A DNA stretch of 64,000 nt from Aliiglaciecola sp. LCG003 (GTDB lineage Bacteria; Pseudomonadota; Gammaproteobacteria; Enterobacterales; Alteromonadaceae): positions 2,294,001 through 2,358,000 of the forward strand of contig NZ_CP128185.1 of NCBI RefSeq assembly GCF_030316135.1, read 5' to 3'. Position 1 is the stretch's first letter, and every line of letters starts with the position of its first letter. Below are positions 1-64,000 of the stretch, piece after piece. Position numbers and translations under genes: made by a program. A model generated the notes under the pieces. It worked only from the letters and a program-made list of their open reading frames with translations. It did no database searches and was not told the origin of the DNA.

Positions 1-1033
1 GCTGCATGGTCTCAATCATTAGCGCTCTGGCACCAGAACCACTCAAAGGTTTCATCAAGGCATTCGGGATGCCATCGACGAAACGGCTATCAAAGCCCAA
101 ATAATTAACACTTGAAGCAATCGCTGTCATGATGATATCCATCAATCCACTGGCCCTTAACATGCCAATGGCAAATAACATGGCAATCAGATAGGGAATT
201 AATGAAATGGCTAGATCGAAGCCTTTTTTGGCTCCTTCAACAAATAATTCGTAACAATTAAGTTTCTTATATGCTCCTAAAGCTAGCACCAAAGCGATAA
301 AACTCAGCAGTAGGCTATTGGCAATTAGAGATGATTGTAGCGACATCTGCTGTGCTGTTAAGTGGGAAAAATACAGGAGCACTGCAGCGAGTAAGCTGAT
401 AATTGCGGCTAAATAGATAAATGTAATGCGATTAAATAAATTTACCTTCTGAACCCAACAGGTGACGACTAAACCCACCATGGTTGAAGCGCTAGTGGCG
501 AGTAAAATTGGAATAAATACGTCGGTGGGTGTCACTGCGCCCTGCTCTGCTCGATATAAAAACACGGCTATAGGAAATAAGGTGACCGATGAGGTATTGA
601 GTACTAAAAATAATATTTGAGCATCAGATAAACGGCCTTTATCTGCTGAAAGACTCTGCATGTCTTGCATCGCTTTAATGCCGAAAGGTGTCGCCGCGTT
701 ATCTAAGCCTAATACATTGGCAGACATATTCATGGTGATGCTGCCAATTGCAGGATGCCCGCGGGGAATTTCCGGCATAAGCCTACATAACAAGGGTTCC
801 AGAACTAACGACAATTTACCAATTAGACCGGAACGTTCTGCAACTTGAAAAATCCCCATCCAAAACGCCAGCAGGCCGATTAATCCTATGGCGATTTCCA
901 CACTGAGTTTAGACATTGCATAGATAGCCTGCATAACTTCTGCAAAACTGCCTAAATGGTGATTGAAGAAAACTTGCCAAAGAGTGGCTAGAAAGGCCGA
1001 AAGAATGAATATCAGCCAAATTCGTTGCAGCAT
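1..1033 (-). CDS. Nucleoside-recognition (Gate domain) membrane protein, SpmA/SpmB fusion type, partial
   Basis: The gene runs off the left edge; 344 codons are present, starting at the ATG at 1033 (MLQRIWLIF). The product is very hydrophobic. It has a first half like SpmA, with the conserved stretch MNMSANVLGLDNAATPFG near residue 100, and a second half like SpmB, with SLIPYLIAMLFAIGMLRASG near residue 275. Full-length members are about 400 residues, so some 60 are missing. The family is named for spore maturation proteins, but in gammaproteobacteria it is a general inner-membrane protein of unknown substrate. It shares the Gate domain with nucleoside transporters. Transport of nucleosides is only a guess. 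Confidence 0.85.
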   Translation of the reverse strand, partial: MLQRIWLIFILSAFLATLWQVFFNHHLGSFAEVMQAIYAMSKLSVEIAIGLIGLLAFWMGIFQVAERSGLIGKLSLVLEPLLCRLMPEIPRGHPAIGSITMNMSANVLGLDNAATPFGIKAMQDMQSLSADKGRLSDAQILFLVLNTSSVTLFPIAVFLYRAEQGAVTPTDVFIPILLATSASTMVGLVVTCWVQKVNLFNRITFIYLAAIISLLAAVLLYFSHLTAQQMSLQSSLIANSLLLSFIALVLALGAYKKLNCYELFVEGAKKGFDLAISLIPYLIAMLFAIGMLRASGLMDIIMTAIASSVNYLGFDSRFVDGIPNALMKPLSGSGARALMIETMQ

Positions 1034-1125
1034 AGGTAAAAGCCTGTTCAGTTTATCTGCTTATCATACAGATAAACCTGATCCAATCGAAAGAAAGTTG
1101 TTAAATTGCACTCAAACCTTGACCT

Positions 1126-2250
1126 CTAGCCTAAGACTTTGGCCAAACTGTCTACGCAATAATTAACATTTTTACTATTGCTACCATATCCCATCAAGCC
1201 TATACGCCACACTTTGCCAGCCAGAATGCCCAAACCAGCCCCTATTTCCAAATTGAATTCGTTTAGCAAACGGCTACGCACCAAATTATCATCGACTCCC
1301 TCTGAAATGCGGACCATATTCAATTGTGGTAATCGAAACGGTTCTTCAACCACAAATTCAAGGCCTAATTTTTCCAACCCCTGTTTCAATAATAAATGAT
1401 TTTGAAAATGTCGTTGCCAAGCGTTTTCTAATCCTTCTTGGCGGAGAATTATCAAAGACTCGTGGAGTGCGTAAATACTGTTGACCGGAGCGGTATGATG
1501 ATAAGCACGTTTGTTGCCTTTGCCCCAATATCCCATCACCAGATCCATATCCAAAAACCAGCTTTGCACCGGTGTTTTGCGAGATTTTATTGCTTTAATT
1601 GCATCCTCACTAAAAGAAACTGGAGAAAGGCCCGGTACACATGAAAGACACTTTTGCGTTCCTGAATATATCGCATCAATTTGCCATTCATCGACTAAAA
1701 GCTCACTACCCCCTAAGGAGGTTACTGCGTCGACTAAGGTCAAACAGCCATTTTGTTTAGCAAGTTTACACAATGCTTGGGCATCATTTCTGACTCCTGT
1801 AGATGTCTCTGCGTGGACAAAAGCGACAATTTTAATATCAGTATGCTTAGCCAACATAGATTCAACTTTTTGGATATCAGTGGGTTTACCCCACTCATCT
1901 TCCACCATCAAGGCTATGCCACCGCAGCGCTGCACATTTTCTTTCATGCGCCCACCAAACACCCCGTTTTGGCAGACTAATACCTTGTCGCCTGGTTCAA
2001 CCAAATTAGCAAAACAAGCTTCCATTCCTGCTGAGCCAGGTGCTGAAATTGGCATTGTTAGACTATTTTGGGTTTTAAATGCATATTGGAGGAGGTGTTT
2101 TACCTCATCCATAAGGTCGATGAATTGCGGGTCAAGATGACCAATAGTAGGACGAGATAAGGCCGCTAAGATGCGAGGGTTTACATCAGAAGGACCTGGC
2201 CCCATTAATGTTCTGCTCTGGGGAATAAAAGATTGAAATTGCTCACTCAT
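1126..2250 (-). CDS. Class V aminotransferase (alanine-glyoxylate / serine-pyruvate type)
   Basis: This PLP enzyme of 374 residues has about the usual family length. The N-terminal LMGPGPSDVNPRILAALSRP and the glycine-rich SAPGSAGMEACFANL are typical of the AGXT/SGAT group. DAVTSLGG carries the PLP-binding Asp, and the Schiff-base Lys lies in SGTQKCLSCVPG near residue 200. The C-terminal part ends with KVWRIGLMGYGS, a conserved block. The likely reaction is transfer of an amino group from alanine or serine to glyoxylate. Exact substrates cannot be fixed from sequence. It is a lone gene; the neighbours do not point to a pathway. Confidence 0.88.
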   Translation of the reverse strand: MSEQFQSFIPQSRTLMGPGPSDVNPRILAALSRPTIGHLDPQFIDLMDEVKHLLQYAFKTQNSLTMPISAPGSAGMEACFANLVEPGDKVLVCQNGVFGGRMKENVQRCGGIALMVEDEWGKPTDIQKVESMLAKHTDIKIVAFVHAETSTGVRNDAQALCKLAKQNGCLTLVDAVTSLGGSELLVDEWQIDAIYSGTQKCLSCVPGLSPVSFSEDAIKAIKSRKTPVQSWFLDMDLVMGYWGKGNKRAYHHTAPVNSIYALHESLIILRQEGLENAWQRHFQNHLLLKQGLEKLGLEFVVEEPFRLPQLNMVRISEGVDDNLVRSRLLNEFNLEIGAGLGILAGKVWRIGLMGYGSNSKNVNYCVDSLAKVLG

Positions 2251-2676
2251 CAGGTATACATCTCTTCAAATAAATTCTGTTAACAAGTTTTGCAGCTTAG
2301 TTAAAAAGCTACAAGCCTATAATAATCAACATTCACTAAAAGAATAGGTAAGAGAATACCCATAGAAATATAAAATAATGTTATTTCATCTTGCCTTCCA
2401 GTCTATGCTGCGAGGTATGTGCTCCTTAGTGTAAGGTACGATGATTAAGGTTTTATGCAGATATAGATTTAATAATGCTTCTAAAAGATGTCTGACAATA
2501 TTTGAATTTAGCTGGCCAGATGTGCATAACCCTGTGCATATAGTGTTATCAACATGTGGGTAACTTGAGATCGAAATCCTTCTAAACGTCAAAAAAGCCT
2601 CCTGCATTTACAGTAACTAACTAATTTATATATAAAATAAAAAAGATGGCTAGATACTTGATCAAATCTCTCAGTC
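2251..2676. other. Intergenic stretch without a convincing gene
   Basis: This AT-rich stretch lies upstream of the class V aminotransferase and must hold its promoter. A 73-codon open frame on the minus strand (2386-2607) has no ribosome-binding site and no recognisable protein character, so it was not called. The candidate small RNA begins just downstream on the plus strand. Confidence 0.5.
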
Positions 2677-2699
2677 TTGACTACACTTTTACTATCCAT

Positions 2700-2807
2700 A
2701 ATGTAGTTGGATAACTTCTCCCTGCAGAAGTTAGAGTTAGCGCAAGGCTCAGTAAACGAGCCAATCCCCTAAGCCCGAATTTAGTAATATTTTCGGGCCT
2801 TTTTTTG
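2700..2807 (+). ncRNA. Candidate small RNA with three hairpins and an intrinsic terminator
   Basis: No plus-strand gene lies nearby, yet a strong plus-strand terminator is present: GCCCGAA at 2773-2779 pairs with TTCGGGC at 2792-2798, followed by eight T-rich positions. Two more perfect hairpins come before it. TAACTTCT at 2712-2719 pairs with AGAAGTTA at 2726-2733, and GGCTC at 2746-2750 pairs with GAGCC at 2758-2762. A -35-like TTGACT at 2677 and a -10-like CATAAT at 2697 sit upstream, with a spacing of 14, shorter than ideal. The order fits a small RNA of about 100 nt. It matches no family I can name, and the exact 5' end is a guess. Confidence 0.55.
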
Positions 2808-2810
2808 TTC

Positions 2811-3335
2811 TCATTCAGCTTGAGTGACTAGTGACTCCATGTACCGCTTGGCGTTTTCAACATAGTGACTGGCAGATGCCTCGAGCAACTTGTGTTTTTC
2901 CTGCGGAATAGTCTTCACCACTTTTGCTGGACTTCCCATGACTAATGAACCGTCAGGGATCTGCATATTCTCAGTCACTAGGCTGTTAGCACCAATAATG
3001 CAATAGCGACCAATTTTAGCGCCGTTCAGAACCACTGCATTGATCCCAACCAAGCTATAATCGCCTATCTCACAACCGTGTAACATTACTTTATGTCCAA
3101 CAGTGACCCCTTTGCCGATCAGTAGCGGTACGTTTTCATCGGTATGCAGTACCGAGCCATCCTGGATATTACTTTGCTCTCCAACTGTAATTTCATCACA
3201 ATCTCCTCGCACGACTACGTTGAACCACAAACTACTGTCTTTGTGCAGATTTACGGAACCAATAATATGACACCCAGGTGCTATAAAAACGCTAGGGTCT
3301 TTATTTACCTTACGTTCTGCTAATGAATACAACAT
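2811..3335 (-). CDS. yrdA: Gamma carbonic anhydrase-like hexapeptide-repeat protein (YrdA/PaaY type)
   Basis: This 174-residue left-handed beta-helix protein has the hexapeptide pattern running from residue 15 to 140. Conserved marks are [20 protein letters not shown], which holds the Arg/Asp/Gln set, then [19 protein letters not shown] with two His for the metal, and [13 protein letters not shown]. These match the YrdA/PaaY branch of gamma carbonic anhydrases, which bind zinc or iron as trimers. Activity varies in this family, so true carbonic anhydrase activity is uncertain. The stop is one base before the tesB stop region and the start is close behind tesB, so tesB and this gene are probably co-transcribed. 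Confidence 0.85.
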
Positions 3336-3336
3336 A

Positions 3337-4197
3337 TTAAACCTCCACCTTTCGCATTAAGCCTTCTTGCATGGTAGATGCTACTAGCACACCTTGCTGA
3401 TTGAAAAATTGACCACGAACCAAGCCTCTCGCTCCTCCGCTGAAGGGACTCTCGGCGGCATAGAGTAACCATTCATCAAAGCTAAAGGGGTGATGAAACC
3501 ACATAGCATGGTCAATGGTCGCCATGCGTAACTGCTTATTGCGTACCGAAATGCCATGGGGCTGCAGCGAGGTTGCTAAGAAATGATAATCAGAGGCATA
3601 TGCAAGCATGGCTTGATTCATATTGATACCACCGGTAATAACTTCCTGCGCTCTCATCCAGATGTAGCGTCTAGGTTCGGTTTTGACAGGCTTCATCGGA
3701 TCTATGGTTTGAACAGTACGAATATCGAGAGGCTTGTGATAGCTAATAGCTTCACGCATGCGCTCAGATATTTGATCAATGGTTTTTTCAAAAAAAGATA
3801 AATCTGATTCAACTTCTTCTGGTGGCGGAACATTAGGCATTTCGGCAAATTGATGCTCTAAGCCTGGTTCGGGCTGCTGGAATGAGGCTGTTAAATAAAA
3901 AATATTTTTGCCATTTTGAATCGCTTTAACTCTGCGAGTAGAAAAGCTTCTGCCGTCGCGGACATTTTCTACATCATATAAAACAGGATAATTCGCATCT
4001 CCAGGTAATAGAAAATAGGAGTGAAATGAATGTGTTAACCGCCCATCTGGCAAAGTTCTTTGCGCGGCAGCTAACGCTTGGCCCATAACTTGACCACCAA
4101 ACAATGCTCTGAAACCTAAGTCCCAACTTTGACCACGGTAGAGGGAATTTTCAATTTTTTCCAATTCCAACAAGGTCTGCAATTTCACGTCTGTCAT
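3337..4197 (-). CDS. tesB: Acyl-CoA thioesterase II
   Basis: This 286-residue protein has the double hotdog fold of TesB. Near the N-terminus it shows [24 protein letters not shown] in two overlapping conserved blocks, then [12 protein letters not shown], and in the second half [18 protein letters not shown] and [19 protein letters not shown]. The catalytic Asp lies in the [10 protein letters not shown] block. It hydrolyses medium- and long-chain acyl-CoA in the cytoplasm. It lies directly upstream of the gamma carbonic anhydrase-like gene, with only one base between the two frames. Confidence 0.95.
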
Positions 4198-4344
4198 CTA
4201 GTTTCCTGTATATAAAATTTAACGCCGGTTATATTACACCAATGTTTTAAAATATTTATTCTATTATTGCTAGATTAACACGCTTGATAACCTGATAGCA
4301 GTTGAAGACAAACAAAGAAAATAATGAGTTGCTCGAAACGGCGC

Positions 4345-6165
4345 TTATTTCGGCTTTTTTGGATAATATTTTTCGGGCAAGCCTGGGGCATGTTCAAAAT
4401 AGCGGGTATCTTTGTATGGCAATTTCATAAAGCCAGAAATGCCCAGCCCATTAATTTGCGGCAATAATTCGATGACTTCTTTCAGCAGACTTTTAAACTC
4501 AAGCTCCATACTGTGATCAAGCAAAGTATAATAACTATGGATTTTCAGATGGGTAGGTAGTGCCTCGAAAATCATACAACCGGTATGGTGAATACTATTG
4601 AGTTGGCGAATGATTGACATTAAGCCCGAGGGTAATGCGAGTAGCTCATCCGGGTCTTCACCATCTTCAAAATATGAGTGGTTGCGGCTCTGGTCTTCCG
4701 TAATCGAGACCTTGCTCACCTCGTAAGGAATTTGCATCTCTACACCAGGGATAAAAGGCTGCTCCTCGCTGTCACGCTCCAGATGCAGAGTATCCCGCGC
4801 GTTAAACATACAACTTTTGAACACACCTACACGGTGGATGGCTCTGGCCAGAGTGACCATATTATTGACTGATACTTCAAAGGACTGCTTAAGGCTGGGA
4901 TCGAATAGATTAAGACTAGAATCAATATAGACACCCTCTGGCTGCCACCTAACCACCAAGCCACCTACCACAGGATATTTACCTAAGCGGCTTACCGCAG
5001 AGATAAAGGCTTTTTCAGTTTCCCCCATGCCTTGCATGTAATTTTTATAGTACCGCTCGAATTGTGCATCATTTAGATAATTTAAGTCGAGATCGATTTC
5101 TTCATTTTCCACCCGTAAAAAAGATTTACGTGAGCTATACACCACCGTATCTATATCTTTTACTTTCGGGAACGTCCAAGTGGGGATCAGCGCTTGGTAG
5201 CTAAGCTCATCTTGTTCAGCAAAAACAATATTACGCATATGGCGCATATTCTGTATAAAATAATCCCCACCTTTGCGGCGCAAATTTGGCTCGTCACTCA
5301 ACATCGCGGTGAGGGTTTCAGCCAGAGCCTGAGGTAACCCCAATCCATTAGGAGTAATAACCTGGCAACCAAACCGACAGGATTGCCCAGATGCTAAAGC
5401 ATACAAGGTACTTGCTAAACCTTGCTCGTCAAAACGAGGACTGGATAACTCCCCATTCAGTTGCTCCTCACCAATAAAATATACATCACCTAAACGTGCA
5501 TTGGTTTGCTGCATATCCGCTGACATCAAGTCCATTACATTATTAGCAATATATTGTCCATGCTCGTCAATTTGCGCATAGACGCAAGAGCCCCAATCGA
5601 TTAATGCGACGGTTTCGGTAAGCTCGTCAAAAACCAAATTGGATGGTTTAATGTCACCATGAACTATCGGTTTTGCAATACCATTTTGCTGATGTTGACG
5701 TAAGAAGATTAATATTTCACAAAGCTGATAGGCGATGCTGACGATTAGCCTTGGTGACAAGGGGCCATGACGCAAAGAGTAGACATCCAAGTCGACGCCT
5801 TTAGCTCGCTCCATCACCAAGATGGCTTGTTTTTTAATTCTTTGGAATTCAATAAGAGCAGGTACATTTACGTGGTCAACCTGACTCAACATGTAGGCTT
5901 CTTCTTCTAAGCGGTCTTGTACATGTTGGGGTAAATTGATCCGTGAAAATTTAAAGACAAGTTCATTTAACTGTGGATCTTTTCCCGCAAAGGCAAAGCC
6001 AAAGGCTCCTTTGCCAATCAATTCAATGTCAAAATAGCCTAAAAGCTCAAGTTGCTCTTTACATAGGGCGAACCAATCTTTTAGTTTTTGCGCATCTTTA
6101 TGGGACAGCAAATATATTGATTGCTCGTCAGGTATATAAAAGTGCTTAAGATCAGCGACAGGCAT
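4345..6165 (-). CDS. Protein kinase-like protein with C-terminal extension
   Basis: This 606-residue protein has an N-terminal eukaryotic-type kinase fold, about residues 50-330. The glycine-rich loop is LIGKGAFGFAFAG, the ATP-binding Lys is in LVFKFSR, and the alpha-C Glu is in RLEEEAYML. The catalytic loop is HGDIKPSNLVF and the metal loop is LIDWGSC. The HRD and DFG motifs are changed to HGD and DWG, as in several bacterial kinases, but the key Asp, Lys, Asn and Asp are kept, so activity is plausible. The last 280 residues are not recognised. No membrane segment is seen. It follows rlmJ with a 9-bp gap, so the two may share a transcript. Target unknown. Confidence 0.8.
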   Translation of the reverse strand: MPVADLKHFYIPDEQSIYLLSHKDAQKLKDWFALCKEQLELLGYFDIELIGKGAFGFAFAGKDPQLNELVFKFSRINLPQHVQDRLEEEAYMLSQVDHVNVPALIEFQRIKKQAILVMERAKGVDLDVYSLRHGPLSPRLIVSIAYQLCEILIFLRQHQQNGIAKPIVHGDIKPSNLVFDELTETVALIDWGSCVYAQIDEHGQYIANNVMDLMSADMQQTNARLGDVYFIGEEQLNGELSSPRFDEQGLASTLYALASGQSCRFGCQVITPNGLGLPQALAETLTAMLSDEPNLRRKGGDYFIQNMRHMRNIVFAEQDELSYQALIPTWTFPKVKDIDTVVYSSRKSFLRVENEEIDLDLNYLNDAQFERYYKNYMQGMGETEKAFISAVSRLGKYPVVGGLVVRWQPEGVYIDSSLNLFDPSLKQSFEVSVNNMVTLARAIHRVGVFKSCMFNARDTLHLERDSEEQPFIPGVEMQIPYEVSKVSITEDQSRNHSYFEDGEDPDELLALPSGLMSIIRQLNSIHHTGCMIFEALPTHLKIHSYYTLLDHSMELEFKSLLKEVIELLPQINGLGISGFMKLPYKDTRYFEHAPGLPEKYYPKKPK

Positions 6166-6174
6166 TTACGCGAC

Positions 6175-7044
6175 TCAATCCGGTTGTTTTAACCATGCGA
6201 CCGAGTATGTTCCGGTGGCGGGGTCATCCACTAACGCGTCATGTAGCTCAGGCAGCACCTGTTGTAAGGTTTCATCTAATTGCCAAGGAGCATTTACGAT
6301 CAATAAGCCAGAACCATACATGCCACTGTCTTCTTGATTGTCTTTAACTTGTAAGGTCACACTAAGGATGTTCTTCGCATCTAATTGACTGAGGGTGCCG
6401 AGCATTCTCTCACTTTGGCCAGACTTGGCCCCTGCACGGCTCGACAATAACGGATACCATAAGGCGTAGGTGCCAATCGGCCACTTTTTGAATGCGGCTT
6501 GCATAGCAGACGTCACCTGCTGATATTCATCCAACACCTCATAAGGCGGGTCAATCAATACCAAGCCTCGAGCAGGTGTTGGCGGCAGCATAGCGAGCAA
6601 CCCTTCAAAGCCATCTCTGTGATGAATGCCAAGATCGCATTGGACATCGCCTTTGGTTAAATGATGACGTAAATTATCGATCTCAGTGTTGTGATACTCC
6701 ATTAAAACCATACGGTCTTGTTCTCGCAACATTTCGCTGGCAATCATCGGTGACCCTGGATATTGCTGATGTCTGGCAAAGCGTTCCACTAGATCTAAAT
6801 AACGCGATATAGCCGGATGGCTCCCATCAACAGAAGCGGATAATTTACCGATACCATCTCTAAATTCTTCGGTTTTAAGAGCTTCTTCGCCGCTCAAATC
6901 GTAGAGACCACCACCGCTGTGGGTGTCAAAATATATGGCGGGTTTATTTTTTTGCAGTAATTTTTCGATGATCAGCATTTGAGTTAGGTGTTTTAACACA
7001 TCAGCGTGATTTCCAGCGTGAAAGCTATGACGATAGCTAAACAT
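6175..7044 (-). CDS. rlmJ: 23S rRNA (adenine-2030-N6)-methyltransferase RlmJ
   Basis: RlmJ methylates A2030 of 23S rRNA. The start was set at 7044 because family members begin MxSYRHSFHAGNHADVLKH. A 13-codon upstream extension is open but would be encoded by the intrinsic terminator of the bkd operon. The SAM-dependent catalytic motif is IDPPYEVL near residue 165, as in N6-adenine methyltransferases. FDTHSGGGLYDL near residue 45 is the SAM-binding part. Length, 289 residues, fits the family. It stands between the bkd operon and the protein kinase gene. Confidence 0.95.
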   Translation of the reverse strand: MFSYRHSFHAGNHADVLKHLTQMLIIEKLLQKNKPAIYFDTHSGGGLYDLSGEEALKTEEFRDGIGKLSASVDGSHPAISRYLDLVERFARHQQYPGSPMIASEMLREQDRMVLMEYHNTEIDNLRHHLTKGDVQCDLGIHHRDGFEGLLAMLPPTPARGLVLIDPPYEVLDEYQQVTSAMQAAFKKWPIGTYALWYPLLSSRAGAKSGQSERMLGTLSQLDAKNILSVTLQVKDNQEDSGMYGSGLLIVNAPWQLDETLQQVLPELHDALVDDPATGTYSVAWLKQPD

Positions 7045-7062
7045 AGAATAAAGGCAGCCTTC

Positions 7063-7098
7063 ATAAAAACAGCCCTTTATCAAACATAAAGGGCTGTT
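7063..7098 (-). terminator. Intrinsic terminator of the bkd operon
   Basis: A perfect 13-bp stem, AACAGCCCTTTAT at 7068-7080 paired with ATAAAGGGCTGTT at 7086-7098, encloses a 5-base loop. It ends in a run of five U on the minus strand. It lies just after the bkdB stop codon and before the rlmJ start, so it separates the two units. Confidence 0.88.
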
Positions 7099-7130
7099 AG
7101 GTAAGATTCAATATGCTAAAAATATCCTGA

Positions 7131-8717
7131 CTAGCGTAGATCAGTCAACATACTTAGCGGGTTTTCCAAATAGGACTTCCAAAGATTGTTGAACTTTACC
7201 ATAGTTGCTCCATCAATAATCCGGTGATCACCTGACCAACTAACATGCATAATATTTACTGCCACTACATTGTCGTCGGCATCAAATCGCGGTAAACGCT
7301 GCATTTTCCCTAATGCAACTATCGCAGCTTCTGGTTTATTAATTACAGGCGTAGCCGTGGTTCCGCCTAACACCCCGATATTTGAGATACTGATTGTACC
7401 ACCCTTCAAATCACTGTTACCCAGCTTTCCTTCACGGGCCAAATCGATCAGTCGATTGACTTCTTGCGCCACTTCAAACAAGGATAAAGTTTGCACTTGC
7501 TTGATGTTCGGCACTAACAAACCAATTTTCGAATCTACCGCTAGGCCAATATTGTGATCATCGAAATAGGTCAACTCAGTACAATCTTCATTCACCTGAC
7601 TATTGATTACTGGGAAGGCCTTTAATGCCATAGACATAGCTTTAATGAAGAATGGCATAAAACTCAATTTCACGTCTTTAGCAGCAAATTCTGCTTTCAA
7701 CTGGGTGCGAACTTTAATCAATTCATCCATATTGACTTCCTCACTGACACTAAAATGAGGAATGGTGAACGCGGAGTTAGACATTTGCCTTGCCATTGCA
7801 GCTTTAATGCCTTTAATCGGAACTACACGAGTTCCACTTTTTTCCACTTGATGAGCGTTAGTTTCCCTAGACTCCCTAGGTGCATCATTTGATGATGGCA
7901 GCTCGCTTAAGTGCTGTTGTATATCTTGTTTTAATACCCGTCCTTTTTTACCTGAGCCAGACACTTGCCCTAGCTGTAGGTTGTTTTCTCGAGCTAAGCG
8001 TCGAACCGCGGGGCTTGCTAGAGCTTTGCCATTGCCAGCAACAATATTACCTTGCGTCTTTTGCGCTTTATTTTGCGCAATTAGCGGTGTCGAAGTGTCT
8101 TTGTGCGTGCTATTTGCAGCAGTAGATGGGCTCTGCATTGCTGCGGCTTCTCCCTCGACAACTAGTGCATATAATGGCGAGTGGACTTTGGCAATATCGC
8201 CTTGGGCATAATATAATTGAGTAACCTGGCCTGAGTATTTAGCTGGGATCTCAACCAGGGCTTTATCGGTCATCACCTCTACCACGGGCTGATCTTCTTC
8301 GATCATATCCCCTTCACTAATTAACCATTTGACCACTTCACATTCCACTATCCCTTCACCGATATCAGGTAAAATGAAATCTTCAGTGTTGCTAGTCGCC
8401 AAGACAGGTTTACAGACTTCGGCCGCTTCACTCACCACTGCGGATTGTTCAACTCTTACTGCCTGCGACGGGCTGTCATCGCTGTCTTCATGCATAGCGA
8501 ACAGCGGTGCATGAACTTTGGCAATATCACCGGTTTTGTAATACAACTTTGCCACTTTACCAGCATACATTGCCGGTATTTGCACTGTGGCTTTATCGGT
8601 CATGACTTCTGCAATGGGCTGATCTTCTTCGATCACATCACCTTCTTTAACTAACCACTCGAGTAATTCACACTCGACGATACCTTCACCTATGTCAGGT
8701 AAAATAAAATCTTTCAT
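7131..8717 (-). CDS. bkdB: Dihydrolipoamide acyltransferase, E2 of branched-chain 2-oxoacid dehydrogenase
   Basis: This 528-residue protein has two nearly identical lipoyl domains, with lipoyl lysines at 42 and 152 in the motif VMTDKA. A linker and an E3-binding domain follow, at about 233-270 (ASPAVRRLARENNLQLG). The C-terminal catalytic domain carries SWSGDHRIIDGA near residue 495. The enzyme passes the acyl group from E1 to CoA in breakdown of leucine, isoleucine and valine keto acids. The two lipoyl domains look like an internal duplication. It is the third gene of bkdA1-bkdA2-bkdB. The E3 (lpd) gene is not in the operon, so a shared E3 must serve it. Confidence 0.93.
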   Translation of the reverse strand: MKDFILPDIGEGIVECELLEWLVKEGDVIEEDQPIAEVMTDKATVQIPAMYAGKVAKLYYKTGDIAKVHAPLFAMHEDSDDSPSQAVRVEQSAVVSEAAEVCKPVLATSNTEDFILPDIGEGIVECEVVKWLISEGDMIEEDQPVVEVMTDKALVEIPAKYSGQVTQLYYAQGDIAKVHSPLYALVVEGEAAAMQSPSTAANSTHKDTSTPLIAQNKAQKTQGNIVAGNGKALASPAVRRLARENNLQLGQVSGSGKKGRVLKQDIQQHLSELPSSNDAPRESRETNAHQVEKSGTRVVPIKGIKAAMARQMSNSAFTIPHFSVSEEVNMDELIKVRTQLKAEFAAKDVKLSFMPFFIKAMSMALKAFPVINSQVNEDCTELTYFDDHNIGLAVDSKIGLLVPNIKQVQTLSLFEVAQEVNRLIDLAREGKLGNSDLKGGTISISNIGVLGGTTATPVINKPEAAIVALGKMQRLPRFDADDNVVAVNIMHVSWSGDHRIIDGATMVKFNNLWKSYLENPLSMLTDLR

Positions 8718-8730
8718 TTTCTTCTCCTGA

Positions 8731-9708
8731 TCAAAAGTTAACTGAGCGTTTTATCGCTTCATAGGTTTTAAGGTGATCCGGCATGTATTCTTTTTCATGG
8801 GCCAGTGGATATGGTGTATCTAAGCCACATACACGGGAAATCGGTGACTCTAAATACAAGAAGCATTTTTCTTGTACTGTAGCGGCGATTTCACTGGCAA
8901 AGCCGCCAGTCAACGGTGCTTCATGGTTAATTAATAGACGTCCGGTTTTCATCACAGATTCACATATAGTCTCTGCATCCCACGGCAAAATACTGCGCAA
9001 ATCAATAATTTCACAAGAGATACCATCTTTTTCAGCCATAGCGGCGGCTTGTTCCAGAATTTCCATCTGAGCGCCCCAAGCTAATAAAGTGATATCACTG
9101 CCTTGCTTAGTCACTTCAGCTTTCCCCAGTGGAAGTTCATAATCTTCCTCGGGCACCTCTCCTACGGACGCCCTATACAATCTTTTTGGCTCCATAAACA
9201 ACACTGGATTATCGTCACGAATAGATGCCAATAACAGGCCTTTAGCCTGATAAGGGTTGCGAGGTACCACTATTTTCATACCCGGGGTATGAGCAAAATA
9301 AGCTTCTGGAGATTGAGAGTGATAATGACCACCGGCAATACCACCGCCATAAGGCGTACGAATGGTTAAAGAGCCACAGGTAAATTGGCCACCTGAGCGA
9401 TAACGGAATTTTGCCGTCTCATTTACAATTTGATCAAAGGCAGGAAATATATAATCGGCGAACTGGATCTCTGCGATTGCCGTTGAGCCTTGTGATGCTA
9501 GGCCATTAGCGAAACCAATAATACCTTGTTCCGTTAACGGCGTATTGAAACAACGCCCTTTGCCAAATTTTTCTTGAAGATTACTGGTCGCACGAAAAAC
9601 GCCACCGAAATGTCCTACATCTTCACCAAATACCATGGCTGTTTGGTCTGCTTCCATCACGGTAATTAAGGCGCTGTTGACCGCCTGTAACATATTCATC
9701 TTAATCAT
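8731..9708 (-). CDS. bkdA2: 2-oxoisovalerate dehydrogenase E1 beta subunit
   Basis: The transketolase-like beta chain has NxALxTxME-type N-terminal helices, then [33 protein letters not shown] with the thiamine-contacting Glu, and [18 protein letters not shown]. The start was placed at 9708 ([14 protein letters not shown]). AGGGAG lies about 8 bases before it, and homologues begin there. An extension of 11 codons upstream would overlap E1 alpha further and has no ribosome site. With this start the gene overlaps bkdA1 by 8 bp, typical of coupled translation. 325 residues is the usual length. Confidence 0.93.
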
Positions 9709-10897
9709 TGGACAATCTCCCTGACGTTTTTGGATAGGCATCGGGATACTTTGCCATATGTAGTTTAAGAGAATCTAATTGCTCTTTTAAATGCCAAGGG
9801 GGCGTGTCGTAAACATCTTCAATGATTTGATCGATATGACAAATAGGCACTTTTTCAGACACCTTCAGGGCTTTCAATACGTCTTGTCTAGATTGCTCAA
9901 CAAATTGAGTTATCACTTCGCTATCGAACCAGCCTTTACCAGCTAACCATTTTTCGAAACGTAAAACGGGATCCTTTATTCTCCACTTGGCTTCTTCCTC
10001 TTTAGAACGATAACCAGTAGGATCATCCGAGGTGGAATGGGCAGCTAAGCGATAAGTCATGGCTTCGATCAACACGGGACACTGATGGGCAATGGCCATC
10101 TCACGAGCTTTTTTAGTGGCGGCATACACAGCCAAAACGTCATTTCCATCAACCCGTATGGTTTTCACCCCATAACCAATTCCTCTTGAGGCAATACCAT
10201 CACCGGCAAATTGTTCCTCTGAAGGAGTAGAGATGGCATAGCCATTATTTCGACAGAAGAATATAGCTGGACAATTCAATACTGCGGCCAGATTAAGTCC
10301 CGCATGAAAATCCCCTTCTGATGCCGCACCTTCACCGAAGTAACAAATAGTTACAGCGTCAAGTCCAGCCATTTTTTGCCCATAGGCATAGCCTGAGGCT
10401 TGTGGGATTTGCGTGCCTAGGGGAGATGATATGGTCATGAAATTAAGGGTTTTGTCGCCATAATGTATGGGCATCTGGCGACCTTTATTTGGATCATTTT
10501 GATTACTAAACATCTGATCCATAAATTGCTCTGTAGTGTAACCTCGATAGGCCAAGGCACCCTGCTCACGATACTGAGACATAATCATGTCTTGAGGTTG
10601 CAACGCAGCCGCGCTGCCAACTGTAGATGCTTCTTCGCCAGAACAGGCTAAATAGAAACTAATTCGTCCCTGACGTTGGGCGGCAATCATGCGTTCATCT
10701 AAAACCCGAATGTAGTGCATGGTTTTAAGGATCCGATCGCATGTTTGCTGATCAATATCGGGCAGCTCAGAGGCCTCATGAGCGGTGCCATCTGGTTGCA
10801 AAATTTGCAACATAGGTATATCAATTAGACCGTTTTCAATGATTTCAACATTGTGGGTCAAACCGATATCGGAAAGATGATTTCTGTCTTTCATCAA
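9701..10897 (-). CDS. bkdA1: 2-oxoisovalerate dehydrogenase E1 alpha subunit
   Basis: This first gene of the bkd operon encodes the thiamine-diphosphate-binding alpha chain, 398 residues. The ThDP motif runs from [20 protein letters not shown] to [25 protein letters not shown] and [18 protein letters not shown], the phosphorylation-loop region in mammalian BCKDH, are conserved. It decarboxylates branched-chain 2-oxo acids together with the beta chain encoded next to it. In marine bacteria this supports amino-acid catabolism and supply of branched acyl-CoA primers. The 330-bp region upstream contains a perfect palindrome that may be its operator. Confidence 0.94.
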
Positions 10898-11027
10898 TGA
10901 TCCTGTAAATGCTATTGACTGTGTTATTAAGATGTTAATAGTAGTCTAGTGCGGCTGCAGAGTTGTTGCTAAATTAGCGAAAGGAAATGATTTAGATAGG
11001 TGACATTAAGGCTTTAAATACCAGTTA

Positions 11028-11045
11028 TTAGGATATTTATCCTAA
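11028..11045. promoter_or_regulatory. Perfect 18-bp palindrome upstream of bkdA1
   Basis: TTAGGATATTTATCCTAA is an exact inverted repeat (TTAGGATA-TT-TATCCTAA) 131-148 bp before the bkdA1 start. The symmetry and position suggest an operator for a dimeric regulator. Which regulator binds is unknown. Confidence 0.4.
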
Positions 11046-11176
11046 TATTTTTAAGTCAATTAGCATAAATGTACTGGACCAGTGAAATACCCATCCTAAT
11101 GGCAGTTTGATATATTTTGTTAACACTGTAACTGCTATCCATAATCGTAAGCTTAAATCTAATGATTGAAACTATG

Positions 11177-11198
11177 GGCCGGTGGAGTTTATCCGGCC
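11177..11198 (-). terminator. GC-rich hairpin after the DUF2189 gene
   Basis: GGCCGG at 11177-11182 pairs with CCGGCC at 11193-11198 around a 10-base loop, 30 bp after the stop codon of the minus-strand membrane protein gene. There is no clear U run, so termination here is only likely. Confidence 0.4.
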
Positions 11199-11228
11199 AC
11201 ATTCATTAGAGCTTGATTTGACTCTCCC

Positions 11229-12023
11229 TTAAACGTATTTACGTTCCCGCTTAGTTTCAATAGTATCGATATAGCCATGCCAGGTGGCAAAGGCAATCAG
11301 TGGCATCAGAAATATAAAACCGATGAAACCAGTAAGAAAACCAATCACTACTGTAGTGAAGATGATCATAGCCCATATAAACATTGGACCTTTGTTAAGC
11401 CATACCGCATTTACACTGCTCAATACCGCAGTTGCAAGGTCTACCTTGCGCTCCATCAAAATGGGTTGGGTAAAGGCGCTGAGTAAAAATACAATACCGG
11501 TAAACACAGCCCCGACAATTGATCCTAAAGCCAGAAAAGGGATTAGCTCTTCTAAGCTATCGCCAAGATATGGTGGATATAACGCATGGATCATTGAGGC
11601 AACCCGCAACCAAAATATCATCAAGACCATCAGTAATATGCCGAAGCCCCATTCGTTCACCGCATTGCGTTTTACCGCTTTAATAGAATGCCATAAACTG
11701 GGCTTGTGGCCTTTTTCTAACTCCCAACTTACATCGTATAAACCAGCAGCTAAAAATGGCCCAATCAACATAAAACATACCATCGCGGGTAAAATAACCA
11801 AATGCCAACCGGTTAGTCGCACTAGATAGGTGATCAGCCAGGGGATTGCGGCAAAAAACACACCATAGAAAACCGCTAACAAGGGGGCTTTTAACAGGTC
11901 TTTTAGGCCAAGTGCTAGCCACTTTAACGGGTCGCCCATTTCTAACTCTTTGCAGGGAATGACCCTAGCAATACCACTATCCGTAATGGCATTATGTGGC
12001 TCTTCCTTAAAATGATGTGACAT
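11229..12023 (-). CDS. DUF2189 integral membrane protein
   Basis: This 264-residue protein has about six membrane segments. The soluble N-terminus ends in GDPLKWLALGLKDLLKAPLLAV, two overlapping blocks typical of DUF2189. They are followed by FYGVFFAAIPWLI and LLIGPFLAAGLYDVSWELEKG-like sequence with conserved Gly, Pro and Glu. The family is found in proteobacterial inner membranes, and its role is unknown. Some relatives lie near cytochrome c oxidase genes, but nothing here supports that link. It is a single gene between bkd and the LRAT-like gene. Confidence 0.75.
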   Translation of the reverse strand: MSHHFKEEPHNAITDSGIARVIPCKELEMGDPLKWLALGLKDLLKAPLLAVFYGVFFAAIPWLITYLVRLTGWHLVILPAMVCFMLIGPFLAAGLYDVSWELEKGHKPSLWHSIKAVKRNAVNEWGFGILLMVLMIFWLRVASMIHALYPPYLGDSLEELIPFLALGSIVGAVFTGIVFLLSAFTQPILMERKVDLATAVLSSVNAVWLNKGPMFIWAMIIFTTVVIGFLTGFIGFIFLMPLIAFATWHGYIDTIETKRERKYV

Positions 12024-12129
12024 ATAGGATCCTCAATAAAATTAAGCAATAAAACCTAATCACAATGCTTATTAGCATCGTACACATATTTCAGTATATG
12101 CAAGCATTTTAAGTTTGCACGCTAGGGCG

Positions 12130-12654
12130 TTAATTTATTTGGCATAGTAACCATTTTAATGAGGTAGAAAAATATCCATAGAGAGCTTGGTTAAGGTCGT
12201 AAAAACTAGTAATTGCAGTAGGTTGACCGCTCACGCAGCGCCATACAAAACGATGACAATTATTGCGGATAACATGGTATTTACTATATTGATAAAGCTG
12301 GGCTGTGGCATTGTCTAATGCCGACTCAGCAATAAGAGGCTGAGCGAACTCATCACATAAAATATAGATTTTCTTACCACTTCGATTAGCTAAAAAGCGT
12401 TGCGCTGAAATAGCGCGGATCAAGCCATTTCCGCGCAGTTCAATAATGTTGCCGTCCAACCAAATCCCAGTGTGATCAAACATGCCAAATATTCCACAAC
12501 TGACAATCGCGCCATCTTGGGGGAGCACAGATAGGTCATCCTCTCCAGGATAGCTGGATACTTCGACAGAGTTTCGTATTGCTGAATCGGTATATTTGTC
12601 TCTTGCGTAAAGCGCAGCTAGGCCTGCCCCAAGCAAAATCAAAGGTAATGGCAT
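12130..12654 (-). CDS. LRAT-like (NlpC/P60-superfamily) putative hydrolase or acyltransferase
   Basis: This 174-residue protein starts with a hydrophobic segment (LPLILLGAGLAALYA), probably a membrane anchor. The core has DHTGIWLDGNIIELRGNG near residue 60, supplying the catalytic His. It also has RNNCHRFVWRCVSG near residue 132, where the Cys sits in an NC-x-HF/V motif like that of lecithin:retinol acyltransferase relatives. This order of His then Cys is the permuted papain-like pattern. Substrates in bacteria are mostly unknown; lipid or peptide bonds are possible. Single gene. Confidence 0.6.
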   Translation of the reverse strand: MPLPLILLGAGLAALYARDKYTDSAIRNSVEVSSYPGEDDLSVLPQDGAIVSCGIFGMFDHTGIWLDGNIIELRGNGLIRAISAQRFLANRSGKKIYILCDEFAQPLIAESALDNATAQLYQYSKYHVIRNNCHRFVWRCVSGQPTAITSFYDLNQALYGYFSTSLKWLLCQIN

Positions 12655-12836
12655 ATAGACTCCTTTGGTATTTAACTACTAGATTGTGAGCTGCAACTTA
12701 ACTATATTCAACGTTCAAATTGTAAACAGATGTATGTTTGACTTATATTCAACATTCAGGATTTCAGCAAAATTCTTCTTAACAGGCACCGTCGCCTGTA
12801 TTACTCTGTGACTTCAGTCGGAGGGCATTCAAGTAA

Positions 12837-14057
12837 ATGAAAATAATCAAAAAATCCAATAAATTAGAGGATGTCTGTTACGACATTCGTGGACCAATAT
12901 TAACCGTGGCTAAAAAGATGGAAGATGAAGGGCACCGGATCTTAAAGCTGAATATTGGAAACCCTGCCCCGTTTGGTTTTGATGCACCTGAAGATATTCT
13001 CAAAGACGTGATCCACAACCTACCCACCGCGCAAGGTTATTCCGACGCAACGGGGATCTATGCAGCCCGTGTAGCGGTAATGCAGTACTACCAGCAAAAA
13101 AATATTAAACATGTTTCCGTAGATGACGTATTCATTGGTAATGGGGTGAGTGAACTGATTGTTATGGCAATGCAGGCTTTACTTAATGCCGGAGATGAAG
13201 TGTTAATTCCCAGTCCAGATTATCCTCTTTGGACGGCAGCGGTTAGCTTGTCGTCTGGCACCCCTGTGCATTACCGCTGTGATGAACAAGCCAACTGGTT
13301 TCCTGATATAGATGATATTCGTGCCAAAATAACCCCAAACAGCAAAGCCATAGTGCTGATCAATCCCAATAACCCAACGGGTGCGGTATACACTAAGGAT
13401 CTTATGCAGCAGGTCATCGAACTGGCCAGAGAGTTTGGCCTGGTTATTTTTAGCGACGAAATATATGACAAGATTTTATACGATTCTGCCGAGCATCATT
13501 GTATTGCGTCTATGGCTGATGACATATTTTTTATCACGTTAAGCGGCCTGTCTAAGAACTATCGAATAGCTGGCTTTAGAGCTGGATGGCTAGTAGTCAG
13601 TGGTAACAAAATGATCGCAAAGAACTATATTGAAGGACTGAACATTCTTTCGTCAATGCGAATGTGCGCCAATGTCCCCTGCCAGCATGCGATCCAGACT
13701 GCGCTAGGGGGTTATCAAAGTATTAACGATCTGGTAGTTGACGGTGGACGCTTAAAAGTACAACGGGATATTGCCGTTTCTATGCTCAATAATATCGATG
13801 GGATTACTTGTGTTGCACCTAAAGGCGCAATGTATTGTTTCGCAAAAGTAGACGCTCAGAAGTTTAATATAACCAGTGATGAGCAGATGATATTGGATTT
13901 GCTATGCAATGAAAAAATCTTATTGGTGCATGGTAAAGCTTTTAACCTTAAAGACGGCTGTTACTTTAGGTTAGTATTTTTGCCTCACAAAGACATCTTG
14001 ATCCCCGCCATTGAGCGTATCGCGAATTTCTTTGCAAACTATAAACAAGTCAACTGA
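12837..14057 (+). CDS. alaA: Glutamate-pyruvate (alanine) aminotransferase AlaA
   Basis: This class I aminotransferase of 406 residues makes alanine from pyruvate. It opens with NKLEDVCYDIRGPI and LNIGNPAPFGFDAPEDIL, typical of AlaA/YfbQ. PNNPTGAVY binds the PLP ring region. The Schiff-base Lys is in TLSGLSKNYRIAGFRAGW near residue 240. Start at 12837 has GGAGGGC about 12 bases upstream. A short hairpin (ACAGGC at 12782, GCCTGT at 12794) lies in the leader. yfbR follows, the same order as in Escherichia coli. Confidence 0.94.
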   Translation: MKIIKKSNKLEDVCYDIRGPILTVAKKMEDEGHRILKLNIGNPAPFGFDAPEDILKDVIHNLPTAQGYSDATGIYAARVAVMQYYQQKNIKHVSVDDVFIGNGVSELIVMAMQALLNAGDEVLIPSPDYPLWTAAVSLSSGTPVHYRCDEQANWFPDIDDIRAKITPNSKAIVLINPNNPTGAVYTKDLMQQVIELAREFGLVIFSDEIYDKILYDSAEHHCIASMADDIFFITLSGLSKNYRIAGFRAGWLVVSGNKMIAKNYIEGLNILSSMRMCANVPCQHAIQTALGGYQSINDLVVDGGRLKVQRDIAVSMLNNIDGITCVAPKGAMYCFAKVDAQKFNITSDEQMILDLLCNEKILLVHGKAFNLKDGCYFRLVFLPHKDILIPAIERIANFFANYKQVN

Positions 14058-14072
14058 ATATCTTGAACACTT

Positions 14073-14103
14073 CACACCGCACATACGGTTTATCTGCGGT
14101 GTG
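14073..14103 (+). terminator. Hairpin after alaA
   Basis: CACACCGCA at 14073-14081 pairs perfectly with TGCGGTGTG at 14095-14103, 16 bp after the alaA stop. No U run follows, so this may be a weak terminator or an RNA-stabilising hairpin. Confidence 0.45.
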
Positions 14104-14222
14104 GGGTAAATACTTAGGATATCCTTCATCAAACACCAACCCGTGGTGATTTTCTGATAAAATAGACTGCGTAAAAGTAAACCCTAAATGTCCTTCCCAA
14201 TATTGAAAACAACAGGAATACA

Positions 14223-14825
14223 ATGAAAAAAAGTACCTTTTTAGCCTGGATAATCAGAATGCCATTGATCAAGAGATGGGCGTTGATGCATTCGGTCAAG
14301 AAAGAAAATATCGCTGAGCATTCCCATCAAGTAGCGGTTATCGCGCATTTGTTGGTACTCATCAGAAACCAGTATTTTGGTGGGAATTTAAATCCTGAGA
14401 AAGCAGCAACTATCGCGTTATACCATGAAGTTTCTGAGACCAAGCTACAAGACATCAATCACGTTACTAAATACCATAACCCTGAGTTAACCAAAGAATT
14501 TAAGAAACTAGAAGAAATTGCCGAGATCGAATGTTTGAAAACCCTGCCAATTGAATTGCAGTCAGCATTCGAGGGACTGATTGTGCAATCTAAGGTAGAC
14601 CCAGCCTATAAAACTATCGTAAAAGCTGCTGACTTAATTTCGGCGTATCTAAAAGCCTGTGATGAAGTGAAATTTGGTAACCGCGAATTTGACCATGTCA
14701 AAATTAGACTCGAAAGTATGCTTGATGTGTTCAAAACCGAACTGAAAGAAGTGGAATACTTATTGGACGTATTTTTTGAGAACTGTTTTGTCAATGTTGA
14801 CCAGCTTTCAAAACAAGATATATAG
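14223..14825 (+). CDS. yfbR: 5'-deoxynucleotidase YfbR-like HD-domain protein
   Basis: YfbR removes the 5' phosphate from deoxynucleoside monophosphates and acts in dTTP supply. The N-terminus (FLAWIIRMPLIKRWALMHSV) and ENIAEHSHQVAVIAH, which holds the first metal His, match the family. The central pair, HD in almost all members (YHDASE), reads YHEVSE here at residues 77-82, so the metal Asp is replaced by Glu. The later Asp in VKAADLISAYLKA is kept. Activity may be changed or reduced. 200 residues is normal. The gene follows alaA as in enterobacteria. Confidence 0.85.
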   Translation: MKKSTFLAWIIRMPLIKRWALMHSVKKENIAEHSHQVAVIAHLLVLIRNQYFGGNLNPEKAATIALYHEVSETKLQDINHVTKYHNPELTKEFKKLEEIAEIECLKTLPIELQSAFEGLIVQSKVDPAYKTIVKAADLISAYLKACDEVKFGNREFDHVKIRLESMLDVFKTELKEVEYLLDVFFENCFVNVDQLSKQDI

Positions 14826-14843
14826 ATTTTATACTTAAAAATT

Positions 14844-14874
14844 TAGGGCTCTAAGTCACAAATCTTAGGCCCTA
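14844..14874. terminator. Hairpin between convergent genes
   Basis: TAGGGC plus CTAAG (14844-14855) pairs with CTTAG plus GCCCTA (14864-14874), with one bulge. It stands between convergent yfbR and the small coiled-coil gene and could end both transcripts. No strong U run is seen. Confidence 0.45.
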
Positions 14875-14896
14875 TCGTAAATAAGCCTGCAAGATT

Positions 14897-15175
14897 TTAA
14901 AGGCTTCGGCGAATACGTTTTATACTATTAATTATCTCTTCGCCCAATAGTTTTACAGCCGCAGTAACATCTCCAGAGGCATCTTTTGCTTCCCTACCTA
15001 CTTGAGCGCTCTTCGCTTTAAAGTGTTCCCACTGCTTGTCCACTTTAGCCAGCTCATCTTTTGCATCGGCTTTTAGCAAATGTGCTTTGACGATCATTTC
15101 ATCACGTTCTTGCTTAACTTCTTCCACCAGTCTATTTAACTCTTCTTTGGCTTTATCCGCGCTATAATTTTCCAT
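14897..15175 (-). CDS. Small charged coiled-coil protein
   Basis: This 92-residue, strongly helical, highly charged protein has long Lys/Glu/Ala-rich heptads (residues 5-65) and no Cys or membrane segment. It resembles short YtxH- or apolipoprotein-like stress proteins in composition, but I do not recognise a named family. Its promoter region contains a perfect FNR-type box at 15240-15253, which ties it to the low-oxygen block. A structural or stress role is inferred only. Confidence 0.65.
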   Translation of the reverse strand: MENYSADKAKEELNRLVEEVKQERDEMIVKAHLLKADAKDELAKVDKQWEHFKAKSAQVGREAKDASGDVTAAVKLLGEEIINSIKRIRRSL

Positions 15176-15239
15176 ATGCTTTACTCACTTTGTTTGCGAT
15201 TAACTGAGGCTTAGCTTAAAACAAACTGCGCGTTTGCAA

Positions 15240-15253
15240 TTGATCTCTATCAA
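15240..15253 (-). promoter_or_regulatory. FNR-type box, perfect
   Basis: TTGATctctATCAA matches the FNR consensus TTGAT-N4-ATCAA in all ten fixed bases. Its centre is about 71 bp before the start of the small coiled-coil gene, which fits class II activation at -41.5 with a leader of about 30 nt. Confidence 0.75.
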
Positions 15254-15320
15254 ACTTTGTTTATTTTTTAGATAAAAATCCAAGCATAATTCTAAACCCC
15301 TTTCAGCTGTGACAATGAGG

Positions 15321-15779
15321 TTATTTGTTAGCGAAGAAATCCAATGTTTCATCCAGGTTATCAGTGCTTTTTAAGTTAACCGCTTGATTGATTGTATAAG
15401 TTAGAAACGGCAGTATATTTTCCCGGTTAAGCAAGCCAACTAGGCGACCATGTATATCAACCACCACCGCATGACTAACGGCGAAATAGCGCATTTTCTT
15501 CAAGGCCTGAATAACACTCAAGTTTTCGCTAACACAAACTAATTCAGAGGTTAAAATGTCGCCGGCGGTGACAGTTTGAGGACTGATTTTGCAAGCCAAT
15601 ACCTCAAGGACCAAATCCCGTTCGGTGAGAACCCCTTCAGGTACTAGATCTTTATTCCGAAAATCCATCACTATCACTCTGCTTACTTGTTGTTGGCGCA
15701 TAATACGCGCAACATCAAAGACTGAAGTGAGGGCCGTGACAGAAGGTACTCCTTTAGTGCATATTTCACCGACATTCAT
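15321..15779 (-). CDS. Paired CBS-domain protein
   Basis: These 152 residues form two CBS domains. The first has VGEICTKGVPSVTALTSVFD and GVLTERDLVLEVLA; the second has AGDILTSELVCVSENLSV and GLLNRENILPFL. Stand-alone CBS pairs bind adenine nucleotides and act as energy sensors for partner proteins. The partner is not visible. It lies within the FNR-box block, with its own box at 15842-15855, so low-oxygen expression is expected. It is separate from the Ca2+-ATPase operon that follows. Confidence 0.88.
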   Translation of the reverse strand: MNVGEICTKGVPSVTALTSVFDVARIMRQQQVSRVIVMDFRNKDLVPEGVLTERDLVLEVLACKISPQTVTAGDILTSELVCVSENLSVIQALKKMRYFAVSHAVVVDIHGRLVGLLNRENILPFLTYTINQAVNLKSTDNLDETLDFFANK

Positions 15780-15841
15780 TTGCAGTGTCTCAAATGTGAA
15801 ATGATATTTATCTAACTATAATATCTGTCGCCACAAGGATA

Positions 15842-15855
15842 TTGATATAGGTCAA
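15842..15855 (-). promoter_or_regulatory. FNR-type box, one mismatch
   Basis: TTGATatagGTCAA differs from TTGAT-N4-ATCAA at one base. Its centre is about 69 bp before the CBS gene start, the same distance as for the other boxes in this block. Confidence 0.65.
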
Positions 15856-15892
15856 ATCATTGAGCGTTAGCGGTTTTGGAATACTAAACTGC

Positions 15893-18520
15893 TTAGCTGT
15901 TGTTATAAATATCAAACTTGCGAATAAGGTACTTCTCAATTTCTACTGCCCAAAGTACAACTGAAGACACCAACACACAGATTAATAGCGTTTCTATTGG
16001 CAAGGGCTGGGTATGAAAGATGTCATTTAAACTAGGAATGTATATAACAGCAAGCTGCAATAGCACCGTAATTGAAACGGCATAAACCATAGGTTTATTA
16101 CTCATTAATCCAATACTGAAAATTGAATCTATTTCACTGCGAACGCCGATAGAATGAAATAATTGGGCAAAAACTAGTACGGTAAATACCGACGTTTGCC
16201 AATAGCTGTTGCCAGCCGATATATCCCACGCCAAAACGGTTATGCATAACCCGCCGACTAGCAAGCCAACCCAGAGTATATGCTGCCACATACCATGGGC
16301 AAAGATATTTTCTTGTACCGGTCTAGGGGGGCGCTGCATTATATTTCTCTCTGCTTTTTCAGCACTAAAAGCAAGCCCCGGCAAGCCATCTGTGACTAAA
16401 TTAATCCACAAAATGTGAATCGGCAAGAGTGGAATCGGCAAGCCTAACAGGGGCGCAAGAAACAATGTCCAAATCTCGCCAGAATTAGAACTCATAGTGT
16501 ATTTGATAAATTTTCTGATGTTGTCAAATATTCTGCGACCCGCTTGCACTGAACGAACTATAGTGGAAAAGTCGTCGTCTAATAACACCATGTCAGATGC
16601 GCCTCTTGCTACATCAGTACCTTTTTTCCCCATTGCGATGCCAATGTCCGCTCGTTGCAATGCAGGTGCATCATTCACCCCGTCTCCGGTCATAGCAACA
16701 AATTGGTGGTTTTGTTGTAAGGCCGCGACTATATTAAGTTTTTGCTCCGGTGACACCCTAGAATACAAACGGATCTCGGTGACTTTGTCGATCAATTGCT
16801 GTTGTGATAATTGGGCTAATTGCTCGCCGCTTAATATTTCACTCTGTTGTTGAGCGATGTTTAACTGTCGAGCGATAGCCAAAGCCGTGCCCTGATGATC
16901 CCCAGTAATCATCACCGGAATAATGCCTGCGGATACACAATCTTTGACGGCTTGGGGAACCTCAGGACGAAGAGGATCAATGAGACCCACTAAGCCTAAA
17001 AATTGTAAATCAGTCTCTACTGATTCAGTAGTTATAGAATCAGGTAGTTGGCTAAAATCTCGCTTTGCAATGGCCAACACTCTCAAACCTTGGGCTGAGA
17101 GATTATCCACTTGCTCCAGTAAACTTTGAACACAGAACGGGCTGGGTAGCTCATTAGTATGAGCATCGACGCAGCGTTCAATAACACGCTCAGGTGCCCC
17201 TTTTACGTAAGCTACATAACCACTGCTTGATGGATGTAAGGTAGTCATTAATTTGCGTTTACTATCAAATTCGATAGCGGCCGTGCGTGGCATGGTTTCT
17301 TCGAGTAGCTTTTTATCAAAGCCACTTTTGAGTGCCAGTTCAAACAGCGCCAATTCAGTCGCCTCGCCGAATCCTTTCTGCTGCTGATAAATTACATTGT
17401 TACACAATGCCAGCGCTTGACCTAACTCTACACTGGTCTGGGGTAACTGTTCGAAAAAAGTATTTTCGGTGTAGAGCGTAGAAACTGACATTTTATTTTG
17501 TGTCAGGGTTCCCGTTTTGTCGGTACATATGTAGGTTACCGAGCCTAGGGTTTCAACAGCAGGCAAATTACGCACTAAAGCATGTTGCTTAAAAAGATTA
17601 CGGGCACCCAAAGCTAAGGATATGGTTATTACTGCTGGTAATGCTTCTGGAATAGCTGCCACGGCCAGGCTCACCGCAGTCAGAAACATCAACAGCAAGG
17701 GCTGACCTTGCAGTACACCTGCCACTAATACTATAAGGCATATAATCAAGACCGCTGCAGCTAAGTAACGACTAAAGCGCATCAATCTTATCTGCAGTGG
17801 GGTTTTGGTCTCTTGCTTATTTTGAAGCAAGTTAGCTATTTTCCCTACCTCGGTGTTTATGCCGGTTTCCACCACCACGGCGAGACATTTTCCTTTCACC
17901 ACATTGGTATTTTTAAATACCAAATTAGACTTATCGCCAAGGGAAACCGTTGCAGCCGTCAGTGCATCAATCTGCTTATCTACAGGAATGGACTCTCCGG
18001 TGAGCGACGACTCATCGACCTTTAACCCTTCTACCGAAACCACTCGTAAGTCTGCTGGTACAATATTTCCTTGCTCTAAGTGAACCACATCACCGGGAAC
18101 CAATAATTCACTCGATACGCTGCACAGCTTGCCATCTCGCCAGATATTGGCATTGGGGGCGGCTAAGTGTTTAAGTGCGCTTAAAGCTTGTTGGGCGCGA
18201 TACTCTTGAAACGTGCCCATCATCGCATTAAGAGCAAGAATGATCATGATGACAATGGAGTCAATTAGCTCTCCAATAACGCCCGAGATAATCGCAGCGC
18301 ATAATAAGATCACTATCATCAAATCAGTAAATTGCTGAAAGAATAACAACCAGATAGATTTTTGTTGGCTATCAGGTAAGGCATTTTTCCCGAACTGCGC
18401 AATTCGGCTACTTGCCTCTTCAGTGGTCAGGCCAGCCTGACTAGATGATAAGCTCTCAAATACTTCTTCGGCACTGAGTTTGTGCCATTGTGCCTGTTCC
18501 ATCGGCTTAGCCCTCGACAA
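15893..18520 (-). CDS. P-type Ca2+-transporting ATPase (P2, SERCA/PMR1-like)
   Basis: This 875-residue cation pump has the phosphorylated Asp in [15 protein letters not shown] near residue 330, the TGES loop ([10 protein letters not shown]), [11 protein letters not shown] for ATP binding and [12 protein letters not shown]. Calcium ligands of the muscle pump are all kept: AIPEALP in helix 4, SNSGEIW in helix 5 (Asn and Glu) and NLVTDGLP in helix 6 (Asn, Thr, Asp). Calcium export is therefore the best call, with Mn2+ also possible. The start overlaps the VIT1-like gene by 14 bp, and DUF211 is upstream of that, so the three form one operon. Confidence 0.9.
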
Positions 18521-19085
18521 TCAGATATATTAGTAAAATCGTGACCAATCCCACCAGTAGCGTTTTCATTCCACTAATGAACCAAGAATGACCTGACACC
18601 TGGCTAAGAAAAATCCCCAAAGTGAAAATTAAAAGCATTGCAATGCAGACACATAGCCATAGTGGCGAAATGGGAAGCGCAATACCTATATGAGCTAGCC
18701 AAAGGGGGAGCAAAATTAACAGCGAAATCACTAATGGCGCTAGGCCATTTACCAGTGCGACAAAAATTGGCACCCAACGCGCAGCCTCAGCGTGGGATGT
18801 TTGACTCAGGTCCGTCAACATTGACTCTTCCAGTTTATTCAATACGTATTTTCGCTCAGCACTTTCACTCACATAGGCACTGCTAAAACCACTCACACTT
18901 AGGGCGATAGCTGCACCTAAACAAACGTTCATCACGCTACTAATATCGATGCTGTGGCTAAACAAGAATCCGCTAATTAAGCCGAGCATGGTCAACGCGC
19001 CATCAAACCCATTGACCACGAAATACCGTCTAATGATGCCCTGAGACTGGCTTAATGCCACCAGCTCATTGATAGGATTACTCAA
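18507..19085 (-). CDS. VIT1/CCC1-family membrane protein
   Basis: This 192-residue protein has five or so membrane helices. RRYFVVNGFDGALTMLGLIS near residue 19 is the family signature, and VSGFSSAYVSESAERKYVL follows. VIT1/CCC1 proteins of plants and yeast carry Fe2+ or Mn2+ into vacuoles. Bacterial members are probably metal exporters. The location between DUF211 and a Ca2+/Mn2+-type pump, with overlap on one side and a 2-bp gap on the other, suggests a joint role in divalent metal handling. Confidence 0.82.
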   Translation of the reverse strand: MSNPINELVALSQSQGIIRRYFVVNGFDGALTMLGLISGFLFSHSIDISSVMNVCLGAAIALSVSGFSSAYVSESAERKYVLNKLEESMLTDLSQTSHAEAARWVPIFVALVNGLAPLVISLLILLPLWLAHIGIALPISPLWLCVCIAMLLIFTLGIFLSQVSGHSWFISGMKTLLVGLVTILLIYLIVEG

Positions 19086-19087
19086 AA

Positions 19088-19378
19088 CTAGTTGCCAAGG
19101 GCCGAGTTGACCTTCAGGTTGCAGGCATGCACTTCATCGACACTATGTATGCTTGCACCTAGCCCCTTGATTATTGTTTGCACTTGTTCAAAGTTAATAT
19201 CATCGGCTTGGATCTCTACTCTAAGAGATTCAGTGCTTTCATCTACTTCAATAACGGATAAGTAAACTTTGTAATCAATGCCTGCCTCGACAATCGCTAA
19301 GGCAAAATCTGCGGCATTGGGTTGATGGGGTTTTAGAATATCCAATACTATTTTTTGAATGACAGACATATTTTCCAC
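19088..19378 (-). CDS. DUF211 protein
   Basis: This 96-residue protein has the DUF211 pattern: IQKIVLDILKPHQPNAADFA at the start, VIEVDESTESLRVEIQADDI in the middle, and GLGASIHSVDEVHAC near the end. The fold is ferredoxin-like and known mostly from archaea, with proposed metal binding and ring-shaped oligomers. Its place as first gene of an operon with VIT1/CCC1 and a Ca2+-type ATPase supports a regulatory or metal-sensing role, which is inference. An imperfect FNR-type box lies upstream. Confidence 0.8.
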   Translation of the reverse strand: MENMSVIQKIVLDILKPHQPNAADFALAIVEAGIDYKVYLSVIEVDESTESLRVEIQADDINFEQVQTIIKGLGASIHSVDEVHACNLKVNSALGN

Positions 19379-19426
19379 TTATATTACTTGCCAAAGCCTA
19401 ATCTACGTTGAACAGATGACATGATT

Positions 19427-19440
19427 TTGATCCAGATCGT
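19427..19440 (-). promoter_or_regulatory. FNR-type box, half-degenerate
   Basis: TTGATccagATCGT keeps the left half and three bases of the right half of TTGAT-N4-ATCAA. It lies about 55 bp before the DUF211 start and 119 bp before the LOG gene on the other strand, so it could serve either. Confidence 0.5.
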
Positions 19441-19552
19441 AAAATTGTTCAATTATCAGTGATAATCCTACAGACTTAACTTAGTGACACTTGAAGCTAA
19501 GCCTACAAAAGACTAATTTAGAACGATTATAGACAGTAACAGGTAGTTAACT

Positions 19553-20506
19553 ATGGATGACAAGTCCAGTAAAGCACAAATCCCGCGACCGGCCGCCCCG
19601 CTTAAAAGGAAGTCTCCACTGCCTTGGGAAACACCAAAACCAGCTAGCGAAGACCCACAAAGTACTGATAAATTAAACGCTATCTTAACTAATTCCTGTC
19701 ATATTCCTGCGATTCAAGATATAGATTTTCTAAACAGTCAAAATGCGCGTGGCATCCGACTACAACTTGATTACTTGAAGCCCCAGGAAATACTCAAACA
19801 CTATGGTATAGAGCGCGCAATAGTGGTGTTTGGAAGTACCCGCATCGTTGAACCCGATTCAGCCCAGCGCAAATTAGACAGGTTAGAACAAGAACTGGCT
19901 GAACATCCTAAAAGCTCACGGCTAAAACGCCAAATTGAAGTCGCCAAGCGAATACTATTTAAGAGTAAATACTATCAAGTGGCAAGAGAATTTGCCGCCC
20001 TGGTAAGCCGCTCAGGTGCAGGACCTGAGGATCACAATCTGGTCATAGTAACCGGTGGTGGTCCTGGCATAATGGAAGCGGCCAACCGGGGCGCATCAGA
20101 ATCTGGTGCTAAAACCATTGGCTTGAATATCACCCTGCCAAATGAACAGTTTCCCAACCCTTACATTAGCCCAGAAATGTGTTTTCAGTTCCACTATTTC
20201 GCAATTCGAAAATTACATTTCGTATTAAGAGCTAAAGCGTTAGTTGCTTTCCCCGGTGGCTACGGCACCTTAGATGAGGTCTTTGAAACCTTAACCCTGA
20301 TTCAAACCCGTAAAATTGCCCCCATTCCAGTTGTATTCGTTGGCGAAGAGTTTTGGCGTCAGGTAGTCGATATTGATTTTCTCGCCGCAGAAGGCATGAT
20401 CGATATGGAAGACAAAGAGTTATTCTGGTTCGCTGAAACCGCGGAAGACATTTGGTACAGCCTTAACCAGTGGTATGCTCAAAAAGGCGAACACATCGAT
20501 AAGTAG
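19553..20506 (+). CDS. LOG-family protein (TIGR00730-like nucleotide phosphoribohydrolase)
   Basis: This 317-residue protein has a Rossmann-like core from residue 85. VVFGSTRIVEPDS, VTGGGPGIMEAANRGA and the signature PGGYGTLDEVFETLTLIQ, with the catalytic Arg/Glu set, identify the LOG family. Members cleave cytokinin nucleotides or AMP. This longer subtype, with about 80 extra N-terminal residues rich in Pro and Lys, is common in proteobacteria, and its true substrate is unknown. The stop codon lies inside a strong terminator hairpin. Confidence 0.85.
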   Translation: MDDKSSKAQIPRPAAPLKRKSPLPWETPKPASEDPQSTDKLNAILTNSCHIPAIQDIDFLNSQNARGIRLQLDYLKPQEILKHYGIERAIVVFGSTRIVEPDSAQRKLDRLEQELAEHPKSSRLKRQIEVAKRILFKSKYYQVAREFAALVSRSGAGPEDHNLVIVTGGGPGIMEAANRGASESGAKTIGLNITLPNEQFPNPYISPEMCFQFHYFAIRKLHFVLRAKALVAFPGGYGTLDEVFETLTLIQTRKIAPIPVVFVGEEFWRQVVDIDFLAAEGMIDMEDKELFWFAETAEDIWYSLNQWYAQKGEHIDK

Positions 20507-20530
20507 TTGAACCTTATCGATGTTTTTTTT
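20493..20530 (+). terminator. Strong intrinsic terminator of the LOG gene
   Basis: ACATCGATAAG at 20493-20503 pairs with CTTATCGATGT at 20513-20522, a perfect 11-bp stem, followed by eight more T. The left arm is the last codons of the LOG gene and the stop codon is in the loop. Confidence 0.92.
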
Positions 20531-20549
20531 AGAGCTAGGGTCCAGCTAT

Positions 20550-20900
20550 CTATGACAAACAAGCGCTGCGTATTTCTTCCATCTTACAAGTGATGACTTT
20601 GACATTTTTGTAGCCTATACGGGTTAATTGCTCAGCAGCTAAAGCTGCCCGCAAAGATGACGCGCAATGAAGATAGATGGGGCGCTCGGGATCGGTCTCC
20701 AGTTGCAATATTTTGGGTTCCAATATTCCACGAGGTATATTAATTGCGCCGGCCGCAGGATCGGCTTTATGCTCTTCAGGCTCTCGTACATCTATCAGGA
20801 GTCCGTGATTGCTTTTTAATTCTACACTCGCTTGTCGAGCTGTGACCAGCTGAGCATTTTGGGTGGCTTCTTGCAGCAATAAGGCAATCGGTTTGAGCAT
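20550..20900 (-). CDS. Rhodanese-like sulfurtransferase domain protein
   Basis: This single rhodanese domain of 116 residues has LLIDVREPEEHKADPAAGAI near residue 34 and the active-site Cys in YLHCASSLRAALAA near residue 79. There is no signal peptide, so it is cytoplasmic. The active loop CASSLRA is six residues long, as in single-domain sulfurtransferases. It may carry sulfur for stress repair or metal-centre assembly. It stands alone on the minus strand and no clear FNR-type box was found upstream. Confidence 0.88.
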   Translation of the reverse strand: MLKPIALLLQEATQNAQLVTARQASVELKSNHGLLIDVREPEEHKADPAAGAINIPRGILEPKILQLETDPERPIYLHCASSLRAALAAEQLTRIGYKNVKVITCKMEEIRSACLS

Positions 20901-21031
20901 AGTGGTGTTCCTTGTAGATCAAAATAAACCGATAAGCCACGTGCACTGGTTCGTCCACACAATGGCCTTAATTTTTATCGGTGAGAGGCTTCGAATGCTA
21001 ATCTTATCACTTCATCTGTGCAAGTGATTTG

Positions 21032-21466
21032 CTATTCTTCTTTTACCCTGACAGCTAGTACATCTCGATGAACACCATGTAAAACAGCATTGGCTGTTGA
21101 GCCCAGCAACAACTTCAACCCCTGCCGTCCATGTGTACCTATAACGATTAAATCAGCTTCAACTTTACTGGCCAGCGATCTGATTTCATCAGATACATCA
21201 CCAACAAGCACATGTATATGACTTTTGGGAATGTTAAATTTTCTGCCGATTTCAGCCAGTCTTTCTTTTGCTTGGGTTTCAATATCAATCACAAATTGAC
21301 TACCCACCCCACTAATGTAGGGTTGGAAATAAGAGGAAGGTAAAATGACAAAGACTAAATGGATATTACTCGGTTGTTCAGCCAGCATTAACGCTCGACT
21401 GAGGATAGGGTCATATTCTGAATAAATATCAAGCGCCACTAAAATTTGTTGATAATTTGTCATCAT
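21032..21466 (-). CDS. Universal stress protein UspA family
   Basis: This single 144-residue Usp domain opens with QQILVALDIYSEYDPILSRA. The ATP-binding signature IVIGTHGRQGLKLLLGSTAN is complete (G-x2-G-x9-G-S/T), so this is probably a nucleotide-binding Usp. It is expected to support survival under starvation or low oxygen. An FNR-type box with two mismatches lies about 72 bp upstream. Confidence 0.9.
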   Translation of the reverse strand: MMTNYQQILVALDIYSEYDPILSRALMLAEQPSNIHLVFVILPSSYFQPYISGVGSQFVIDIETQAKERLAEIGRKFNIPKSHIHVLVGDVSDEIRSLASKVEADLIVIGTHGRQGLKLLLGSTANAVLHGVHRDVLAVRVKEE

Positions 21467-21531
21467 CCACTCCCGTGTGTTTTAAATTTTGCAGTTAAAA
21501 GCAATTAAAACCCAATCAAGCTGGCGTAAAT

Positions 21532-21545
21532 TTGACAATGAGCAA
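21532..21545 (-). promoter_or_regulatory. FNR-type box, two mismatches
   Basis: TTGACaatgAGCAA has one mismatch in each half against TTGAT-N4-ATCAA. The centre is about 72 bp before the UspA start, the same spacing as for the perfect boxes, which is the main reason to trust it. Confidence 0.5.
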
Positions 21546-21608
21546 TCATTTGATTGATCAGTAAGTATACATAAACTGGGTTATCTCAGTTTTAATAGGA
21601 CGTGATTA

Positions 21609-22325
21609 CTAAGATGAACAAGGCTCAGCCTGTAACAATGCCTTTAAGCCCTGGTAATTCAAGATATTTAATTGACGATTTTTAACCAATATAATATTTT
21701 TTACTTGTAGATTGGTAAAGATCCGGCTCACTGTCTCTATGGCCATGCCGAGATAATTTGCGATATCTGTTCGTGTCATACTCAGGTGATATTCCTTCCC
21801 AGACAAACCTTGTGTTGCAAATCGCTTAGATAAATCAAGGATAAATTGTACAACTCGTTGCTCACTGCTACAGGTACTTAGACTCATAATCATAGCGCTT
21901 TCACATACCAGCGCGTGACTCATGGTTTGCAAAAAACAGCGACGAAAATCATCTGATGTTTGGAGTAGTACATTGATTTCACTTTCTTTGACAAAGCACA
22001 CACTGCTGGTTTCGAGAAATTGCACATTTTGCATATGGCAACGATTATCAAAACCATCTAATCCGATTAGATCGCCAGGGTAATAGAAACAATTAATTTG
22101 TTCATCACCATTATCGGCAGTAACAAAAGATTTTGCAGAGCCTGAACGCAATATATAAACCCCTTTAAATGTTTCTCCGGTATAGGTAAGTATATCTCTT
22201 CGATGGAAAATACGATGGGCAGTACGAGGACGGTCATTACCAGTTGGCAAGTTATTTCCGGTGCATACATCTAATAAACGAATATTCGGCTGATGTTCTA
22301 AAGCGGTTGAGACTGCAGTATTCAT
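21609..22325 (-). CDS. Crp/Fnr-family transcriptional regulator
   Basis: This 238-residue regulator has a cyclic-nucleotide-binding-like fold (residues 30-150) and a helix-turn-helix near residue 190: MTRTDIANYLGMAIETVSRI. The E-x-x-S-R recognition pattern is that of FNR, which reads TTGAT-N4-ATCAA. The N-terminus does not hold the three-Cys cluster of FNR; only one Cys is present in the first 40 residues, so an oxygen-sensing 4Fe-4S cluster is doubtful. The likely signal could come through other means or the FixLJ-like pair next door. It is probably the regulator of the surrounding box-bearing operons. Confidence 0.88.
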   Translation of the reverse strand: MNTAVSTALEHQPNIRLLDVCTGNNLPTGNDRPRTAHRIFHRRDILTYTGETFKGVYILRSGSAKSFVTADNGDEQINCFYYPGDLIGLDGFDNRCHMQNVQFLETSSVCFVKESEINVLLQTSDDFRRCFLQTMSHALVCESAMIMSLSTCSSEQRVVQFILDLSKRFATQGLSGKEYHLSMTRTDIANYLGMAIETVSRIFTNLQVKNIILVKNRQLNILNYQGLKALLQAEPCSS

Positions 22326-22500
22326 TGTTGTGTTTTCCCAATATCCTATGGTTTAGCACAGACATAATGCTTAATTGTCTAAAATTTGCTTTTGTTTGAT
22401 ATATCCATACTATAACGTTTACAGGGTGAGTATATATTCGCTGTTGTGCGTAAATAATTGCGGTATATACCTATACGCTAGCATCACTATGGAATTGAGC

Positions 22501-23703
22501 ATGTCTGAACCAAACAAACCATCATCTGAACAAACTGCTGCGCCCAAATCTCCCCATACCTACCTGGATATTGATGCTGAACAAAGGTTAAACGCTATTC
22601 TCAACGCAGCGGTGGATGCGCTAATCATTATTAATCAACATGGCATTATCGAACTTTTCAATACAGCAGCTGAAAAGATGTTCCTATACTCAAGTGATAA
22701 AGTATTAGGCCAAAATATAAAGATGTTAATGCCTAGTCCCTTTAAACAAGAACACGATGGTTATTTGGCGTCTTATTTAACCACTGGGCATGCACAAATA
22801 ATCGGTAAAGGCCGCAAAACCTTGGCACAGCGAAGTAATCTTGAAACCTTTCCAATATTTCTCAGTATTGGTGAGGTTCTAAACTCTAGTCATCGCCAAT
22901 TTGTCGGTATTATTCGAGATATATCAGAGCAAGAAAAACATCGCAAAGAAGCCGAAGACAATCGCGAGAAATTAAGCCGCGCATCTCGATTAAGTGTTAT
23001 GGGGGAGCTCACAGCAGGCATTGCACATGAGATGAACCAGCCCCTATCCGCGATCGCTAGTTACGCCCAAGCTTCAAAGAATTTGTTACAAGGCGCATCA
23101 ACAGACAATCATCAAAAAATCATAACCGTTCAAGAAAAAATCAATCAACAAACTATTCGGGCAAACAACGTAATAAGCCGCTTAAGGCAGTTTGTTAAAA
23201 CTCGTGTGGCTAAGGTGGAAAGAGTCAATTTGATTGGTCTGATCAAAGAGACTATAGAACTAGCTAACATCGACGCAAGGATACTTGAGCATCAGGTTAA
23301 GGTCGAAAATGAAAACAACTTAGCCTTTTTTGTATTGGCCGATCCTATTCAGATTCAACAAGTACTGCTGAACTTAATTCGCAATGGTATTGAGGCGATG
23401 GACGCCATGCCAGGTCACCCCTTAATAATTAAAATCAATTTATTGAAGCCTGAAACTGTTGAGATTAAAGTCATCGACACCGGCCAAGGTATAGATGAGG
23501 AGATGAAACACCAATTATTCAATCCTTTCTTCTCCACCAAAGAGCACGGTATGGGGATGGGGCTTTCTATCAGTCAAACAATTGTCCATGCCCACGGAGG
23601 CAACATATACCACAAGCATAATCACCCCAACGGCAGTATCTTTGGATTTAGTTTACCGGTCTATGACTCCACTCAAGCGAGCTTACAACATACCCTGGAG
23701 TGA
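22501..23703 (+). CDS. FixL-like PAS sensor histidine kinase
   Basis: This soluble sensor kinase of about 400 residues has one PAS domain at about residues 25-140, with HGIIELFNTAAEKMF and LMPSPFKQEHDGYL, very like FixL. A HisKA helix follows with the phospho-acceptor His in TAGIAHEMNQPLSAIASYAQ, then HATPase boxes NLIRNGIEAM, DTGQGI and GMGMGLSIS. In FixL the heme-binding His lies in the segment PHIIGIGR; the matching segment here is AQIIGKGR, so heme binding is doubtful. Start 22501 was chosen for a GGA-type ribosome site; 22489 is also possible. The fixJ-like gene follows after 7 bp. Confidence 0.9.
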   Translation: MSEPNKPSSEQTAAPKSPHTYLDIDAEQRLNAILNAAVDALIIINQHGIIELFNTAAEKMFLYSSDKVLGQNIKMLMPSPFKQEHDGYLASYLTTGHAQIIGKGRKTLAQRSNLETFPIFLSIGEVLNSSHRQFVGIIRDISEQEKHRKEAEDNREKLSRASRLSVMGELTAGIAHEMNQPLSAIASYAQASKNLLQGASTDNHQKIITVQEKINQQTIRANNVISRLRQFVKTRVAKVERVNLIGLIKETIELANIDARILEHQVKVENENNLAFFVLADPIQIQQVLLNLIRNGIEAMDAMPGHPLIIKINLLKPETVEIKVIDTGQGIDEEMKHQLFNPFFSTKEHGMGMGLSISQTIVHAHGGNIYHKHNHPNGSIFGFSLPVYDSTQASLQHTLE

Positions 23704-23710
23704 TCCCTTT

Positions 23711-24367
23711 ATGAAAGATTCCGCATCCTCAGATGCTAGCCCTCGACCGATAGTACATTTAGTCGATGATGATGAAGCCGTATTAGATTCAATGGCGTTA
23801 TTACTCGACAGCGTCGGAATTGATAATTGCGTGTATCCAAACGCCATCGAGTTTTTGAGTGCTTTTGATAATGCAGATTTCAATCACAATCTAGGCTGTA
23901 TCGTTTTGGATATTAGAATGCCTATAATGAGTGGCATAGAATGTCAGCATAAGCTCAAAGAGCGCAAATGTTTATTGCCTCTTATATTTGTAACCGGACA
24001 CGGCGATATTCCCTTAGCTGTTCAGGCAATGAAAAATGGTGCGTTAGAATTTATCCAGAAACCCTTCCGAGAACAAGTTCTCATCGAGGCTGTTCAACAA
24101 GCTCTGACCACTAGCAAACTTAACCACCATAAAATGATTAATATTGAGCTTACCCAGCAAAGATTAGCCATGCTAACAACCAGAGAAAAGCAAGTGTTAG
24201 CCGCAATAGTTGACGGTAAGGTAAACAAAGTGATTGCGAACGAAATCCATTTAAGCCAAAGGACGGTGGAAATACATCGTGCCAGGGTGATGGACAAAAT
24301 GGCAGCAAGCTCCCTCGCCCATTTAATCAAAATGGTACTTGACGCTAAAAAATCTACTCAAATTTAA
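23711..24367 (+). CDS. FixJ-family response regulator
   Basis: This response regulator of 218 residues has a receiver domain. HLVDDDEAVLDSMALLL supplies the acidic pocket, the phosphorylated Asp is in GCIVLDIRMPIMSG, and FVTGHGDIPLAVQAMKNGAL and QKPF complete the site. The LuxR-type helix-turn-helix reads LTTREKQVLAAIVDGKVNK and HLSQRTVEIHRARVMDKM. It is the partner of the FixL-like kinase directly upstream, with GGAG at 23698 serving as ribosome site. Targets are unknown, but the low-oxygen genes around it are likely. Confidence 0.92.
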   Translation: MKDSASSDASPRPIVHLVDDDEAVLDSMALLLDSVGIDNCVYPNAIEFLSAFDNADFNHNLGCIVLDIRMPIMSGIECQHKLKERKCLLPLIFVTGHGDIPLAVQAMKNGALEFIQKPFREQVLIEAVQQALTTSKLNHHKMINIELTQQRLAMLTTREKQVLAAIVDGKVNKVIANEIHLSQRTVEIHRARVMDKMAASSLAHLIKMVLDAKKSTQI

Positions 24368-24401
24368 CCCTTGGTTAAATTTTTACCTAACATTCATATT
24401 A

Positions 24402-24415
24402 TTGACCTAAATCAA
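24402..24415 (+). promoter_or_regulatory. FNR-type box, one mismatch
   Basis: TTGACctaaATCAA has one mismatch to TTGAT-N4-ATCAA. It is centred 62 bp before the GTG start of the DUF4136 lipoprotein gene, so it probably drives the lipoprotein-ldhA-cytochrome c unit. Confidence 0.65.
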
Positions 24416-24470
24416 AAAGCCCTTTCAAACTAGGTAGATGATAGTGCCATCTAGTGTGGAGGGTTATTAG

Positions 24471-25046
24471 GTGAGAAAAAATTCGATTCAATGTCAAATA
24501 TTAACAATCTTCATATTCGCAGTGCTACTCCTATCTGCTTGCCAATCAGTACCACGTATTTATATTTTAGCGGATCAGTCGGCACAAATTAGCGATTATC
24601 AATCCTTTGCTTTTCATCCTTCACTTGCCCTTAAAGAGGATGAATATGAAACCATCGCGACTCGTTATATTAAAGCCGCAATAATCACTGAAATGACCAA
24701 CAAAGGCTTTGTTGAATCAGATATGCCTGACGTTTGGGTTAATTTTAAGGTACATGTCGAAGATAAAATTGATGTCACCTATCCCGCCACCGTATCTCGT
24801 TATTATATGTATCGAAGTGGGTATGGGGTCTGGTTAGATTACCCGCTAATTGATGAACGCATTAGCCAATATACTGAAGGGACACTGAATATTGACATCA
24901 TTGATAGACAGACCAATAAACTATTATGGGAAGGGATAGCCGTAGGTAAAGTCACACACAAATCCTATCAAAATTTAGAGTTTAAAGTTAATCAAGCGGT
25001 GAATTTGATTTTTGCACAATTTGCAACATCAACTTCTCAACGATAG
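24471..25046 (+). CDS. DUF4136 outer-membrane-type lipoprotein
   Basis: This 191-residue protein has a lipoprotein signal; the lipobox LLLSAC places the modified Cys at 24. The mature part has the DUF4136 pattern: QSFAFHPSL, IKAAIITEMTNKGFVES, DVWVNFKVHVEDK and GTLNIDIIDRQTNKLLWEGI. The start codon is GTG with TGGAGGG 8-10 bases upstream. It lies 11 bp before ldhA and behind an FNR-type box. The family is widespread in periplasm or outer membrane with no defined function. Confidence 0.82.
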   Translation: MRKNSIQCQILTIFIFAVLLLSACQSVPRIYILADQSAQISDYQSFAFHPSLALKEDEYETIATRYIKAAIITEMTNKGFVESDMPDVWVNFKVHVEDKIDVTYPATVSRYYMYRSGYGVWLDYPLIDERISQYTEGTLNIDIIDRQTNKLLWEGIAVGKVTHKSYQNLEFKVNQAVNLIFAQFATSTSQR

Positions 25047-25057
25047 AGGATAACCCT

Positions 25058-26050
25058 ATGAAAGTCGGTGTCTTTAGCTGTAAATCTTATGATCGAGAGT
25101 TTTTTAACAATCGCAACCACAATTATGGCTATGAATTGGAATTTTTGGATTGCGCACTCACCCCAGAAACAGCTTTACTGACTAAACCCTTTGATGCGAT
25201 ATCTGTGTTTGTCGATGATATCGTCAACCGTGAAGTGCTTGATACCTTAAAAGAGTCTGGCATTCATCATATAGCCTTGCGCTGTTCCGGTTTTAATAAC
25301 ATCGACCTAGAATATGCCAAGGAAATCGGCATTGGCGTATCGAGAGTTCCCAGATACTCACCTGAGTCAGTAGCAGAACATACTATTGCGCTTATCTTGG
25401 CGTTAGACCGAAGACTCTTCAAAGCGTATTCCCGCGTAGTGGATAATAATTTTGAACTAGAAGGTTTACTGGGTTTTAATCTGGCCAATAAAAAAATCGG
25501 CGTGATCGGGACAGGTGCGATAGGACAAGCCCTGATTAAAATTTTGTTAGGCTTTGGTTGTCGTGTTTTATGCAACGACATTAATCCTTCCGACCAGATA
25601 AAGTCTTTGGGCTGCGACTATGTATCTTTGCAAGACTTAATAAAAAATGCCGACGTTATAACCCTTCATTGCCCATTGACGGCAGAATCTCAACATTTGA
25701 TTGATCATGAAGCCGTGCAAAATATGAAAGATGGTGTGATGCTTATCAATACCTCAAGAGGAGGCTTAGTCAATACAAAAGCCCTTCTGGCAGGCTTGAA
25801 GAGCAACAAAATAGGCTATTTGGGAATAGACATGTATGAAATGGAATCTGAACTACTCAATCATGATCTCCTTTGTGAAAAAGTTGATGATGATATATAT
25901 CAAAGGCTAGCAACCTTTCCCAATGTATTGATCACCGGTCATCAAGGATTTTTTACCCGAGAGTCAATGATCCAGGTAACGGATACAACCCTTTCAAACT
26001 TGCAATACTTTTTTGCAGGTAAAATTTGTGCTGAAACCTTTCTAAATTAA
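25058..26050 (+). CDS. ldhA: D-lactate dehydrogenase (NAD-dependent)
   Basis: This D-2-hydroxyacid dehydrogenase of 330 residues has the N-terminal MKVGVFSCKSYDREFF typical of fermentative D-LDH. The NAD-binding GVIGTGAIGQALIKILLGFG is near residue 148. The catalytic Arg is in NTSRGGLVNT and the catalytic His is in LITGHQGFFT. It reduces pyruvate to D-lactate to recycle NADH. The place between a lipoprotein and a cytochrome c behind an FNR-type box agrees with use under oxygen limitation. Confidence 0.93.
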   Translation: MKVGVFSCKSYDREFFNNRNHNYGYELEFLDCALTPETALLTKPFDAISVFVDDIVNREVLDTLKESGIHHIALRCSGFNNIDLEYAKEIGIGVSRVPRYSPESVAEHTIALILALDRRLFKAYSRVVDNNFELEGLLGFNLANKKIGVIGTGAIGQALIKILLGFGCRVLCNDINPSDQIKSLGCDYVSLQDLIKNADVITLHCPLTAESQHLIDHEAVQNMKDGVMLINTSRGGLVNTKALLAGLKSNKIGYLGIDMYEMESELLNHDLLCEKVDDDIYQRLATFPNVLITGHQGFFTRESMIQVTDTTLSNLQYFFAGKICAETFLN

Positions 26051-26108
26051 GCCCGATTGCGGTTAGATATTTGGCACAAGCTCTAAGTAATGCTAACAGG
26101 AGACTCCG

Positions 26109-26567
26109 ATGAATTTGTATAAGATAATAATGTTACTAATGCTCTCAACCCTGATGTGGAGTTGCGATTCAGGTGTGTCATCGCCCACAGGTTTTAGTCT
26201 ACCCGAAGGTGACGAAACCAAAGGACAAGCAGTATTTATGCAATACCAATGCTTGGCCTGTCACAATATAGAGGGAATAAAAGATGAAAATATTGCCTTA
26301 GATATGGAGCCAACCATTAAACTTGGTGGAAGTTCTCCGAAGGTTACTACCTACGCGCAATTGGTCACCAGTATCATTAATCCATCCCACAAAATTAGTC
26401 GAAGACACCCATTTGGTAGCGTCGATGAAAATGGAAAATCGAAAATGACAAATATCAATGATGCCCTGACCGTTTCCGAACTCATTGACCTGGTTGCTTT
26501 TTTACAGCCGCATTACAAAGTAAAACCCAACTACTATACACCCTATGGACAATATCAGGTGCCCTAA
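26109..26567 (+). CDS. Lipoprotein class I cytochrome c
   Basis: This 152-residue cytochrome has a lipobox (LMWSC, Cys 19) and one heme motif CLACH at 48-52; a possible axial Met is in KSKMTNIND near 117. It resembles single-heme cytochromes that take part in periplasmic electron transfer. GGAG lies about 7 bases before the ATG. The partner is unknown. It probably shares a transcript with ldhA, 58 bp upstream. Confidence 0.82.
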   Translation: MNLYKIIMLLMLSTLMWSCDSGVSSPTGFSLPEGDETKGQAVFMQYQCLACHNIEGIKDENIALDMEPTIKLGGSSPKVTTYAQLVTSIINPSHKISRRHPFGSVDENGKSKMTNINDALTVSELIDLVAFLQPHYKVKPNYYTPYGQYQVP

Positions 26568-26588
26568 CAAGCGCTGGTGTGCTGTAAC

Positions 26589-26637
26589 GGTCAAGCTGCT
26601 CAATAAAATTTAGCAAATACTCAATAGCAGCTTGACC
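26589..26637. terminator. 12-bp inverted repeat between convergent operons
   Basis: GGTCAAGCTGCT at 26589-26600 is the exact reverse complement of AGCAGCTTGACC at 26626-26637, with a 25-base loop. It stands between the cytochrome c gene and the end of the formate dehydrogenase operon. There is no U run on either side, so it may be a bidirectional stop of weak type or a protein site. Confidence 0.5.
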
Positions 26638-26693
26638 CACCCATATGGCTAAATTCTTATTATCAAGCTATTGATTGGTAAACAATACTACCC

Positions 26694-27542
26694 CTAGCAA
26701 AATTGAAATCCACCGGAGTGTGGTTCAGTTTTGATGCTCTTATTTTCAAGGGTTAAGAGTGTATCAAAACGATAAGTTGGGCCTTGTTTACAGGCATAAC
26801 TATCAGCTAAATAGCAATGTCCACATAAGCCTACTCCACAGCGCATTCGACGCTCAATGGAGAGCCATATGTTTTCACTGGGAATACCAATATCCATACA
26901 AATTTTAGCAGTAGACTTCATCATCGCCTCGGGACCACAAGTTAACACTGTGCTTGGGTGTCGCTGATTCTCGCGAAGAACGTGCTTGATATGCTGAGTA
27001 GTTCTGCCGGTATGGTCTTTGTCGCCTTCAATACTTAATGTCTCAAACAAGATTATGTTTTTATTCCATACTGCCCGCTCCCTACTGAGTACTTGAGAGG
27101 AAAGATCGTGAGAGCCATAGATCAAAGTAACCTGAGCCCCTCTTCCTTGTTTAATTAGATAATCAATGGTTGAAGCAAGAGGGGCTAGACCACATCCACC
27201 AGCAACGATTAGAACGTCCCCTTGCGCCAGTTTTTCAACCGGCCAACCGGTCCCGCAGGGGCCGGTATAACCCAAGGTATCACCTTGCTTGATACTAAAT
27301 AATGCAGCGGTTAATTTACCGACTTTTCTAACCAATGCACAAAAACGACCAGACTCATCGGGTAAAGAGGTATAGGTGAAGGGTGCCAAACCATACCCCG
27401 GTACCGAAAGCATAAAAAATTGACCGATTTGTACCAGATTTTTATGTTTAAAATTAATCGGCTCAAAGGTGAAGTGGCGAGCATCAGTGCCATCTTCATA
27501 AATATCCACTACTTGAATGGCTTGAGGGGTTAATTGCAACAT
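26694..27542 (-). CDS. FAD/NAD(P)-binding oxidoreductase, AsrB / hydrogenase-gamma type
   Basis: This ferredoxin-reductase-like protein of 282 residues has a flavin-binding barrel (LAPFTYTSLPDESGRF, with RxYS changed to FTYTS) and a nucleotide-binding part, VAGGCGLAPLASTIDYLIKQ. At the C-terminus four Cys bind a 2Fe-2S cluster: MRCGVGLCGHCYLADSYAC near residue 240. The family includes the gamma subunit of NiFe hydrogenases and AsrB of anaerobic sulfite reductase. It overlaps the upstream iron-sulfur gene by 13 bp, and so is the NAD(P)H module of the formate dehydrogenase. Confidence 0.85.
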   Translation of the reverse strand: MLQLTPQAIQVVDIYEDGTDARHFTFEPINFKHKNLVQIGQFFMLSVPGYGLAPFTYTSLPDESGRFCALVRKVGKLTAALFSIKQGDTLGYTGPCGTGWPVEKLAQGDVLIVAGGCGLAPLASTIDYLIKQGRGAQVTLIYGSHDLSSQVLSRERAVWNKNIILFETLSIEGDKDHTGRTTQHIKHVLRENQRHPSTVLTCGPEAMMKSTAKICMDIGIPSENIWLSIERRMRCGVGLCGHCYLADSYACKQGPTYRFDTLLTLENKSIKTEPHSGGFQFC

Positions 27543-28609
27543 GCTTGATCTATCCTTTTCATTACAGAGTGGACGCCGATGACACCGGGACAGGTTGACT
27601 CACAGCGTCCACAGCCGACACAACCGTAGCGTCCAAATTCCGGCAAATACTCATCGGAAAATTTATGAAACCAGAAGCGTTCAACACGTTTCGCTGCTGC
27701 ATGGCTGGGATTATGGCCACTGGCCTCTTTTTGGAAGCCTTCATACAAGCAGGAATCCCAATTTCGATAAGTTGTAAACTCATTTTGCAAGGTCGACGGA
27801 TTGGTCGAATTAATTTCATAAGTGCTATAGCATGAGCAAGTAGGACAAAGATTGCTGCAGCCTGAGCAACCTAAACATTGCACACTCATCTGTTCCCACA
27901 AAGCAATCGGAATGGTTTTATCGTTGATATATTCAATACTATTTCTAATATAACTGAAGTTATCAAATTTCAATCTAACCTTTTCAAGCAGCTCACTCCT
28001 ATCATGGATTTTGCTCTGCCCAGCGGAGGGAAGTTGCATTGCGGCAATACTCTTCAATCCCTTCTGGCTCTCTGCGACTAGCAACCAAATTGGTTGATTG
28101 GTAACAAGATCGACTTCAAGTTGGCTGAGAATAATATCAGCCTGACCTGGGTTTACATGTGGCCCTGCATTTACCACGGTACAAAACCCATTTTCACAAG
28201 GTCCGTCGCAATCAATGCCCACTAACAAGGTCTGCTCCCTTCTAGTTTGGTAATGAGGATCATTCTGAAAAAACTTATCTTGATAAGCGATCGCAGTCAG
28301 ATCGCAGGCCTGCACACCAAATAACACTTGGGGTTCTACTTTGGGGATGATGCTTTGGAAGGTTTCTCCATCAAATTTATACAAGGGCTCTTTTTCCGCA
28401 AACAACATTCCCTTTGGAGACCCTTGAGGCAGATTGTGAGGGCCATATAAAGGATGGCCAGAGTGGTTATCACGACAACTCCATATACTTTCACCATCAG
28501 CGTCTTGCTGAATCTGAAAAACAGTATGGTCATTGGCAAGGTGTGAAACTAATTGCTCAATCGAATTGAGATAAAACATAGGTTTTGTTGTATTTAACTG
28601 ACTTATCAT
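27530..28609 (-). CDS. 4Fe-4S dicluster electron-transfer subunit, AsrA / hydrogenase-beta type
   Basis: This 359-residue protein has two C-terminal ferredoxin-type clusters, CLGCSGCSNLCPTCSC near residue 245 and GCVGCGRCESTCPG near residue 335. The N-terminal part has FGVQACDLTAIAYQDKFF and the Cys-rich GIDCDGPCENGFC, as in AsrA and hydrogenase beta chains. It links the molybdenum subunit to the flavin subunit. It overlaps both neighbours (4 bp and 13 bp), so all three are made in one unit. Confidence 0.86.
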   Translation of the reverse strand: MISQLNTTKPMFYLNSIEQLVSHLANDHTVFQIQQDADGESIWSCRDNHSGHPLYGPHNLPQGSPKGMLFAEKEPLYKFDGETFQSIIPKVEPQVLFGVQACDLTAIAYQDKFFQNDPHYQTRREQTLLVGIDCDGPCENGFCTVVNAGPHVNPGQADIILSQLEVDLVTNQPIWLLVAESQKGLKSIAAMQLPSAGQSKIHDRSELLEKVRLKFDNFSYIRNSIEYINDKTIPIALWEQMSVQCLGCSGCSNLCPTCSCYSTYEINSTNPSTLQNEFTTYRNWDSCLYEGFQKEASGHNPSHAAAKRVERFWFHKFSDEYLPEFGRYGCVGCGRCESTCPGVIGVHSVMKRIDQACCN

Positions 28610-30708
28610 TGGACGGCTCCCACGACTACATCATCAAGGGTATAGGCCTTAGGGATATCCCCAATGGGCAAGGCTGTTACTCGTACCGCGCAGGCTTTCA
28701 ACTCAGGCATCTCAGTCACCTCATCCATGGCATCATTGGTCAATAAGTTAGAAGGCGCTTCCTTAAAATGGTAAGGCATACTGAGCAATCCTGGCACTAC
28801 TTGCTCACTTATCACCAAACGAGTTTCTAAATATCCTCGTCGCGATTCTACTGCAACGGCTTGGTGATTGGTGAGCCCCATGTCTTGGGCATCTTGTGGG
28901 TGCATATACAATAATCCATCTGGCGTTTCGCGCTCAAGCAACGGCGATTTTCGTGTCATTGATCCGCAACCATAATGATAATGTAAACGCATGGTTGTAA
29001 ACCAAAATGGGTAGTCGGTATCAGGAGTTTCATTGGTTGCTACATGATCAACGGGGATTAACTTCCCCTTTCCAATGGGGAAAGTATCAGCATGTAAACA
29101 ACGAGTCCCTAAAGGAGACTGAATATTACATGGCCACTGCAAACCATTGTGTTGTCGAAGTAAGGGGTAGCTCATGCCGGAAAATGAATCTGTTAACTGG
29201 GCCATTTCATCGAATATTTGTTGACTATCTTGCCAGTTCATTGTGTTTGACTGCCCCATTTCAGTAGCCAACAAAGATAAAATCTGCCAATCCGCCTTAG
29301 CATCGCCAGGAGGATCTATCGCTTGATTAATAAGTTGCACCCTACGTTCGCAATTAGTGAAAGTCCCCTGCTTTTCCGCGAAACTCGCTGCGGGTAACAC
29401 AATGTCGGCCATTTTCGCAGTTTCTGTCATGGTGAGCTCAATCACCACTACCAACTCCATGTCCCTTATACCTTGCGCAACATTATTTCTATCGGGATCG
29501 GTAACAACGGGATCTTCACCAAAAATAAATAAGCCTTTGAATTTACCTTGTCGAGCTTGCCGACTCATCCCTAAAGATGTCAAACCAGCTTGATTCGCTA
29601 CTGGCGTACCCCAGGCATGTGAAAACTTGTCAATCACCTTAGGGTCAGTGCTACTTTGGTAATCTGGATAGACGTTGGGTAGGCAGCCCATATCACAGGC
29701 ACCTTGCACATTGTTCTGGCCACGAAGTGGATTGATGCCAGTACCTTCACGACCAATTTGCCCACAACTCAACACCAAGTTTGATACGGCGATAACATTA
29801 TTGGTACCACTTACAAATTGCGTGATCCCCATACCATAGGCTAGAAATGCCGCATTTGCCTGACTATAAAGTTTCGCCGCTTGGATTAATTTTTCTCCGC
29901 TAACCCCAGTTAATTTAGTGACTTTGTCTAGTGTATATTCGGCTACATGGGCTTTGAGCTCGGTATAATCTTCACAACGGCGAGTTAAAAAATCGTCATT
30001 TTGCCAATTGTGTTCAAAGATAATATTGAGCAATCCATTGAGCAAGGCGATATTGCTGCCAATATTGAGTTGTAGGTGCAGATCCGCTAGCAATGACAAT
30101 CGAGTTCGGCGCGGATCGATAACAATTAACTTGGCTCCTGCCAGTTTAGCCTGAATAATTTGACCGCCGATAATGGCGTGATTTTCGGTAGGATCAGCAC
30201 CTATCACCAAAATAACATCAGCCTTGGCGACGTCATCTACACTGTTAGTCATAGCGCCAGAACCCAACGTTTTTTTCAAACCGGCAACAGAGGGACTGTG
30301 ACAAATTCTTGCACAATGATCGATGTTATTGGTTTTGAGCACTGCGCGTGCAAATTTTTGCGCGGCATAGTTATCTTCATTAGTGGCTCTAGCACTGCTG
30401 ATCACACCCACGCTTTGTGGTCCGTAATCGGTTATAAAGCCGCGCATTTGCGTAGCAATTTTTGTCAGCGCGGTTTGCCAGGATACAGATACAAACTCGC
30501 CGTCTACTTTCATTAGTGGTTGTGTCAGTCTATTGTAACGACTGATACCAAAGGCCGTATTCCAGCCTTTCGCACACAATTTTCCTTGGCTGACCGGGTG
30601 ATGCCTTAGCGGTTGTACAGTAATAATACTGTTGTCTTGTTTGACCAGTCCAATACCGCAGCCTACTCCACAAAAAGGACATATACTATTCACCTGGGTT
30701 TGTCTCAT
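28606..30708 (-). CDS. Formate dehydrogenase catalytic subunit (molybdenum, Cys type)
   Basis: This molybdopterin oxidoreductase of 700 residues has an N-terminal 4Fe-4S site, CPFCGVGC plus a later Cys in GKLCAKGWN. The Mo-ligand site is ARICHSPSVAGLKKTLGSGA near residue 138, in which the Mo ligand is Cys, not selenocysteine. The C-terminal molybdopterin domain starts near 590 (FTTMRLHYHYGCGSMTRKS). It oxidises formate to CO2 in the cytoplasm; no Tat signal is seen. With the two iron-sulfur/flavin subunits downstream it should form a soluble NAD(P)-linked complex. A perfect FNR-type box lies 65 bp upstream. Confidence 0.9.
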   Translation of the reverse strand: MRQTQVNSICPFCGVGCGIGLVKQDNSIITVQPLRHHPVSQGKLCAKGWNTAFGISRYNRLTQPLMKVDGEFVSVSWQTALTKIATQMRGFITDYGPQSVGVISSARATNEDNYAAQKFARAVLKTNNIDHCARICHSPSVAGLKKTLGSGAMTNSVDDVAKADVILVIGADPTENHAIIGGQIIQAKLAGAKLIVIDPRRTRLSLLADLHLQLNIGSNIALLNGLLNIIFEHNWQNDDFLTRRCEDYTELKAHVAEYTLDKVTKLTGVSGEKLIQAAKLYSQANAAFLAYGMGITQFVSGTNNVIAVSNLVLSCGQIGREGTGINPLRGQNNVQGACDMGCLPNVYPDYQSSTDPKVIDKFSHAWGTPVANQAGLTSLGMSRQARQGKFKGLFIFGEDPVVTDPDRNNVAQGIRDMELVVVIELTMTETAKMADIVLPAASFAEKQGTFTNCERRVQLINQAIDPPGDAKADWQILSLLATEMGQSNTMNWQDSQQIFDEMAQLTDSFSGMSYPLLRQHNGLQWPCNIQSPLGTRCLHADTFPIGKGKLIPVDHVATNETPDTDYPFWFTTMRLHYHYGCGSMTRKSPLLERETPDGLLYMHPQDAQDMGLTNHQAVAVESRRGYLETRLVISEQVVPGLLSMPYHFKEAPSNLLTNDAMDEVTEMPELKACAVRVTALPIGDIPKAYTLDDVVVGAVQ

Positions 30709-30766
30709 ATCGAACCTATGGGTTGCTTGTCATCTCTTTATTAAACGGGAATTCCTCAATATTTAA

Positions 30767-30780
30767 TTGATATGTATCAA
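30767..30780 (-). promoter_or_regulatory. FNR-type box, perfect
   Basis: TTGATatgtATCAA matches the FNR consensus fully. Its centre lies 65 bp before the formate dehydrogenase start, well placed to activate the operon. Confidence 0.78.
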
Positions 30781-30793
30781 ACTAGATTAATAT

Positions 30794-31612
30794 TTAGGGC
30801 TTATTGTCGGCGTAAATAACATGGTAAACGAGGCCAACGAAAACAGCACCACCGACTAAGTTTCCGCTGATAACAAACAACAGGTTTGTCAAAAAGTCCG
30901 TTAAGGTAATCACACTTGTGGATTGTTCAATGAGCGAGAATTGTTCTACCAACATGGCCATTGGATAAAAATACATGTTGGCAATACTGTGTTCAAAACC
31001 TGCTGCTACAAAGCCAGTAATTGGAAACAAAATGGCCATGACCTTGTCCACCACTGTTCGACCAGCAAGTGCCATCCAAACCGCCATACAGACCAAAATA
31101 TTACAAAGAATACCTCTACAAATAGCGGCCACGGGTGTGAGGCTAGTTTTATACTCAGCTATCTGCACGTACTCTAAACCAATGCGACCGCCATTCATCT
31201 CAGTATGACCAGAAAGAAACACTAAAACTGCCAAGCCTACAGCGCCAATTAAATTAGCAACACATACCAGACTCCAATTTCGTAATAAGTCATAGAGCGT
31301 TATCTTTGAGTCAGCCCAGGCCATCACTATCAAATTATTGCCGGTAAACAGTTCCGCTCCCGCAATGATGACCAATACTAATCCTAGACAAAAGACTAAG
31401 CCCCCGAGTAATTGTGAAACCGCGTAGTGCAGCGTAGGGTCCGATTTAACCAGTACAAAAAGCATAGCGCCAAGGCCAATAAATACCCCAGCTAAGATAC
31501 CTAGCATAATTAGCGGGAGTATTTTCATTTTGGCTTTTTTCACGCCAATCTGATCCACTTTGACCACAATTTGAGTTGCTGAAAAGGCGTCAAAACCGTA
31601 CATATCACTCAT
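30794..31612 (-). CDS. focA: Formate/nitrite transporter (FocA/NirC family)
   Basis: This channel of about 272 residues and six membrane segments belongs to the FNT family: LAGVFIGLGAMLFVLV, GLVFCLGLVLVIIAGAELFT with the central GAELFTGN motif, and AAGFEHSIANMYFYPMAM with the pore His. The start was set at 31612 (MSDMYGFDAF), with AAGG 8 bases before it; homologues have this length. It sits downstream of formate dehydrogenase in the block and probably imports formate. A perfect FNR-type box at 31728 lies about 120 bp upstream. FocA versus NirC identity is by context. Confidence 0.85.
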   Translation of the reverse strand: MSDMYGFDAFSATQIVVKVDQIGVKKAKMKILPLIMLGILAGVFIGLGAMLFVLVKSDPTLHYAVSQLLGGLVFCLGLVLVIIAGAELFTGNNLIVMAWADSKITLYDLLRNWSLVCVANLIGAVGLAVLVFLSGHTEMNGGRIGLEYVQIAEYKTSLTPVAAICRGILCNILVCMAVWMALAGRTVVDKVMAILFPITGFVAAGFEHSIANMYFYPMAMLVEQFSLIEQSTSVITLTDFLTNLLFVISGNLVGGAVFVGLVYHVIYADNKP

Positions 31613-31727
31613 AAAACGCACCTTATTTAGAGAAGTTAAAATTACTTTCTGCGGCAACTTATTTAGATTCTAGTTTTGTTAACAAGCACTAATTATTTTC
31701 AGCATACCCTTGGTTGTGAACACTTTT

Positions 31728-31741
31728 TTGATCTGAATCAA
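31728..31741. promoter_or_regulatory. FNR-type box, perfect, between divergent genes
   Basis: TTGATctgaATCAA matches the consensus fully. It stands between divergent focA (start 122 bp to the left) and the tandem Usp gene (start about 178 bp to the right), so it may act on one or both. Confidence 0.75.
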
Positions 31742-31912
31742 AATAGAAGTTTATTAGCCAGATATGCTGGTTAACATGAAAATCAATCCAGCTACAAAGG
31801 CGGCTTCGCAGCCAAGCATGTTACCTACTGTCATGCAGCGTTCGGCAGCATGGTGAATAAAGTTATGGATGATAAAGATTAACCCCACAAAGCTATGATT
31901 GGAGAGTATGTT

Positions 31913-32875
31913 GTGAATGAGGTAGACAAAATTTTAGTTGTCATCGACCCTGACAAGAAGGACCAACCCGCTCTTTCCAGAGCCTTACAATTTGGCAACG
32001 GCCAGCCTCTGAGCATAGTATTGGTCGCTTGTTTGTACTATCCATCTATTGAATCAACTTATATTTTGGATCCGCAAAATATGGATCAGGTCAGAGATTC
32101 AATGATCAATTTTCATCGCAATAAATTATTAACCTTGGTACATAAACATCAGCATCACAATATCCATATCGAAATTGAAGTTACTTGGAAAGACTCAGTG
32201 CACATCGGCATTTTGCAAATGGTTGAGAAGCACCAACCTGATCTGGTCATCAAAGGCAGTCACAAGCAGTCTCAATTGACCCAGTGGCTTTTCAACTCCA
32301 TTGACCGACAACTGCTTAGAGCCACCCCTGTACCGTTATTATTCGTCAAACACAGCGACCTTCCGGAAAATGCCACTGTAGTCGCTGCGATTGATCCAAG
32401 TCATCGTCTTAACAAGGAAGGCGAACTTGACGAACGAATATTATCCTCTGCTTACGGTATTGCAAAGCAGCTCACATTGCCTTTACACGCCTATCATTGT
32501 TTTGATCCAGATTACTGGGAAATCCTATTTTCAGCTATTGATGAGGCGCAAATTTGGACAGATGTTTTCCCTGCCGCGGCGAACACCGAAAACAGTAAGG
32601 TGCTGGACGAACTGCGGGATCGACACCACCAGCAATTTCATGCCGAATGTGAAAAATGGGTTCCTCATTTTGACAATCAGCATATGTTGGATGGCTCAAT
32701 CACCGAATCTTTACCTAAGCTATTGGCTGACAAGAATGCCGCTATGCTCGTCATAGGCACTGCATATCGTACCGGATTATTGGGTAGCACAGCCGATGAG
32801 TTATTAAATTTAGTTGAGTGTGATTTGCTGGTCATCAAACCCGCCGGATTCAAATCACCGTTTTCGCTGGAATGA
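31913..32875 (+). CDS. Tandem-domain universal stress protein (UspE-like)
   Basis: These 320 residues hold two Usp domains: the first opens at KILVVIDPDKKDQPALSRAL and has DLVIKGSHKQSQLTQWLF, and the second opens near ATVVAAIDPSHRLN and ends with MLVIGTAYRTGLLGSTADEL. The second domain keeps the glycine pattern for nucleotide binding, the first does not. Start was set at the GTG at 31913, which has GGAGAG 6 bases upstream; an in-frame ATG at 31895 has no ribosome site. UspE-type proteins act in stress and cell aggregation. Placed beside focA behind an FNR-type box. Confidence 0.85.
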   Translation: MNEVDKILVVIDPDKKDQPALSRALQFGNGQPLSIVLVACLYYPSIESTYILDPQNMDQVRDSMINFHRNKLLTLVHKHQHHNIHIEIEVTWKDSVHIGILQMVEKHQPDLVIKGSHKQSQLTQWLFNSIDRQLLRATPVPLLFVKHSDLPENATVVAAIDPSHRLNKEGELDERILSSAYGIAKQLTLPLHAYHCFDPDYWEILFSAIDEAQIWTDVFPAAANTENSKVLDELRDRHHQQFHAECEKWVPHFDNQHMLDGSITESLPKLLADKNAAMLVIGTAYRTGLLGSTADELLNLVECDLLVIKPAGFKSPFSLE

Positions 32876-32900
32876 TGTTTAAAGTAACTAAAACCATAGG

Positions 32901-32930
32901 GGTAAAAAATAATCAGGTTGATTTTTTACC
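32901..32930. terminator. Bidirectional-type terminator before the ATPase operon
   Basis: GGTAAAAAAT at 32901-32910 is the exact reverse complement of ATTTTTTACC at 32921-32930, with a 10-base loop that is itself nearly symmetrical. A/T runs sit inside the stem. It separates the Usp gene from atpD. Confidence 0.6.
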
Positions 32931-33014
32931 GCCACCACAGTGTTGAGTGCAGGCCGGGGAACGGGAGATTTCCGTGTCACACCAATTTGAAGTGGTCCAC
33001 CTCACTAACATTGA

Positions 33015-34839
<1,825 letters not shown>

Positions 34840-34840
34840 A

Positions 34841-35206
34841 ATGCAGAATTCTAATCAACAGCAGGTAAAGGGAAAAGAGCATACAGATGAAAAAAAATTG
34901 ATCGCGAAAGTGTCACGTAAAGCCAGTTTGAAACTCAAAGCCAAGCGACATGCAGACTCAAATGTCTGGTTTGGCTTAGGCATGATGGGACTGGTGGGGT
35001 GGTCCATCGCCTTGCCCACGTTGTTGGGCGCGGCATTGGGAATTTGGCTAGATAAGCATTACCAAATTGCCCACTCCTGGACATTAGCGCTTTTGGCTTT
35101 AGGTCTCATTCTGGGCTGCTTCAATGCTTGGAACTGGATCAGCAAAGAGGACAAAGCCATGCGTGACGAAGATAATTTTAACCAAGATGATAAACATGAT
35201 GAATAA
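34841..35206 (+). CDS. atpQ: N-ATPase AtpQ (AtpI/AtpZ-like) membrane protein
   Basis: This 121-residue protein has a basic N-terminus and two membrane helices, with GLGMMGLVGWSIALPTLLGA and GIWLDKHY between them, the AtpI/AtpZ pattern. AtpQ is a specific member of N-ATPase operons, thought to help assembly of the c ring. It begins one base after the atpC stop. The end overlaps atpR by about 11 bp. Confidence 0.82.
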   Translation: MQNSNQQQVKGKEHTDEKKLIAKVSRKASLKLKAKRHADSNVWFGLGMMGLVGWSIALPTLLGAALGIWLDKHYQIAHSWTLALLALGLILGCFNAWNWISKEDKAMRDEDNFNQDDKHDE

Positions 35207-35534
35207 TCTAGCATTACATTTCTCAATTTCAACCTTCGACGTGATCAGCGCCCTGATCCTTGGTTTTGGCATCGGCGTTGTGTTTTTTGGCAGCCTCTGG
35301 TGGGTACTCAATAAAGGGGTCAATGCCCGTCATCCCTTTGTGTGGTTTTCTGTAAGCTTAGTACTGCGACTAGCCTTTGCACTGTGTGCGCTATATTGGG
35401 TCTCGCAAGGCAATTGGAAACGGCTTTTAGTGGCTGTAGTGGGCTTTACCATCGCTAGAATGCTACTTAATCGAAAAATTGGCTTACATCACCAGGACAT
35501 TCTCAGCAGTAAAGAGGTCGACAATGGACGTTAG
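35196..35534 (+). CDS. atpR: N-ATPase AtpR membrane protein
   Basis: This protein of about 112 residues has three membrane helices: FDVISALILGFGIGVVFFGS with LWWVLNKGV, then FVWFSVSLVLRLAFALCALY, and RLLVAVVGFTIARMLL. The conserved Arg in the second and third helices is typical of AtpR. The start is one of several close ATG codons, at 35187, 35196 or 35199; 35196 is chosen by homologue length. It is found only in N-ATPase operons, and its function is probably assembly or ion-related. Confidence 0.8.
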   Translation: MMNNLALHFSISTFDVISALILGFGIGVVFFGSLWWVLNKGVNARHPFVWFSVSLVLRLAFALCALYWVSQGNWKRLLVAVVGFTIARMLLNRKIGLHHQDILSSKEVDNGR

Positions 35535-36240
35535 CCCAGATAGCGCACTGTACTGGCAATTTGGCTGGCTGAAACTGAATGCCACCATCGTATTTACTTG
35601 GGTGATCATGGGGGCTTTGGTGATAAGTGCGAAGTTGATTACGCGTACTTATAAGAAAGACTTCGAACCGACACGCTGGCAATATGCATTGGAAATCATT
35701 GTAAGTGAAATCGAAAAGCAAATCGCCCAGGTTGGAGTTAAGGTGCCCCGGGATTATATTGGCTTTTTAGGGAGTCTGTTTTTGTTTGTTGCCGTGGCTA
35801 ATCTTTTCACCATTTTCCCAGGATATGCTCCTCCCACAGGATCCTTTTCAACCACATTCGCTTTAGCCTTGTCAGTATTTTTTGCGGTGCCATTTTTTGG
35901 GATCAGGAAATTAGGCTTAAAGAATTACTTGTCTTCCTACACCAAGCCGACCTTATTAATGCTGCCATTTAACATCATTGGCGAGCTATCCAGAACCTTA
36001 GCCTTAGCGGTTAGGTTATTCGGCAATATTATGAGTGGCAGCATGATCTTGGCACTGCTATTGGTTATCTCGCCGTTTATTTTTCCGGTTTTCATGACCG
36101 CTCTGGGGCTACTAACAGGGCTAGTGCAAGCCTATATCTTTTTTATTTTAGCCACGGTTTATATCGCTGCTGCCACAGCTTCGACAGAATCGAATCTAGC
36201 TTCACCCGACGTTAATCAGTCAAACACTCTTGAAAGGTAA
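35524..36240 (+). CDS. atpB: N-ATPase Fo subunit a
   Basis: Subunit a has 238 residues and five or six membrane helices. LSRTLALAVRLFGNIMSGSM near residue 160 carries the essential Arg facing the c ring. The start at 35524 (MDVSPDSALYWQFG) has AGAGG upstream and overlaps atpR by 11 bp. It forms the ion half-channels of the motor. Confidence 0.92.
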   Translation: MDVSPDSALYWQFGWLKLNATIVFTWVIMGALVISAKLITRTYKKDFEPTRWQYALEIIVSEIEKQIAQVGVKVPRDYIGFLGSLFLFVAVANLFTIFPGYAPPTGSFSTTFALALSVFFAVPFFGIRKLGLKNYLSSYTKPTLLMLPFNIIGELSRTLALAVRLFGNIMSGSMILALLLVISPFIFPVFMTALGLLTGLVQAYIFFILATVYIAAATASTESNLASPDVNQSNTLER

Positions 36241-36245
36241 ATAAT

Positions 36246-36524
36246 ATGGACGGTATTACAGCCATCGCAATGACATCAATTATAACTGCTGGAGCCACCA
36301 TAGGGATTGGCTCTATTGGACCTGCAATCGCTGAGGGTAAAGCAGTCGCCACGGCATTGGCATCACTCGCCCAACAGCCCGATGCAGCTTCAACCATTAC
36401 CCGTACTTTATTCGTTGGTTTAGCCATGATCGAGTCAACCGCTATATACTGCTTTGTGGTGACCATGATGTTGTTATTCACCAATCCATTCTGGAATTAC
36501 GTCATTGAGCAAAGTGGAAACTAA
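36246..36524 (+). CDS. atpE: N-ATPase Fo subunit c
   Basis: This 92-residue two-helix proteolipid has helix 1, GIGSIGPAIAEGKAVATALAS, with a Glu in the AEG turn, and helix 2, GLAMIESTAIYCFVVTMM. The helix-2 carboxylate with following Ser, Thr and Tyr (ESTxxY) is the Na+-ligand pattern known from Na+-driven c subunits. At least one N-ATPase c ring of this type has been reported to be proton-specific, so the coupling ion cannot be fixed from sequence. Confidence 0.92.
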   Translation: MDGITAIAMTSIITAGATIGIGSIGPAIAEGKAVATALASLAQQPDAASTITRTLFVGLAMIESTAIYCFVVTMMLLFTNPFWNYVIEQSGN

Positions 36525-36527
36525 ATT

Positions 36528-37376
36528 ATGACGGTTGACTGGTTTACCGTGGTTGCGCAAATAATCAATTTTCTAATTTTGATGTGGTTACTTAAACGGT
36601 TTTTATATAATCCGATCATTGGGGCTATTGATGGGCGAAGTCAGCATATCGAAAGTGAACTGGAGAGTGCACTACACACCCGCCAAAATGCCGAACAGCA
36701 ACTTGATTTATATCAGCAAAAAAGTGCCCAGTTAGAACAACAGAAACAAGATATTTTAGAGCAGGCGATGGCCGAGGCAAGACAACATGCTGATACAATG
36801 CGAGCCCATTCTGAGCAACAATTGGCGAGTATGAATAAGCAGTTGATTACTGAGTACAAACACCAACTGCAACAATATCAGAGCGATGTAATTAAGCAAA
36901 ATATGCTCGCGGTTTATCAAACTGCAAGTAAGGTTCTCGAAGATCTGGCAGACCTAGATCTCCATGATAAAATAATTGATACTTTCTGTGGGCGTTTAGC
37001 CCAGCAACCTCCCCTTCAGCTTACCCGTCTCATTGAGGATCAGTCCGGTCATACCATCAAATTAAGAGTTATTAGTGCAATCAGTTTAAGCGCAGCACAA
37101 AAAGATAAGATTGAACACACTATCAATCATCTTGGTACTATTGTTCAAGGTGATAATGTGTCCTTTGTCTATCAGGTTGATGCAGCTCTCATCAGTGGAG
37201 TGGAGTTGAAAACGGATGATTGGAAAACCACTTGGAGCACCACAGACTATCTCAACTTGCTACAACACAAAGTGACCTCAATAGTCCAACAGCAACAGGC
37301 TGAGTTAGCCACTAAGTTCAGTGCCAGTAAATTCAGCCTTGCAGCTGAATCAGACAAGCCAAAGAGTACAACTTAG
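36528..37376 (+). CDS. atpF: N-ATPase Fo subunit b with delta-like C-terminus
   Basis: At 282 residues this is much longer than a usual b subunit (about 156). The N-terminal membrane anchor is TVDWFTVVAQIINFLILMWL, followed by a long Gln-rich coiled coil (residues 35-120). The C-terminal third (SLSAAQKDKIEHTINHL, then VDAALISGVELK) looks like the end of the delta subunit. This fits the absence of atpH from the operon: b and delta roles seem to be joined in one chain. It forms the outer stalk. Confidence 0.88.
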   Translation: MTVDWFTVVAQIINFLILMWLLKRFLYNPIIGAIDGRSQHIESELESALHTRQNAEQQLDLYQQKSAQLEQQKQDILEQAMAEARQHADTMRAHSEQQLASMNKQLITEYKHQLQQYQSDVIKQNMLAVYQTASKVLEDLADLDLHDKIIDTFCGRLAQQPPLQLTRLIEDQSGHTIKLRVISAISLSAAQKDKIEHTINHLGTIVQGDNVSFVYQVDAALISGVELKTDDWKTTWSTTDYLNLLQHKVTSIVQQQQAELATKFSASKFSLAAESDKPKSTT

Positions 37377-37378
37377 CT

Positions 37379-39013
37379 ATGTCTGCTTCAGTAAATCAGC
37401 AAAACAAAATGAGCTCGGCGCTTGGAGCTATGTTTGACGCTTGTCGGCAAGTCAATCAACAGCCTCCTTTAGCGGTTTCCTGCCAAGAAATAGGTACGGT
37501 TATTAGCGTGTCTTCAGGCATTGCTATTGTGGCAGGGCTGGGCAATGCTGGTCTGGACGAATTATTGCAATTTCCCAACGGAATAATGGGTATAGCATTC
37601 AATCTCGACGAGGACGAAATAGGCGTGGTGCTGCTAGGCCATTCAGAGCATATCAGCGTCGGTGATGAAGTATTGCGAACAGAACGGGTAATGGACATTG
37701 GGGTTGGTAACAGTTTACTCGGCCGTGTTGTCGACCCTCTGGGTATAGCCATTGACGGAGGACGACCATTGAACGTTGAGCATCGCTTGCCAATAGAACG
37801 TCCCGCCCCAGCTATTACCGCCAGATTACCCGTTGAGGTGCCGTTGCAAACAGGTATAAAAGTTATTGACGCTTTACTGCCTATTGGTAGAGGCCAGCGT
37901 GAGTTAATTCTTGGCGATCGTCAAACGGGTAAAACCGCGATCGCTATTGATGCCATTTTGAATCAAAAGAACAACGACGTGATTTGTATATATGTGGCAA
38001 TTGGGCAAAAAGCCTCATCCGTAGCCAAAATACTCGCACAACTTGAACAGCATAACGCATTAGCTTACACCGTGATGGTAGTTGCCGAAGGCAGCAGTCC
38101 TGCCGGTATTAAATACATCGCACCTTATGGTGCCACCAGTATTGCAGAGTATTTTATGCAATCCGGTCAAGACGTATTAATTGTTTATGATGATTTAACC
38201 CAGCACGCCAGAGCCTATCGTGAACTTTCACTGTTATTGCGCCGCACGCCTGGACGTGAAGCATTTCCGGGTGATATTTTTTACATCCATTCACGCTTGT
38301 TAGAACGATCCACTCGCTTAAAAGCAGAATTTGGTGGAGGCTCACTCACCGCCCTTCCGATTATTGAAACTGAAGAGCAGAATATATCAGCTTACATTCC
38401 TACCAACCTCATCTCAATTACCGACGGGCAAATTTATCTATCACCTAGCTTGTTCGATCTGGGTATTCTACCCGCAGTAGATGTGGGTAAGTCCGTATCT
38501 CGTGTAGGCGGCAAAGCCCAACGCAAGATGTTCCGCAAGCTCTCCAGTGATCTGAAGCTCAGCTATGCGCAATTTGAAGAGCTGGAAAGCTTCGCTCGTT
38601 TCGGAGCTAGGCTAGATGAAAGTACTCGCAAAGTATTGGAGCATGGCCGATATATCAGAGCCTGCTTTAAACAAACTGAATTCAATCCGCTGTCAGTCCC
38701 TCAACAACTGGTCCTGCTGTTAGCGTTGAGCGAAGGGATTATTGATACTGTGGTCAACACTTCACTGGATGCTGCTTTAGCTCAACTAGAAACCTTACCC
38801 GCCTTATTGCCTAGCAATATTGTCGATCAGCTCATTCATGCTAACGCAATCAACTCACCAGACAAAAAAATCGTGATGGATAATATCTTGTCTTTATTAG
38901 CGCCTTTTACCATCTCATCTTCTCAACAGAGTGATTTAGATGACAATCAATCTTTGCCGTTGGTGGCCAATAAAACCACTAAAGAATCAACCCTTATCGA
39001 GCCGGATTTATGA
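37379..39013 (+). CDS. atpA: N-ATPase F1 alpha subunit
   Basis: This 544-residue non-catalytic alpha subunit has the P-loop GDRQTGKTAIAIDAI near residue 178, DDLTQHARAYRELSLLLRRT and SRVGGKAQ near residue 376, as expected. The last 40 residues, rich in Asp, Ser and Asn, extend beyond the normal end and are not conserved. It overlaps atpG by 4 bp (ATGA). Confidence 0.94.
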   Translation: MSASVNQQNKMSSALGAMFDACRQVNQQPPLAVSCQEIGTVISVSSGIAIVAGLGNAGLDELLQFPNGIMGIAFNLDEDEIGVVLLGHSEHISVGDEVLRTERVMDIGVGNSLLGRVVDPLGIAIDGGRPLNVEHRLPIERPAPAITARLPVEVPLQTGIKVIDALLPIGRGQRELILGDRQTGKTAIAIDAILNQKNNDVICIYVAIGQKASSVAKILAQLEQHNALAYTVMVVAEGSSPAGIKYIAPYGATSIAEYFMQSGQDVLIVYDDLTQHARAYRELSLLLRRTPGREAFPGDIFYIHSRLLERSTRLKAEFGGGSLTALPIIETEEQNISAYIPTNLISITDGQIYLSPSLFDLGILPAVDVGKSVSRVGGKAQRKMFRKLSSDLKLSYAQFEELESFARFGARLDESTRKVLEHGRYIRACFKQTEFNPLSVPQQLVLLLALSEGIIDTVVNTSLDAALAQLETLPALLPSNIVDQLIHANAINSPDKKIVMDNILSLLAPFTISSSQQSDLDDNQSLPLVANKTTKESTLIEPDL

Positions 39014-39906
39014 CCCAAGCGTTATCTGGCTTACAGCGAAAAATAGGTTATACTCACGAACTTCAGTCCGTTGTGCGCACGATGAAAGCCTTGGCTGCAG
39101 CTAATATTGTGCAATTTGAAGATGCGGTTAATTCCCTGATTGAATATTACTATTGTGTACAACTTGGTCTAAACGCTTGCTTTAATCAGCCTTTGCGAAG
39201 CATCCCCCAATATCCTTTTAATATCCGCCACCAGGATGATTCTTTGGCTGTAATTGTATTTGGTTCAGATCAAGGTTTAGTCGGTCGCTTCAATGAGAAT
39301 TTAGCAGAGTTTTCTAATCACACCCTGTCAACCTACCAAACTAAGAAACACATTTGGTGTGTCGGTGAAAGAGTGTTGCAGCACCTTAGCACTGATAACA
39401 TACAGCTGGAAAATCCACATCAATTACCAAGCAGCATTGACGGTATTGCCGAACTAGTCGGTGAATTACTAGTAGAATTAGAAAAATTATTGAATAGTCA
39501 CACTGTTAGTCAGGTAATGCTCATTTACAATAGTCCTATCAGCAAATCTAGCTATGCACCCAAGTCCCTTCGCTTACTGCCTTTGGACAAGAAATGGCGC
39601 AAACAGGTGGAGCAAGCCAACTGGCCAAAAGGTTCGTTACCTGAACTACTAAACGATCGCGAAAAAACATTTTTGGCACTCATAAAAGAATATCTTTACG
39701 TTGCTATATATAGAGCCTGTGCTGAATCCTTAGCCAGTGAAAATGCCAGTCGTTTGTCCGGTATGTTACGAGCCGAAAAAAACATTGAAAATCAATTGCA
39801 TGATTTAACCTTGCAATATCAGCAAATTCGTCAGCAAAATATCGATCAAGAACTATTTGATTTGATCTTGGGCAATGAAGCCTTAACCCAGCAGCCCAAA
39901 AGATAA
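39010..39906 (+). CDS. atpG: N-ATPase F1 gamma subunit
   Basis: This central-stalk gamma subunit of 298 residues has an N-terminal helix, LQRKIGYTHELQSVVRTMKA, and a C-terminal helix, ASENASRLSGMLRAEKNIEN. The middle part FGSDQGLVGRFNENL is the conserved Rossmann-like core. It is the last gene of the operon; the start overlaps atpA by 4 bp. Confidence 0.92.
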   Translation: MTQALSGLQRKIGYTHELQSVVRTMKALAAANIVQFEDAVNSLIEYYYCVQLGLNACFNQPLRSIPQYPFNIRHQDDSLAVIVFGSDQGLVGRFNENLAEFSNHTLSTYQTKKHIWCVGERVLQHLSTDNIQLENPHQLPSSIDGIAELVGELLVELEKLLNSHTVSQVMLIYNSPISKSSYAPKSLRLLPLDKKWRKQVEQANWPKGSLPELLNDREKTFLALIKEYLYVAIYRACAESLASENASRLSGMLRAEKNIENQLHDLTLQYQQIRQQNIDQELFDLILGNEALTQQPKR

Positions 39907-40206
39907 TTAATTTAGAGACCCATTATTGCTTTTTACCCCCCGGACCATATCCCCTATTTAGCGGCCAATCTTAGCGATAAATTTTCATGTCTACGCGCTA
40001 ATATATTAAGTCTACTTAGTTAGTAATTCGCTATGTTACTGATAACTCGTGTTTTACAACGACCACATTGGCATAAGGAGTAAAAGGTGGTAGGTTCGAT
40101 ATCGCAGCCTAGTGATTCTTAGCTACACCGCTGAGCCTCAAAAATTAGTCGATAATAGGTCGCAAGTTGAACATATCACCCAGAACATCAAAATTGGAGT
40201 TAAAGC
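39907..40206. other. Intergenic region between atpG and dgt
   Basis: No gene or terminator hairpin with a U run is seen. The right end carries the GGAG ribosome site for dgt at about 40196. A short frame after an AAGGAG near 40076 codes for only about 11 residues and was not called. Confidence 0.5.
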
Positions 40207-41526
40207 ATGTGGAGTGAACGCAGGGGATCAGGCCAATCGATTCGCCAGGGAGATCATCGTAATCCATTTCAACGAGATAAAGCTCGAATATTGCACTCAG
40301 CTGCGTTTCGTCGTCTACAGGCCAAAACTCAGGTTTTAGGTGTGGGGATGAGCGATTTTTATCGTACCCGTCTTACCCACTCATTAGAGGCATCTCAAAT
40401 CGGTCAAGGTATAGCCGCCCAGTTACGCTCAAAATATCCTGAATTGACGGAAACCTTGCAACTTAACGATCACTTGATTGAGGCCCTGTGCTTAGCCCAT
40501 GATATTGGTCATCCGCCCTACGGGCATGGTGGTGAGATCGCTTTGCATTATAAGATGCATCAACATGGTGGATTCGAAGGAAATGGCCAAACCTTCAGAA
40601 TTGTCAGTAAATTAGAACCTTATACCCTTGAGCACGGTATGAATTTAAGCCGCCGCACCGTGCTGGGATTGGTTAAATATCCTAACTTTCTCGACAGCTT
40701 AAATCATCGAGCAGCACAAAAACAACCCATTCCCCATCGACAGGTAAAAGCAGAATCTTGGCACCCGCCCAAAGGATTATACCGCTGTGATGAGAGCGTC
40801 TTCGAATGGATGTTAGCGCCACTTAGCGTCAACGATCAAAACTTGTTTATGTCGTTCAGCCAGTACGACGATAAGCATAGTAAGACTAAATTCAAATCCT
40901 TTGATTGCTCAATTATGGAATTAGCCGATGATATTGCCTACGGCATTCACGATCTGGAAGATGCCATAGTGATGGGAATTGTCAATCGAGACCAATTCCA
41001 ACAGGAAGTTGCCCAACACATTAAACCTTTGGAAGCGTTTAGTTTATCAACATCCATCGATAGCTTAACGGAGCAGTTATTTAGCCCGCTACATTTTCAA
41101 CGCAAGGATGCCATAGGTGCATTGGTAAACGCCTTCATCACTTCGATAGAAATCAAACAAAATCCAGCCGATTTTGACCAACCTATTTTGCGCTATCATG
41201 CTGCCTTTCCGGAACAATCAGCTGATGCCTTGACACTGTTCAAATCTTTTGTGTTTCAGCGAGTGATCCGCAAACCTGAAATTCAACTGCTTGAATACAA
41301 AGGACAACAGATAGTGATGGAGTTATTCGAAGCTTTCGCTTCAGATCCAGAAAGATTATTGCCTGATAATACTAAAGCGAGATGGCTTGAAGCGGAATCT
41401 GATGGTAACGGATATCGGGTAATTTCTGATTACATTTCGGGCATGACAGACGGGTTTTCAGCAAAACTCTACAATACTTTATTTTTACCAACCTCGGGCG
41501 GCAGCAGCGACAATTTCACGGTTTAG
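40207..41526 (+). CDS. dgt: Deoxyguanosinetriphosphate triphosphohydrolase-like protein
   Basis: This HD-domain dNTPase of 439 residues has DKARILHSAAFRRLQAKTQV and TRLTHSLEASQIGQG at the N-terminus, the metal pair in CLAHDIGHPPYGHGGE near residue 99, and MELADDIAYGIHDLEDAI near 240. It hydrolyses dGTP or other dNTPs to the nucleoside and triphosphate. This subtype, sometimes named anti-phage dGTPase, can lower dNTP levels during phage infection. Whether that holds here is unknown. GGAG precedes the ATG by 7 bases. Confidence 0.9.
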   Translation: MWSERRGSGQSIRQGDHRNPFQRDKARILHSAAFRRLQAKTQVLGVGMSDFYRTRLTHSLEASQIGQGIAAQLRSKYPELTETLQLNDHLIEALCLAHDIGHPPYGHGGEIALHYKMHQHGGFEGNGQTFRIVSKLEPYTLEHGMNLSRRTVLGLVKYPNFLDSLNHRAAQKQPIPHRQVKAESWHPPKGLYRCDESVFEWMLAPLSVNDQNLFMSFSQYDDKHSKTKFKSFDCSIMELADDIAYGIHDLEDAIVMGIVNRDQFQQEVAQHIKPLEAFSLSTSIDSLTEQLFSPLHFQRKDAIGALVNAFITSIEIKQNPADFDQPILRYHAAFPEQSADALTLFKSFVFQRVIRKPEIQLLEYKGQQIVMELFEAFASDPERLLPDNTKARWLEAESDGNGYRVISDYISGMTDGFSAKLYNTLFLPTSGGSSDNFTV

Positions 41527-41648
41527 TTTTGACATACAAGCCCCAAAATTCTAATCCAAGCTGTCGTGATAGAATTGTGATGTAATTTTTACTCTAAAAA
41601 GTCTATCTGTTCGTATAGATATGATAAGTGAGTAAAGGAAATCAGAAA

Positions 41649-42653
41649 ATGCTAATTAAAAGCAGTCGAAAAAGTGACATTGCCGAACATCAAGTGACAG
41701 ATGAAAAGATCTATAATGATCGCAGGAAGATCCTTAAAACATTAGGTTTTGTTGGCGCCAGCTCACTAATATCGTCACCTTCTGCTAACGCAATAGGATG
41801 GTTTTCTGATGATGACAAAGCACGTTTTCAAACCCACAAATTAGAGTTTTCGAAAACACCTCAATTTAGGACAGATGAGACGTTAACGCCTGAGCAGAAG
41901 ATAATCTCTCATAATAACTTCTACGAATTCGGTACCGGCAAGTCTGATCCGGTCGAAAATGCCCAGCAGTTCAAAGTCGATCCCTGGACATTGAAAGTGG
42001 ATGGATTGGTTGAAAAACCCGTAACCCTTGGTTATGAGGATCTAACCACTGCCTTTCCTTTGGAGGAACGCATATATCGCCTGCGCTGTGTTGAAGCATG
42101 GTCGATGGTGATCCCTTGGATTGGCTTTTCATTAGCCAGTTTGATCAACAAAGCCAAGCCCTTGAGCAGCGCTAAATATGTGGCCTTTGAAACCTTATAT
42201 GATCCCAAACAGATGCCCGGTCAGAAAAGCCGATTTGTTGGCGGAGGTGTGGATTATCCCTATGTAGAAGGTTTACGTTTGGATGAAGCCTTGCACCCCC
42301 TCACCTTGATGTCTGTTGGCTTGTATGGCAAAACCCTACCCGCTCAAAATGGCGCGCCGATCCGCTTAGTTGTGCCTTGGAAATATGGCTTTAAAAGTAT
42401 TAAATCCATTGTGAAAATTACCCTTACCGATAAAAAACCACCGGTAACTTGGAATATTTTGGCCCCCAACGAATATGGCTTTTACGCCAACGTAAACCCT
42501 AATGTGGCCCATCCACGCTGGAGCCAAGACCGGGAACGGCGCCTAACAAGCGGCGGATTACTTAGCCGCAATCGTATCCCAACACAAATGTTTAATGGCT
42601 ATGATGAAGTGGCAGCGTTGTATAAAGACATGGATTTAAGGCGATACTTTTAA
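41649..42653 (+). CDS. msrP: Protein-methionine-sulfoxide reductase catalytic subunit MsrP
   Basis: This periplasmic molybdoenzyme has 334 residues and a Tat signal, [17 protein letters not shown], near residue 22. The molybdenum Cys is in [19 protein letters not shown] near residue 145. It repairs oxidised methionine in periplasmic proteins, taking electrons from MsrQ. Start 41649 has AAAGGAAA upstream; a GTG 21 bases earlier is possible. Gene pair msrP-msrQ as usual. Confidence 0.94.
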
Positions 42654-42656
42654 CTG

Positions 42657-43259
42657 ATGCTGAAACTCTCTGCAAAACGTATCTTTTGGCTAAAAGTCGT
42701 TATCCATATCAGTTGTTTAGCACCAATTATATGGGTGTATCAGCTGGGTTTGACGGACCAACTTGGCGGCGATCCGGTAGAAGCTATTTTATATTTCACC
42801 GGTATTGGTGCATTCAATATATTGTTAATTTCGTTGTGCGTCAGTCCATTAGCAAAGCGCTTTCGGTTAGCTGCGTTGATCCGCGTACGTCGCTTGCTTG
42901 GCTTATATTCATTCACTTATGCACTGGCACACTTCGGCAGTTATATTGTGTTTGAACTCCAATTTGAATGGCAATTACTGCTTTCTGAGATTATTAAACG
43001 CCCCTATATAACGGTTGGCTTTGTGGCCCTGTGCATACTACTTTCGTTAACGGCCTCCTCAACAACTTGGGCGCAACGAAAGATGGGCAGGAAATGGCAA
43101 TCTCTACATAATTTTGTATATGTGGCCGCAGTGTTGATCGCTTTACATTATATTTGGTCAGTTAAATCTGACATTATTCAGCCCAGTGCCTATTGGCTGA
43201 TGGTGCTAATTCTATTATGGTTTAGAAAAGATAAACTACTAAGAGCATGGAAACGGTAG
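42657..43259 (+). CDS. msrQ: Heme-binding membrane subunit MsrQ
   Basis: These 200 residues have six membrane helices. RRLLGLYSFTYALAHFGSYI carries a heme His, and RKWQSLHNFVYVAAVLIALH with HYIWSVKSD carries two more. It passes electrons from the quinone pool or flavin reductase to MsrP. It begins 3 bp after the msrP stop. Confidence 0.93.
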   Translation: MLKLSAKRIFWLKVVIHISCLAPIIWVYQLGLTDQLGGDPVEAILYFTGIGAFNILLISLCVSPLAKRFRLAALIRVRRLLGLYSFTYALAHFGSYIVFELQFEWQLLLSEIIKRPYITVGFVALCILLSLTASSTTWAQRKMGRKWQSLHNFVYVAAVLIALHYIWSVKSDIIQPSAYWLMVLILLWFRKDKLLRAWKR

Positions 43260-43302
43260 CAGCAATAAAAATTATGCTACCGCTCTTACGCCCCAGCGTG
43301 AC

Positions 43303-43560
43303 TTAAACAGCTTCTACTCCGATAAAAAATGCTAGACGCTGCCATCCATCACACTTTTCAATACTCCCTGGACGTTTTTCATTTATAGGATAAAGTACAT
43401 TATCACGGGGATTAAAAATAGCCACATGAGCTTCACCCGGCCATCGTCAAACTTGACGAACCCTATACACCACACACACTTCGTCTCTAGCATCGCAACC
43501 AAATGTAAATATTGTTCCGACTTGATGTTCGATTTATCCAGTCAGTTGCAATAACGCTTC
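43303..43560 (-). pseudogene. Possible decayed coding remnant
   Basis: On the minus strand the last 40 or so codons before a TAA at about 43303 read like real protein (GEAHVAIFNPRDNVLYPINE, ending GWQRLAFFIGVEAV). Upstream the frame is broken by a TGA, and protein-like sequence continues in another frame (KFDDGRV). No start codon with a ribosome site is found. It may be the scar of a lost small gene. The family is not recognised. Confidence 0.3.
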
Positions 43561-43612
43561 TTTGTATCTTTGATTCAAATAAAAGTGACTCTTCGATTAA
43601 ATACCAAGCAAT

Positions 43613-43644
43613 TATTTAAGTATTTAAGTATTTAAGTATTTAAG
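43613..43644 (+). repeat. Four tandem copies of an 8-bp unit TATTTAAG
   Basis: The unit TATTTAAG is repeated exactly four times head to tail at 43613, 43621, 43629 and 43637. It lies 15 bp before the LexA-type sites of the sulA-like gene. Unit number could change by slippage. Confidence 0.9.
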
Positions 43645-43659
43645 TAAAAATAACTTGCA

Positions 43660-43708
43660 TGTATGTTTATACAGTACTAATGTATATCAAACACTGTATA
43701 AACATACA
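43660..43708 (+). promoter_or_regulatory. Pair of inverted LexA-type sites
   Basis: TGTATGTTTATACAGT at 43660-43675 is the exact reverse complement of ACTGTATAAACATACA at 43693-43708, with 17 bp between. Each arm holds CTGT-N8-ACA(C/T), one base from the gammaproteobacterial LexA site CTGT-N8-ACAG. The second arm ends 15 bp before the start codon of the SulA-like gene, so LexA binding would block its transcription. Confidence 0.75.
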
Positions 43709-43723
43709 CGAGCGAGATTGACC

Positions 43724-44107
43724 ATGGCGTTATTACATTCAACCGATATCACTGAATTAAACCCAGCATACAACAAGCTGCATTTTCAAAACTTTAAGGC
43801 CCTAAATGGTCTCTCTCATTTACCAGAATCGAAATGGATGTATTTACTGTCAAACAATATAGCCTTTAATTCGGATGTAGACGGAGCTATCCGGCTGAAG
43901 AAACCTAATGATGAAATTTTATTTGTTTGGTTAGAAAAAATTGTTGAGGGTGGTCAATGTTCTATCTTGTTTGTTGAAGAATTGCATTTAGATGACTTAA
44001 GAATTCAACGCCTGAAATATTTATGTGAGCTGCATTATGTCACTTTGGTTAATCTTACCCTTGATAGCGCTACGCCAAAAAATCTTGTCGTAGGACCCTG
44101 GAACTAA
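43724..44107 (+). CDS. SulA-like SOS cell-division inhibitor
   Basis: This 127-residue protein has weak but ordered similarity to SulA. SKWMYLLSNN lies near residue 37, followed by ILFVWLEKIVEGGQCSILFV, the region that in SulA touches FtsZ, then EELHLDDLRIQRLKYL. The start 43724 (MALLHSTD) lies just after the LexA-type sites; an upstream extension would run through them. SulA stops FtsZ assembly during DNA damage. Assignment rests on both the pattern and the SOS promoter. Confidence 0.7.
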   Translation: MALLHSTDITELNPAYNKLHFQNFKALNGLSHLPESKWMYLLSNNIAFNSDVDGAIRLKKPNDEILFVWLEKIVEGGQCSILFVEELHLDDLRIQRLKYLCELHYVTLVNLTLDSATPKNLVVGPWN

Positions 44108-44176
44108 CGAGCGTTTATTCAACTGACTAATTATTACAGTCCTGAAGTGTGTAAGTTGTCCTTGGTATTGAACTAG

Positions 44177-44581
44177 CTATTGAGCATCAGATAATTGGTT
44201 TAACACCTCAAGTGCTCGGTTGGCGTCAGAGGCATTCACAAAAATGTGATCATGGTAATAGGCTGCCACAACATTAGCACTGATGTTAGCTTGGGTAAGT
44301 GCGTGTGACACTGCTGCCGTAAGCCCCACTGCCTCTAAACTAGAATGGACATTCAATGTAATGCATTTGTAAGTAGTATCATCATCAAGTGATAGATGGC
44401 GTGCATTGTCCACCGCTAAAATAAGCGATATTCCTTCTTCTTCGATGAATACAGATTTTGGGTCCAATTGTGCGATGGTGTTCCAATCAAGTTCATCACT
44501 AGAATAAAATACGAATTCAGCTTCTGACAAACTAGGCGACATATCCGCCAACAGCCGCGCTAAATTAACCTCACCAACCAT
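44177..44581 (-). CDS. ACT-domain protein
   Basis: This protein of about 134 residues begins MVGEVNLARLLADMSPSLS and has EFVFYSSDELDW and a second ACT unit, CITLNVHSSLEAVGLTAAVS and ANISANVVAAYYHDHIFV. It belongs to the small double-ACT family often marked DUF2241/ACT_7, which probably binds an amino acid. The longer reading frame to 44641 was rejected because homologues start at this Met. It is divergent from ychJ. Confidence 0.82.
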   Translation of the reverse strand: MVGEVNLARLLADMSPSLSEAEFVFYSSDELDWNTIAQLDPKSVFIEEEGISLILAVDNARHLSLDDDTTYKCITLNVHSSLEAVGLTAAVSHALTQANISANVVAAYYHDHIFVNASDANRALEVLNQLSDAQ

Positions 44582-44684
44582 ATTCAACACACCAATTTTT
44601 TCAAAAAATAAAGTAAAATAATAGCGTGTAGTAATCAACAAAGCGATAGAATTGATCCGTAATATTATTCAACCTGTGACTCAG

Positions 44685-45143
44685 ATGAAAACACTCTGCC
44701 CTTGCGGCTCCCAAATTGATCTAGCCAAATGTTGCGGCCGATTCATCGATTCAAATGAATGCCCTGACACCCCTGAGCAGTTAATGCGATCTCGTTTCAG
44801 CGCTTATTTTCTAAAACGATATGATTACGTATTAGCCACTTACAGTGCCGCCAAACGTAATGCACTGACAGTTGCTGAGTTAGAAAATAGTGATGGGGAC
44901 TGCCAATGGCTGTCCTTATCAATCATAGCTCGACCGTCTGACAACCAAGTTGAATTCAAAGCCTATTATAAAATTCAACAACAATTTTTTGTTTTACATG
45001 AAAAATCTGACTTTATAATCGAAGACCAGCGATGGCGTTATGACAGTGGAGTGCTGTATGCAGATTCAGCAGAAATACAGCTAAAGCGAAATGACCCTTG
45101 CCTATGTAACAGTGGCAAAAAATATAAAAAATGTTGTTTATAG
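44685..45143 (+). CDS. ychJ: YchJ-family SEC-C motif protein
   Basis: This protein of 152 residues has a zinc-binding SEC-C motif at each end: LCPCGSQIDLAKCCG at the start and NDPCLCNSGKKYKKCC at the end. Between them, PEQLMRSRFSAYFLKRYDYV marks the YchJ/UPF0225 family. Start 44685 (MKTLCPCGS) was chosen by homologues. The role is unknown; SEC-C motifs bind zinc and, in SecA, contact SecB and ribosomes. Confidence 0.88.
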   Translation: MKTLCPCGSQIDLAKCCGRFIDSNECPDTPEQLMRSRFSAYFLKRYDYVLATYSAAKRNALTVAELENSDGDCQWLSLSIIARPSDNQVEFKAYYKIQQQFFVLHEKSDFIIEDQRWRYDSGVLYADSAEIQLKRNDPCLCNSGKKYKKCCL

Positions 45144-45269
45144 TGGCATTGTCATACTAATTAGGTAATTGCAGTTGGAGTGTTCAAAGCAATATCAGCA
45201 GAATGTGTTAGCCAACAACACAGAATCATCAGACTAATAGTAAAGCTATGAGAAATGTTTGCTGGAAAT

Positions 45270-45301
45270 AAAAAAGCACCAACTTAATAGTGGTGCTTTT
45301 A
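45270..45301 (-). terminator. Terminator of the PEP-CTERM gene
   Basis: AAAAGCACCA at 45272-45281 pairs with TGGTGCTTTT at 45291-45300. On the minus strand the stem is followed by TTTTTT, 26 bp after the stop codon of the broken PEP-CTERM gene. Confidence 0.8.
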
Positions 45302-45326
45302 CCGATAAATCAGAATGATTATCTGA

Positions 45327-45400
45327 TTAGGAAAATTTACGACGTGATGCTAATCCTATCAATCCTAGAGCAAAAATCGCTAATGTAGTTGGCTCTTGCA
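45327..45400 (-). pseudogene. 3' fragment of a PEP-CTERM protein gene cut by an IS21 element
   Basis: The minus strand codes for QEPTTLAIFALGLIGL and ASRRKFS, then a stop: a complete PEP-CTERM sorting signal, with PEP-like EPT, a membrane helix and a basic tail. The rest of the gene is on the other side of the IS21 element (47989-48320). When the IS and one copy of the TGCA duplication are removed, the two parts join in frame. The intact protein would have been exported and processed by exosortase. Confidence 0.85.
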
Positions 45401-45476
45401 TATTCTGGTGATAAGGATCAGTCATTCCGGTTTCATCGGGATCACTAATCTTTGACGCATTGGACGAGTCTGTGTT

Positions 45477-46232
45477 TTACCCTAAGTGATCCCGATGGGT
45501 CAACTCAGATTGTATTTTTCTCATCGACTCCCCTTTTAAATTGATCCGGTGAGCGTTGTGCATGAGCCTGTCTAGAATCGCGTCTGCCAACGTATTATCG
45601 CCAATAGACTGATACCACTGATCGGTCGGTAACTGACTGATGATCACAGTCGATGAGCTGCCGTTTCTATCATCCATGATTTCCATCAGATCGTTCCGGT
45701 GTGCGGCTTTAAGTGGTTCCAGCCCCCAGTCATCCAGAATGAGCATGTTCATGCGGGCCAGATGCTGTAGCGCCTTGCTGTAGGTGCCATCAGCTTTTGC
45801 TTGGGTCAGTTCTAGCATTAATCGAGAGAGTCGGTAGTATTTCGCGCTGTAACCTTTGGTGCAAGCGGTGTGCGCTAAAGCACAGGCCAGATAAGTCTTA
45901 CCGCTGCCGCAAGGACCGGTGAGTAGCAGGTTCTGGTGCTTGTTTACCCAGTCACATTGCAACAGAGAGGCCATCATAGCTTGCTTTAGTCCCCTTGGCT
46001 GGCTGTAATCTATATCCCGTGCAGTGGCGTTGATTTTCAATTTGGCGGCTTTGAGCAATCGCTGTTGTTTACGCTGCTCCCGCTCATGTTGTTCGCAGTC
46101 GGTCATCAGTTGGAGTCGCTCATCGAAGCTTAAAGCATCGTAGTTGCCAGGTTGTTCAGTTTGCATCGTCAGAGCTTTTGCCATGCCGGTGAGTTTGAGC
46201 TGGCGTAGTTGGGTGAGAGTATTATTTATCAT
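45477..46232 (-). CDS. istB: IS21-family helper ATPase IstB
   Basis: This AAA+ protein of 251 residues has Walker A LLLTGPCGSGKTYLACALA near residue 108, Walker B NMLILDDWGLEPL, and sensor region TVIISQLPTDQWYQSIGD. It helps the IstA transposase choose and capture target DNA. The start was put at 46232 with GGAGACATC before it, 13 bp after the istA stop; an open extension reaching into istA was rejected. Confidence 0.93.
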   Translation of the reverse strand: MINNTLTQLRQLKLTGMAKALTMQTEQPGNYDALSFDERLQLMTDCEQHEREQRKQQRLLKAAKLKINATARDIDYSQPRGLKQAMMASLLQCDWVNKHQNLLLTGPCGSGKTYLACALAHTACTKGYSAKYYRLSRLMLELTQAKADGTYSKALQHLARMNMLILDDWGLEPLKAAHRNDLMEIMDDRNGSSSTVIISQLPTDQWYQSIGDNTLADAILDRLMHNAHRINLKGESMRKIQSELTHRDHLG

Positions 46233-46245
46233 GATGTCTCCTTGA

Positions 46246-47790
46246 TTAGTGGAAGCTTTGTGGGCCACGGATATTCTCGTGGGATTGGGGTAGCAGTGAG
46301 GGCTGTTCCGGTGTATCAGGATGCAGTTTGTCTTGGTTGCTACTAAGGATATCTTTGATGTGCTTGAGTCGATAAAGACTGTGTTGGTTGGCAATGGCGC
46401 AGGCCTTGTCGATGCGCTGTGGTGGATATTGGCGAGACAGGCTCAGTAGACCTAAACACACACGATAAGCCTGTTGCTCATGCTGTTTGCTGTTGAGCTG
46501 AGTTTTGACCCAAGCAAGCACCTCGCCACCGATATCTTTGGCCCAATTCATGAGTCTGCCTTTGGACCATTGATGATGTTTTTCATGTTGGGTCGGCATG
46601 TGACTGGGTGTGGTACTCATGCCTGCGCGATACTGTCTAGCGTGACTAGCAACGAGGTTGTTGTGGAACAGTAATTCAATCACATTGGCCTTGGCATATA
46701 GCTCAATGCGCTCGCCGACCAGATGATGGGGCACCGAGTACAAGTGCTCATCATACTGGACGTGGTAATCAATATTGACTTTGACCTGCTTGATATCGGT
46801 GTACTGGTAGGTGTGTTTAGGCAGCGGCAAGAGCACCGGTTTATCAATGGACTCGAACCAAGTTCGGCGACTGCCCTTGAACTGTTTAAAGGGCTTGTTG
46901 TTCACCTCAACCAGTAAGGCTTTGATGCAGGTGTTTAGCTCGGCCAATGAGAAGAAGGTGTGATGACGTAAGCGTGCCAATATCCAGCGCTCAATGATTT
47001 GCACACCCACTTCAGCCTTGGCTTTATCTTTAGGTTTATACGGCCTGGCAGGCACAATAGCCACCCCATAGTGAGCGGCCAGTTGTTGATACGCCGGATT
47101 CACATCAGGGTCGTAACGACAGGCTTTAGTTACTCCGCTTTTTAAGTTATCTGGCACCACCATTTGTGGCACACCGCCTAAGAAGTTAAAGGCTCTGGCA
47201 TGACTATTCAGCCAGTCGGGCAAACTCTGACTATAGGTCGCTTCAGCGAAGGTATAGTTGGTTGCGCCCATCACCGCAACGAATATCTGTGCGGTGCGTA
47301 CTTCACCAGAGCTACCGCTGACAATTGGCACCGTCTGCCCAGCATAATCGACAAACAGAGTTTCGCCCGCTTTATGGATTTGGCGCATGGAACGGCGCTG
47401 TTTAGCACGCCATACCTCATAATGATGGCAATATTGCGAGTAGCTATAGCTGCGATTAGGATACTGCTGGGTATATTCCTCCCACAGCAGGTGCTTGGTC
47501 ACGCCTTTGCCCTTGAGTTCTTGATGCACTTCAGTCCAAGCAGGCAACTGATAGTGGCGGGACGGCCTAGGGTCTGATTGTGGATACAACAATCTTGCCA
47601 GCGCAACGTCATCCATATCATCGGGTAACGGCCAAGTAAGTTCGCAGTGCTTAACTTTAGCAAGCAACTTTTGCACACCACCAATACTGGCTTTCGTGCA
47701 GATACTGATTTTTCGTAGACTGAGCTGGGCTTCAAAATGAAGTCGTAGGATTTCTCTGATATTACGCATTGTAAACCTCTTTGTAGCCAT
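46246..47790 (-). CDS. istA: IS21-family transposase IstA
   Basis: This DDE transposase of about 514 residues has an N-terminal helix-turn-helix (REILRLHFEAQLSLRKI), and the rve integrase core has the first Asp in LFVDYAGQTVPI, the second in MVVPDNLKSGV and the Glu in KDKAKAEVGVQIIERW. Start at 47790 has GGAG 5 bases upstream. The C-terminal half binds DNA ends and IstB. Intact. Confidence 0.93.
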   Translation of the reverse strand: MATKRFTMRNIREILRLHFEAQLSLRKISICTKASIGGVQKLLAKVKHCELTWPLPDDMDDVALARLLYPQSDPRPSRHYQLPAWTEVHQELKGKGVTKHLLWEEYTQQYPNRSYSYSQYCHHYEVWRAKQRRSMRQIHKAGETLFVDYAGQTVPIVSGSSGEVRTAQIFVAVMGATNYTFAEATYSQSLPDWLNSHARAFNFLGGVPQMVVPDNLKSGVTKACRYDPDVNPAYQQLAAHYGVAIVPARPYKPKDKAKAEVGVQIIERWILARLRHHTFFSLAELNTCIKALLVEVNNKPFKQFKGSRRTWFESIDKPVLLPLPKHTYQYTDIKQVKVNIDYHVQYDEHLYSVPHHLVGERIELYAKANVIELLFHNNLVASHARQYRAGMSTTPSHMPTQHEKHHQWSKGRLMNWAKDIGGEVLAWVKTQLNSKQHEQQAYRVCLGLLSLSRQYPPQRIDKACAIANQHSLYRLKHIKDILSSNQDKLHPDTPEQPSLLPQSHENIRGPQSFH

Positions 47791-47988
47791 GACTGCTCCA
47801 GACAAAAAGGAACTAGGCTAGCAAATATGTTGAATATCAACGCGTCAATTAAGATTCTATTAGGTAGAAGTCATCATTCTGGTGACATCCCAAAAGTGAT
47901 CCCGATGAAACCGGAATAGATGATCCCGATGAAATCAGAATCAGTGATCCCGAATAGCCAGAAAAGGTGATCCCGATGGACCGGAATA

Positions 47989-48320
47989 TGCAGCTCTGGG
48001 ATATCATTCGGATCAGGTTGTTCAGGTGCACTTCCTGCTGGCAAGATTACCTGATAGTGAATTGCACTTAGTGCATCACCCAATCCAGTGTGGGTAATAT
48101 TCAAGGAGTTCATACCCACTGATAAAAACGACGTAATATCAACTTCCAGCAAGTCCCATAACCCACCGTTAGTAACAGTGCTGCCTGGTGTTACTGGTAC
48201 TGTGGTACCGTTAAATACCAATCCCATATTGACACCGTTAATAAAAAAGTCTCCATCAGCAAATTCCTGGCCGTCGGAAATCCCCATTAGCAACGAGGCA
48301 GTACCGCTGACATAATTAAA
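47989..48320 (-). pseudogene. 5' fragment of the PEP-CTERM protein gene, also cut at its own 5' end
   Basis: The minus strand codes for a beta-rich exported-protein segment (YVSGTASLLMGISDGQEFAD, ITSFLSVGMNSLNITHTGLG) ending DPNDIPEL at the IS21 insertion. No signal peptide is present: the frame is lost at about 48320, where the GACACCCA repeat cluster starts. So two separate events broke the gene, the IS21 insertion at the 3' side and a repeat/IS110-related event at the 5' side. Confidence 0.8.
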
Positions 48321-48321
48321 G

Positions 48322-48405
48322 CATTATTAACAAGACACCCATCATAAATGAATATTAACAAGACACCCATCATAAAAAGAATTACGTGGACACCCATCAT
48401 AAAAA
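48322..48405. repeat. Left GACACCCA repeat cluster (three copies)
   Basis: Three tandem-like copies of TTAACAAGACACCCATCATA, the third shortened to GTGGACACCCATCATAA, stand at about 48325, 48352 and 48384. The same motif appears inverted at 49290-49317, on the far side of the IS110 remnant. The family is not identified. Confidence 0.75.
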
Positions 48406-48538
48406 CAATCAATTTCTTACATGGACAGGCACCACTCCGTCTTTCTCATGGGTGATGAGATGGACGCTCCCCAATACGGCGTCAATGCGCCAAAATAGTA
48501 GTTCTTAAACAAGACTATTTACATAGGGAACGTCCAAT

Positions 48539-49181
48539 ATGAAGCTTAAAACAATTACCATCGGTTTGGCAAAGACTGTATTTCAAGTGTGCGGAGTAAA
48601 TGAACATATTAAACCGCAATTTAATAAGAAATTAAAACGGACTGAGTTACTTGATTTTATGCGCCAACAACCACCTACGTTGGTGGTGATGGAAGCCTGT
48701 TATTCATCGCTTTACTGGGGCGTGAAATTGCTAAATTAGGTCATGATACCAAGCTTATACCTGCTCAACATGTCACGCCTTTTGTGCGAGGCAACAAGAA
48801 TGACCATAACGACGCTTTTGCCATAGCAGAAGCCAGCGCTCACATATCCGCTTTGTCCCCGTTAAATCTGAGCAACAGCAAGAAATTAATTGCTTGCATC
48901 GAATTCGAGAGCGCTTAATTAGAAACAAAACGGCCCTGAGTAACCAGATACGCGGGTTGTTAAGTGAATTTGGGGTAATATTTCCTTGTGGCCACGTGGC
49001 CTTGTGTGCAGGATTAGCCCAAGTAATTGATAGCGAACAACGCAGTAACCAGTTGAAAACCATGATGCGCGAGTTAAAGGCAGAATATGAAGACACACGC
49101 ACTCGCATCAAGGCCATTGAGCAGCAATTGCATCACTTTGTTAATAACAATGAAAGTGGCAAAATATTGCTCAGCATACCA
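48539..49181 (+). pseudogene. IS110-family transposase, frameshifted and truncated
   Basis: The start (KTITIGLAKTVFQVCGVNEH, then TLVVMEACYSSLYWG) is the DEDD domain of IS110 transposases, although the first Asp of GLDLAK is missing. The frame shifts near 48722 and protein continues in a second frame (REIAKLGHDTKLIPAQHVTP, GNKNDHNDAFAIAEAS). It shifts again near 48835 (RFVPVKSEQQQEINCLHRIR, then IRGLLSEFGVIFPCG). It ends at ILLSIPG; the C-terminal transposase domain is gone. It is inactive. Confidence 0.85.
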
Positions 49182-49317
49182 GGAACTTATAGAAACACCC
49201 ACCACAATGCAACTTATAGAGACACCCACCACAATGCTATGAGAAATACGATGGATGTGTTTATGTTAATGATGGGTGTCTTGTTAAGAATGATTATGGG
49301 TGTCTTGTTAAGAATGA
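49182..49317. repeat. Right repeat cluster flanking the IS110 remnant
   Basis: Two copies of AACTTATAGAxACACCCACC (from 49184 and 49209) are followed by two copies of ATGGGTGTCTTGTTAAGAAT (from about 49272 and 49296). The last pair is the reverse complement of the left cluster, so the IS110 remnant is boxed by inverted copies. The transposase sequence stops exactly where the cluster starts. Confidence 0.75.
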
Positions 49318-49352
49318 TTCGGTTATCGAATGCTATCTATAACTTTACTTTG

Positions 49353-49697
49353 TTATAGTTTCCGATCTTCAGCTGAGGTAACCGAGAAGGTTAGCTTGCA
49401 ATCAATGTCTTTTAGAATCTGATTTACTATTCGTGGGGCATTGAACGTATTACTGTGACTTTGTGACTGGGCACAGATAAAAATATCACAATCTTGAATA
49501 TCTACTTTTTGCCTGATAAAGAAATGGTTTATATCATCTAAATTTTGTTCTTTGAGCAAGATGCGCCCGATGAAACAATCCTTCTGGGCGTGTGTTTCAT
49601 ATGTAGCGTCGTTTACTTCTCTGCTTAGCGTTAAGGCTTGAAATTTATCTAAATTCAAGAACCTAAAGCTAACTTCAACCTTTGTATCATCAACCAT
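49353..49697 (-). CDS. Hypothetical protein
   Basis: This protein of about 114 residues is not recognised. Start 49697 (MVDDTKVEVSFRFLN) has AAGGA 8 bases upstream. It alternates short beta segments (KVEVSFRFLN, IFICAQSQSH, CKLTFSVTSAED) with a central acidic helix, like a small ferredoxin-type or immunity-type fold. There is no signal or membrane segment. The right neighbour is the tatD-holB-tmk group, the left one the IS110 scar. Confidence 0.5.
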   Translation of the reverse strand: MVDDTKVEVSFRFLNLDKFQALTLSREVNDATYETHAQKDCFIGRILLKEQNLDDINHFFIRQKVDIQDCDIFICAQSQSHSNTFNAPRIVNQILKDIDCKLTFSVTSAEDRKL

Positions 49698-49867
49698 TTT
49701 GCAATCCTTCATGTTTATTAGCTAATAGGAATTTAGTCAACCCTCCTCCTAGTAAAAACTTACCCAGTGAACCGAATTCGTAAGTGATACAAAAACTGCT
49801 CAAATGACATTTTGACAGTTACCATTAGCTAACGGTTAGTTTAAACAAAGGGTGATACTTTGTGCCT

Positions 49868-50656
49868 CTACTTGGCTTGTAATGGGGTTGCGCCTATGTG
49901 CTCAAACAAGGTATAGAAATTCTTCGTGGTTTGTCGGGCTAATTGTTCCACGCTAATACCTTTTAGTTCGGCGATAAATTCAGCAACTTCAACCACGTAT
50001 CCAGGTTGATTTTGCTTTCCACGGTATGGCACTGGGGCCAACCAAGGTGAATCGGTTTCAATTAGCAATCTGTCCAGCGGTACTGCTTTTACTACTTGTT
50101 GTAACTCTGTAGCTGACTTAAAGGTTACGATCCCTGAAATGGAGATATAGAAACCCATTTCCATCGCCGATTCGGCCATTTCCAATGTTTCGGTAAAGCA
50201 ATGTAACACCCCTTTAATGTCAGGACCTTTATGCTCTTTTAGAAGATTAATGGTGTCTTCTCTGGCGTCACGAGTATGGATGATCAACGGCTTTTTCAGT
50301 TGATTAGCAACTTTAATATGGTCGACAAAAGAGGTCAGTTGAACTTCTTTGGTTTCAGCGCTGTAGAAATAATCTAAGCCAGTTTCCCCAATCGCGACAA
50401 CGCTTTTATCAGAAGCCATATTAAGTAATTCTTCAAAACTACAAGCGTCTTCCTGATGCAGTGGATGGACACCACAGGACATGGATACTGATGGTAATGC
50501 TTGCACTTGTTCCATCATTGAGGGAAAGTCTTTGACCGATACTGCAACACACAGAAAATGCTCTACGCCGCGCAGTTGAGCAAAGGCAATTACTTCTTTC
50601 AATTCTTCAGGGCTTTTGCCTAAACGGTCAAGGTGACAATGAGAATCCACAAACAT
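49868..50656 (-). CDS. TatD-family metal-dependent hydrolase (YcfH type)
   Basis: This 262-residue TIM-barrel DNase/hydrolase has FVDSHCHLDRLG at the start (two metal His), SCGVHPLHQED, AIGETGLDYFYSAE (metal Glu), IHTRDA, VLHCFTET and ETDSPWLAP with the C-terminal Asp. It probably acts on DNA 3' ends or on related substrates. It is the last gene in the conserved order tmk-holB-tatD and starts 18 bp after holB. Confidence 0.92.
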   Translation of the reverse strand: MFVDSHCHLDRLGKSPEELKEVIAFAQLRGVEHFLCVAVSVKDFPSMMEQVQALPSVSMSCGVHPLHQEDACSFEELLNMASDKSVVAIGETGLDYFYSAETKEVQLTSFVDHIKVANQLKKPLIIHTRDAREDTINLLKEHKGPDIKGVLHCFTETLEMAESAMEMGFYISISGIVTFKSATELQQVVKAVPLDRLLIETDSPWLAPVPYRGKQNQPGYVVEVAEFIAELKGISVEQLARQTTKNFYTLFEHIGATPLQAK

Positions 50657-50674
50657 ATTATATTTTAAGCCTAT

Positions 50675-51571
50675 CTATGATGAATATTTACTGTTCAATA
50701 GTGAAAATCGGGTAAGTAGCCCGGCTAATATTAAAATCCGATTTACCCCTGGGTTAATTAACGCTTGGCTGGCATGTATAGCCCTTTCTTCCATTTCGAA
50801 ACCGACACTATCGGTGACATTACGCAGTTGTAGCGTTCTAATTTGATGTTGTAACCATACCACTATTTGCTCTGAGTCTGATTGCCACTTTTCTGACAAT
50901 TCTATTGCACTGGCAGCGCCTGCCTGAAGCGCATTAAGCCCTTGAATGAAATCCTCGTAAGTGACGCCACTATCTTTTTCTAACTCATCCAAAACACGCA
51001 GCGGCGCATTGCTATACAAACGAACAAATTGCTCATCTACCCCTGCATGACCTTGTTCGGCAAGCCAATCGATACAAGCTTGTGTGTCTGGACCCACTAA
51101 AGTGACTTTTTCACAGCGACTTTTTATGGTCGCCAGCAAACGATCAGGTTTAGCTGTAAGTAATAATATAAAAGTATTATTGGTTGGTTCTTCAAGTGTT
51201 TTAAGCAATGCATTTGCCGCAGACTCTGTCATAGTGTCTGCTTTTTCAATCAGCAACACTTTATTGCCTGACAACTGCGCGGTGCCCGTTAGCTTTTTAA
51301 TTGCATCCCGAATCAAATCAACGCCAATTTGTTTTTCTGACACAATTCTATGCATATCTGGATGGGATTGAGCGGCATAAAGCATACAAGATTGGCATTG
51401 ACCGCAGGCCTGTTCACCGCCTTTTTTACACAATATAAACTGACTCAGTTGTTCACCAAAAGCTTTTTTACCAATGCCAACTAACCCTTGCACCAACAAT
51501 GCATGATGCAAAGAATTATTGGTTAATCTGTCAATTAGTTGAGTGAGCCGCTGGCTTAACCAAGGATACAT
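50675..51571 (-). CDS. holB: DNA polymerase III delta' subunit
   Basis: This clamp-loader subunit of 298 residues has HALLVQGLVGIGKKAFGEQL, a P-loop-like stretch, a zinc site CKKGGEQACGQCQSCML, and the SRC motif in LLATIKSRCEKVTL. KVLLIEKADTMTESAANALL is the Walker B region with no catalytic Glu, as usual for delta'. It lies 2 bp behind tmk. Confidence 0.93.
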   Translation of the reverse strand: MYPWLSQRLTQLIDRLTNNSLHHALLVQGLVGIGKKAFGEQLSQFILCKKGGEQACGQCQSCMLYAAQSHPDMHRIVSEKQIGVDLIRDAIKKLTGTAQLSGNKVLLIEKADTMTESAANALLKTLEEPTNNTFILLLTAKPDRLLATIKSRCEKVTLVGPDTQACIDWLAEQGHAGVDEQFVRLYSNAPLRVLDELEKDSGVTYEDFIQGLNALQAGAASAIELSEKWQSDSEQIVVWLQHQIRTLQLRNVTDSVGFEMEERAIHASQALINPGVNRILILAGLLTRFSLLNSKYSS

Positions 51572-51573
51572 GA

Positions 51574-52194
51574 TCAGGCGCCCATAAACGTAGCTAATGA
51601 TTGGCGTATATCGTCATGAACTTTATCAATATGCTGCATGGTATTGATGGTTACTATACTCTGGTTATTGGCGGCAAGTTGTAAATAGCGATCTCGGGTG
51701 CGTTCAAAAAAATCGATCCCCGCTAATTCAATACGATCTAGCTCTCCCCTGCCTTTTGCACGCTTTAAACCTTCTTGCGGCTCAACATCCAAATAAAGCG
51801 TGAAGTCCGGGCTAAAACCGTTCAAAGCCAAATCTCTTAAAATGGTCATTTTTTGTTGCGAAACCCCTCGACCTCCCCCTTGATAAGCCTGAGATGAAAG
51901 ATCATGGCGATCTCCAATAACCCAATTGCCTTTCGCTAAATTTGGTTTTATCACATTTGCCAGCAATTGCGACCGTGCCGCGTACATTAATAATAGTTCA
52001 GCTTCTATGGTCACTTCTTCTTGCCAATCGTGTTTTACACACTCACGAATCGACTCTGCCATGGGTGTACCACCTGGCTCTCTGGTACACACCACGGTTT
52101 TGCCGTAATGCTCTAATACTCTTTTAACCGTATCAATCGCACTACTTTTACCAGCCCCAAATATCCTTTTTTTTTCATATGTAAACAACATCAT
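51574..52194 (-). pseudogene. tmk: Thymidylate kinase gene lacking its 5' end
   Basis: From GAGKSSAIDTVKRVLEHYG onwards the protein is normal Tmk (TREPGGTPMAESIRECVK, VIGDRHDLSSQAYQGGGRG). Before it, the usual first strand and P-loop (V-x-EGLEGAGKSS) is replaced by MMLFTYEKKRIF, so the first P-loop Gly is Arg here. Homology starts at about 52158, next to a 9-base A run on the coding strand. No ribosome site precedes the available ATG at 52194. An active enzyme is unlikely; since tmk is normally essential, another copy should exist. Confidence 0.72.
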
Positions 52195-52683
52195 GGGTGG
52201 GTGGGTGAGTAATGGTTTAAGGAAAAATAACGGCGAATACAATGAATTATATAGAGTTGACACACCTCTTAGAAGTTTAAAAACCGATAATTTCATCAAA
52301 AAAGTGTAAACTAAGATAAAAATCCCCTTAAAACCATAAAGTGTAAACTAAATTCATCCTTTTATTGTGGTTAACAAAAGGCTATTTCGACCTTCAGTGT
52401 AAACCTCAAATCATTAGAGCATTTAATTCTATCATTCAAACAGACAAACCAGAATAGAAATTCTATGATTTGTTTTACTCTACCCTAAAAAATTAACTCT
52501 TTTTTGATAAAAATTTTATACGCTTATTTTTTGAATTTAACAAATTTTCCTTAATAAAATCATACTTGTGTAGTTTCATTGCCTTATTAGATGCATTCAA
52601 CAGTACTCATTGTGTATTATTTACTTTATACAAATCAATAAGTTAACATCAGTTTATAGTTTAAGAAATAATAAGATATAAAC
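52195..52683. other. Non-coding left edge of the accessory island
   Basis: This very AT-rich region without genes lies between the broken tmk end and the first island gene. It starts with a triple GGGTGGGTGGGTGAG-like run and holds repeated GTGTAAAC motifs, which are listed separately. Promoters for the plus-strand gene at 52684 must be near its right end. Confidence 0.6.
52301..52404 (+). repeat. Repeated AAAGTGTAAACTAA motifs
   Basis: AAAGTGTAAACTAA occurs exactly at 52301-52314 and 52338-52351. A related CAGTGTAAACCTCAA follows at about 52395, and ATGTAAACAA stands at 52179. All point the same way. Multiple same-direction copies near an island edge resemble transposase-binding sites in Tn7-like ends, where AAAGTCTTAAACT-type sites occur. 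No tns genes are in this window, so this is a hypothesis; a regulator operator is the alternative. Confidence 0.5.
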
Positions 52684-53331
52684 ATGAAAGAAGACCAATT
52701 GCCGGTAGAATCCTTTGAAGATCTAAATAGGGAATTACCATCTTTTCCAAAGCCGGACTACTCACTACAAATGCCCTCAAATGCGAAGGGCTATGTCGTG
52801 ATTGGCAACTGCCTTGGGTCAAAAGAACAGCTTTTAATAAGTGAAATAATAAATAAACTCCCTCCTTTAAAGAAAGTATTCATTATTTATGAGCAGCCTT
52901 TGCAAGCTACTCCAGAGTTTGTCGCGGAAAATTTCAGTAGGCCAATTGAAAGAATCATTACGCTGGACGAACTCGATCATGTAAAAGGCGGTATTATTAA
53001 CTTGAATTGGACTATGCCTTCTCGCCTCAAAATACTTTTGATGCTTATCAATGCTATGTCTGATGAGTGCGTTCTTTTTTTCGCTACGGGGAGTCATGCA
53101 GAACAAGTAAAAGAACGAGTACTTTTAGTAGATCACCTTTGCGATAAAATAGTCATTTCATTGAACAAGCAAAAGCCAAATTCACTTCGTGCAGGTTGGT
53201 TTCTCTCTCATGATCCAAGTATGGAACGAGCAAATTTCGCCTGTTGGGAGATAGTAAATACAGAAGAAGGCTATCAATACAATTTATCTGTACTGTCATC
53301 TGACCAAATGAAGCAATTGAATGTTGCCTAA
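52684..53331 (+). CDS. Hypothetical protein
   Basis: This 215-residue soluble protein matches no family I recognise. It has an acidic N-terminus, then NAKGYVVIGNCLGSKEQLLI, alternating beta segments (KVFIIYEQPL, CVLFFATGSH, CDKIVISLNK) and a C-terminal RAGWFLSHDPS. The pattern suggests an alpha/beta fold with a nucleotide- or ligand-binding site. It is 45 bp upstream of the tyrosine-phosphatase-like gene and probably co-transcribed with it. AT-rich like the rest of the island. Confidence 0.6.
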   Translation: MKEDQLPVESFEDLNRELPSFPKPDYSLQMPSNAKGYVVIGNCLGSKEQLLISEIINKLPPLKKVFIIYEQPLQATPEFVAENFSRPIERIITLDELDHVKGGIINLNWTMPSRLKILLMLINAMSDECVLFFATGSHAEQVKERVLLVDHLCDKIVISLNKQKPNSLRAGWFLSHDPSMERANFACWEIVNTEEGYQYNLSVLSSDQMKQLNVA

Positions 53332-53376
53332 TCTGTGCAATTATAATTTGATATATTTTGTTAGTAGGTAACGTAA

Positions 53377-53721
53377 ATGAACATATTATTTCTATGCACC
53401 TCTAACGTTAATCGAAGTCGCACTGCTCAAGAGCTTTTCAGCGCAATTGATAAAGCAAGTAAATACCAATCGGCAGGTTTAAGCAAAAAATATGTTGAAA
53501 AAGCTGGTACAACGCTTTGCACTGAAGAGTTGCTAGGCTGGGCTGACAAGATATATATCTTCGAAGATTTTCATTTAGAAAGAATTATTCATTACACTGG
53601 CAAAATACATCTTCATAAAATTTCTAATTTGGATATTGAAGACAAATATCAGTATTTTCAACGAGAATTAGTATTGTTGTTGCTAGAAAAATTACTTAGG
53701 AGTTGCTCAATTAGCATTTAG
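53377..53721 (+). CDS. Small low-molecular-weight tyrosine-phosphatase-like protein
   Basis: This 114-residue protein starts MNILFLCTSNVNRSRTAQEL. The C-x5-R-S loop (Cys 7, Arg 13) is the active site of low-molecular-weight protein tyrosine phosphatases. LLGWADKIYIFEDFH near residue 50 matches a short subfamily of about 110 residues. The general-acid Asp of the long members (DP near the C-terminus) is not clear here; DIEDKYQYF is a candidate. It forms a pair with the unknown gene upstream. Substrate unknown. Confidence 0.72.
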   Translation: MNILFLCTSNVNRSRTAQELFSAIDKASKYQSAGLSKKYVEKAGTTLCTEELLGWADKIYIFEDFHLERIIHYTGKIHLHKISNLDIEDKYQYFQRELVLLLLEKLLRSCSISI

Positions 53722-54020
53722 CCTTTGCAGTCGAGCGTTTCAATCAACTCATCATAATCATGTTGGGATGTATAGCTAATTGATAGTTCATCACGCTTAT
53801 ACTTTATGTCGTGAATAATCATAAAGTCATTATTACGTGTGACTTGCTGATCTATTTTTTTTATAAGGAACTCTGAAACATAAAGCTGATAGTTATCGAA
53901 TACACAGATACTCTTAAAGTGGTGGGAAGGCTGTTTCTGCTGGTACAGTGCATTAAATTCCGACATTAATGACAACAGCCTACGCTTAAGTTTTTGTTCA
54001 TTTAAGTTTTTCACGCTCAT
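53718..54020 (-). CDS. Hypothetical protein
   Basis: This 100-residue protein has a clear ribosome site (AAAGGAG) before the ATG at 54020; an upstream extension in frame was rejected for that reason. The N-terminus is basic and helical (LNEQKLKRRLLSLMSEFNAL), and the rest is beta-rich. It ends 4 bp into the convergent phosphatase-like gene. No family recognised. Confidence 0.55.
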   Translation of the reverse strand: MSVKNLNEQKLKRRLLSLMSEFNALYQQKQPSHHFKSICVFDNYQLYVSEFLIKKIDQQVTRNNDFMIIHDIKYKRDELSISYTSQHDYDELIETLDCKG

Positions 54021-54071
54021 ATTAACTCCTTTAAATGCTATTGTGCTAAACATCCCTGTGATGAGTAGATA

Positions 54072-54887
54072 TTAACCTTTCAAATTCCCATGCTTACTGC
54101 GTACATTTCTAACCGCATCACCTGACGCAAGTTTATCGCTGGGTAAGTCAAGCACAACATTAATAATATCGGCAATAGCGTTATTGCTAAAACGAAAGTT
54201 TGTTGGCAAACCATTCAATTCGTCAAACTTATCATCAAAAGCAATTACAAAATCTTTAAAGTCAGACTGTCGCCCATTGATAACATGATCAGGAAACTGG
54301 CAATGTCTTGGACTAGGCTGTGTTTCTTCAAAGTTTGCAACAGCAGATATTAACTCTGACCTACTAGGCCAATATTTAAGGTCATATTGATATGTTAACG
54401 ATTTCAACTTTTCTGAAACGTGTGTCTTATACAGATAGTTACCTTCGCTAGCCTGTTCAATCAAGTCGTCTATAAATTGATACTCAGGCTTTGAAAAACC
54501 TGATGTTTCATACTGCTCTGATTGCCGTTGTAGCTTTTCAGCAAGCTTTAATGCTAATTCAACAATTTCATCTTTCAATGCTTTAAGTTCTTTGAATTCC
54601 TCTCTGGCTTTAATCACATCTTCTTTTCGGAAGTCAAAGCTACCCCAAATATGCTCCAATGTTAGCCATATATATGCATTATCGGGAGGGCAACCTTCAT
54701 ACATGTCCGAGTAGCCAAAAGCTTCTACTAGTTCTCGAAATGGAAGCCGCAGCTCATCGGCTCGTTCAATCATTCTTTCCATTACAGGCCAATATGACAT
54801 CCATATTTGTTTTTCTTTGTGATCGTCAAGCTCTCTTTTAATAAATGCTTTACAAAAATTCACAGGGTTGTCTTTAGGGAGAGACAT
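54072..54887 (-). CDS. Hypothetical protein
   Basis: This 271-residue soluble, mostly helical protein has a Trp-rich region near residues 30-80 (QIWMSYWPVMERMIERADEL, IWLTLEHIWGSFDFRKED) and a helical middle (IVELALKLAEKLQRQSEQYE). I recognise no domain. It precedes the small 100-residue gene by 51 bp on the same strand, so the two may form a pair. Confidence 0.55.
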   Translation of the reverse strand: MSLPKDNPVNFCKAFIKRELDDHKEKQIWMSYWPVMERMIERADELRLPFRELVEAFGYSDMYEGCPPDNAYIWLTLEHIWGSFDFRKEDVIKAREEFKELKALKDEIVELALKLAEKLQRQSEQYETSGFSKPEYQFIDDLIEQASEGNYLYKTHVSEKLKSLTYQYDLKYWPSRSELISAVANFEETQPSPRHCQFPDHVINGRQSDFKDFVIAFDDKFDELNGLPTNFRFSNNAIADIINVVLDLPSDKLASGDAVRNVRSKHGNLKG

Positions 54888-55128
54888 GCTAAATTTCCTT
54901 ACAATTAAAGTTTTAATAAGCTTATCTTGCTATAAAAACTTTGTCCGTCTCTGAAGACAAAATTTTTAAGCTACTTGAGATCGGTTAGTACTTTACCTTA
55001 GTAATACAAGGCAAAGGCTTAATCCAAATTAGGTTCAGAAATATGCCATTTGGTGCAAGCAAGATAATAAAAATGTACTTACAAATAAATTAGTAGGAAT
55101 TACGTCCATTAAGAATATGAATCGAAAG

Positions 55129-56160
55129 CTAACTTTTCATATGTTTAATTAATTTTTCAGGAATGAGGTAGATATTCTGCTTAGCTCTTGTAAATGCAAC
55201 ATACAGTTTATTTTTAGTCTGAGGTTTAAGCTCTCTAAGATTGCCATTCTGAAAGTGCTTTAATGTATTTGGATTCAAAATAATGCAAATATTTTCGAAA
55301 CAATCTAGCCCTTTAGTAGCTCCCCAGTTTTCTGTATACCCTTTGTACTTTCTACTGTCTTGGTAAAAAAGTTTGGCTGTATCTGGGCAATTCATCATTT
55401 CCGTAGCTTGATTCTTACATTCTATAAACTCAATATTGGTCTGGTCACTTCGATGAGAGTCAATTTGTATAGATAAATTTTCACTTACAAAATCACACAC
55501 TATTGGACTACAACGGTGACTCCTAGAGAGTAATTCTTCATCGACTACATAACCAACTTTTGTAAATTTATCTTTGTATTTGTCGTAGCAATCATGAAGT
55601 GACTTATTTACATTTCCATCTCTAGACGTATCAAATGTATGCTGATAAAAGTCTCCCACAAATAACTGGTCGATATTTGCTGGAAAAATGCGTAATAAAA
55701 AGTTGAAATCGTGTCCTGCAAAATCTTGAACCTCATCAATACAAATGCAGTTAAAATACTTTTCTATACGCTGAACGACTTCATCAATAATGCCCACTTG
55801 TTCAATTAATTTTGCTATTCGATTGGAGTACAACCTATTATGGCTATCGATATAAAACCTACTATCATTTCGTTTCATTTTTAAGGTATTAAATGGAGGG
55901 ACATGCCAATTAATGCCTTTAGTCTTAAGTTTGTGACCATATAGAGGTCTAAAACAAAATGAGTACAAGAATTGAAAGTATGAGTACACTTTAATTCCCG
56001 ATGGAATTTTACCAAACTTTTGCATTATCCTATGCTTTAGGTTCGATAAGTTATTATCCGTATAAGTTAATATTAAAGTTTTAGACTCAATAGTTAACCC
56101 ATTTATTATGTGACTTGTTTTACCTGAGCCTGCTACAGCAAAAACTACTCGTTTATCCAT
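55129..56160 (-). CDS. Compact UvrD/Rep-like helicase (GajB-like)
   Basis: This 343-residue superfamily 1 protein has motif I VVFAVAGSGKTSHIINGL at residue 5, motif Ia LILTYTDNNL, motif II CICIDEVQDF near 139, motif III FVGDFYQHTFD, motif IV-like LLSRSHRC, and motif VI KNKLYVAFTRAKQNIYLI near 310. The Q motif and much of the 1B/2B domains are missing, so it is shorter than GajB (about 500 residues). It overlaps the OLD-type gene by 16 bp. Pairing of an OLD nuclease with a UvrD protein is the Gabija arrangement. Confidence 0.82.
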   Translation of the reverse strand: MDKRVVFAVAGSGKTSHIINGLTIESKTLILTYTDNNLSNLKHRIMQKFGKIPSGIKVYSYFQFLYSFCFRPLYGHKLKTKGINWHVPPFNTLKMKRNDSRFYIDSHNRLYSNRIAKLIEQVGIIDEVVQRIEKYFNCICIDEVQDFAGHDFNFLLRIFPANIDQLFVGDFYQHTFDTSRDGNVNKSLHDCYDKYKDKFTKVGYVVDEELLSRSHRCSPIVCDFVSENLSIQIDSHRSDQTNIEFIECKNQATEMMNCPDTAKLFYQDSRKYKGYTENWGATKGLDCFENICIILNPNTLKHFQNGNLRELKPQTKNKLYVAFTRAKQNIYLIPEKLIKHMKS

Positions 56161-57710
56161 TGGAAAGCTCTCTTGATATAGTCAGGTGTTTCAATATGAT
56201 CAGCTTTCTTATCTAATAACTCAAATGCACAGTCTGCCTTGTTTTTCAGCATAAATTCTTGCACAGACAAAGCTCTCCGGCCCGCCTGCCAAAGCTCATC
56301 ACAAATCTCTTGATTTAAGGTATATAGGCAAACTTCAAACGTATTATTGGCATTATCATCATCGTAAAAAATACCAATATTATCAGCCCTGTAGTTAACA
56401 TAACCGTCAACACAGTTTGTTTGGTAGTCTCCATCATTGTCACGTATAACAGCAGTTCGTATACCTAAGGTTTTTGCTATGTCTAGATATCTTTTAAAAC
56501 TTGTACCACCAACGGAAATAACATGAATATCATCTGCTTCTAATGTAGAGCCAGATACCGATGAATAAAGTGAGTCCAACAGGATATATTCGGCATCGCC
56601 TTCGACTAATATGACCTTTGCCGACAGTATAAATTCTAAAACATTATTGTCGGGCGCTTTCATGAAGAATTTAGCAGTGTCTTCTGGTAAACCTTTCATG
56701 GTAAGAGGTTCGGCAGAAGAACTATTTAATAGTATTGCGTTGCGTAAATTTAATCTAGTGCTTATTAGGCTATTGTGAGTAGCAATAAAGATTTGTCTAG
56801 CATGTGACTCTGATATCCTGTGAACCAGCTTTTTCATATTTGTATGACTTAGGTGGTTTTCAGGCTCTTCTAACAATAATACGTCTATTGGCTTATCTGC
56901 ATCATGCTCTCTTAATGCAAACTCTGTTTTAATAAAACATTGCCTACCTTTGCCTTTGTTTTCGATAGGGACATCATCTTCAACAATATTCAGATCAGTT
57001 TCCAAATTTGATTTAGAGCCAGTTCTAAGCGAAAACTGATATTCATCAAGTTTGTCATTTATGGTTTTAAGGTTGGTTTCTGTGAAAGCTACTTTTTGTT
57101 GTCTATATTCATTTTTTAGCTTTATTCTCTCTGTTTGCTCAACAAAGTTGTCATATACCGACTTAATATATTCCTTGGTTGCATAATCATTATTTATTTG
57201 AGAGCTATCTAAGGCTAGATGCTTTAAGAATTTTCTATAACCCGAATATGCTTGGCCTGAAAAAGTTGCAAAATTAACAACGTAATATTCGAAAGGAAAG
57301 TTGCTTTCTGCTTGTGCTAAAACCTCTGATATTTCGTGAGTTAACTCTTCATTTGGCTCACATGTTAAAACCAGCCCATCACAAGCAACACCTTCAGAAT
57401 TAACCTTTCCATTTAAATGAGGATTATCTTGATCATTCAAATACAGCTCAATACGCAGAGCGGGAAGATTTTCAATGCTTTTATCTGAAACTAAAAAGTC
57501 ATTGATAACTTTTTTATTAAATAAGTTATCAATGCCAATTGTTTCTATTTTAGATTTACTGCCACTTAGTACAAGCTCAATAGCGGAGAGTATGCTACTT
57601 TTCCCTGCCTCATTGTCACCAATCAATAAATTTACTTCTTCAGTAAATTGAACTTCAAAATTTAAAAATTTTTTAAAGTTAAACAGCTTAATTCTTTCGA
57701 TGAATTTCAT
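56145..57710 (-). CDS. OLD-family ATPase with TOPRIM nuclease domain (GajA-like)
   Basis: This 521-residue protein starts with an ABC-type ATPase: Walker A LLIGDNEAGKSSILSAIELV near residue 30, Walker B VLLLEEPENHLSHTN near 280, and H-loop FIATHNSLIST. A C-terminal TOPRIM follows with ILVEGDAEYILLDSL near 370 and AVIRDNDGDYQ, the metal-binding acidic residues. This is the class 2 OLD layout. Start 57710 has AGGGAAG upstream. Followed by a UvrD-like helicase, as in Gabija, which nicks DNA when nucleotide levels fall. Confidence 0.85.
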   Translation of the reverse strand: MKFIERIKLFNFKKFLNFEVQFTEEVNLLIGDNEAGKSSILSAIELVLSGSKSKIETIGIDNLFNKKVINDFLVSDKSIENLPALRIELYLNDQDNPHLNGKVNSEGVACDGLVLTCEPNEELTHEISEVLAQAESNFPFEYYVVNFATFSGQAYSGYRKFLKHLALDSSQINNDYATKEYIKSVYDNFVEQTERIKLKNEYRQQKVAFTETNLKTINDKLDEYQFSLRTGSKSNLETDLNIVEDDVPIENKGKGRQCFIKTEFALREHDADKPIDVLLLEEPENHLSHTNMKKLVHRISESHARQIFIATHNSLISTRLNLRNAILLNSSSAEPLTMKGLPEDTAKFFMKAPDNNVLEFILSAKVILVEGDAEYILLDSLYSSVSGSTLEADDIHVISVGGTSFKRYLDIAKTLGIRTAVIRDNDGDYQTNCVDGYVNYRADNIGIFYDDDNANNTFEVCLYTLNQEICDELWQAGRRALSVQEFMLKNKADCAFELLDKKADHIETPDYIKRAFQWINE

Positions 57711-57751
57711 AACTTCCCTATACCTATTTATTCCATGCAAGTTGCATATAT

Positions 57752-58195
57752 TTATCCCAGCGCTACCATCTTAGTTATCGCTATTAGAGCAATCAATGAC
57801 AAGTAGAACCCCCATACTGAAAAAGATTTACATGCCTCTATTTGCAACTTATTAATATCGCCAGAAGGATTTACTGAAAATAGGTCAGCCTCTTTAAGCT
57901 TTTTTTTATGCACTTTTGAAATAAATTCGTTGTACGAATTTCTAAACGCTTTTTCTAAAGCTAAGTAGTAAGCATCCAATGCACCAAATACAAAGGTAGG
58001 GAGTAATGCTATCCATGCATATTCTGGCTTTCCTTTATCAGCTACAATTACTAACACTGCTGACACTAGAGTAACGCACCAAGCCTTACAACTGCCACTA
58101 TTGGCAGACATTCTTTGAATCACATTTTGTATAATATTTAGATGAGCCTGAATTGATACTGATTCTGGTTCTATGTTGATATATTCATCAGGCAT
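57752..58195 (-). CDS. Small three-helix membrane protein linked to TIR genes
   Basis: This 147-residue protein has membrane segments at about 38-53, 59-80 and 126-146. The conserved-looking middle is ALDAYYLALEKAFRNSYNEF, and a basic loop (VHKKKLKEADL) separates helices 2 and 3. It looks like an SLATT-type or similar effector that could form a membrane pore, but no firm family is claimed. It starts 3 bp after the second TIR-like gene, so the two are translated together. Likely the killing or membrane-damaging part of the module. Confidence 0.7.
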   Translation of the reverse strand: MPDEYINIEPESVSIQAHLNIIQNVIQRMSANSGSCKAWCVTLVSAVLVIVADKGKPEYAWIALLPTFVFGALDAYYLALEKAFRNSYNEFISKVHKKKLKEADLFSVNPSGDINKLQIEACKSFSVWGFYLSLIALIAITKMVALG

Positions 58196-58198
58196 GTA

Positions 58199-58684
58199 TT
58201 AATTCCTTTTATTCGCAATAGCTGAATTTATCCATCCACTAATATTGGCTGCAATATCAGCGTATGCAGTGATAGGACTTGGATCATAACAAGGAATTAC
58301 AGAAGATAATCGACTTCCATCGTTGAAAGTAAAATTGTCAAAAGGATTAGCCCCCTTCCTCGATGTACCAGTTCTTGGACATCTGAGATTGTGAATATAA
58401 ATACCTAGTAATGCTTTGCCGTCCGCCCAAGCTTTTTTGATTTCATACTCAACCCAAGGGCGTGTAGATGTATCGGAACCTATCAGAACAATGACACAGC
58501 GTTTGTATTTCATGTTATTGTCAATCCAAGTTTTGACTGCACTGTCACCCGCTCTTTTTAATCGCTCCCATTCATTAGGAGTGGTTGGCGAGTTCCCTTC
58601 AATGGAACCTATATTCCTAACTTGTTGAACGCGCATTACGTCATTATTAAAGTGAAAACTGTAGAATACTGGTATTTTCGCCAT
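58199..58684 (-). CDS. TIR-like protein (ThsB / DUF1863 type)
   Basis: This 161-residue protein opens with KIPVFYSFHFNNDVMRVQQV, the first strand of the MTH538/ThsB TIR-like family. It has CVIVLIGSDTSTRPWVEYEI, in which the Trp-x2-x-Glu carries the predicted catalytic Glu, and ADGKALLGIYIHNLRCP. ThsB proteins make a cyclic ADP-ribose-type signal from NAD when phage is sensed. No ThsA (Sir2- or Macro-type) effector is nearby; the membrane protein downstream may take its place. Confidence 0.8.
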   Translation of the reverse strand: MAKIPVFYSFHFNNDVMRVQQVRNIGSIEGNSPTTPNEWERLKRAGDSAVKTWIDNNMKYKRCVIVLIGSDTSTRPWVEYEIKKAWADGKALLGIYIHNLRCPRTGTSRKGANPFDNFTFNDGSRLSSVIPCYDPSPITAYADIAANISGWINSAIANKRN

Positions 58685-58696
58685 ATTAATTGCCCT

Positions 58697-59224
58697 TTAA
58701 ATATATTTTATCCATTTCCCTGAGGCAGTACCTGCTTCAAAGACTCCAATAATGTCTTTGCCTGTAAGATTATGTTTACCTTCATCTAAGCGTTTATATA
58801 ACTGAAGGTACTCATTACCATACCAAGTGCCGTTATCTTCCATTGTTGGAACAATTATTATGTTTTCATAACCCTTTAACTGATCAGCAACTCCAATCTC
58901 CCACGGACACCAACGAGAACGCGTTGAGTTGTTAGTTGCTAAAAATAAAAATAAATCACTTTCGTTAATTTTATTTTTTATTTGATCTGCCGTAGCATTA
59001 TTCGGTTCGCTGGGCATAGTTGAATCTTCCCAGTCTATATACAGATCTAAGCCCTGTTCCTTAAGAAAAATTTGAAGTCCTTTTGCTAATTCTTGATCAA
59101 GATGACTATGACATAAAAACGCAGTTTTTAACTTCTTGTCTGAAGCTTCGTTAAACGATTTTGCAATAGCAACACTACCTGACCGCTTGGCTGCCTGTTT
59201 AAGCTCTCTAATTTTTATTGTCAT
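58697..59224 (-). CDS. TIR-domain protein
   Basis: This 175-residue protein has a TIR domain from about residue 30: KTAFLCHSHLDQELAKGLQI, QGLDLYIDWEDSTMP, DLFLFLATNNSTRSRWCPWE, with the catalytic Glu in the WCPWEIG motif. It should be an NAD-degrading or NAD-cyclising enzyme. The N-terminus (about 25 residues) is a short basic helix. It is the first TIR gene after hsdR (26-bp gap) and precedes the second TIR-like gene by 12 bp. Confidence 0.83.
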   Translation of the reverse strand: MTIKIRELKQAAKRSGSVAIAKSFNEASDKKLKTAFLCHSHLDQELAKGLQIFLKEQGLDLYIDWEDSTMPSEPNNATADQIKNKINESDLFLFLATNNSTRSRWCPWEIGVADQLKGYENIIIVPTMEDNGTWYGNEYLQLYKRLDEGKHNLTGKDIIGVFEAGTASGKWIKYI

Positions 59225-59250
59225 CGTTTTTGCATCCTTTCAATACGAGC

Positions 59251-62200
59251 CTAAGCCATCACCTCTGCCTGTCTTAATATCGCCTCAACAGCTTCGGCTT
59301 GTTGATCAGGCGGATATCCTGTGCGCTTAAGAATTTTTTTAATATTTCTACGCATTTTTGAGCGAAGGTTAGGACGCTTTTCCCAGTCTGGTTGCGAACT
59401 ACTTCTAATTTCTTGAACAAGTGCTTTAGCAATTAAAACGATATCCTCGTCTTTCATTGCTTCCTTAGCCGTTTCATTCTCAAGAAGTGCGTCATAGAAA
59501 GCTAATTCTTCTTTCGTTAGCCCAATTTCTTCACCACGATCTGCTGATTCCCTAAGCTCTTTAGCCAACCTAATCAGTTCTTCAATTACTTGGCTTGTAT
59601 GCACTGCCTTATTTTTATATTTAGCAACAGAAGCTGACAACATATCCATAAACGATCTTTGACTAGCTGCATTCTTAGCAGTTCTGACTCTTATCTCGTC
59701 TTCAATAAGCTTTTGCAGCATTTCAACGGCTAAATTCTTATGCTCCATCTTCTTAACGTCATCTAAGAATTGATCGTCTAAAATGCTTATTTCAGGCTTG
59801 TTAAGCCCAGCAGATTTAAATACATCAACAACTTCCCCCGTCACAATAGCTTTAGACACAACCTGTCTCAAGGCGTGTTGGACGGTATCTGCATCAAGCT
59901 TTTTCTTAGCCATCGTTGATTTTTTTATTGCTGCTCTAACCGTTTCAAAAAAAGCGACTTCTTCTTTGTAATCATTCGCTTCATCATGTGTACTGCACAA
60001 GCTAAAAGCCTTGCTTAAAGCCAAGGCAGCGCGGTCAAAACGCTTTTTACCATCATTCCCCTTGAGGACATGGTTCATGGCTCCAGCTAATAACTTGAGC
60101 GTACTTTTCTCGAAATCGGAATAGTCAAAACCATGCATAATGCTACGGCATACGTCTAGTTTCGTTTTAAATACTGACATAGCTTCGTCAATATCTACTG
60201 TTGGTCTGCCTTTACCATCATTAGCCGTATAATTTGCTAATGCATTTTTAAGGTCTTCTGCAATACCAAGATAATCAACAATTAGACCGCCTTCTTTATC
60301 CCTAAATACTCGATTAACACGAGCAATAGATTGCATGAGGTTGTGGCCTTTAAGTGGCTTGTCGATATACATAGTGTTAAGACAAGGTGCATCAAACCCA
60401 GTTAGCCACATGTCACAAACAATGATTAGCTTCAGATCATTATCAGGATCACGTACTCGCTCTGCAATTTTGCGCTGAATAGGCTTTTTATGAATATGCT
60501 TTTGGAAGGACTCTTTATCAGACGAGCTTCCCGTCATAATCACTTTCATTGAACCTTTAAGTGGATCGTCATCATGCCAATCTGGACGAAGTTTTCTTAT
60601 GGCATCATAAACTTTCACACAAGCTTCACGACTGATGCAGACCATCATTCCTTTACTGAGCATAACTTGCTCACGCTTTTCAAAATGCTGGATAAAGTCT
60701 GCGGCTAATGTCTCAATTCGTTTATCTTCAGTAACTAGGGCTTCGAGCGCGGCATTTTTTGACTTCAATCGACTTTGATCAAATTCATCATATCCATCTG
60801 TTGCATCATAAACTTCATCTTCGATATCTTCTTCATTCACTAGTGAACTAAGATCTATCTTAATTAAGCGACTTTCGTAATATAACGGCTTGGTTGCTTC
60901 ATCTTTTTGTGCTTGTTCAATGTCGTAAATAGATACGTAAGAGCCAAATACATGCTGAGTATCTTTATCTTCAGTTTCTATTGGCGTACCAGTGAAACCT
61001 ATGAAACCTGCGTTTGGCAATGCAGTACGAAGATGATGGGCATAGCCGTATTTCATTTGACCTGTTTTCTGGTCAACTCTTGCTTTCATACCATATTGAG
61101 AGCGATGCGCTTCATCAGCACCGACAATAATATTATGACGATTGGATAAAGGCTTAAATTCAGTTTCACCTTTTTCTGGCTGGAATTTCTGCATCGTAGC
61201 GAAGAAAATACCGCCTGCTGGCTTATTTTGTAAATGTAACTCAATATCGGTTCTATTGTTGCACTGAATAGGCTTTTGCCTTAACAAATCTTCACTTGCT
61301 AAAAAAGTCTCAAAAAGCTGATCATCAAGGTCGTTTCTATCAGTAACGATAACAATGGTCGGATTTTCTAGTTCAGGCGTAGCCATTAGCTTCGCACTGT
61401 AATAAACCATTGATAGTGACTTACCTGAGCCTTGTGTATGCCAGAAAACACCACAGCGTTGATCGCCATCTGGCCTTGTTGCCTTGACCGTATTTACTAC
61501 TGCATCTCTAACACCGTGGAACTGGTGATAGCCAGCTTGTTTTTTAATGAATGAGTCTTTGCTTGCTTCATAGGTAACGAAGAATTGAAGGTAATCAAGC
61601 AGTAAATCTTTATCAAAGAAACCACGGATCATTACTTCAAGCTCTAGCATAGTTTCTGTATCGTCTTTTGAGCCATCAATAGTACGCCAGTGCATGAATC
61701 GTTCACGATCTGCCGTTAAAGAGCCTATACGAGCCACTGTGCCATCAGAGATGATCATCGCCTCGTTACATACAAAGAGGTCTTTAATCGTGTTCTTGTA
61801 CGTTTGAAGCTGGTTATACGCTGCCCAAACATCAGCATCTTCGTCTTTTGGATTCTTAAGCTCGATTACTGATATCGGTAAACCGTTAATAAAAACAACA
61901 ATATCTGGTCTGCGATTATCTTTTTCACCGTGGGTTACACCATCAACAGAATACTGCTGAACAGCTAACCAGTCGTTGTTGTGTTTGCTTTTGAAGTCAA
62001 TTAAATAAACGCGATCACCAACAAGTTCTCCTTTGTCATTATGATATTCAACCTGAATACCTTCGATTAATTGACGATGAAATGTTTTGTTAGCAACAGC
62101 AGTATTGGCGTGATACTGCCTTAACTTCGTTATGGCATCCTCACGAGCCGACTCAGGTATCCCTGAGTTAATGTCTTCTATTGCTTTTCTTAGTCTGCCT

Positions 62201-62337
62201 AATAGCATGACTTCACTAAGTGAATCTCGCTCTGGTGATGCACTCGTTGGGTCTATTTTAGAACCATGAAGAGTCTGATAGCCGATGCTGTCAAACCACT
62301 CCATACATTCTGTTTCTAATTGATCTTCGTTTACCAT
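59251..62337 (-). CDS. hsdR: Type I restriction endonuclease subunit R
   Basis: This 1028-residue protein has an N-terminal nuclease domain with RRPDIVVFINGLPISVIELK, the Asp and Glu-x-Lys of the PD-(D/E)xK site. The helicase follows: Walker A HTQGSGKSLSMVYYSA near residue 305, DEAHRSQYG motif II, GFTGTPIE motif III, and QSIARVNRVFRD motif VI. The C-terminal part binds the methylase-specificity core. It lies 36 bp after hsdS. The enzyme cuts DNA that lacks the host methylation pattern. Confidence 0.94.
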   Translation of the reverse strand: MVNEDQLETECMEWFDSIGYQTLHGSKIDPTSASPERDSLSEVMLLGRLRKAIEDINSGIPESAREDAITKLRQYHANTAVANKTFHRQLIEGIQVEYHNDKGELVGDRVYLIDFKSKHNNDWLAVQQYSVDGVTHGEKDNRRPDIVVFINGLPISVIELKNPKDEDADVWAAYNQLQTYKNTIKDLFVCNEAMIISDGTVARIGSLTADRERFMHWRTIDGSKDDTETMLELEVMIRGFFDKDLLLDYLQFFVTYEASKDSFIKKQAGYHQFHGVRDAVVNTVKATRPDGDQRCGVFWHTQGSGKSLSMVYYSAKLMATPELENPTIVIVTDRNDLDDQLFETFLASEDLLRQKPIQCNNRTDIELHLQNKPAGGIFFATMQKFQPEKGETEFKPLSNRHNIIVGADEAHRSQYGMKARVDQKTGQMKYGYAHHLRTALPNAGFIGFTGTPIETEDKDTQHVFGSYVSIYDIEQAQKDEATKPLYYESRLIKIDLSSLVNEEDIEDEVYDATDGYDEFDQSRLKSKNAALEALVTEDKRIETLAADFIQHFEKREQVMLSKGMMVCISREACVKVYDAIRKLRPDWHDDDPLKGSMKVIMTGSSSDKESFQKHIHKKPIQRKIAERVRDPDNDLKLIIVCDMWLTGFDAPCLNTMYIDKPLKGHNLMQSIARVNRVFRDKEGGLIVDYLGIAEDLKNALANYTANDGKGRPTVDIDEAMSVFKTKLDVCRSIMHGFDYSDFEKSTLKLLAGAMNHVLKGNDGKKRFDRAALALSKAFSLCSTHDEANDYKEEVAFFETVRAAIKKSTMAKKKLDADTVQHALRQVVSKAIVTGEVVDVFKSAGLNKPEISILDDQFLDDVKKMEHKNLAVEMLQKLIEDEIRVRTAKNAASQRSFMDMLSASVAKYKNKAVHTSQVIEELIRLAKELRESADRGEEIGLTKEELAFYDALLENETAKEAMKDEDIVLIAKALVQEIRSSSQPDWEKRPNLRSKMRRNIKKILKRTGYPPDQQAEAVEAILRQAEVMA

Positions 62338-62373
62338 TTTTACACCTTATTATTCTTTTTATTTCCCTGTGCA

Positions 62374-63696
62374 TTAACTCGCTTCTTCGAGTAGTTCCTC
62401 TGCTTTTTGGATTGCAATCTTGCCTGAGATTAAACGGGGTAGTAGTTTATCTCGGATTTTAGCTAGTGTATTGACCTGTTTTTGGTTAATCAAAACTTTT
62501 TCAAAGATTGGCTCTATTAAATCATTAAAATTCTTAAGCAAATCGAATGAAGGTATAACCATCTTTAAATTGGAAAAACTTGTTTTATTCATATTGTCAA
62601 AAACAGTCCCATCGTGACTAAAAGCGCTTCGTCCAGACATGGACTTTAATGATAAAAAATAAAAATTAGAAAATTTATCATATGGCAGCAAACTATTGAT
62701 TTGCTGATTAGTTTGGCAATTTTCGTGTGCCAAAATTACCAATCCGGGGGTTGCTATACAACTAACCAGTATTGAGCCTTTAGGGAGTGTTTTTTTAGGT
62801 TGTGATAGCTCTCCCTTTTTGGATAGGTATTTTGAAGACTTCGTTACTAAAGATTTACCATGCATATCAGGTATTGTTATGAAAGGAATTTCATTGCCAT
62901 AATATTCTTCATTTTTAGTACTTGGGGTTTTACCTGTAATTATGTCACCAATTTGCTCCAATTTCTTAACCTCCCACTCCTTCGGAATCATCCCCAATTC
63001 CGACTCATCAAACTCATTTGGGAACAGAGCTTGAATTTCAGGTGAAAGCCCATCAAAAGGTACGCCTTCTGCGTTAGCTTTAACAGGATCGAAATCAACA
63101 AACCATGATTTAAAAATGCGTTGGGCGATCTTTTCCAATGTTGCGTTCATTTGACTATTGTTACGAATGCCCAAATCAATATTTCGTAAAATATCTGCAA
63201 TAGCCACACTTTCTTTAAAGGTAACCTTAGGGCAAGGTACTGAGCAAATAGTAACTGCATTTATATTCGCTTGATTCGCACTTCCTGTAGAATTCGCAAC
63301 TAAATAATCGATGCTCGACTTTTGCTGCAATAGATAAAATATAAAGTCAGGATCTACTTTGTCATCCTTTATCTGTATGCGTCCAACACGCTGATTGATG
63401 TATGCGGCTTTATCATCTTGATAAATCTTGGCTACTCTTCCTACCAAAGATTGAGGCGCATTAGGTCCAGAACCTGTCATAGAGATTAATATGTCACCAG
63501 CATTCGTTTTAAATCTTTCAAGTCCATTGATAACTGAATCTGAAACAAATCCGCAATCAGTGAAGTCTATATGCCCAAATCTAACATTTTTTATCTTTAA
63601 GACTGGATTTCCATCTTTAGAGAAGTCCTTACTTTTAAAGGCATAGCCACCTTGAACATTAATATATTCACCGAGGTTAGTTATTTCATAGCCCAT
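62374..63696 (-). CDS. hsdS: Type I restriction-modification specificity subunit S
   Basis: This 440-residue protein has two target-recognition domains, the first at about 5-150 (GDILISMTGSGPNAPQSLVG) and the second at about 235-400 (IGDIITGKTPSTKNEEYYGN). Two conserved helices follow each: ATLEKIAQRIFKSWFVDFDP and LAKIRDKLLPRLISG. The gene overlaps hsdM by 11 bp. The recognised DNA sequence cannot be read from the protein. Confidence 0.92.
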   Translation of the reverse strand: MGYEITNLGEYINVQGGYAFKSKDFSKDGNPVLKIKNVRFGHIDFTDCGFVSDSVINGLERFKTNAGDILISMTGSGPNAPQSLVGRVAKIYQDDKAAYINQRVGRIQIKDDKVDPDFIFYLLQQKSSIDYLVANSTGSANQANINAVTICSVPCPKVTFKESVAIADILRNIDLGIRNNSQMNATLEKIAQRIFKSWFVDFDPVKANAEGVPFDGLSPEIQALFPNEFDESELGMIPKEWEVKKLEQIGDIITGKTPSTKNEEYYGNEIPFITIPDMHGKSLVTKSSKYLSKKGELSQPKKTLPKGSILVSCIATPGLVILAHENCQTNQQINSLLPYDKFSNFYFLSLKSMSGRSAFSHDGTVFDNMNKTSFSNLKMVIPSFDLLKNFNDLIEPIFEKVLINQKQVNTLAKIRDKLLPRLISGKIAIQKAEELLEEAS

Positions 63697-64000
63697 AACC
63701 TACCTCACGCAAAGATGATTTGATTTTTTCTTCTAATTTTGAACCTTTGTCCATCTGAGTAGATAACAAGTTTGTTAGCATCATCATCTCATCTTCAAAT
63801 GCTTCCTCTTCTTCCATTAAGCCTTCAGAATCAACATATCTTCCACATGAAAGGACATAGTCAGCATTTCTAATATCTTCAGTCGTAGCTGACTTACAAA
63901 AGCCTTCAATGTTCTCGTATGCTCCATTTGATAGATTAGAATTTGCCCAATTATGGTAGGTACTTGCTATTTTTTCTATATCTTTTTCATTAAAATGCCA
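63686..64000 (-). CDS. hsdM: Type I DNA methyltransferase subunit M, C-terminal part
   Basis: The gene runs off the right edge; the last 104 codons are present. The sequence DIEKIASTYHNW, then EGFCKSATTEDIRNADYVLS and CGRYVDSEG, is the conserved end of HsdM, followed by a helix-rich tail ending VGYGL. It shares 11 bp with hsdS. The catalytic NPPF and SAM motifs lie outside the window. Confidence 0.9.
   Translation of the reverse strand, partial: WHFNEKDIEKIASTYHNWANSNLSNGAYENIEGFCKSATTEDIRNADYVLSCGRYVDSEGLMEEEEAFEDEMMMLTNLLSTQMDKGSKLEEKIKSSLREVGYGL

Follow-up and report, generated by a model that had tools for sequence, protein, structure and literature searches.

Described TIR systems closest to the locus

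Thoeris combines the TIR protein ThsB with the effector ThsA. Effectors of the SIR2-SLOG kind, of which the SLOG domain is part, are described as responding to cyclic ADP-ribose isomers, and the TM-macro type as having a membrane effector (PMC11204291). PADLOC-DB further holds the candidate PDC-M50, with the models PDC-M50A and PDC-M50B, and PDC names are attributed to a guilt-by-embedding approach in PMC12988326, which cites a 2024 preprint. No paper naming PDC-M50 was found among open-licence PMC papers, and Thoeris and effector searches of such papers returned none on the M50A membrane protein.

The window, that is, the whole stretch of 64,000 nucleotides analysed here from Aliiglaciecola sp. 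LCG003, carries eight minus-strand genes at 55129-64000, in the order hsdM-hsdS-hsdR-TIR-DUF1863 TIR-membrane protein-gajA-gajB, beginning with an hsdM that extends beyond the window end and closing with a UvrD-like gene. Gene families were assigned by Pfam and PADLOC, and the features are listed below.

51574..52158, minus strand: native tmk remnant, interrupted within the Walker-A codons, at the left island end (from comparison with an intact tmk of this genus; border accurate to within a few bases)
52159..64000, no strand: part of the island inside the window, running on to genome position 2371269
55129..56160, minus strand: short GajB-type UvrD helicase, 343 aa (PADLOC GajB 4.6e-53)
56145..57740, minus strand: GajA-type OLD ATPase/TOPRIM nuclease, 531 aa if started at TTG, 521 aa if at the ATG at 57710 (PADLOC GajA 7.5e-120; Pfam OLD-like_TOPRIM)
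57752..58195, minus strand: small membrane protein (PDC-M50A), 147 aa, proposed effector (PADLOC PDC-M50A 2.1e-31)
58199..58684, minus strand: DUF1863/ThsB-type TIR protein (PDC-M50B), 161 aa (Pfam ThsB_TIR 2.5e-24; PADLOC ThsB 3e-70 and PDC-M50B 1e-59; PDB 8wcf_A 6e-57 and 9b7d_A 3e-14)
58697..59224, minus strand: TIR protein, 175 aa (Pfam TIR_2 2.3e-12; PADLOC ThsB 1.4e-61; PDB 8btn_B 1.7e-14)
59251..62337, minus strand: hsdR, type I restriction subunit, 1028 aa (Pfam HSDR_N, SWI2_SNF2 and T1RH-like_C; PADLOC REase_I 1054.8 bits)
62374..63696, minus strand: hsdS, specificity subunit, 440 aa (Pfam Methylase_S 4.8e-34; PADLOC)
63686..64000, minus strand: hsdM, methyltransferase of type I RM, with its 3' part inside the window; whole gene at L011:12686-14257, 523 aa (Pfam N6_Mtase 2e-99 and HsdM_N)

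Both proteins of PDC-M50 are matched in the window by adjacent genes in the order M50B-M50A with a 3-bp gap, which makes up the candidate if the rule of two models for one system, read from the model names, is followed. The window M50B scores higher on the ThsB model than on PDC-M50B, and the locus differs from the candidate in the second, classical TIR gene that precedes the pair and in the position of the trio after hsdR. The resemblance to Thoeris lies in the two TIR proteins, both of which match ThsB models, and in the arrangement of several TIR genes with one effector. Unlike in Thoeris, the Pfam and PADLOC scans of the eight genes revealed no ThsA and no SIR2-SLOG or macro domain, and the role of effector would fall to a bare membrane protein of 147 aa; membership in Thoeris was thus rejected. 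The preliminary description of the locus knew of no described system with this exact order. None of the other loci examined shows the eight-gene order, but its TIR/membrane part is already catalogued in PADLOC-DB as the candidate PDC-M50, a little-studied kind.

Gene spacing and the probable separation of the Gabija pair

The eight genes had been described as lying on the minus strand with gaps of 3-41 bp or overlaps and as belonging, part by part, to recognised defence families. All reading frames were recovered at or near the positions first given, together with their spacings, and the Pfam and PADLOC matches agree with the families. From hsdM to gajB the intergenic distances are -11, 36, 26, 12, 3, 11 (41 from the gajA ATG) and -16 bp, and the next gene on the same strand beyond the cluster is 241 bp away. 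The promoter and terminator scan yielded 13 terminator-like sites against 7.0 expected, none of them in the gaps between the eight genes. Promoter-like matches in L011:3000-14800 numbered 31, below the 40.6 expected from shuffles; the minus strand directly upstream of hsdM had none. No RNA feature reached the Rfam gathering level in 50000-64000. One transcript for the cluster is plausible, and co-transcription of all eight genes is possible given the tight spacing to the Gabija pair.

The block from hsdR through both TIR genes to the membrane protein gene is shared, at 93.5% DNA identity over 4,702 bp, with Pseudoalteromonas sp. HM-SA03, a genome without this Gabija pair, and the identity ends at the stop codon of the membrane gene. 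HM-SA03 likewise has a Gabija-type pair downstream of the block, so the combination recurs, but the genes are not orthologous: they belong to a different subfamily, with GajA 22.7% identical where the two align, and lie 2.7 kb off, with two small genes and one transposase-like gene in between. It had been suggested that the cluster is a single unit in which restriction could be backed by abortive infection through NAD signalling. The spacing fits one transcript, and the coupling of type I RM to a membrane module with TIR proteins (NAD-type) appears again in HM-SA03; for the Gabija pair as a member of the unit there is no support.

A stronger form of this idea, with restriction, TIR signalling and Gabija layered under one promoter as one cooperating operon, gains from the recurrence in HM-SA03 and from the 11-41 bp gap without a terminator-like site between the membrane gene and gajA. 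Yet the homology breaks at the stop codon of the membrane gene and HM-SA03 has the other Gabija subfamily, and because of this a single eight-gene system is unlikely. Furthermore, the window GajA and GajB as queries found no match in the other M50A loci searched (the short loci L029-L032 and L073-L080 lay outside this search), and we regard the single operon as quite unlikely.

The gajA and gajB genes are read as a module separate from the RM-TIR-membrane block. They form a Gabija pair of an OLD-type GajA and a UvrD-type GajB (Pfam, PADLOC), with GajA and GajB as best PADLOC matches over nearly full length. The genes overlap by 16 bp, as do those of the plasmid loci L067 and L068. The differences from Gabija are that the window GajB is short and has relatives on many plasmids, and that the subfamily is not that of HM-SA03. 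Relatives of GajB, all below 60% identity, are present in 1,812 plasmid records; in the three opened there was each time a GajA-GajB pair, with no RM or TIR gene annotated adjacent.

We therefore prefer, and consider likely, an arrangement of three head-to-tail defence modules (type I RM, Thoeris-like TIR/TIR/membrane and Gabija) carried as cargo of a 25.1-kb island, with signalling from the TIR proteins to a membrane effector; the signalling chemistry, the membrane effect, co-transcription and activity against phage are predictions from sequence. The type I RM system would cut unmethylated incoming DNA, with the Thoeris-like module attached at its 3' end. During infection the two TIR proteins, one classical and one of the DUF1863/ThsB type, would be activated and convert NAD+ into a signal. 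Most likely this signal, or the assembled TIR proteins themselves, would act on the three-helix membrane protein of 147 aa by opening or clustering it, and this protein would then damage the inner membrane and stop the infected cell. The Gabija nuclease-helicase pair would act on phage DNA and, because the homology with HM-SA03 breaks at the membrane gene, was presumably placed behind the others by a separate insertion.

The membrane protein and its TIR partners

M50A has three hydrophobic segments (about 33-56, 60-80 and 121-147), and its AlphaFold2 model has a pLDDT of 85.3 and a pTM of 0.73. Neither a Pfam domain nor a sequence match in PDB was found for it, and among 276 fold matches in PDB with E up to 10 none was below 0.001, the best being 0.77. 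A TIR-type gene lies within two genes of M50A in 34 of the 39 loci examined, as against 13 of 300 control ORFs more than four genes away, counted with a TIR profile built partly from M50A neighbours and with ORF calls from which the M50A frame of L008 and L050 was absent. The TIR gene is on the opposite strand in two of the 34 (L074 and L079), and none was detected in the other five loci, one of which ends at a contig end. The association extends over several phyla, and the partner varies: DUF1863, a plain TIR, a 389-aa TIR protein or an LRR-Roc-COR-TIR protein. Relatives of M50A occur in 127 plasmid records, 10 of which were opened. A viral origin was rejected: none of 30 pattern matches in viral contigs was confirmed as a relative, and a 32%-identical partial match was present in 3 of 50,697 phage records.

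The 175-aa TIR protein has a WxPWE motif in common with a solved TIR protein. In M50B, glutamate E81 is invariant in all 14 chosen sequences of alignment A2, the window protein included and L009 omitted with its M50B split over two frames. Beside several M50B-M50A pairs (L005, L043 and L045) there is no second TIR.

Four enterobacterial records, in which no M50A was found, encode a DUF1863 protein 72-75% identical to that of the window, with a phospholipase gene and further TIR genes after it, and in three of them a TIR protein 63-66% identical precedes the DUF1863 protein. The two phospholipases tested are both patatins that carry SLOG at the N-terminus (Pfam LD_cluster2 3.7e-8 and 9.3e-8), and their assignment as CapV-type was rejected on this Pfam result. 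The position of relatives of the TIR pair before a SLOG-patatin phospholipase suggests a TIR-made nucleotide signal, and our confidence in the signalling reading is greater because Pfam shows SLOG on these patatins.

Type I RM operons and the fate of their neighbours

The cluster holds hsdM, hsdS and hsdR with the domains of their families. Type I RM genes lie in or beside the M50A locus in 5 of the 39 loci, with M50A and its TIR partner in three positions: after hsdR (the window and L002, the latter omitted from alignment A1 as identical to the window), between hsdS and hsdR (L050 and L081), and before hsdM (L009). The locus thus resembles type I RM loci that host embedded defence genes, with the difference that the module follows hsdR and is not between the subunits.

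The logic of PrrC and EcoprrI is to stay silent as long as RM works and to fire if it is blocked or altered by an anti-restriction protein of a phage. The three positions found, within type I RM operons or at their ends, would suit a TIR/membrane module that guards HsdMSR in the same way. But 34 of the 39 loci gave no RM gene with the tblastn queries chosen (13 of the 39 are shorter than 6 kb, and some RM genes were possibly missed), and RM operons whose HsdR is related carry other genes before hsdR. All four plasmid HsdR relatives opened had another gene directly there, namely a PDDEXK nuclease, Fic with a nuclease, DUF4268 or SIR2 (one of the four, L069, has no hsdM or hsdS annotated within 4 kb upstream), and the locus L081 additionally has a DUF4917 gene and a reverse-transcriptase gene. 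This fits a general hosting of cargo, and we hold the guard to be improbable. Recurrence of M50A in type I RM operons would make the question of restriction backed by cell suicide directly testable.

At the opposite end, the neighbours may share nothing beyond ordinary clustering in a defence island, with a functional link confined to the TIR/membrane trio. Modules have been swapped: hsdS is 35% identical between the two islands, against 83-98% for neighbouring genes (83% for hsdM), and dS relative to HM-SA03 drops from 0.40-0.47 (hsdR, TIR) to 0.065 (M50A), which reads as a sign of recombination. On the other hand, hsdR-TIR-TIR-membrane retains gaps of 26, 12 and 3 bp and is under purifying selection (dN/dS 0.024 for HsdR, 0.057 for TIR, 0.073 for DUF1863 and 0 for the membrane gene), and RM operons host the module in diverged loci as well. 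Clustering without further links is somewhat unlikely in our view.

Under the preferred arrangement the apparent eight-gene system resolves into three modules, with the small TIR-associated membrane protein as the part worth testing. A bolder proposal, which we offer as a long shot, is that this protein stands for a widespread class of membrane effectors under TIR control, minimal in build, for which TIR products or assemblies would be the direct gate and which would need no nucleotide-binding domain. Its TIR sensors (DUF1863, plain TIR, LRR-Roc-COR-TIR) would be interchangeable, as would the effectors of the DUF1863/TIR pair (the 147-aa protein or the SLOG-patatin phospholipase), and in type I RM operons it would act as a guard when restriction is blocked. 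If M50A were such a direct TIR-gated effector, this would be a simpler TIR immunity than that of the SIR2-SLOG and TM-macro Thoeris effectors.

The mobile island

The island that carries the cluster as cargo measures 25.1 kb; it interrupts tmk and supplies a tmk of its own. GC content is 0.34-0.40 in the part of the island inside the window against 0.39-0.49 before it, and no tRNA was found either within the window or at the two ends of the island. Islands of the GInt/SE type are described as carrying a set of three or four recombination genes, tyrosine recombinases among them, at one of their ends (PMC10214605, PMC5385486). Phage_integrase matches were obtained for two of four adjacent genes of the present island.

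Gene content and organization

The preliminary description had reported eight close-set genes, here named hsdM, hsdS, hsdR, TIR, M50B, M50A, gajA and gajB; all exist as described, and all are on the minus strand. Spacing from hsdM to gajB is -11, 36, 26, 12, 3, 11 (41 if a later ATG is used) and -16 bp, and the next same-strand gene lies 241 bp from gajB. A sequence scan found no terminator-like site in the gaps among the eight genes and no promoter-like site on the minus strand immediately 5' of hsdM. Pfam matched HsdM (N6_Mtase, 2e-99), HsdR (HSDR_N, SWI2_SNF2 and T1RH-like_C), the classical TIR protein (TIR_2, 2.3e-12) and M50B, a DUF1863/ThsB TIR (2.5e-24) that also matched the PADLOC models ThsB (3e-70) and PDC-M50B (1e-59). 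HsdS, the OLD-type TOPRIM of GajA and the short GajB (343 aa) were assigned by Pfam and PADLOC. M50A (147 aa) was without a match in the Pfam search and matched PADLOC PDC-M50A (2.1e-31). The 271-aa gene after gajB (window 54072-54887) had no match in either collection. Divergent from hsdM, a 78-aa protein is conserved in both this island and that of Pseudoalteromonas sp. HM-SA03 (L011:14366-14602, plus strand, in the host stretch that runs past the window end; L002:2569-2805, minus strand); it has no Pfam match, resembles by eye a small ribbon-helix-helix regulator, and could regulate the RM operon.

Association of M50A with TIR and type I RM genes

Relatives of M50A were found on 9 genome contigs, in 127 plasmid records and in 6/394, 5/398 and 11/369 genomes of the order, phylum and class samples (limits 1e-15, 1e-12 and 1e-12); these samples overlap in part, and the window's own genome is among them. 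Among the hosts are Pseudomonadota, Cyanobacteriota, Actinomycetota, Bacillota, Campylobacterota and an archaeal assembly. Of 39 loci examined, counting that of the window, 34 have a TIR-type gene at most two genes from M50A (28 by our own profiles; L004, L008, L029, L050, L052 and L078 by tblastn, Pfam or record annotation); as background, among 300 ORFs lying more than four genes off in the same loci, 13 were of TIR type. None was found within two genes in L030, L032, L044, L046 and L047, of which L044 is cut by a contig end. As the TIR profile was derived partly from these very neighbours, an independent check comes from Pfam, in those loci that were scanned with it; the neighbour in L048 had no Pfam match, and that in L054 only one, below cut-off. 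M50A is partnered by proteins of several types, among them DUF1863, plain TIR, a 389-aa TIR protein and an LRR-Roc-COR-TIR protein; M50A and its TIR gene lie on opposite strands in L074 and L079. In L053, a 900-aa LRR-Roc-COR-TIR gene (7227-9929) overlaps an M50A-type membrane gene (9919-10341) by 11 bp. The M50B gene adjoining M50A in L009 (9485-9948) looks broken in its contig, judging from matches that are split between two frames.

Type I RM genes lie beside or around M50A in 5/39 loci, in three positions, a count that may miss distant RM families or genes that fall outside the 13 loci shorter than 6 kb.

Positions of the TIR/M50A module relative to type I RM genes
Window and L002 (HM-SA03): module after hsdR
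L050: hsdM-hsdS-M50A-M50B-hsdR, between hsdS and hsdR; M50A and hsdS overlap by 4 bp
L029/L081 (L081:1-11295): hsdM-hsdS-DUF4917-reverse transcriptase-ThsB type-M50A-hsdR, between hsdS and hsdR
L009: M50B-M50A-hsdM-nuclease-hsdS

The combination of RM with TIR/membrane genes recurs. In all four plasmid loci examined with a related HsdR (47.2-49.7% identity), another gene lies directly 5' of hsdR (a PDDEXK nuclease, a PD-(D/E)XK nuclease after Fic, DUF4268 or SIR2), and the annotation of these stretches lists no TIR gene.

Comparison with HM-SA03 and the position of Gabija

The order hsdM-hsdS-hsdR-TIR-M50B-M50A is identical in the window and HM-SA03, with amino-acid identities of 83% (HsdM), 35% (HsdS), 98% (HsdR), 94% (TIR), 97% (M50B) and 100% (M50A). 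By a simple counting method, dN/dS was 0.024 for HsdR, 0.057 for TIR, 0.073 for M50B and 0 for M50A (6 synonymous, 0 non-synonymous differences), and dS fell along the block from 0.40-0.47 to 0.18 and 0.065 toward M50A, which suggests more recent recombination in part of the hsdR-TIR-M50B-M50A block.

The DNA match (93.5% over 4,702 bp) stops at the M50A stop codon. Beyond it, HM-SA03 carries a pair of small genes, a gene resembling that of a transposase (with helix-turn-helix domains and a below-cut-off match to an integrase core) and, in the region matching the place of the window's own Gabija, a Gabija pair of another subfamily (L002:13184-16287; PDLC04168, PDLC04173), whose GajA aligns with ours at 22.7% identity. 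Next come genes that match those at the window's left island end, then a helicase gene of HrpB type (HrpB_C, 6e-44), so the HM-SA03 island sits elsewhere in its genome. A tblastn search with window GajB matched 1,812 of 72,556 plasmid records, in every case below 60% identity and in 1,762 with coverage of at least 80%. In the three plasmid records examined, GajA and GajB were always paired, the 16-bp overlap was kept in two, and no RM or TIR gene was annotated nearby in an incomplete gene table. The end of homology at the M50A stop, the other subfamily in HM-SA03 and the plasmid pairs with no RM or TIR gene annotated beside them suggest that Gabija is a separate unit, most likely an added neighbour of the RM-TIR block. 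That a Gabija-type pair lies downstream of this block in both islands indicates some preference and counts against pure independence. The proposal that all eight genes form one defence system is supported in part: the RM plus TIR/membrane part recurs, and Gabija probably stands apart from it.

A putative TIR/membrane module

Among solved structures, M50B is closely related to 8wcf_A (E 6e-57) and more distantly to 9b7d_A, named ThsB1. The glutamate of its W-x-x-[YH]-E motif, which we take to be the catalytic residue, is invariant in 14 aligned sequences. The TIR protein matches the solved structure 8btn_B. The predicted model of M50A (pLDDT 85.3, pTM 0.73) consists of long helices, with three hydrophobic segments, and has no fold match in the PDB. 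The module is best read as Thoeris-like, in which a bare membrane protein, M50A, would be the effector and would damage the membrane in response to putative TIR chemistry. It differs from Thoeris in this effector, and membership of Thoeris itself was rejected because no ThsA is present. The family is already catalogued as a candidate (PDC-M50, PADLOC); searches of open-licence PMC papers found no experimental description.

The TIR/M50B pair also has other neighbours. E. coli AW1.7, an Enterobacter plasmid and a Klebsiella plasmid carry TIR (63-66% identity) and M50B (72.7-74.5%), then a phospholipase and more TIR genes; in a Pantoea plasmid, M50B (72%) and the phospholipase occur with another, longer TIR gene. 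M50A was not found in these four loci.

Enterobacterial multi-TIR clusters (TIR+M50B pair and phospholipase)
L034:8462-14355
L013:8971-15645
L035:8462-13949

The phospholipase is annotated as CBASS-type in the records, and the Klebsiella and Pantoea copies (L035, L036) are patatins with an N-terminal SLOG domain (Pfam). The same domain occurs in the SIR2-SLOG ThsA effectors, which respond to cyclic ADP-ribose isomers (PMC11204291). By this analogy, TIR and M50B probably produce a nucleotide signal in the SLOG-patatin loci. Exchange of partners on both sides, in the TIRs of M50A and the effectors of TIR/M50B, would be expected of a sensor/effector pair. The E. coli AW1.7 cluster adjoins TnsA and TnsD genes.

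The host island and tmk

In the single-contig host genome (4.41 Mb; window, positions 2294001-2358000), GC is 0.39-0.49 across window 1-52000 and 0.34-0.40 beyond. Judged against a single intact tmk from the genus, the native tmk is interrupted in its Walker-A codons; its first codons lie 25,112 bp from the remnant, at genome position 2371269 (within a few bases), giving an island of 25.1 kb.

Features at the island ends (L012, host stretch holding the far end)
Window 51574-52158: native tmk remnant, left end
L012:2193-8539: four adjacent recombination-type genes (432, 325, 677 and 679 aa)
L012:8544-9194: complete-looking island thymidylate kinase gene (Thymidylate_kin, 7e-48, Pfam)

The island kinase shares about 40% identity with the native type and is placed just within the far end, where the tmk-related region spans L012:8544-9330. 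Two of the four recombination-type genes, which adjoin it, match Phage_integrase and the other two have no Pfam match; the set recalls GInt, SE or Tn554 elements. Repeats of the type AGTGTAAAC occur close to each island end, pointing in opposite directions. Seven of eight other genomes of the genus had one tmk match each (61-78% identity), and the eighth, 59% complete, had none. An island that splits tmk and supplies a replacement kinase is described for Pseudomonas putida KT2440 in a published study (PMC10653934). The sole tmk match found in HM-SA03 shares 61% identity with the island type and 42% with the native one.
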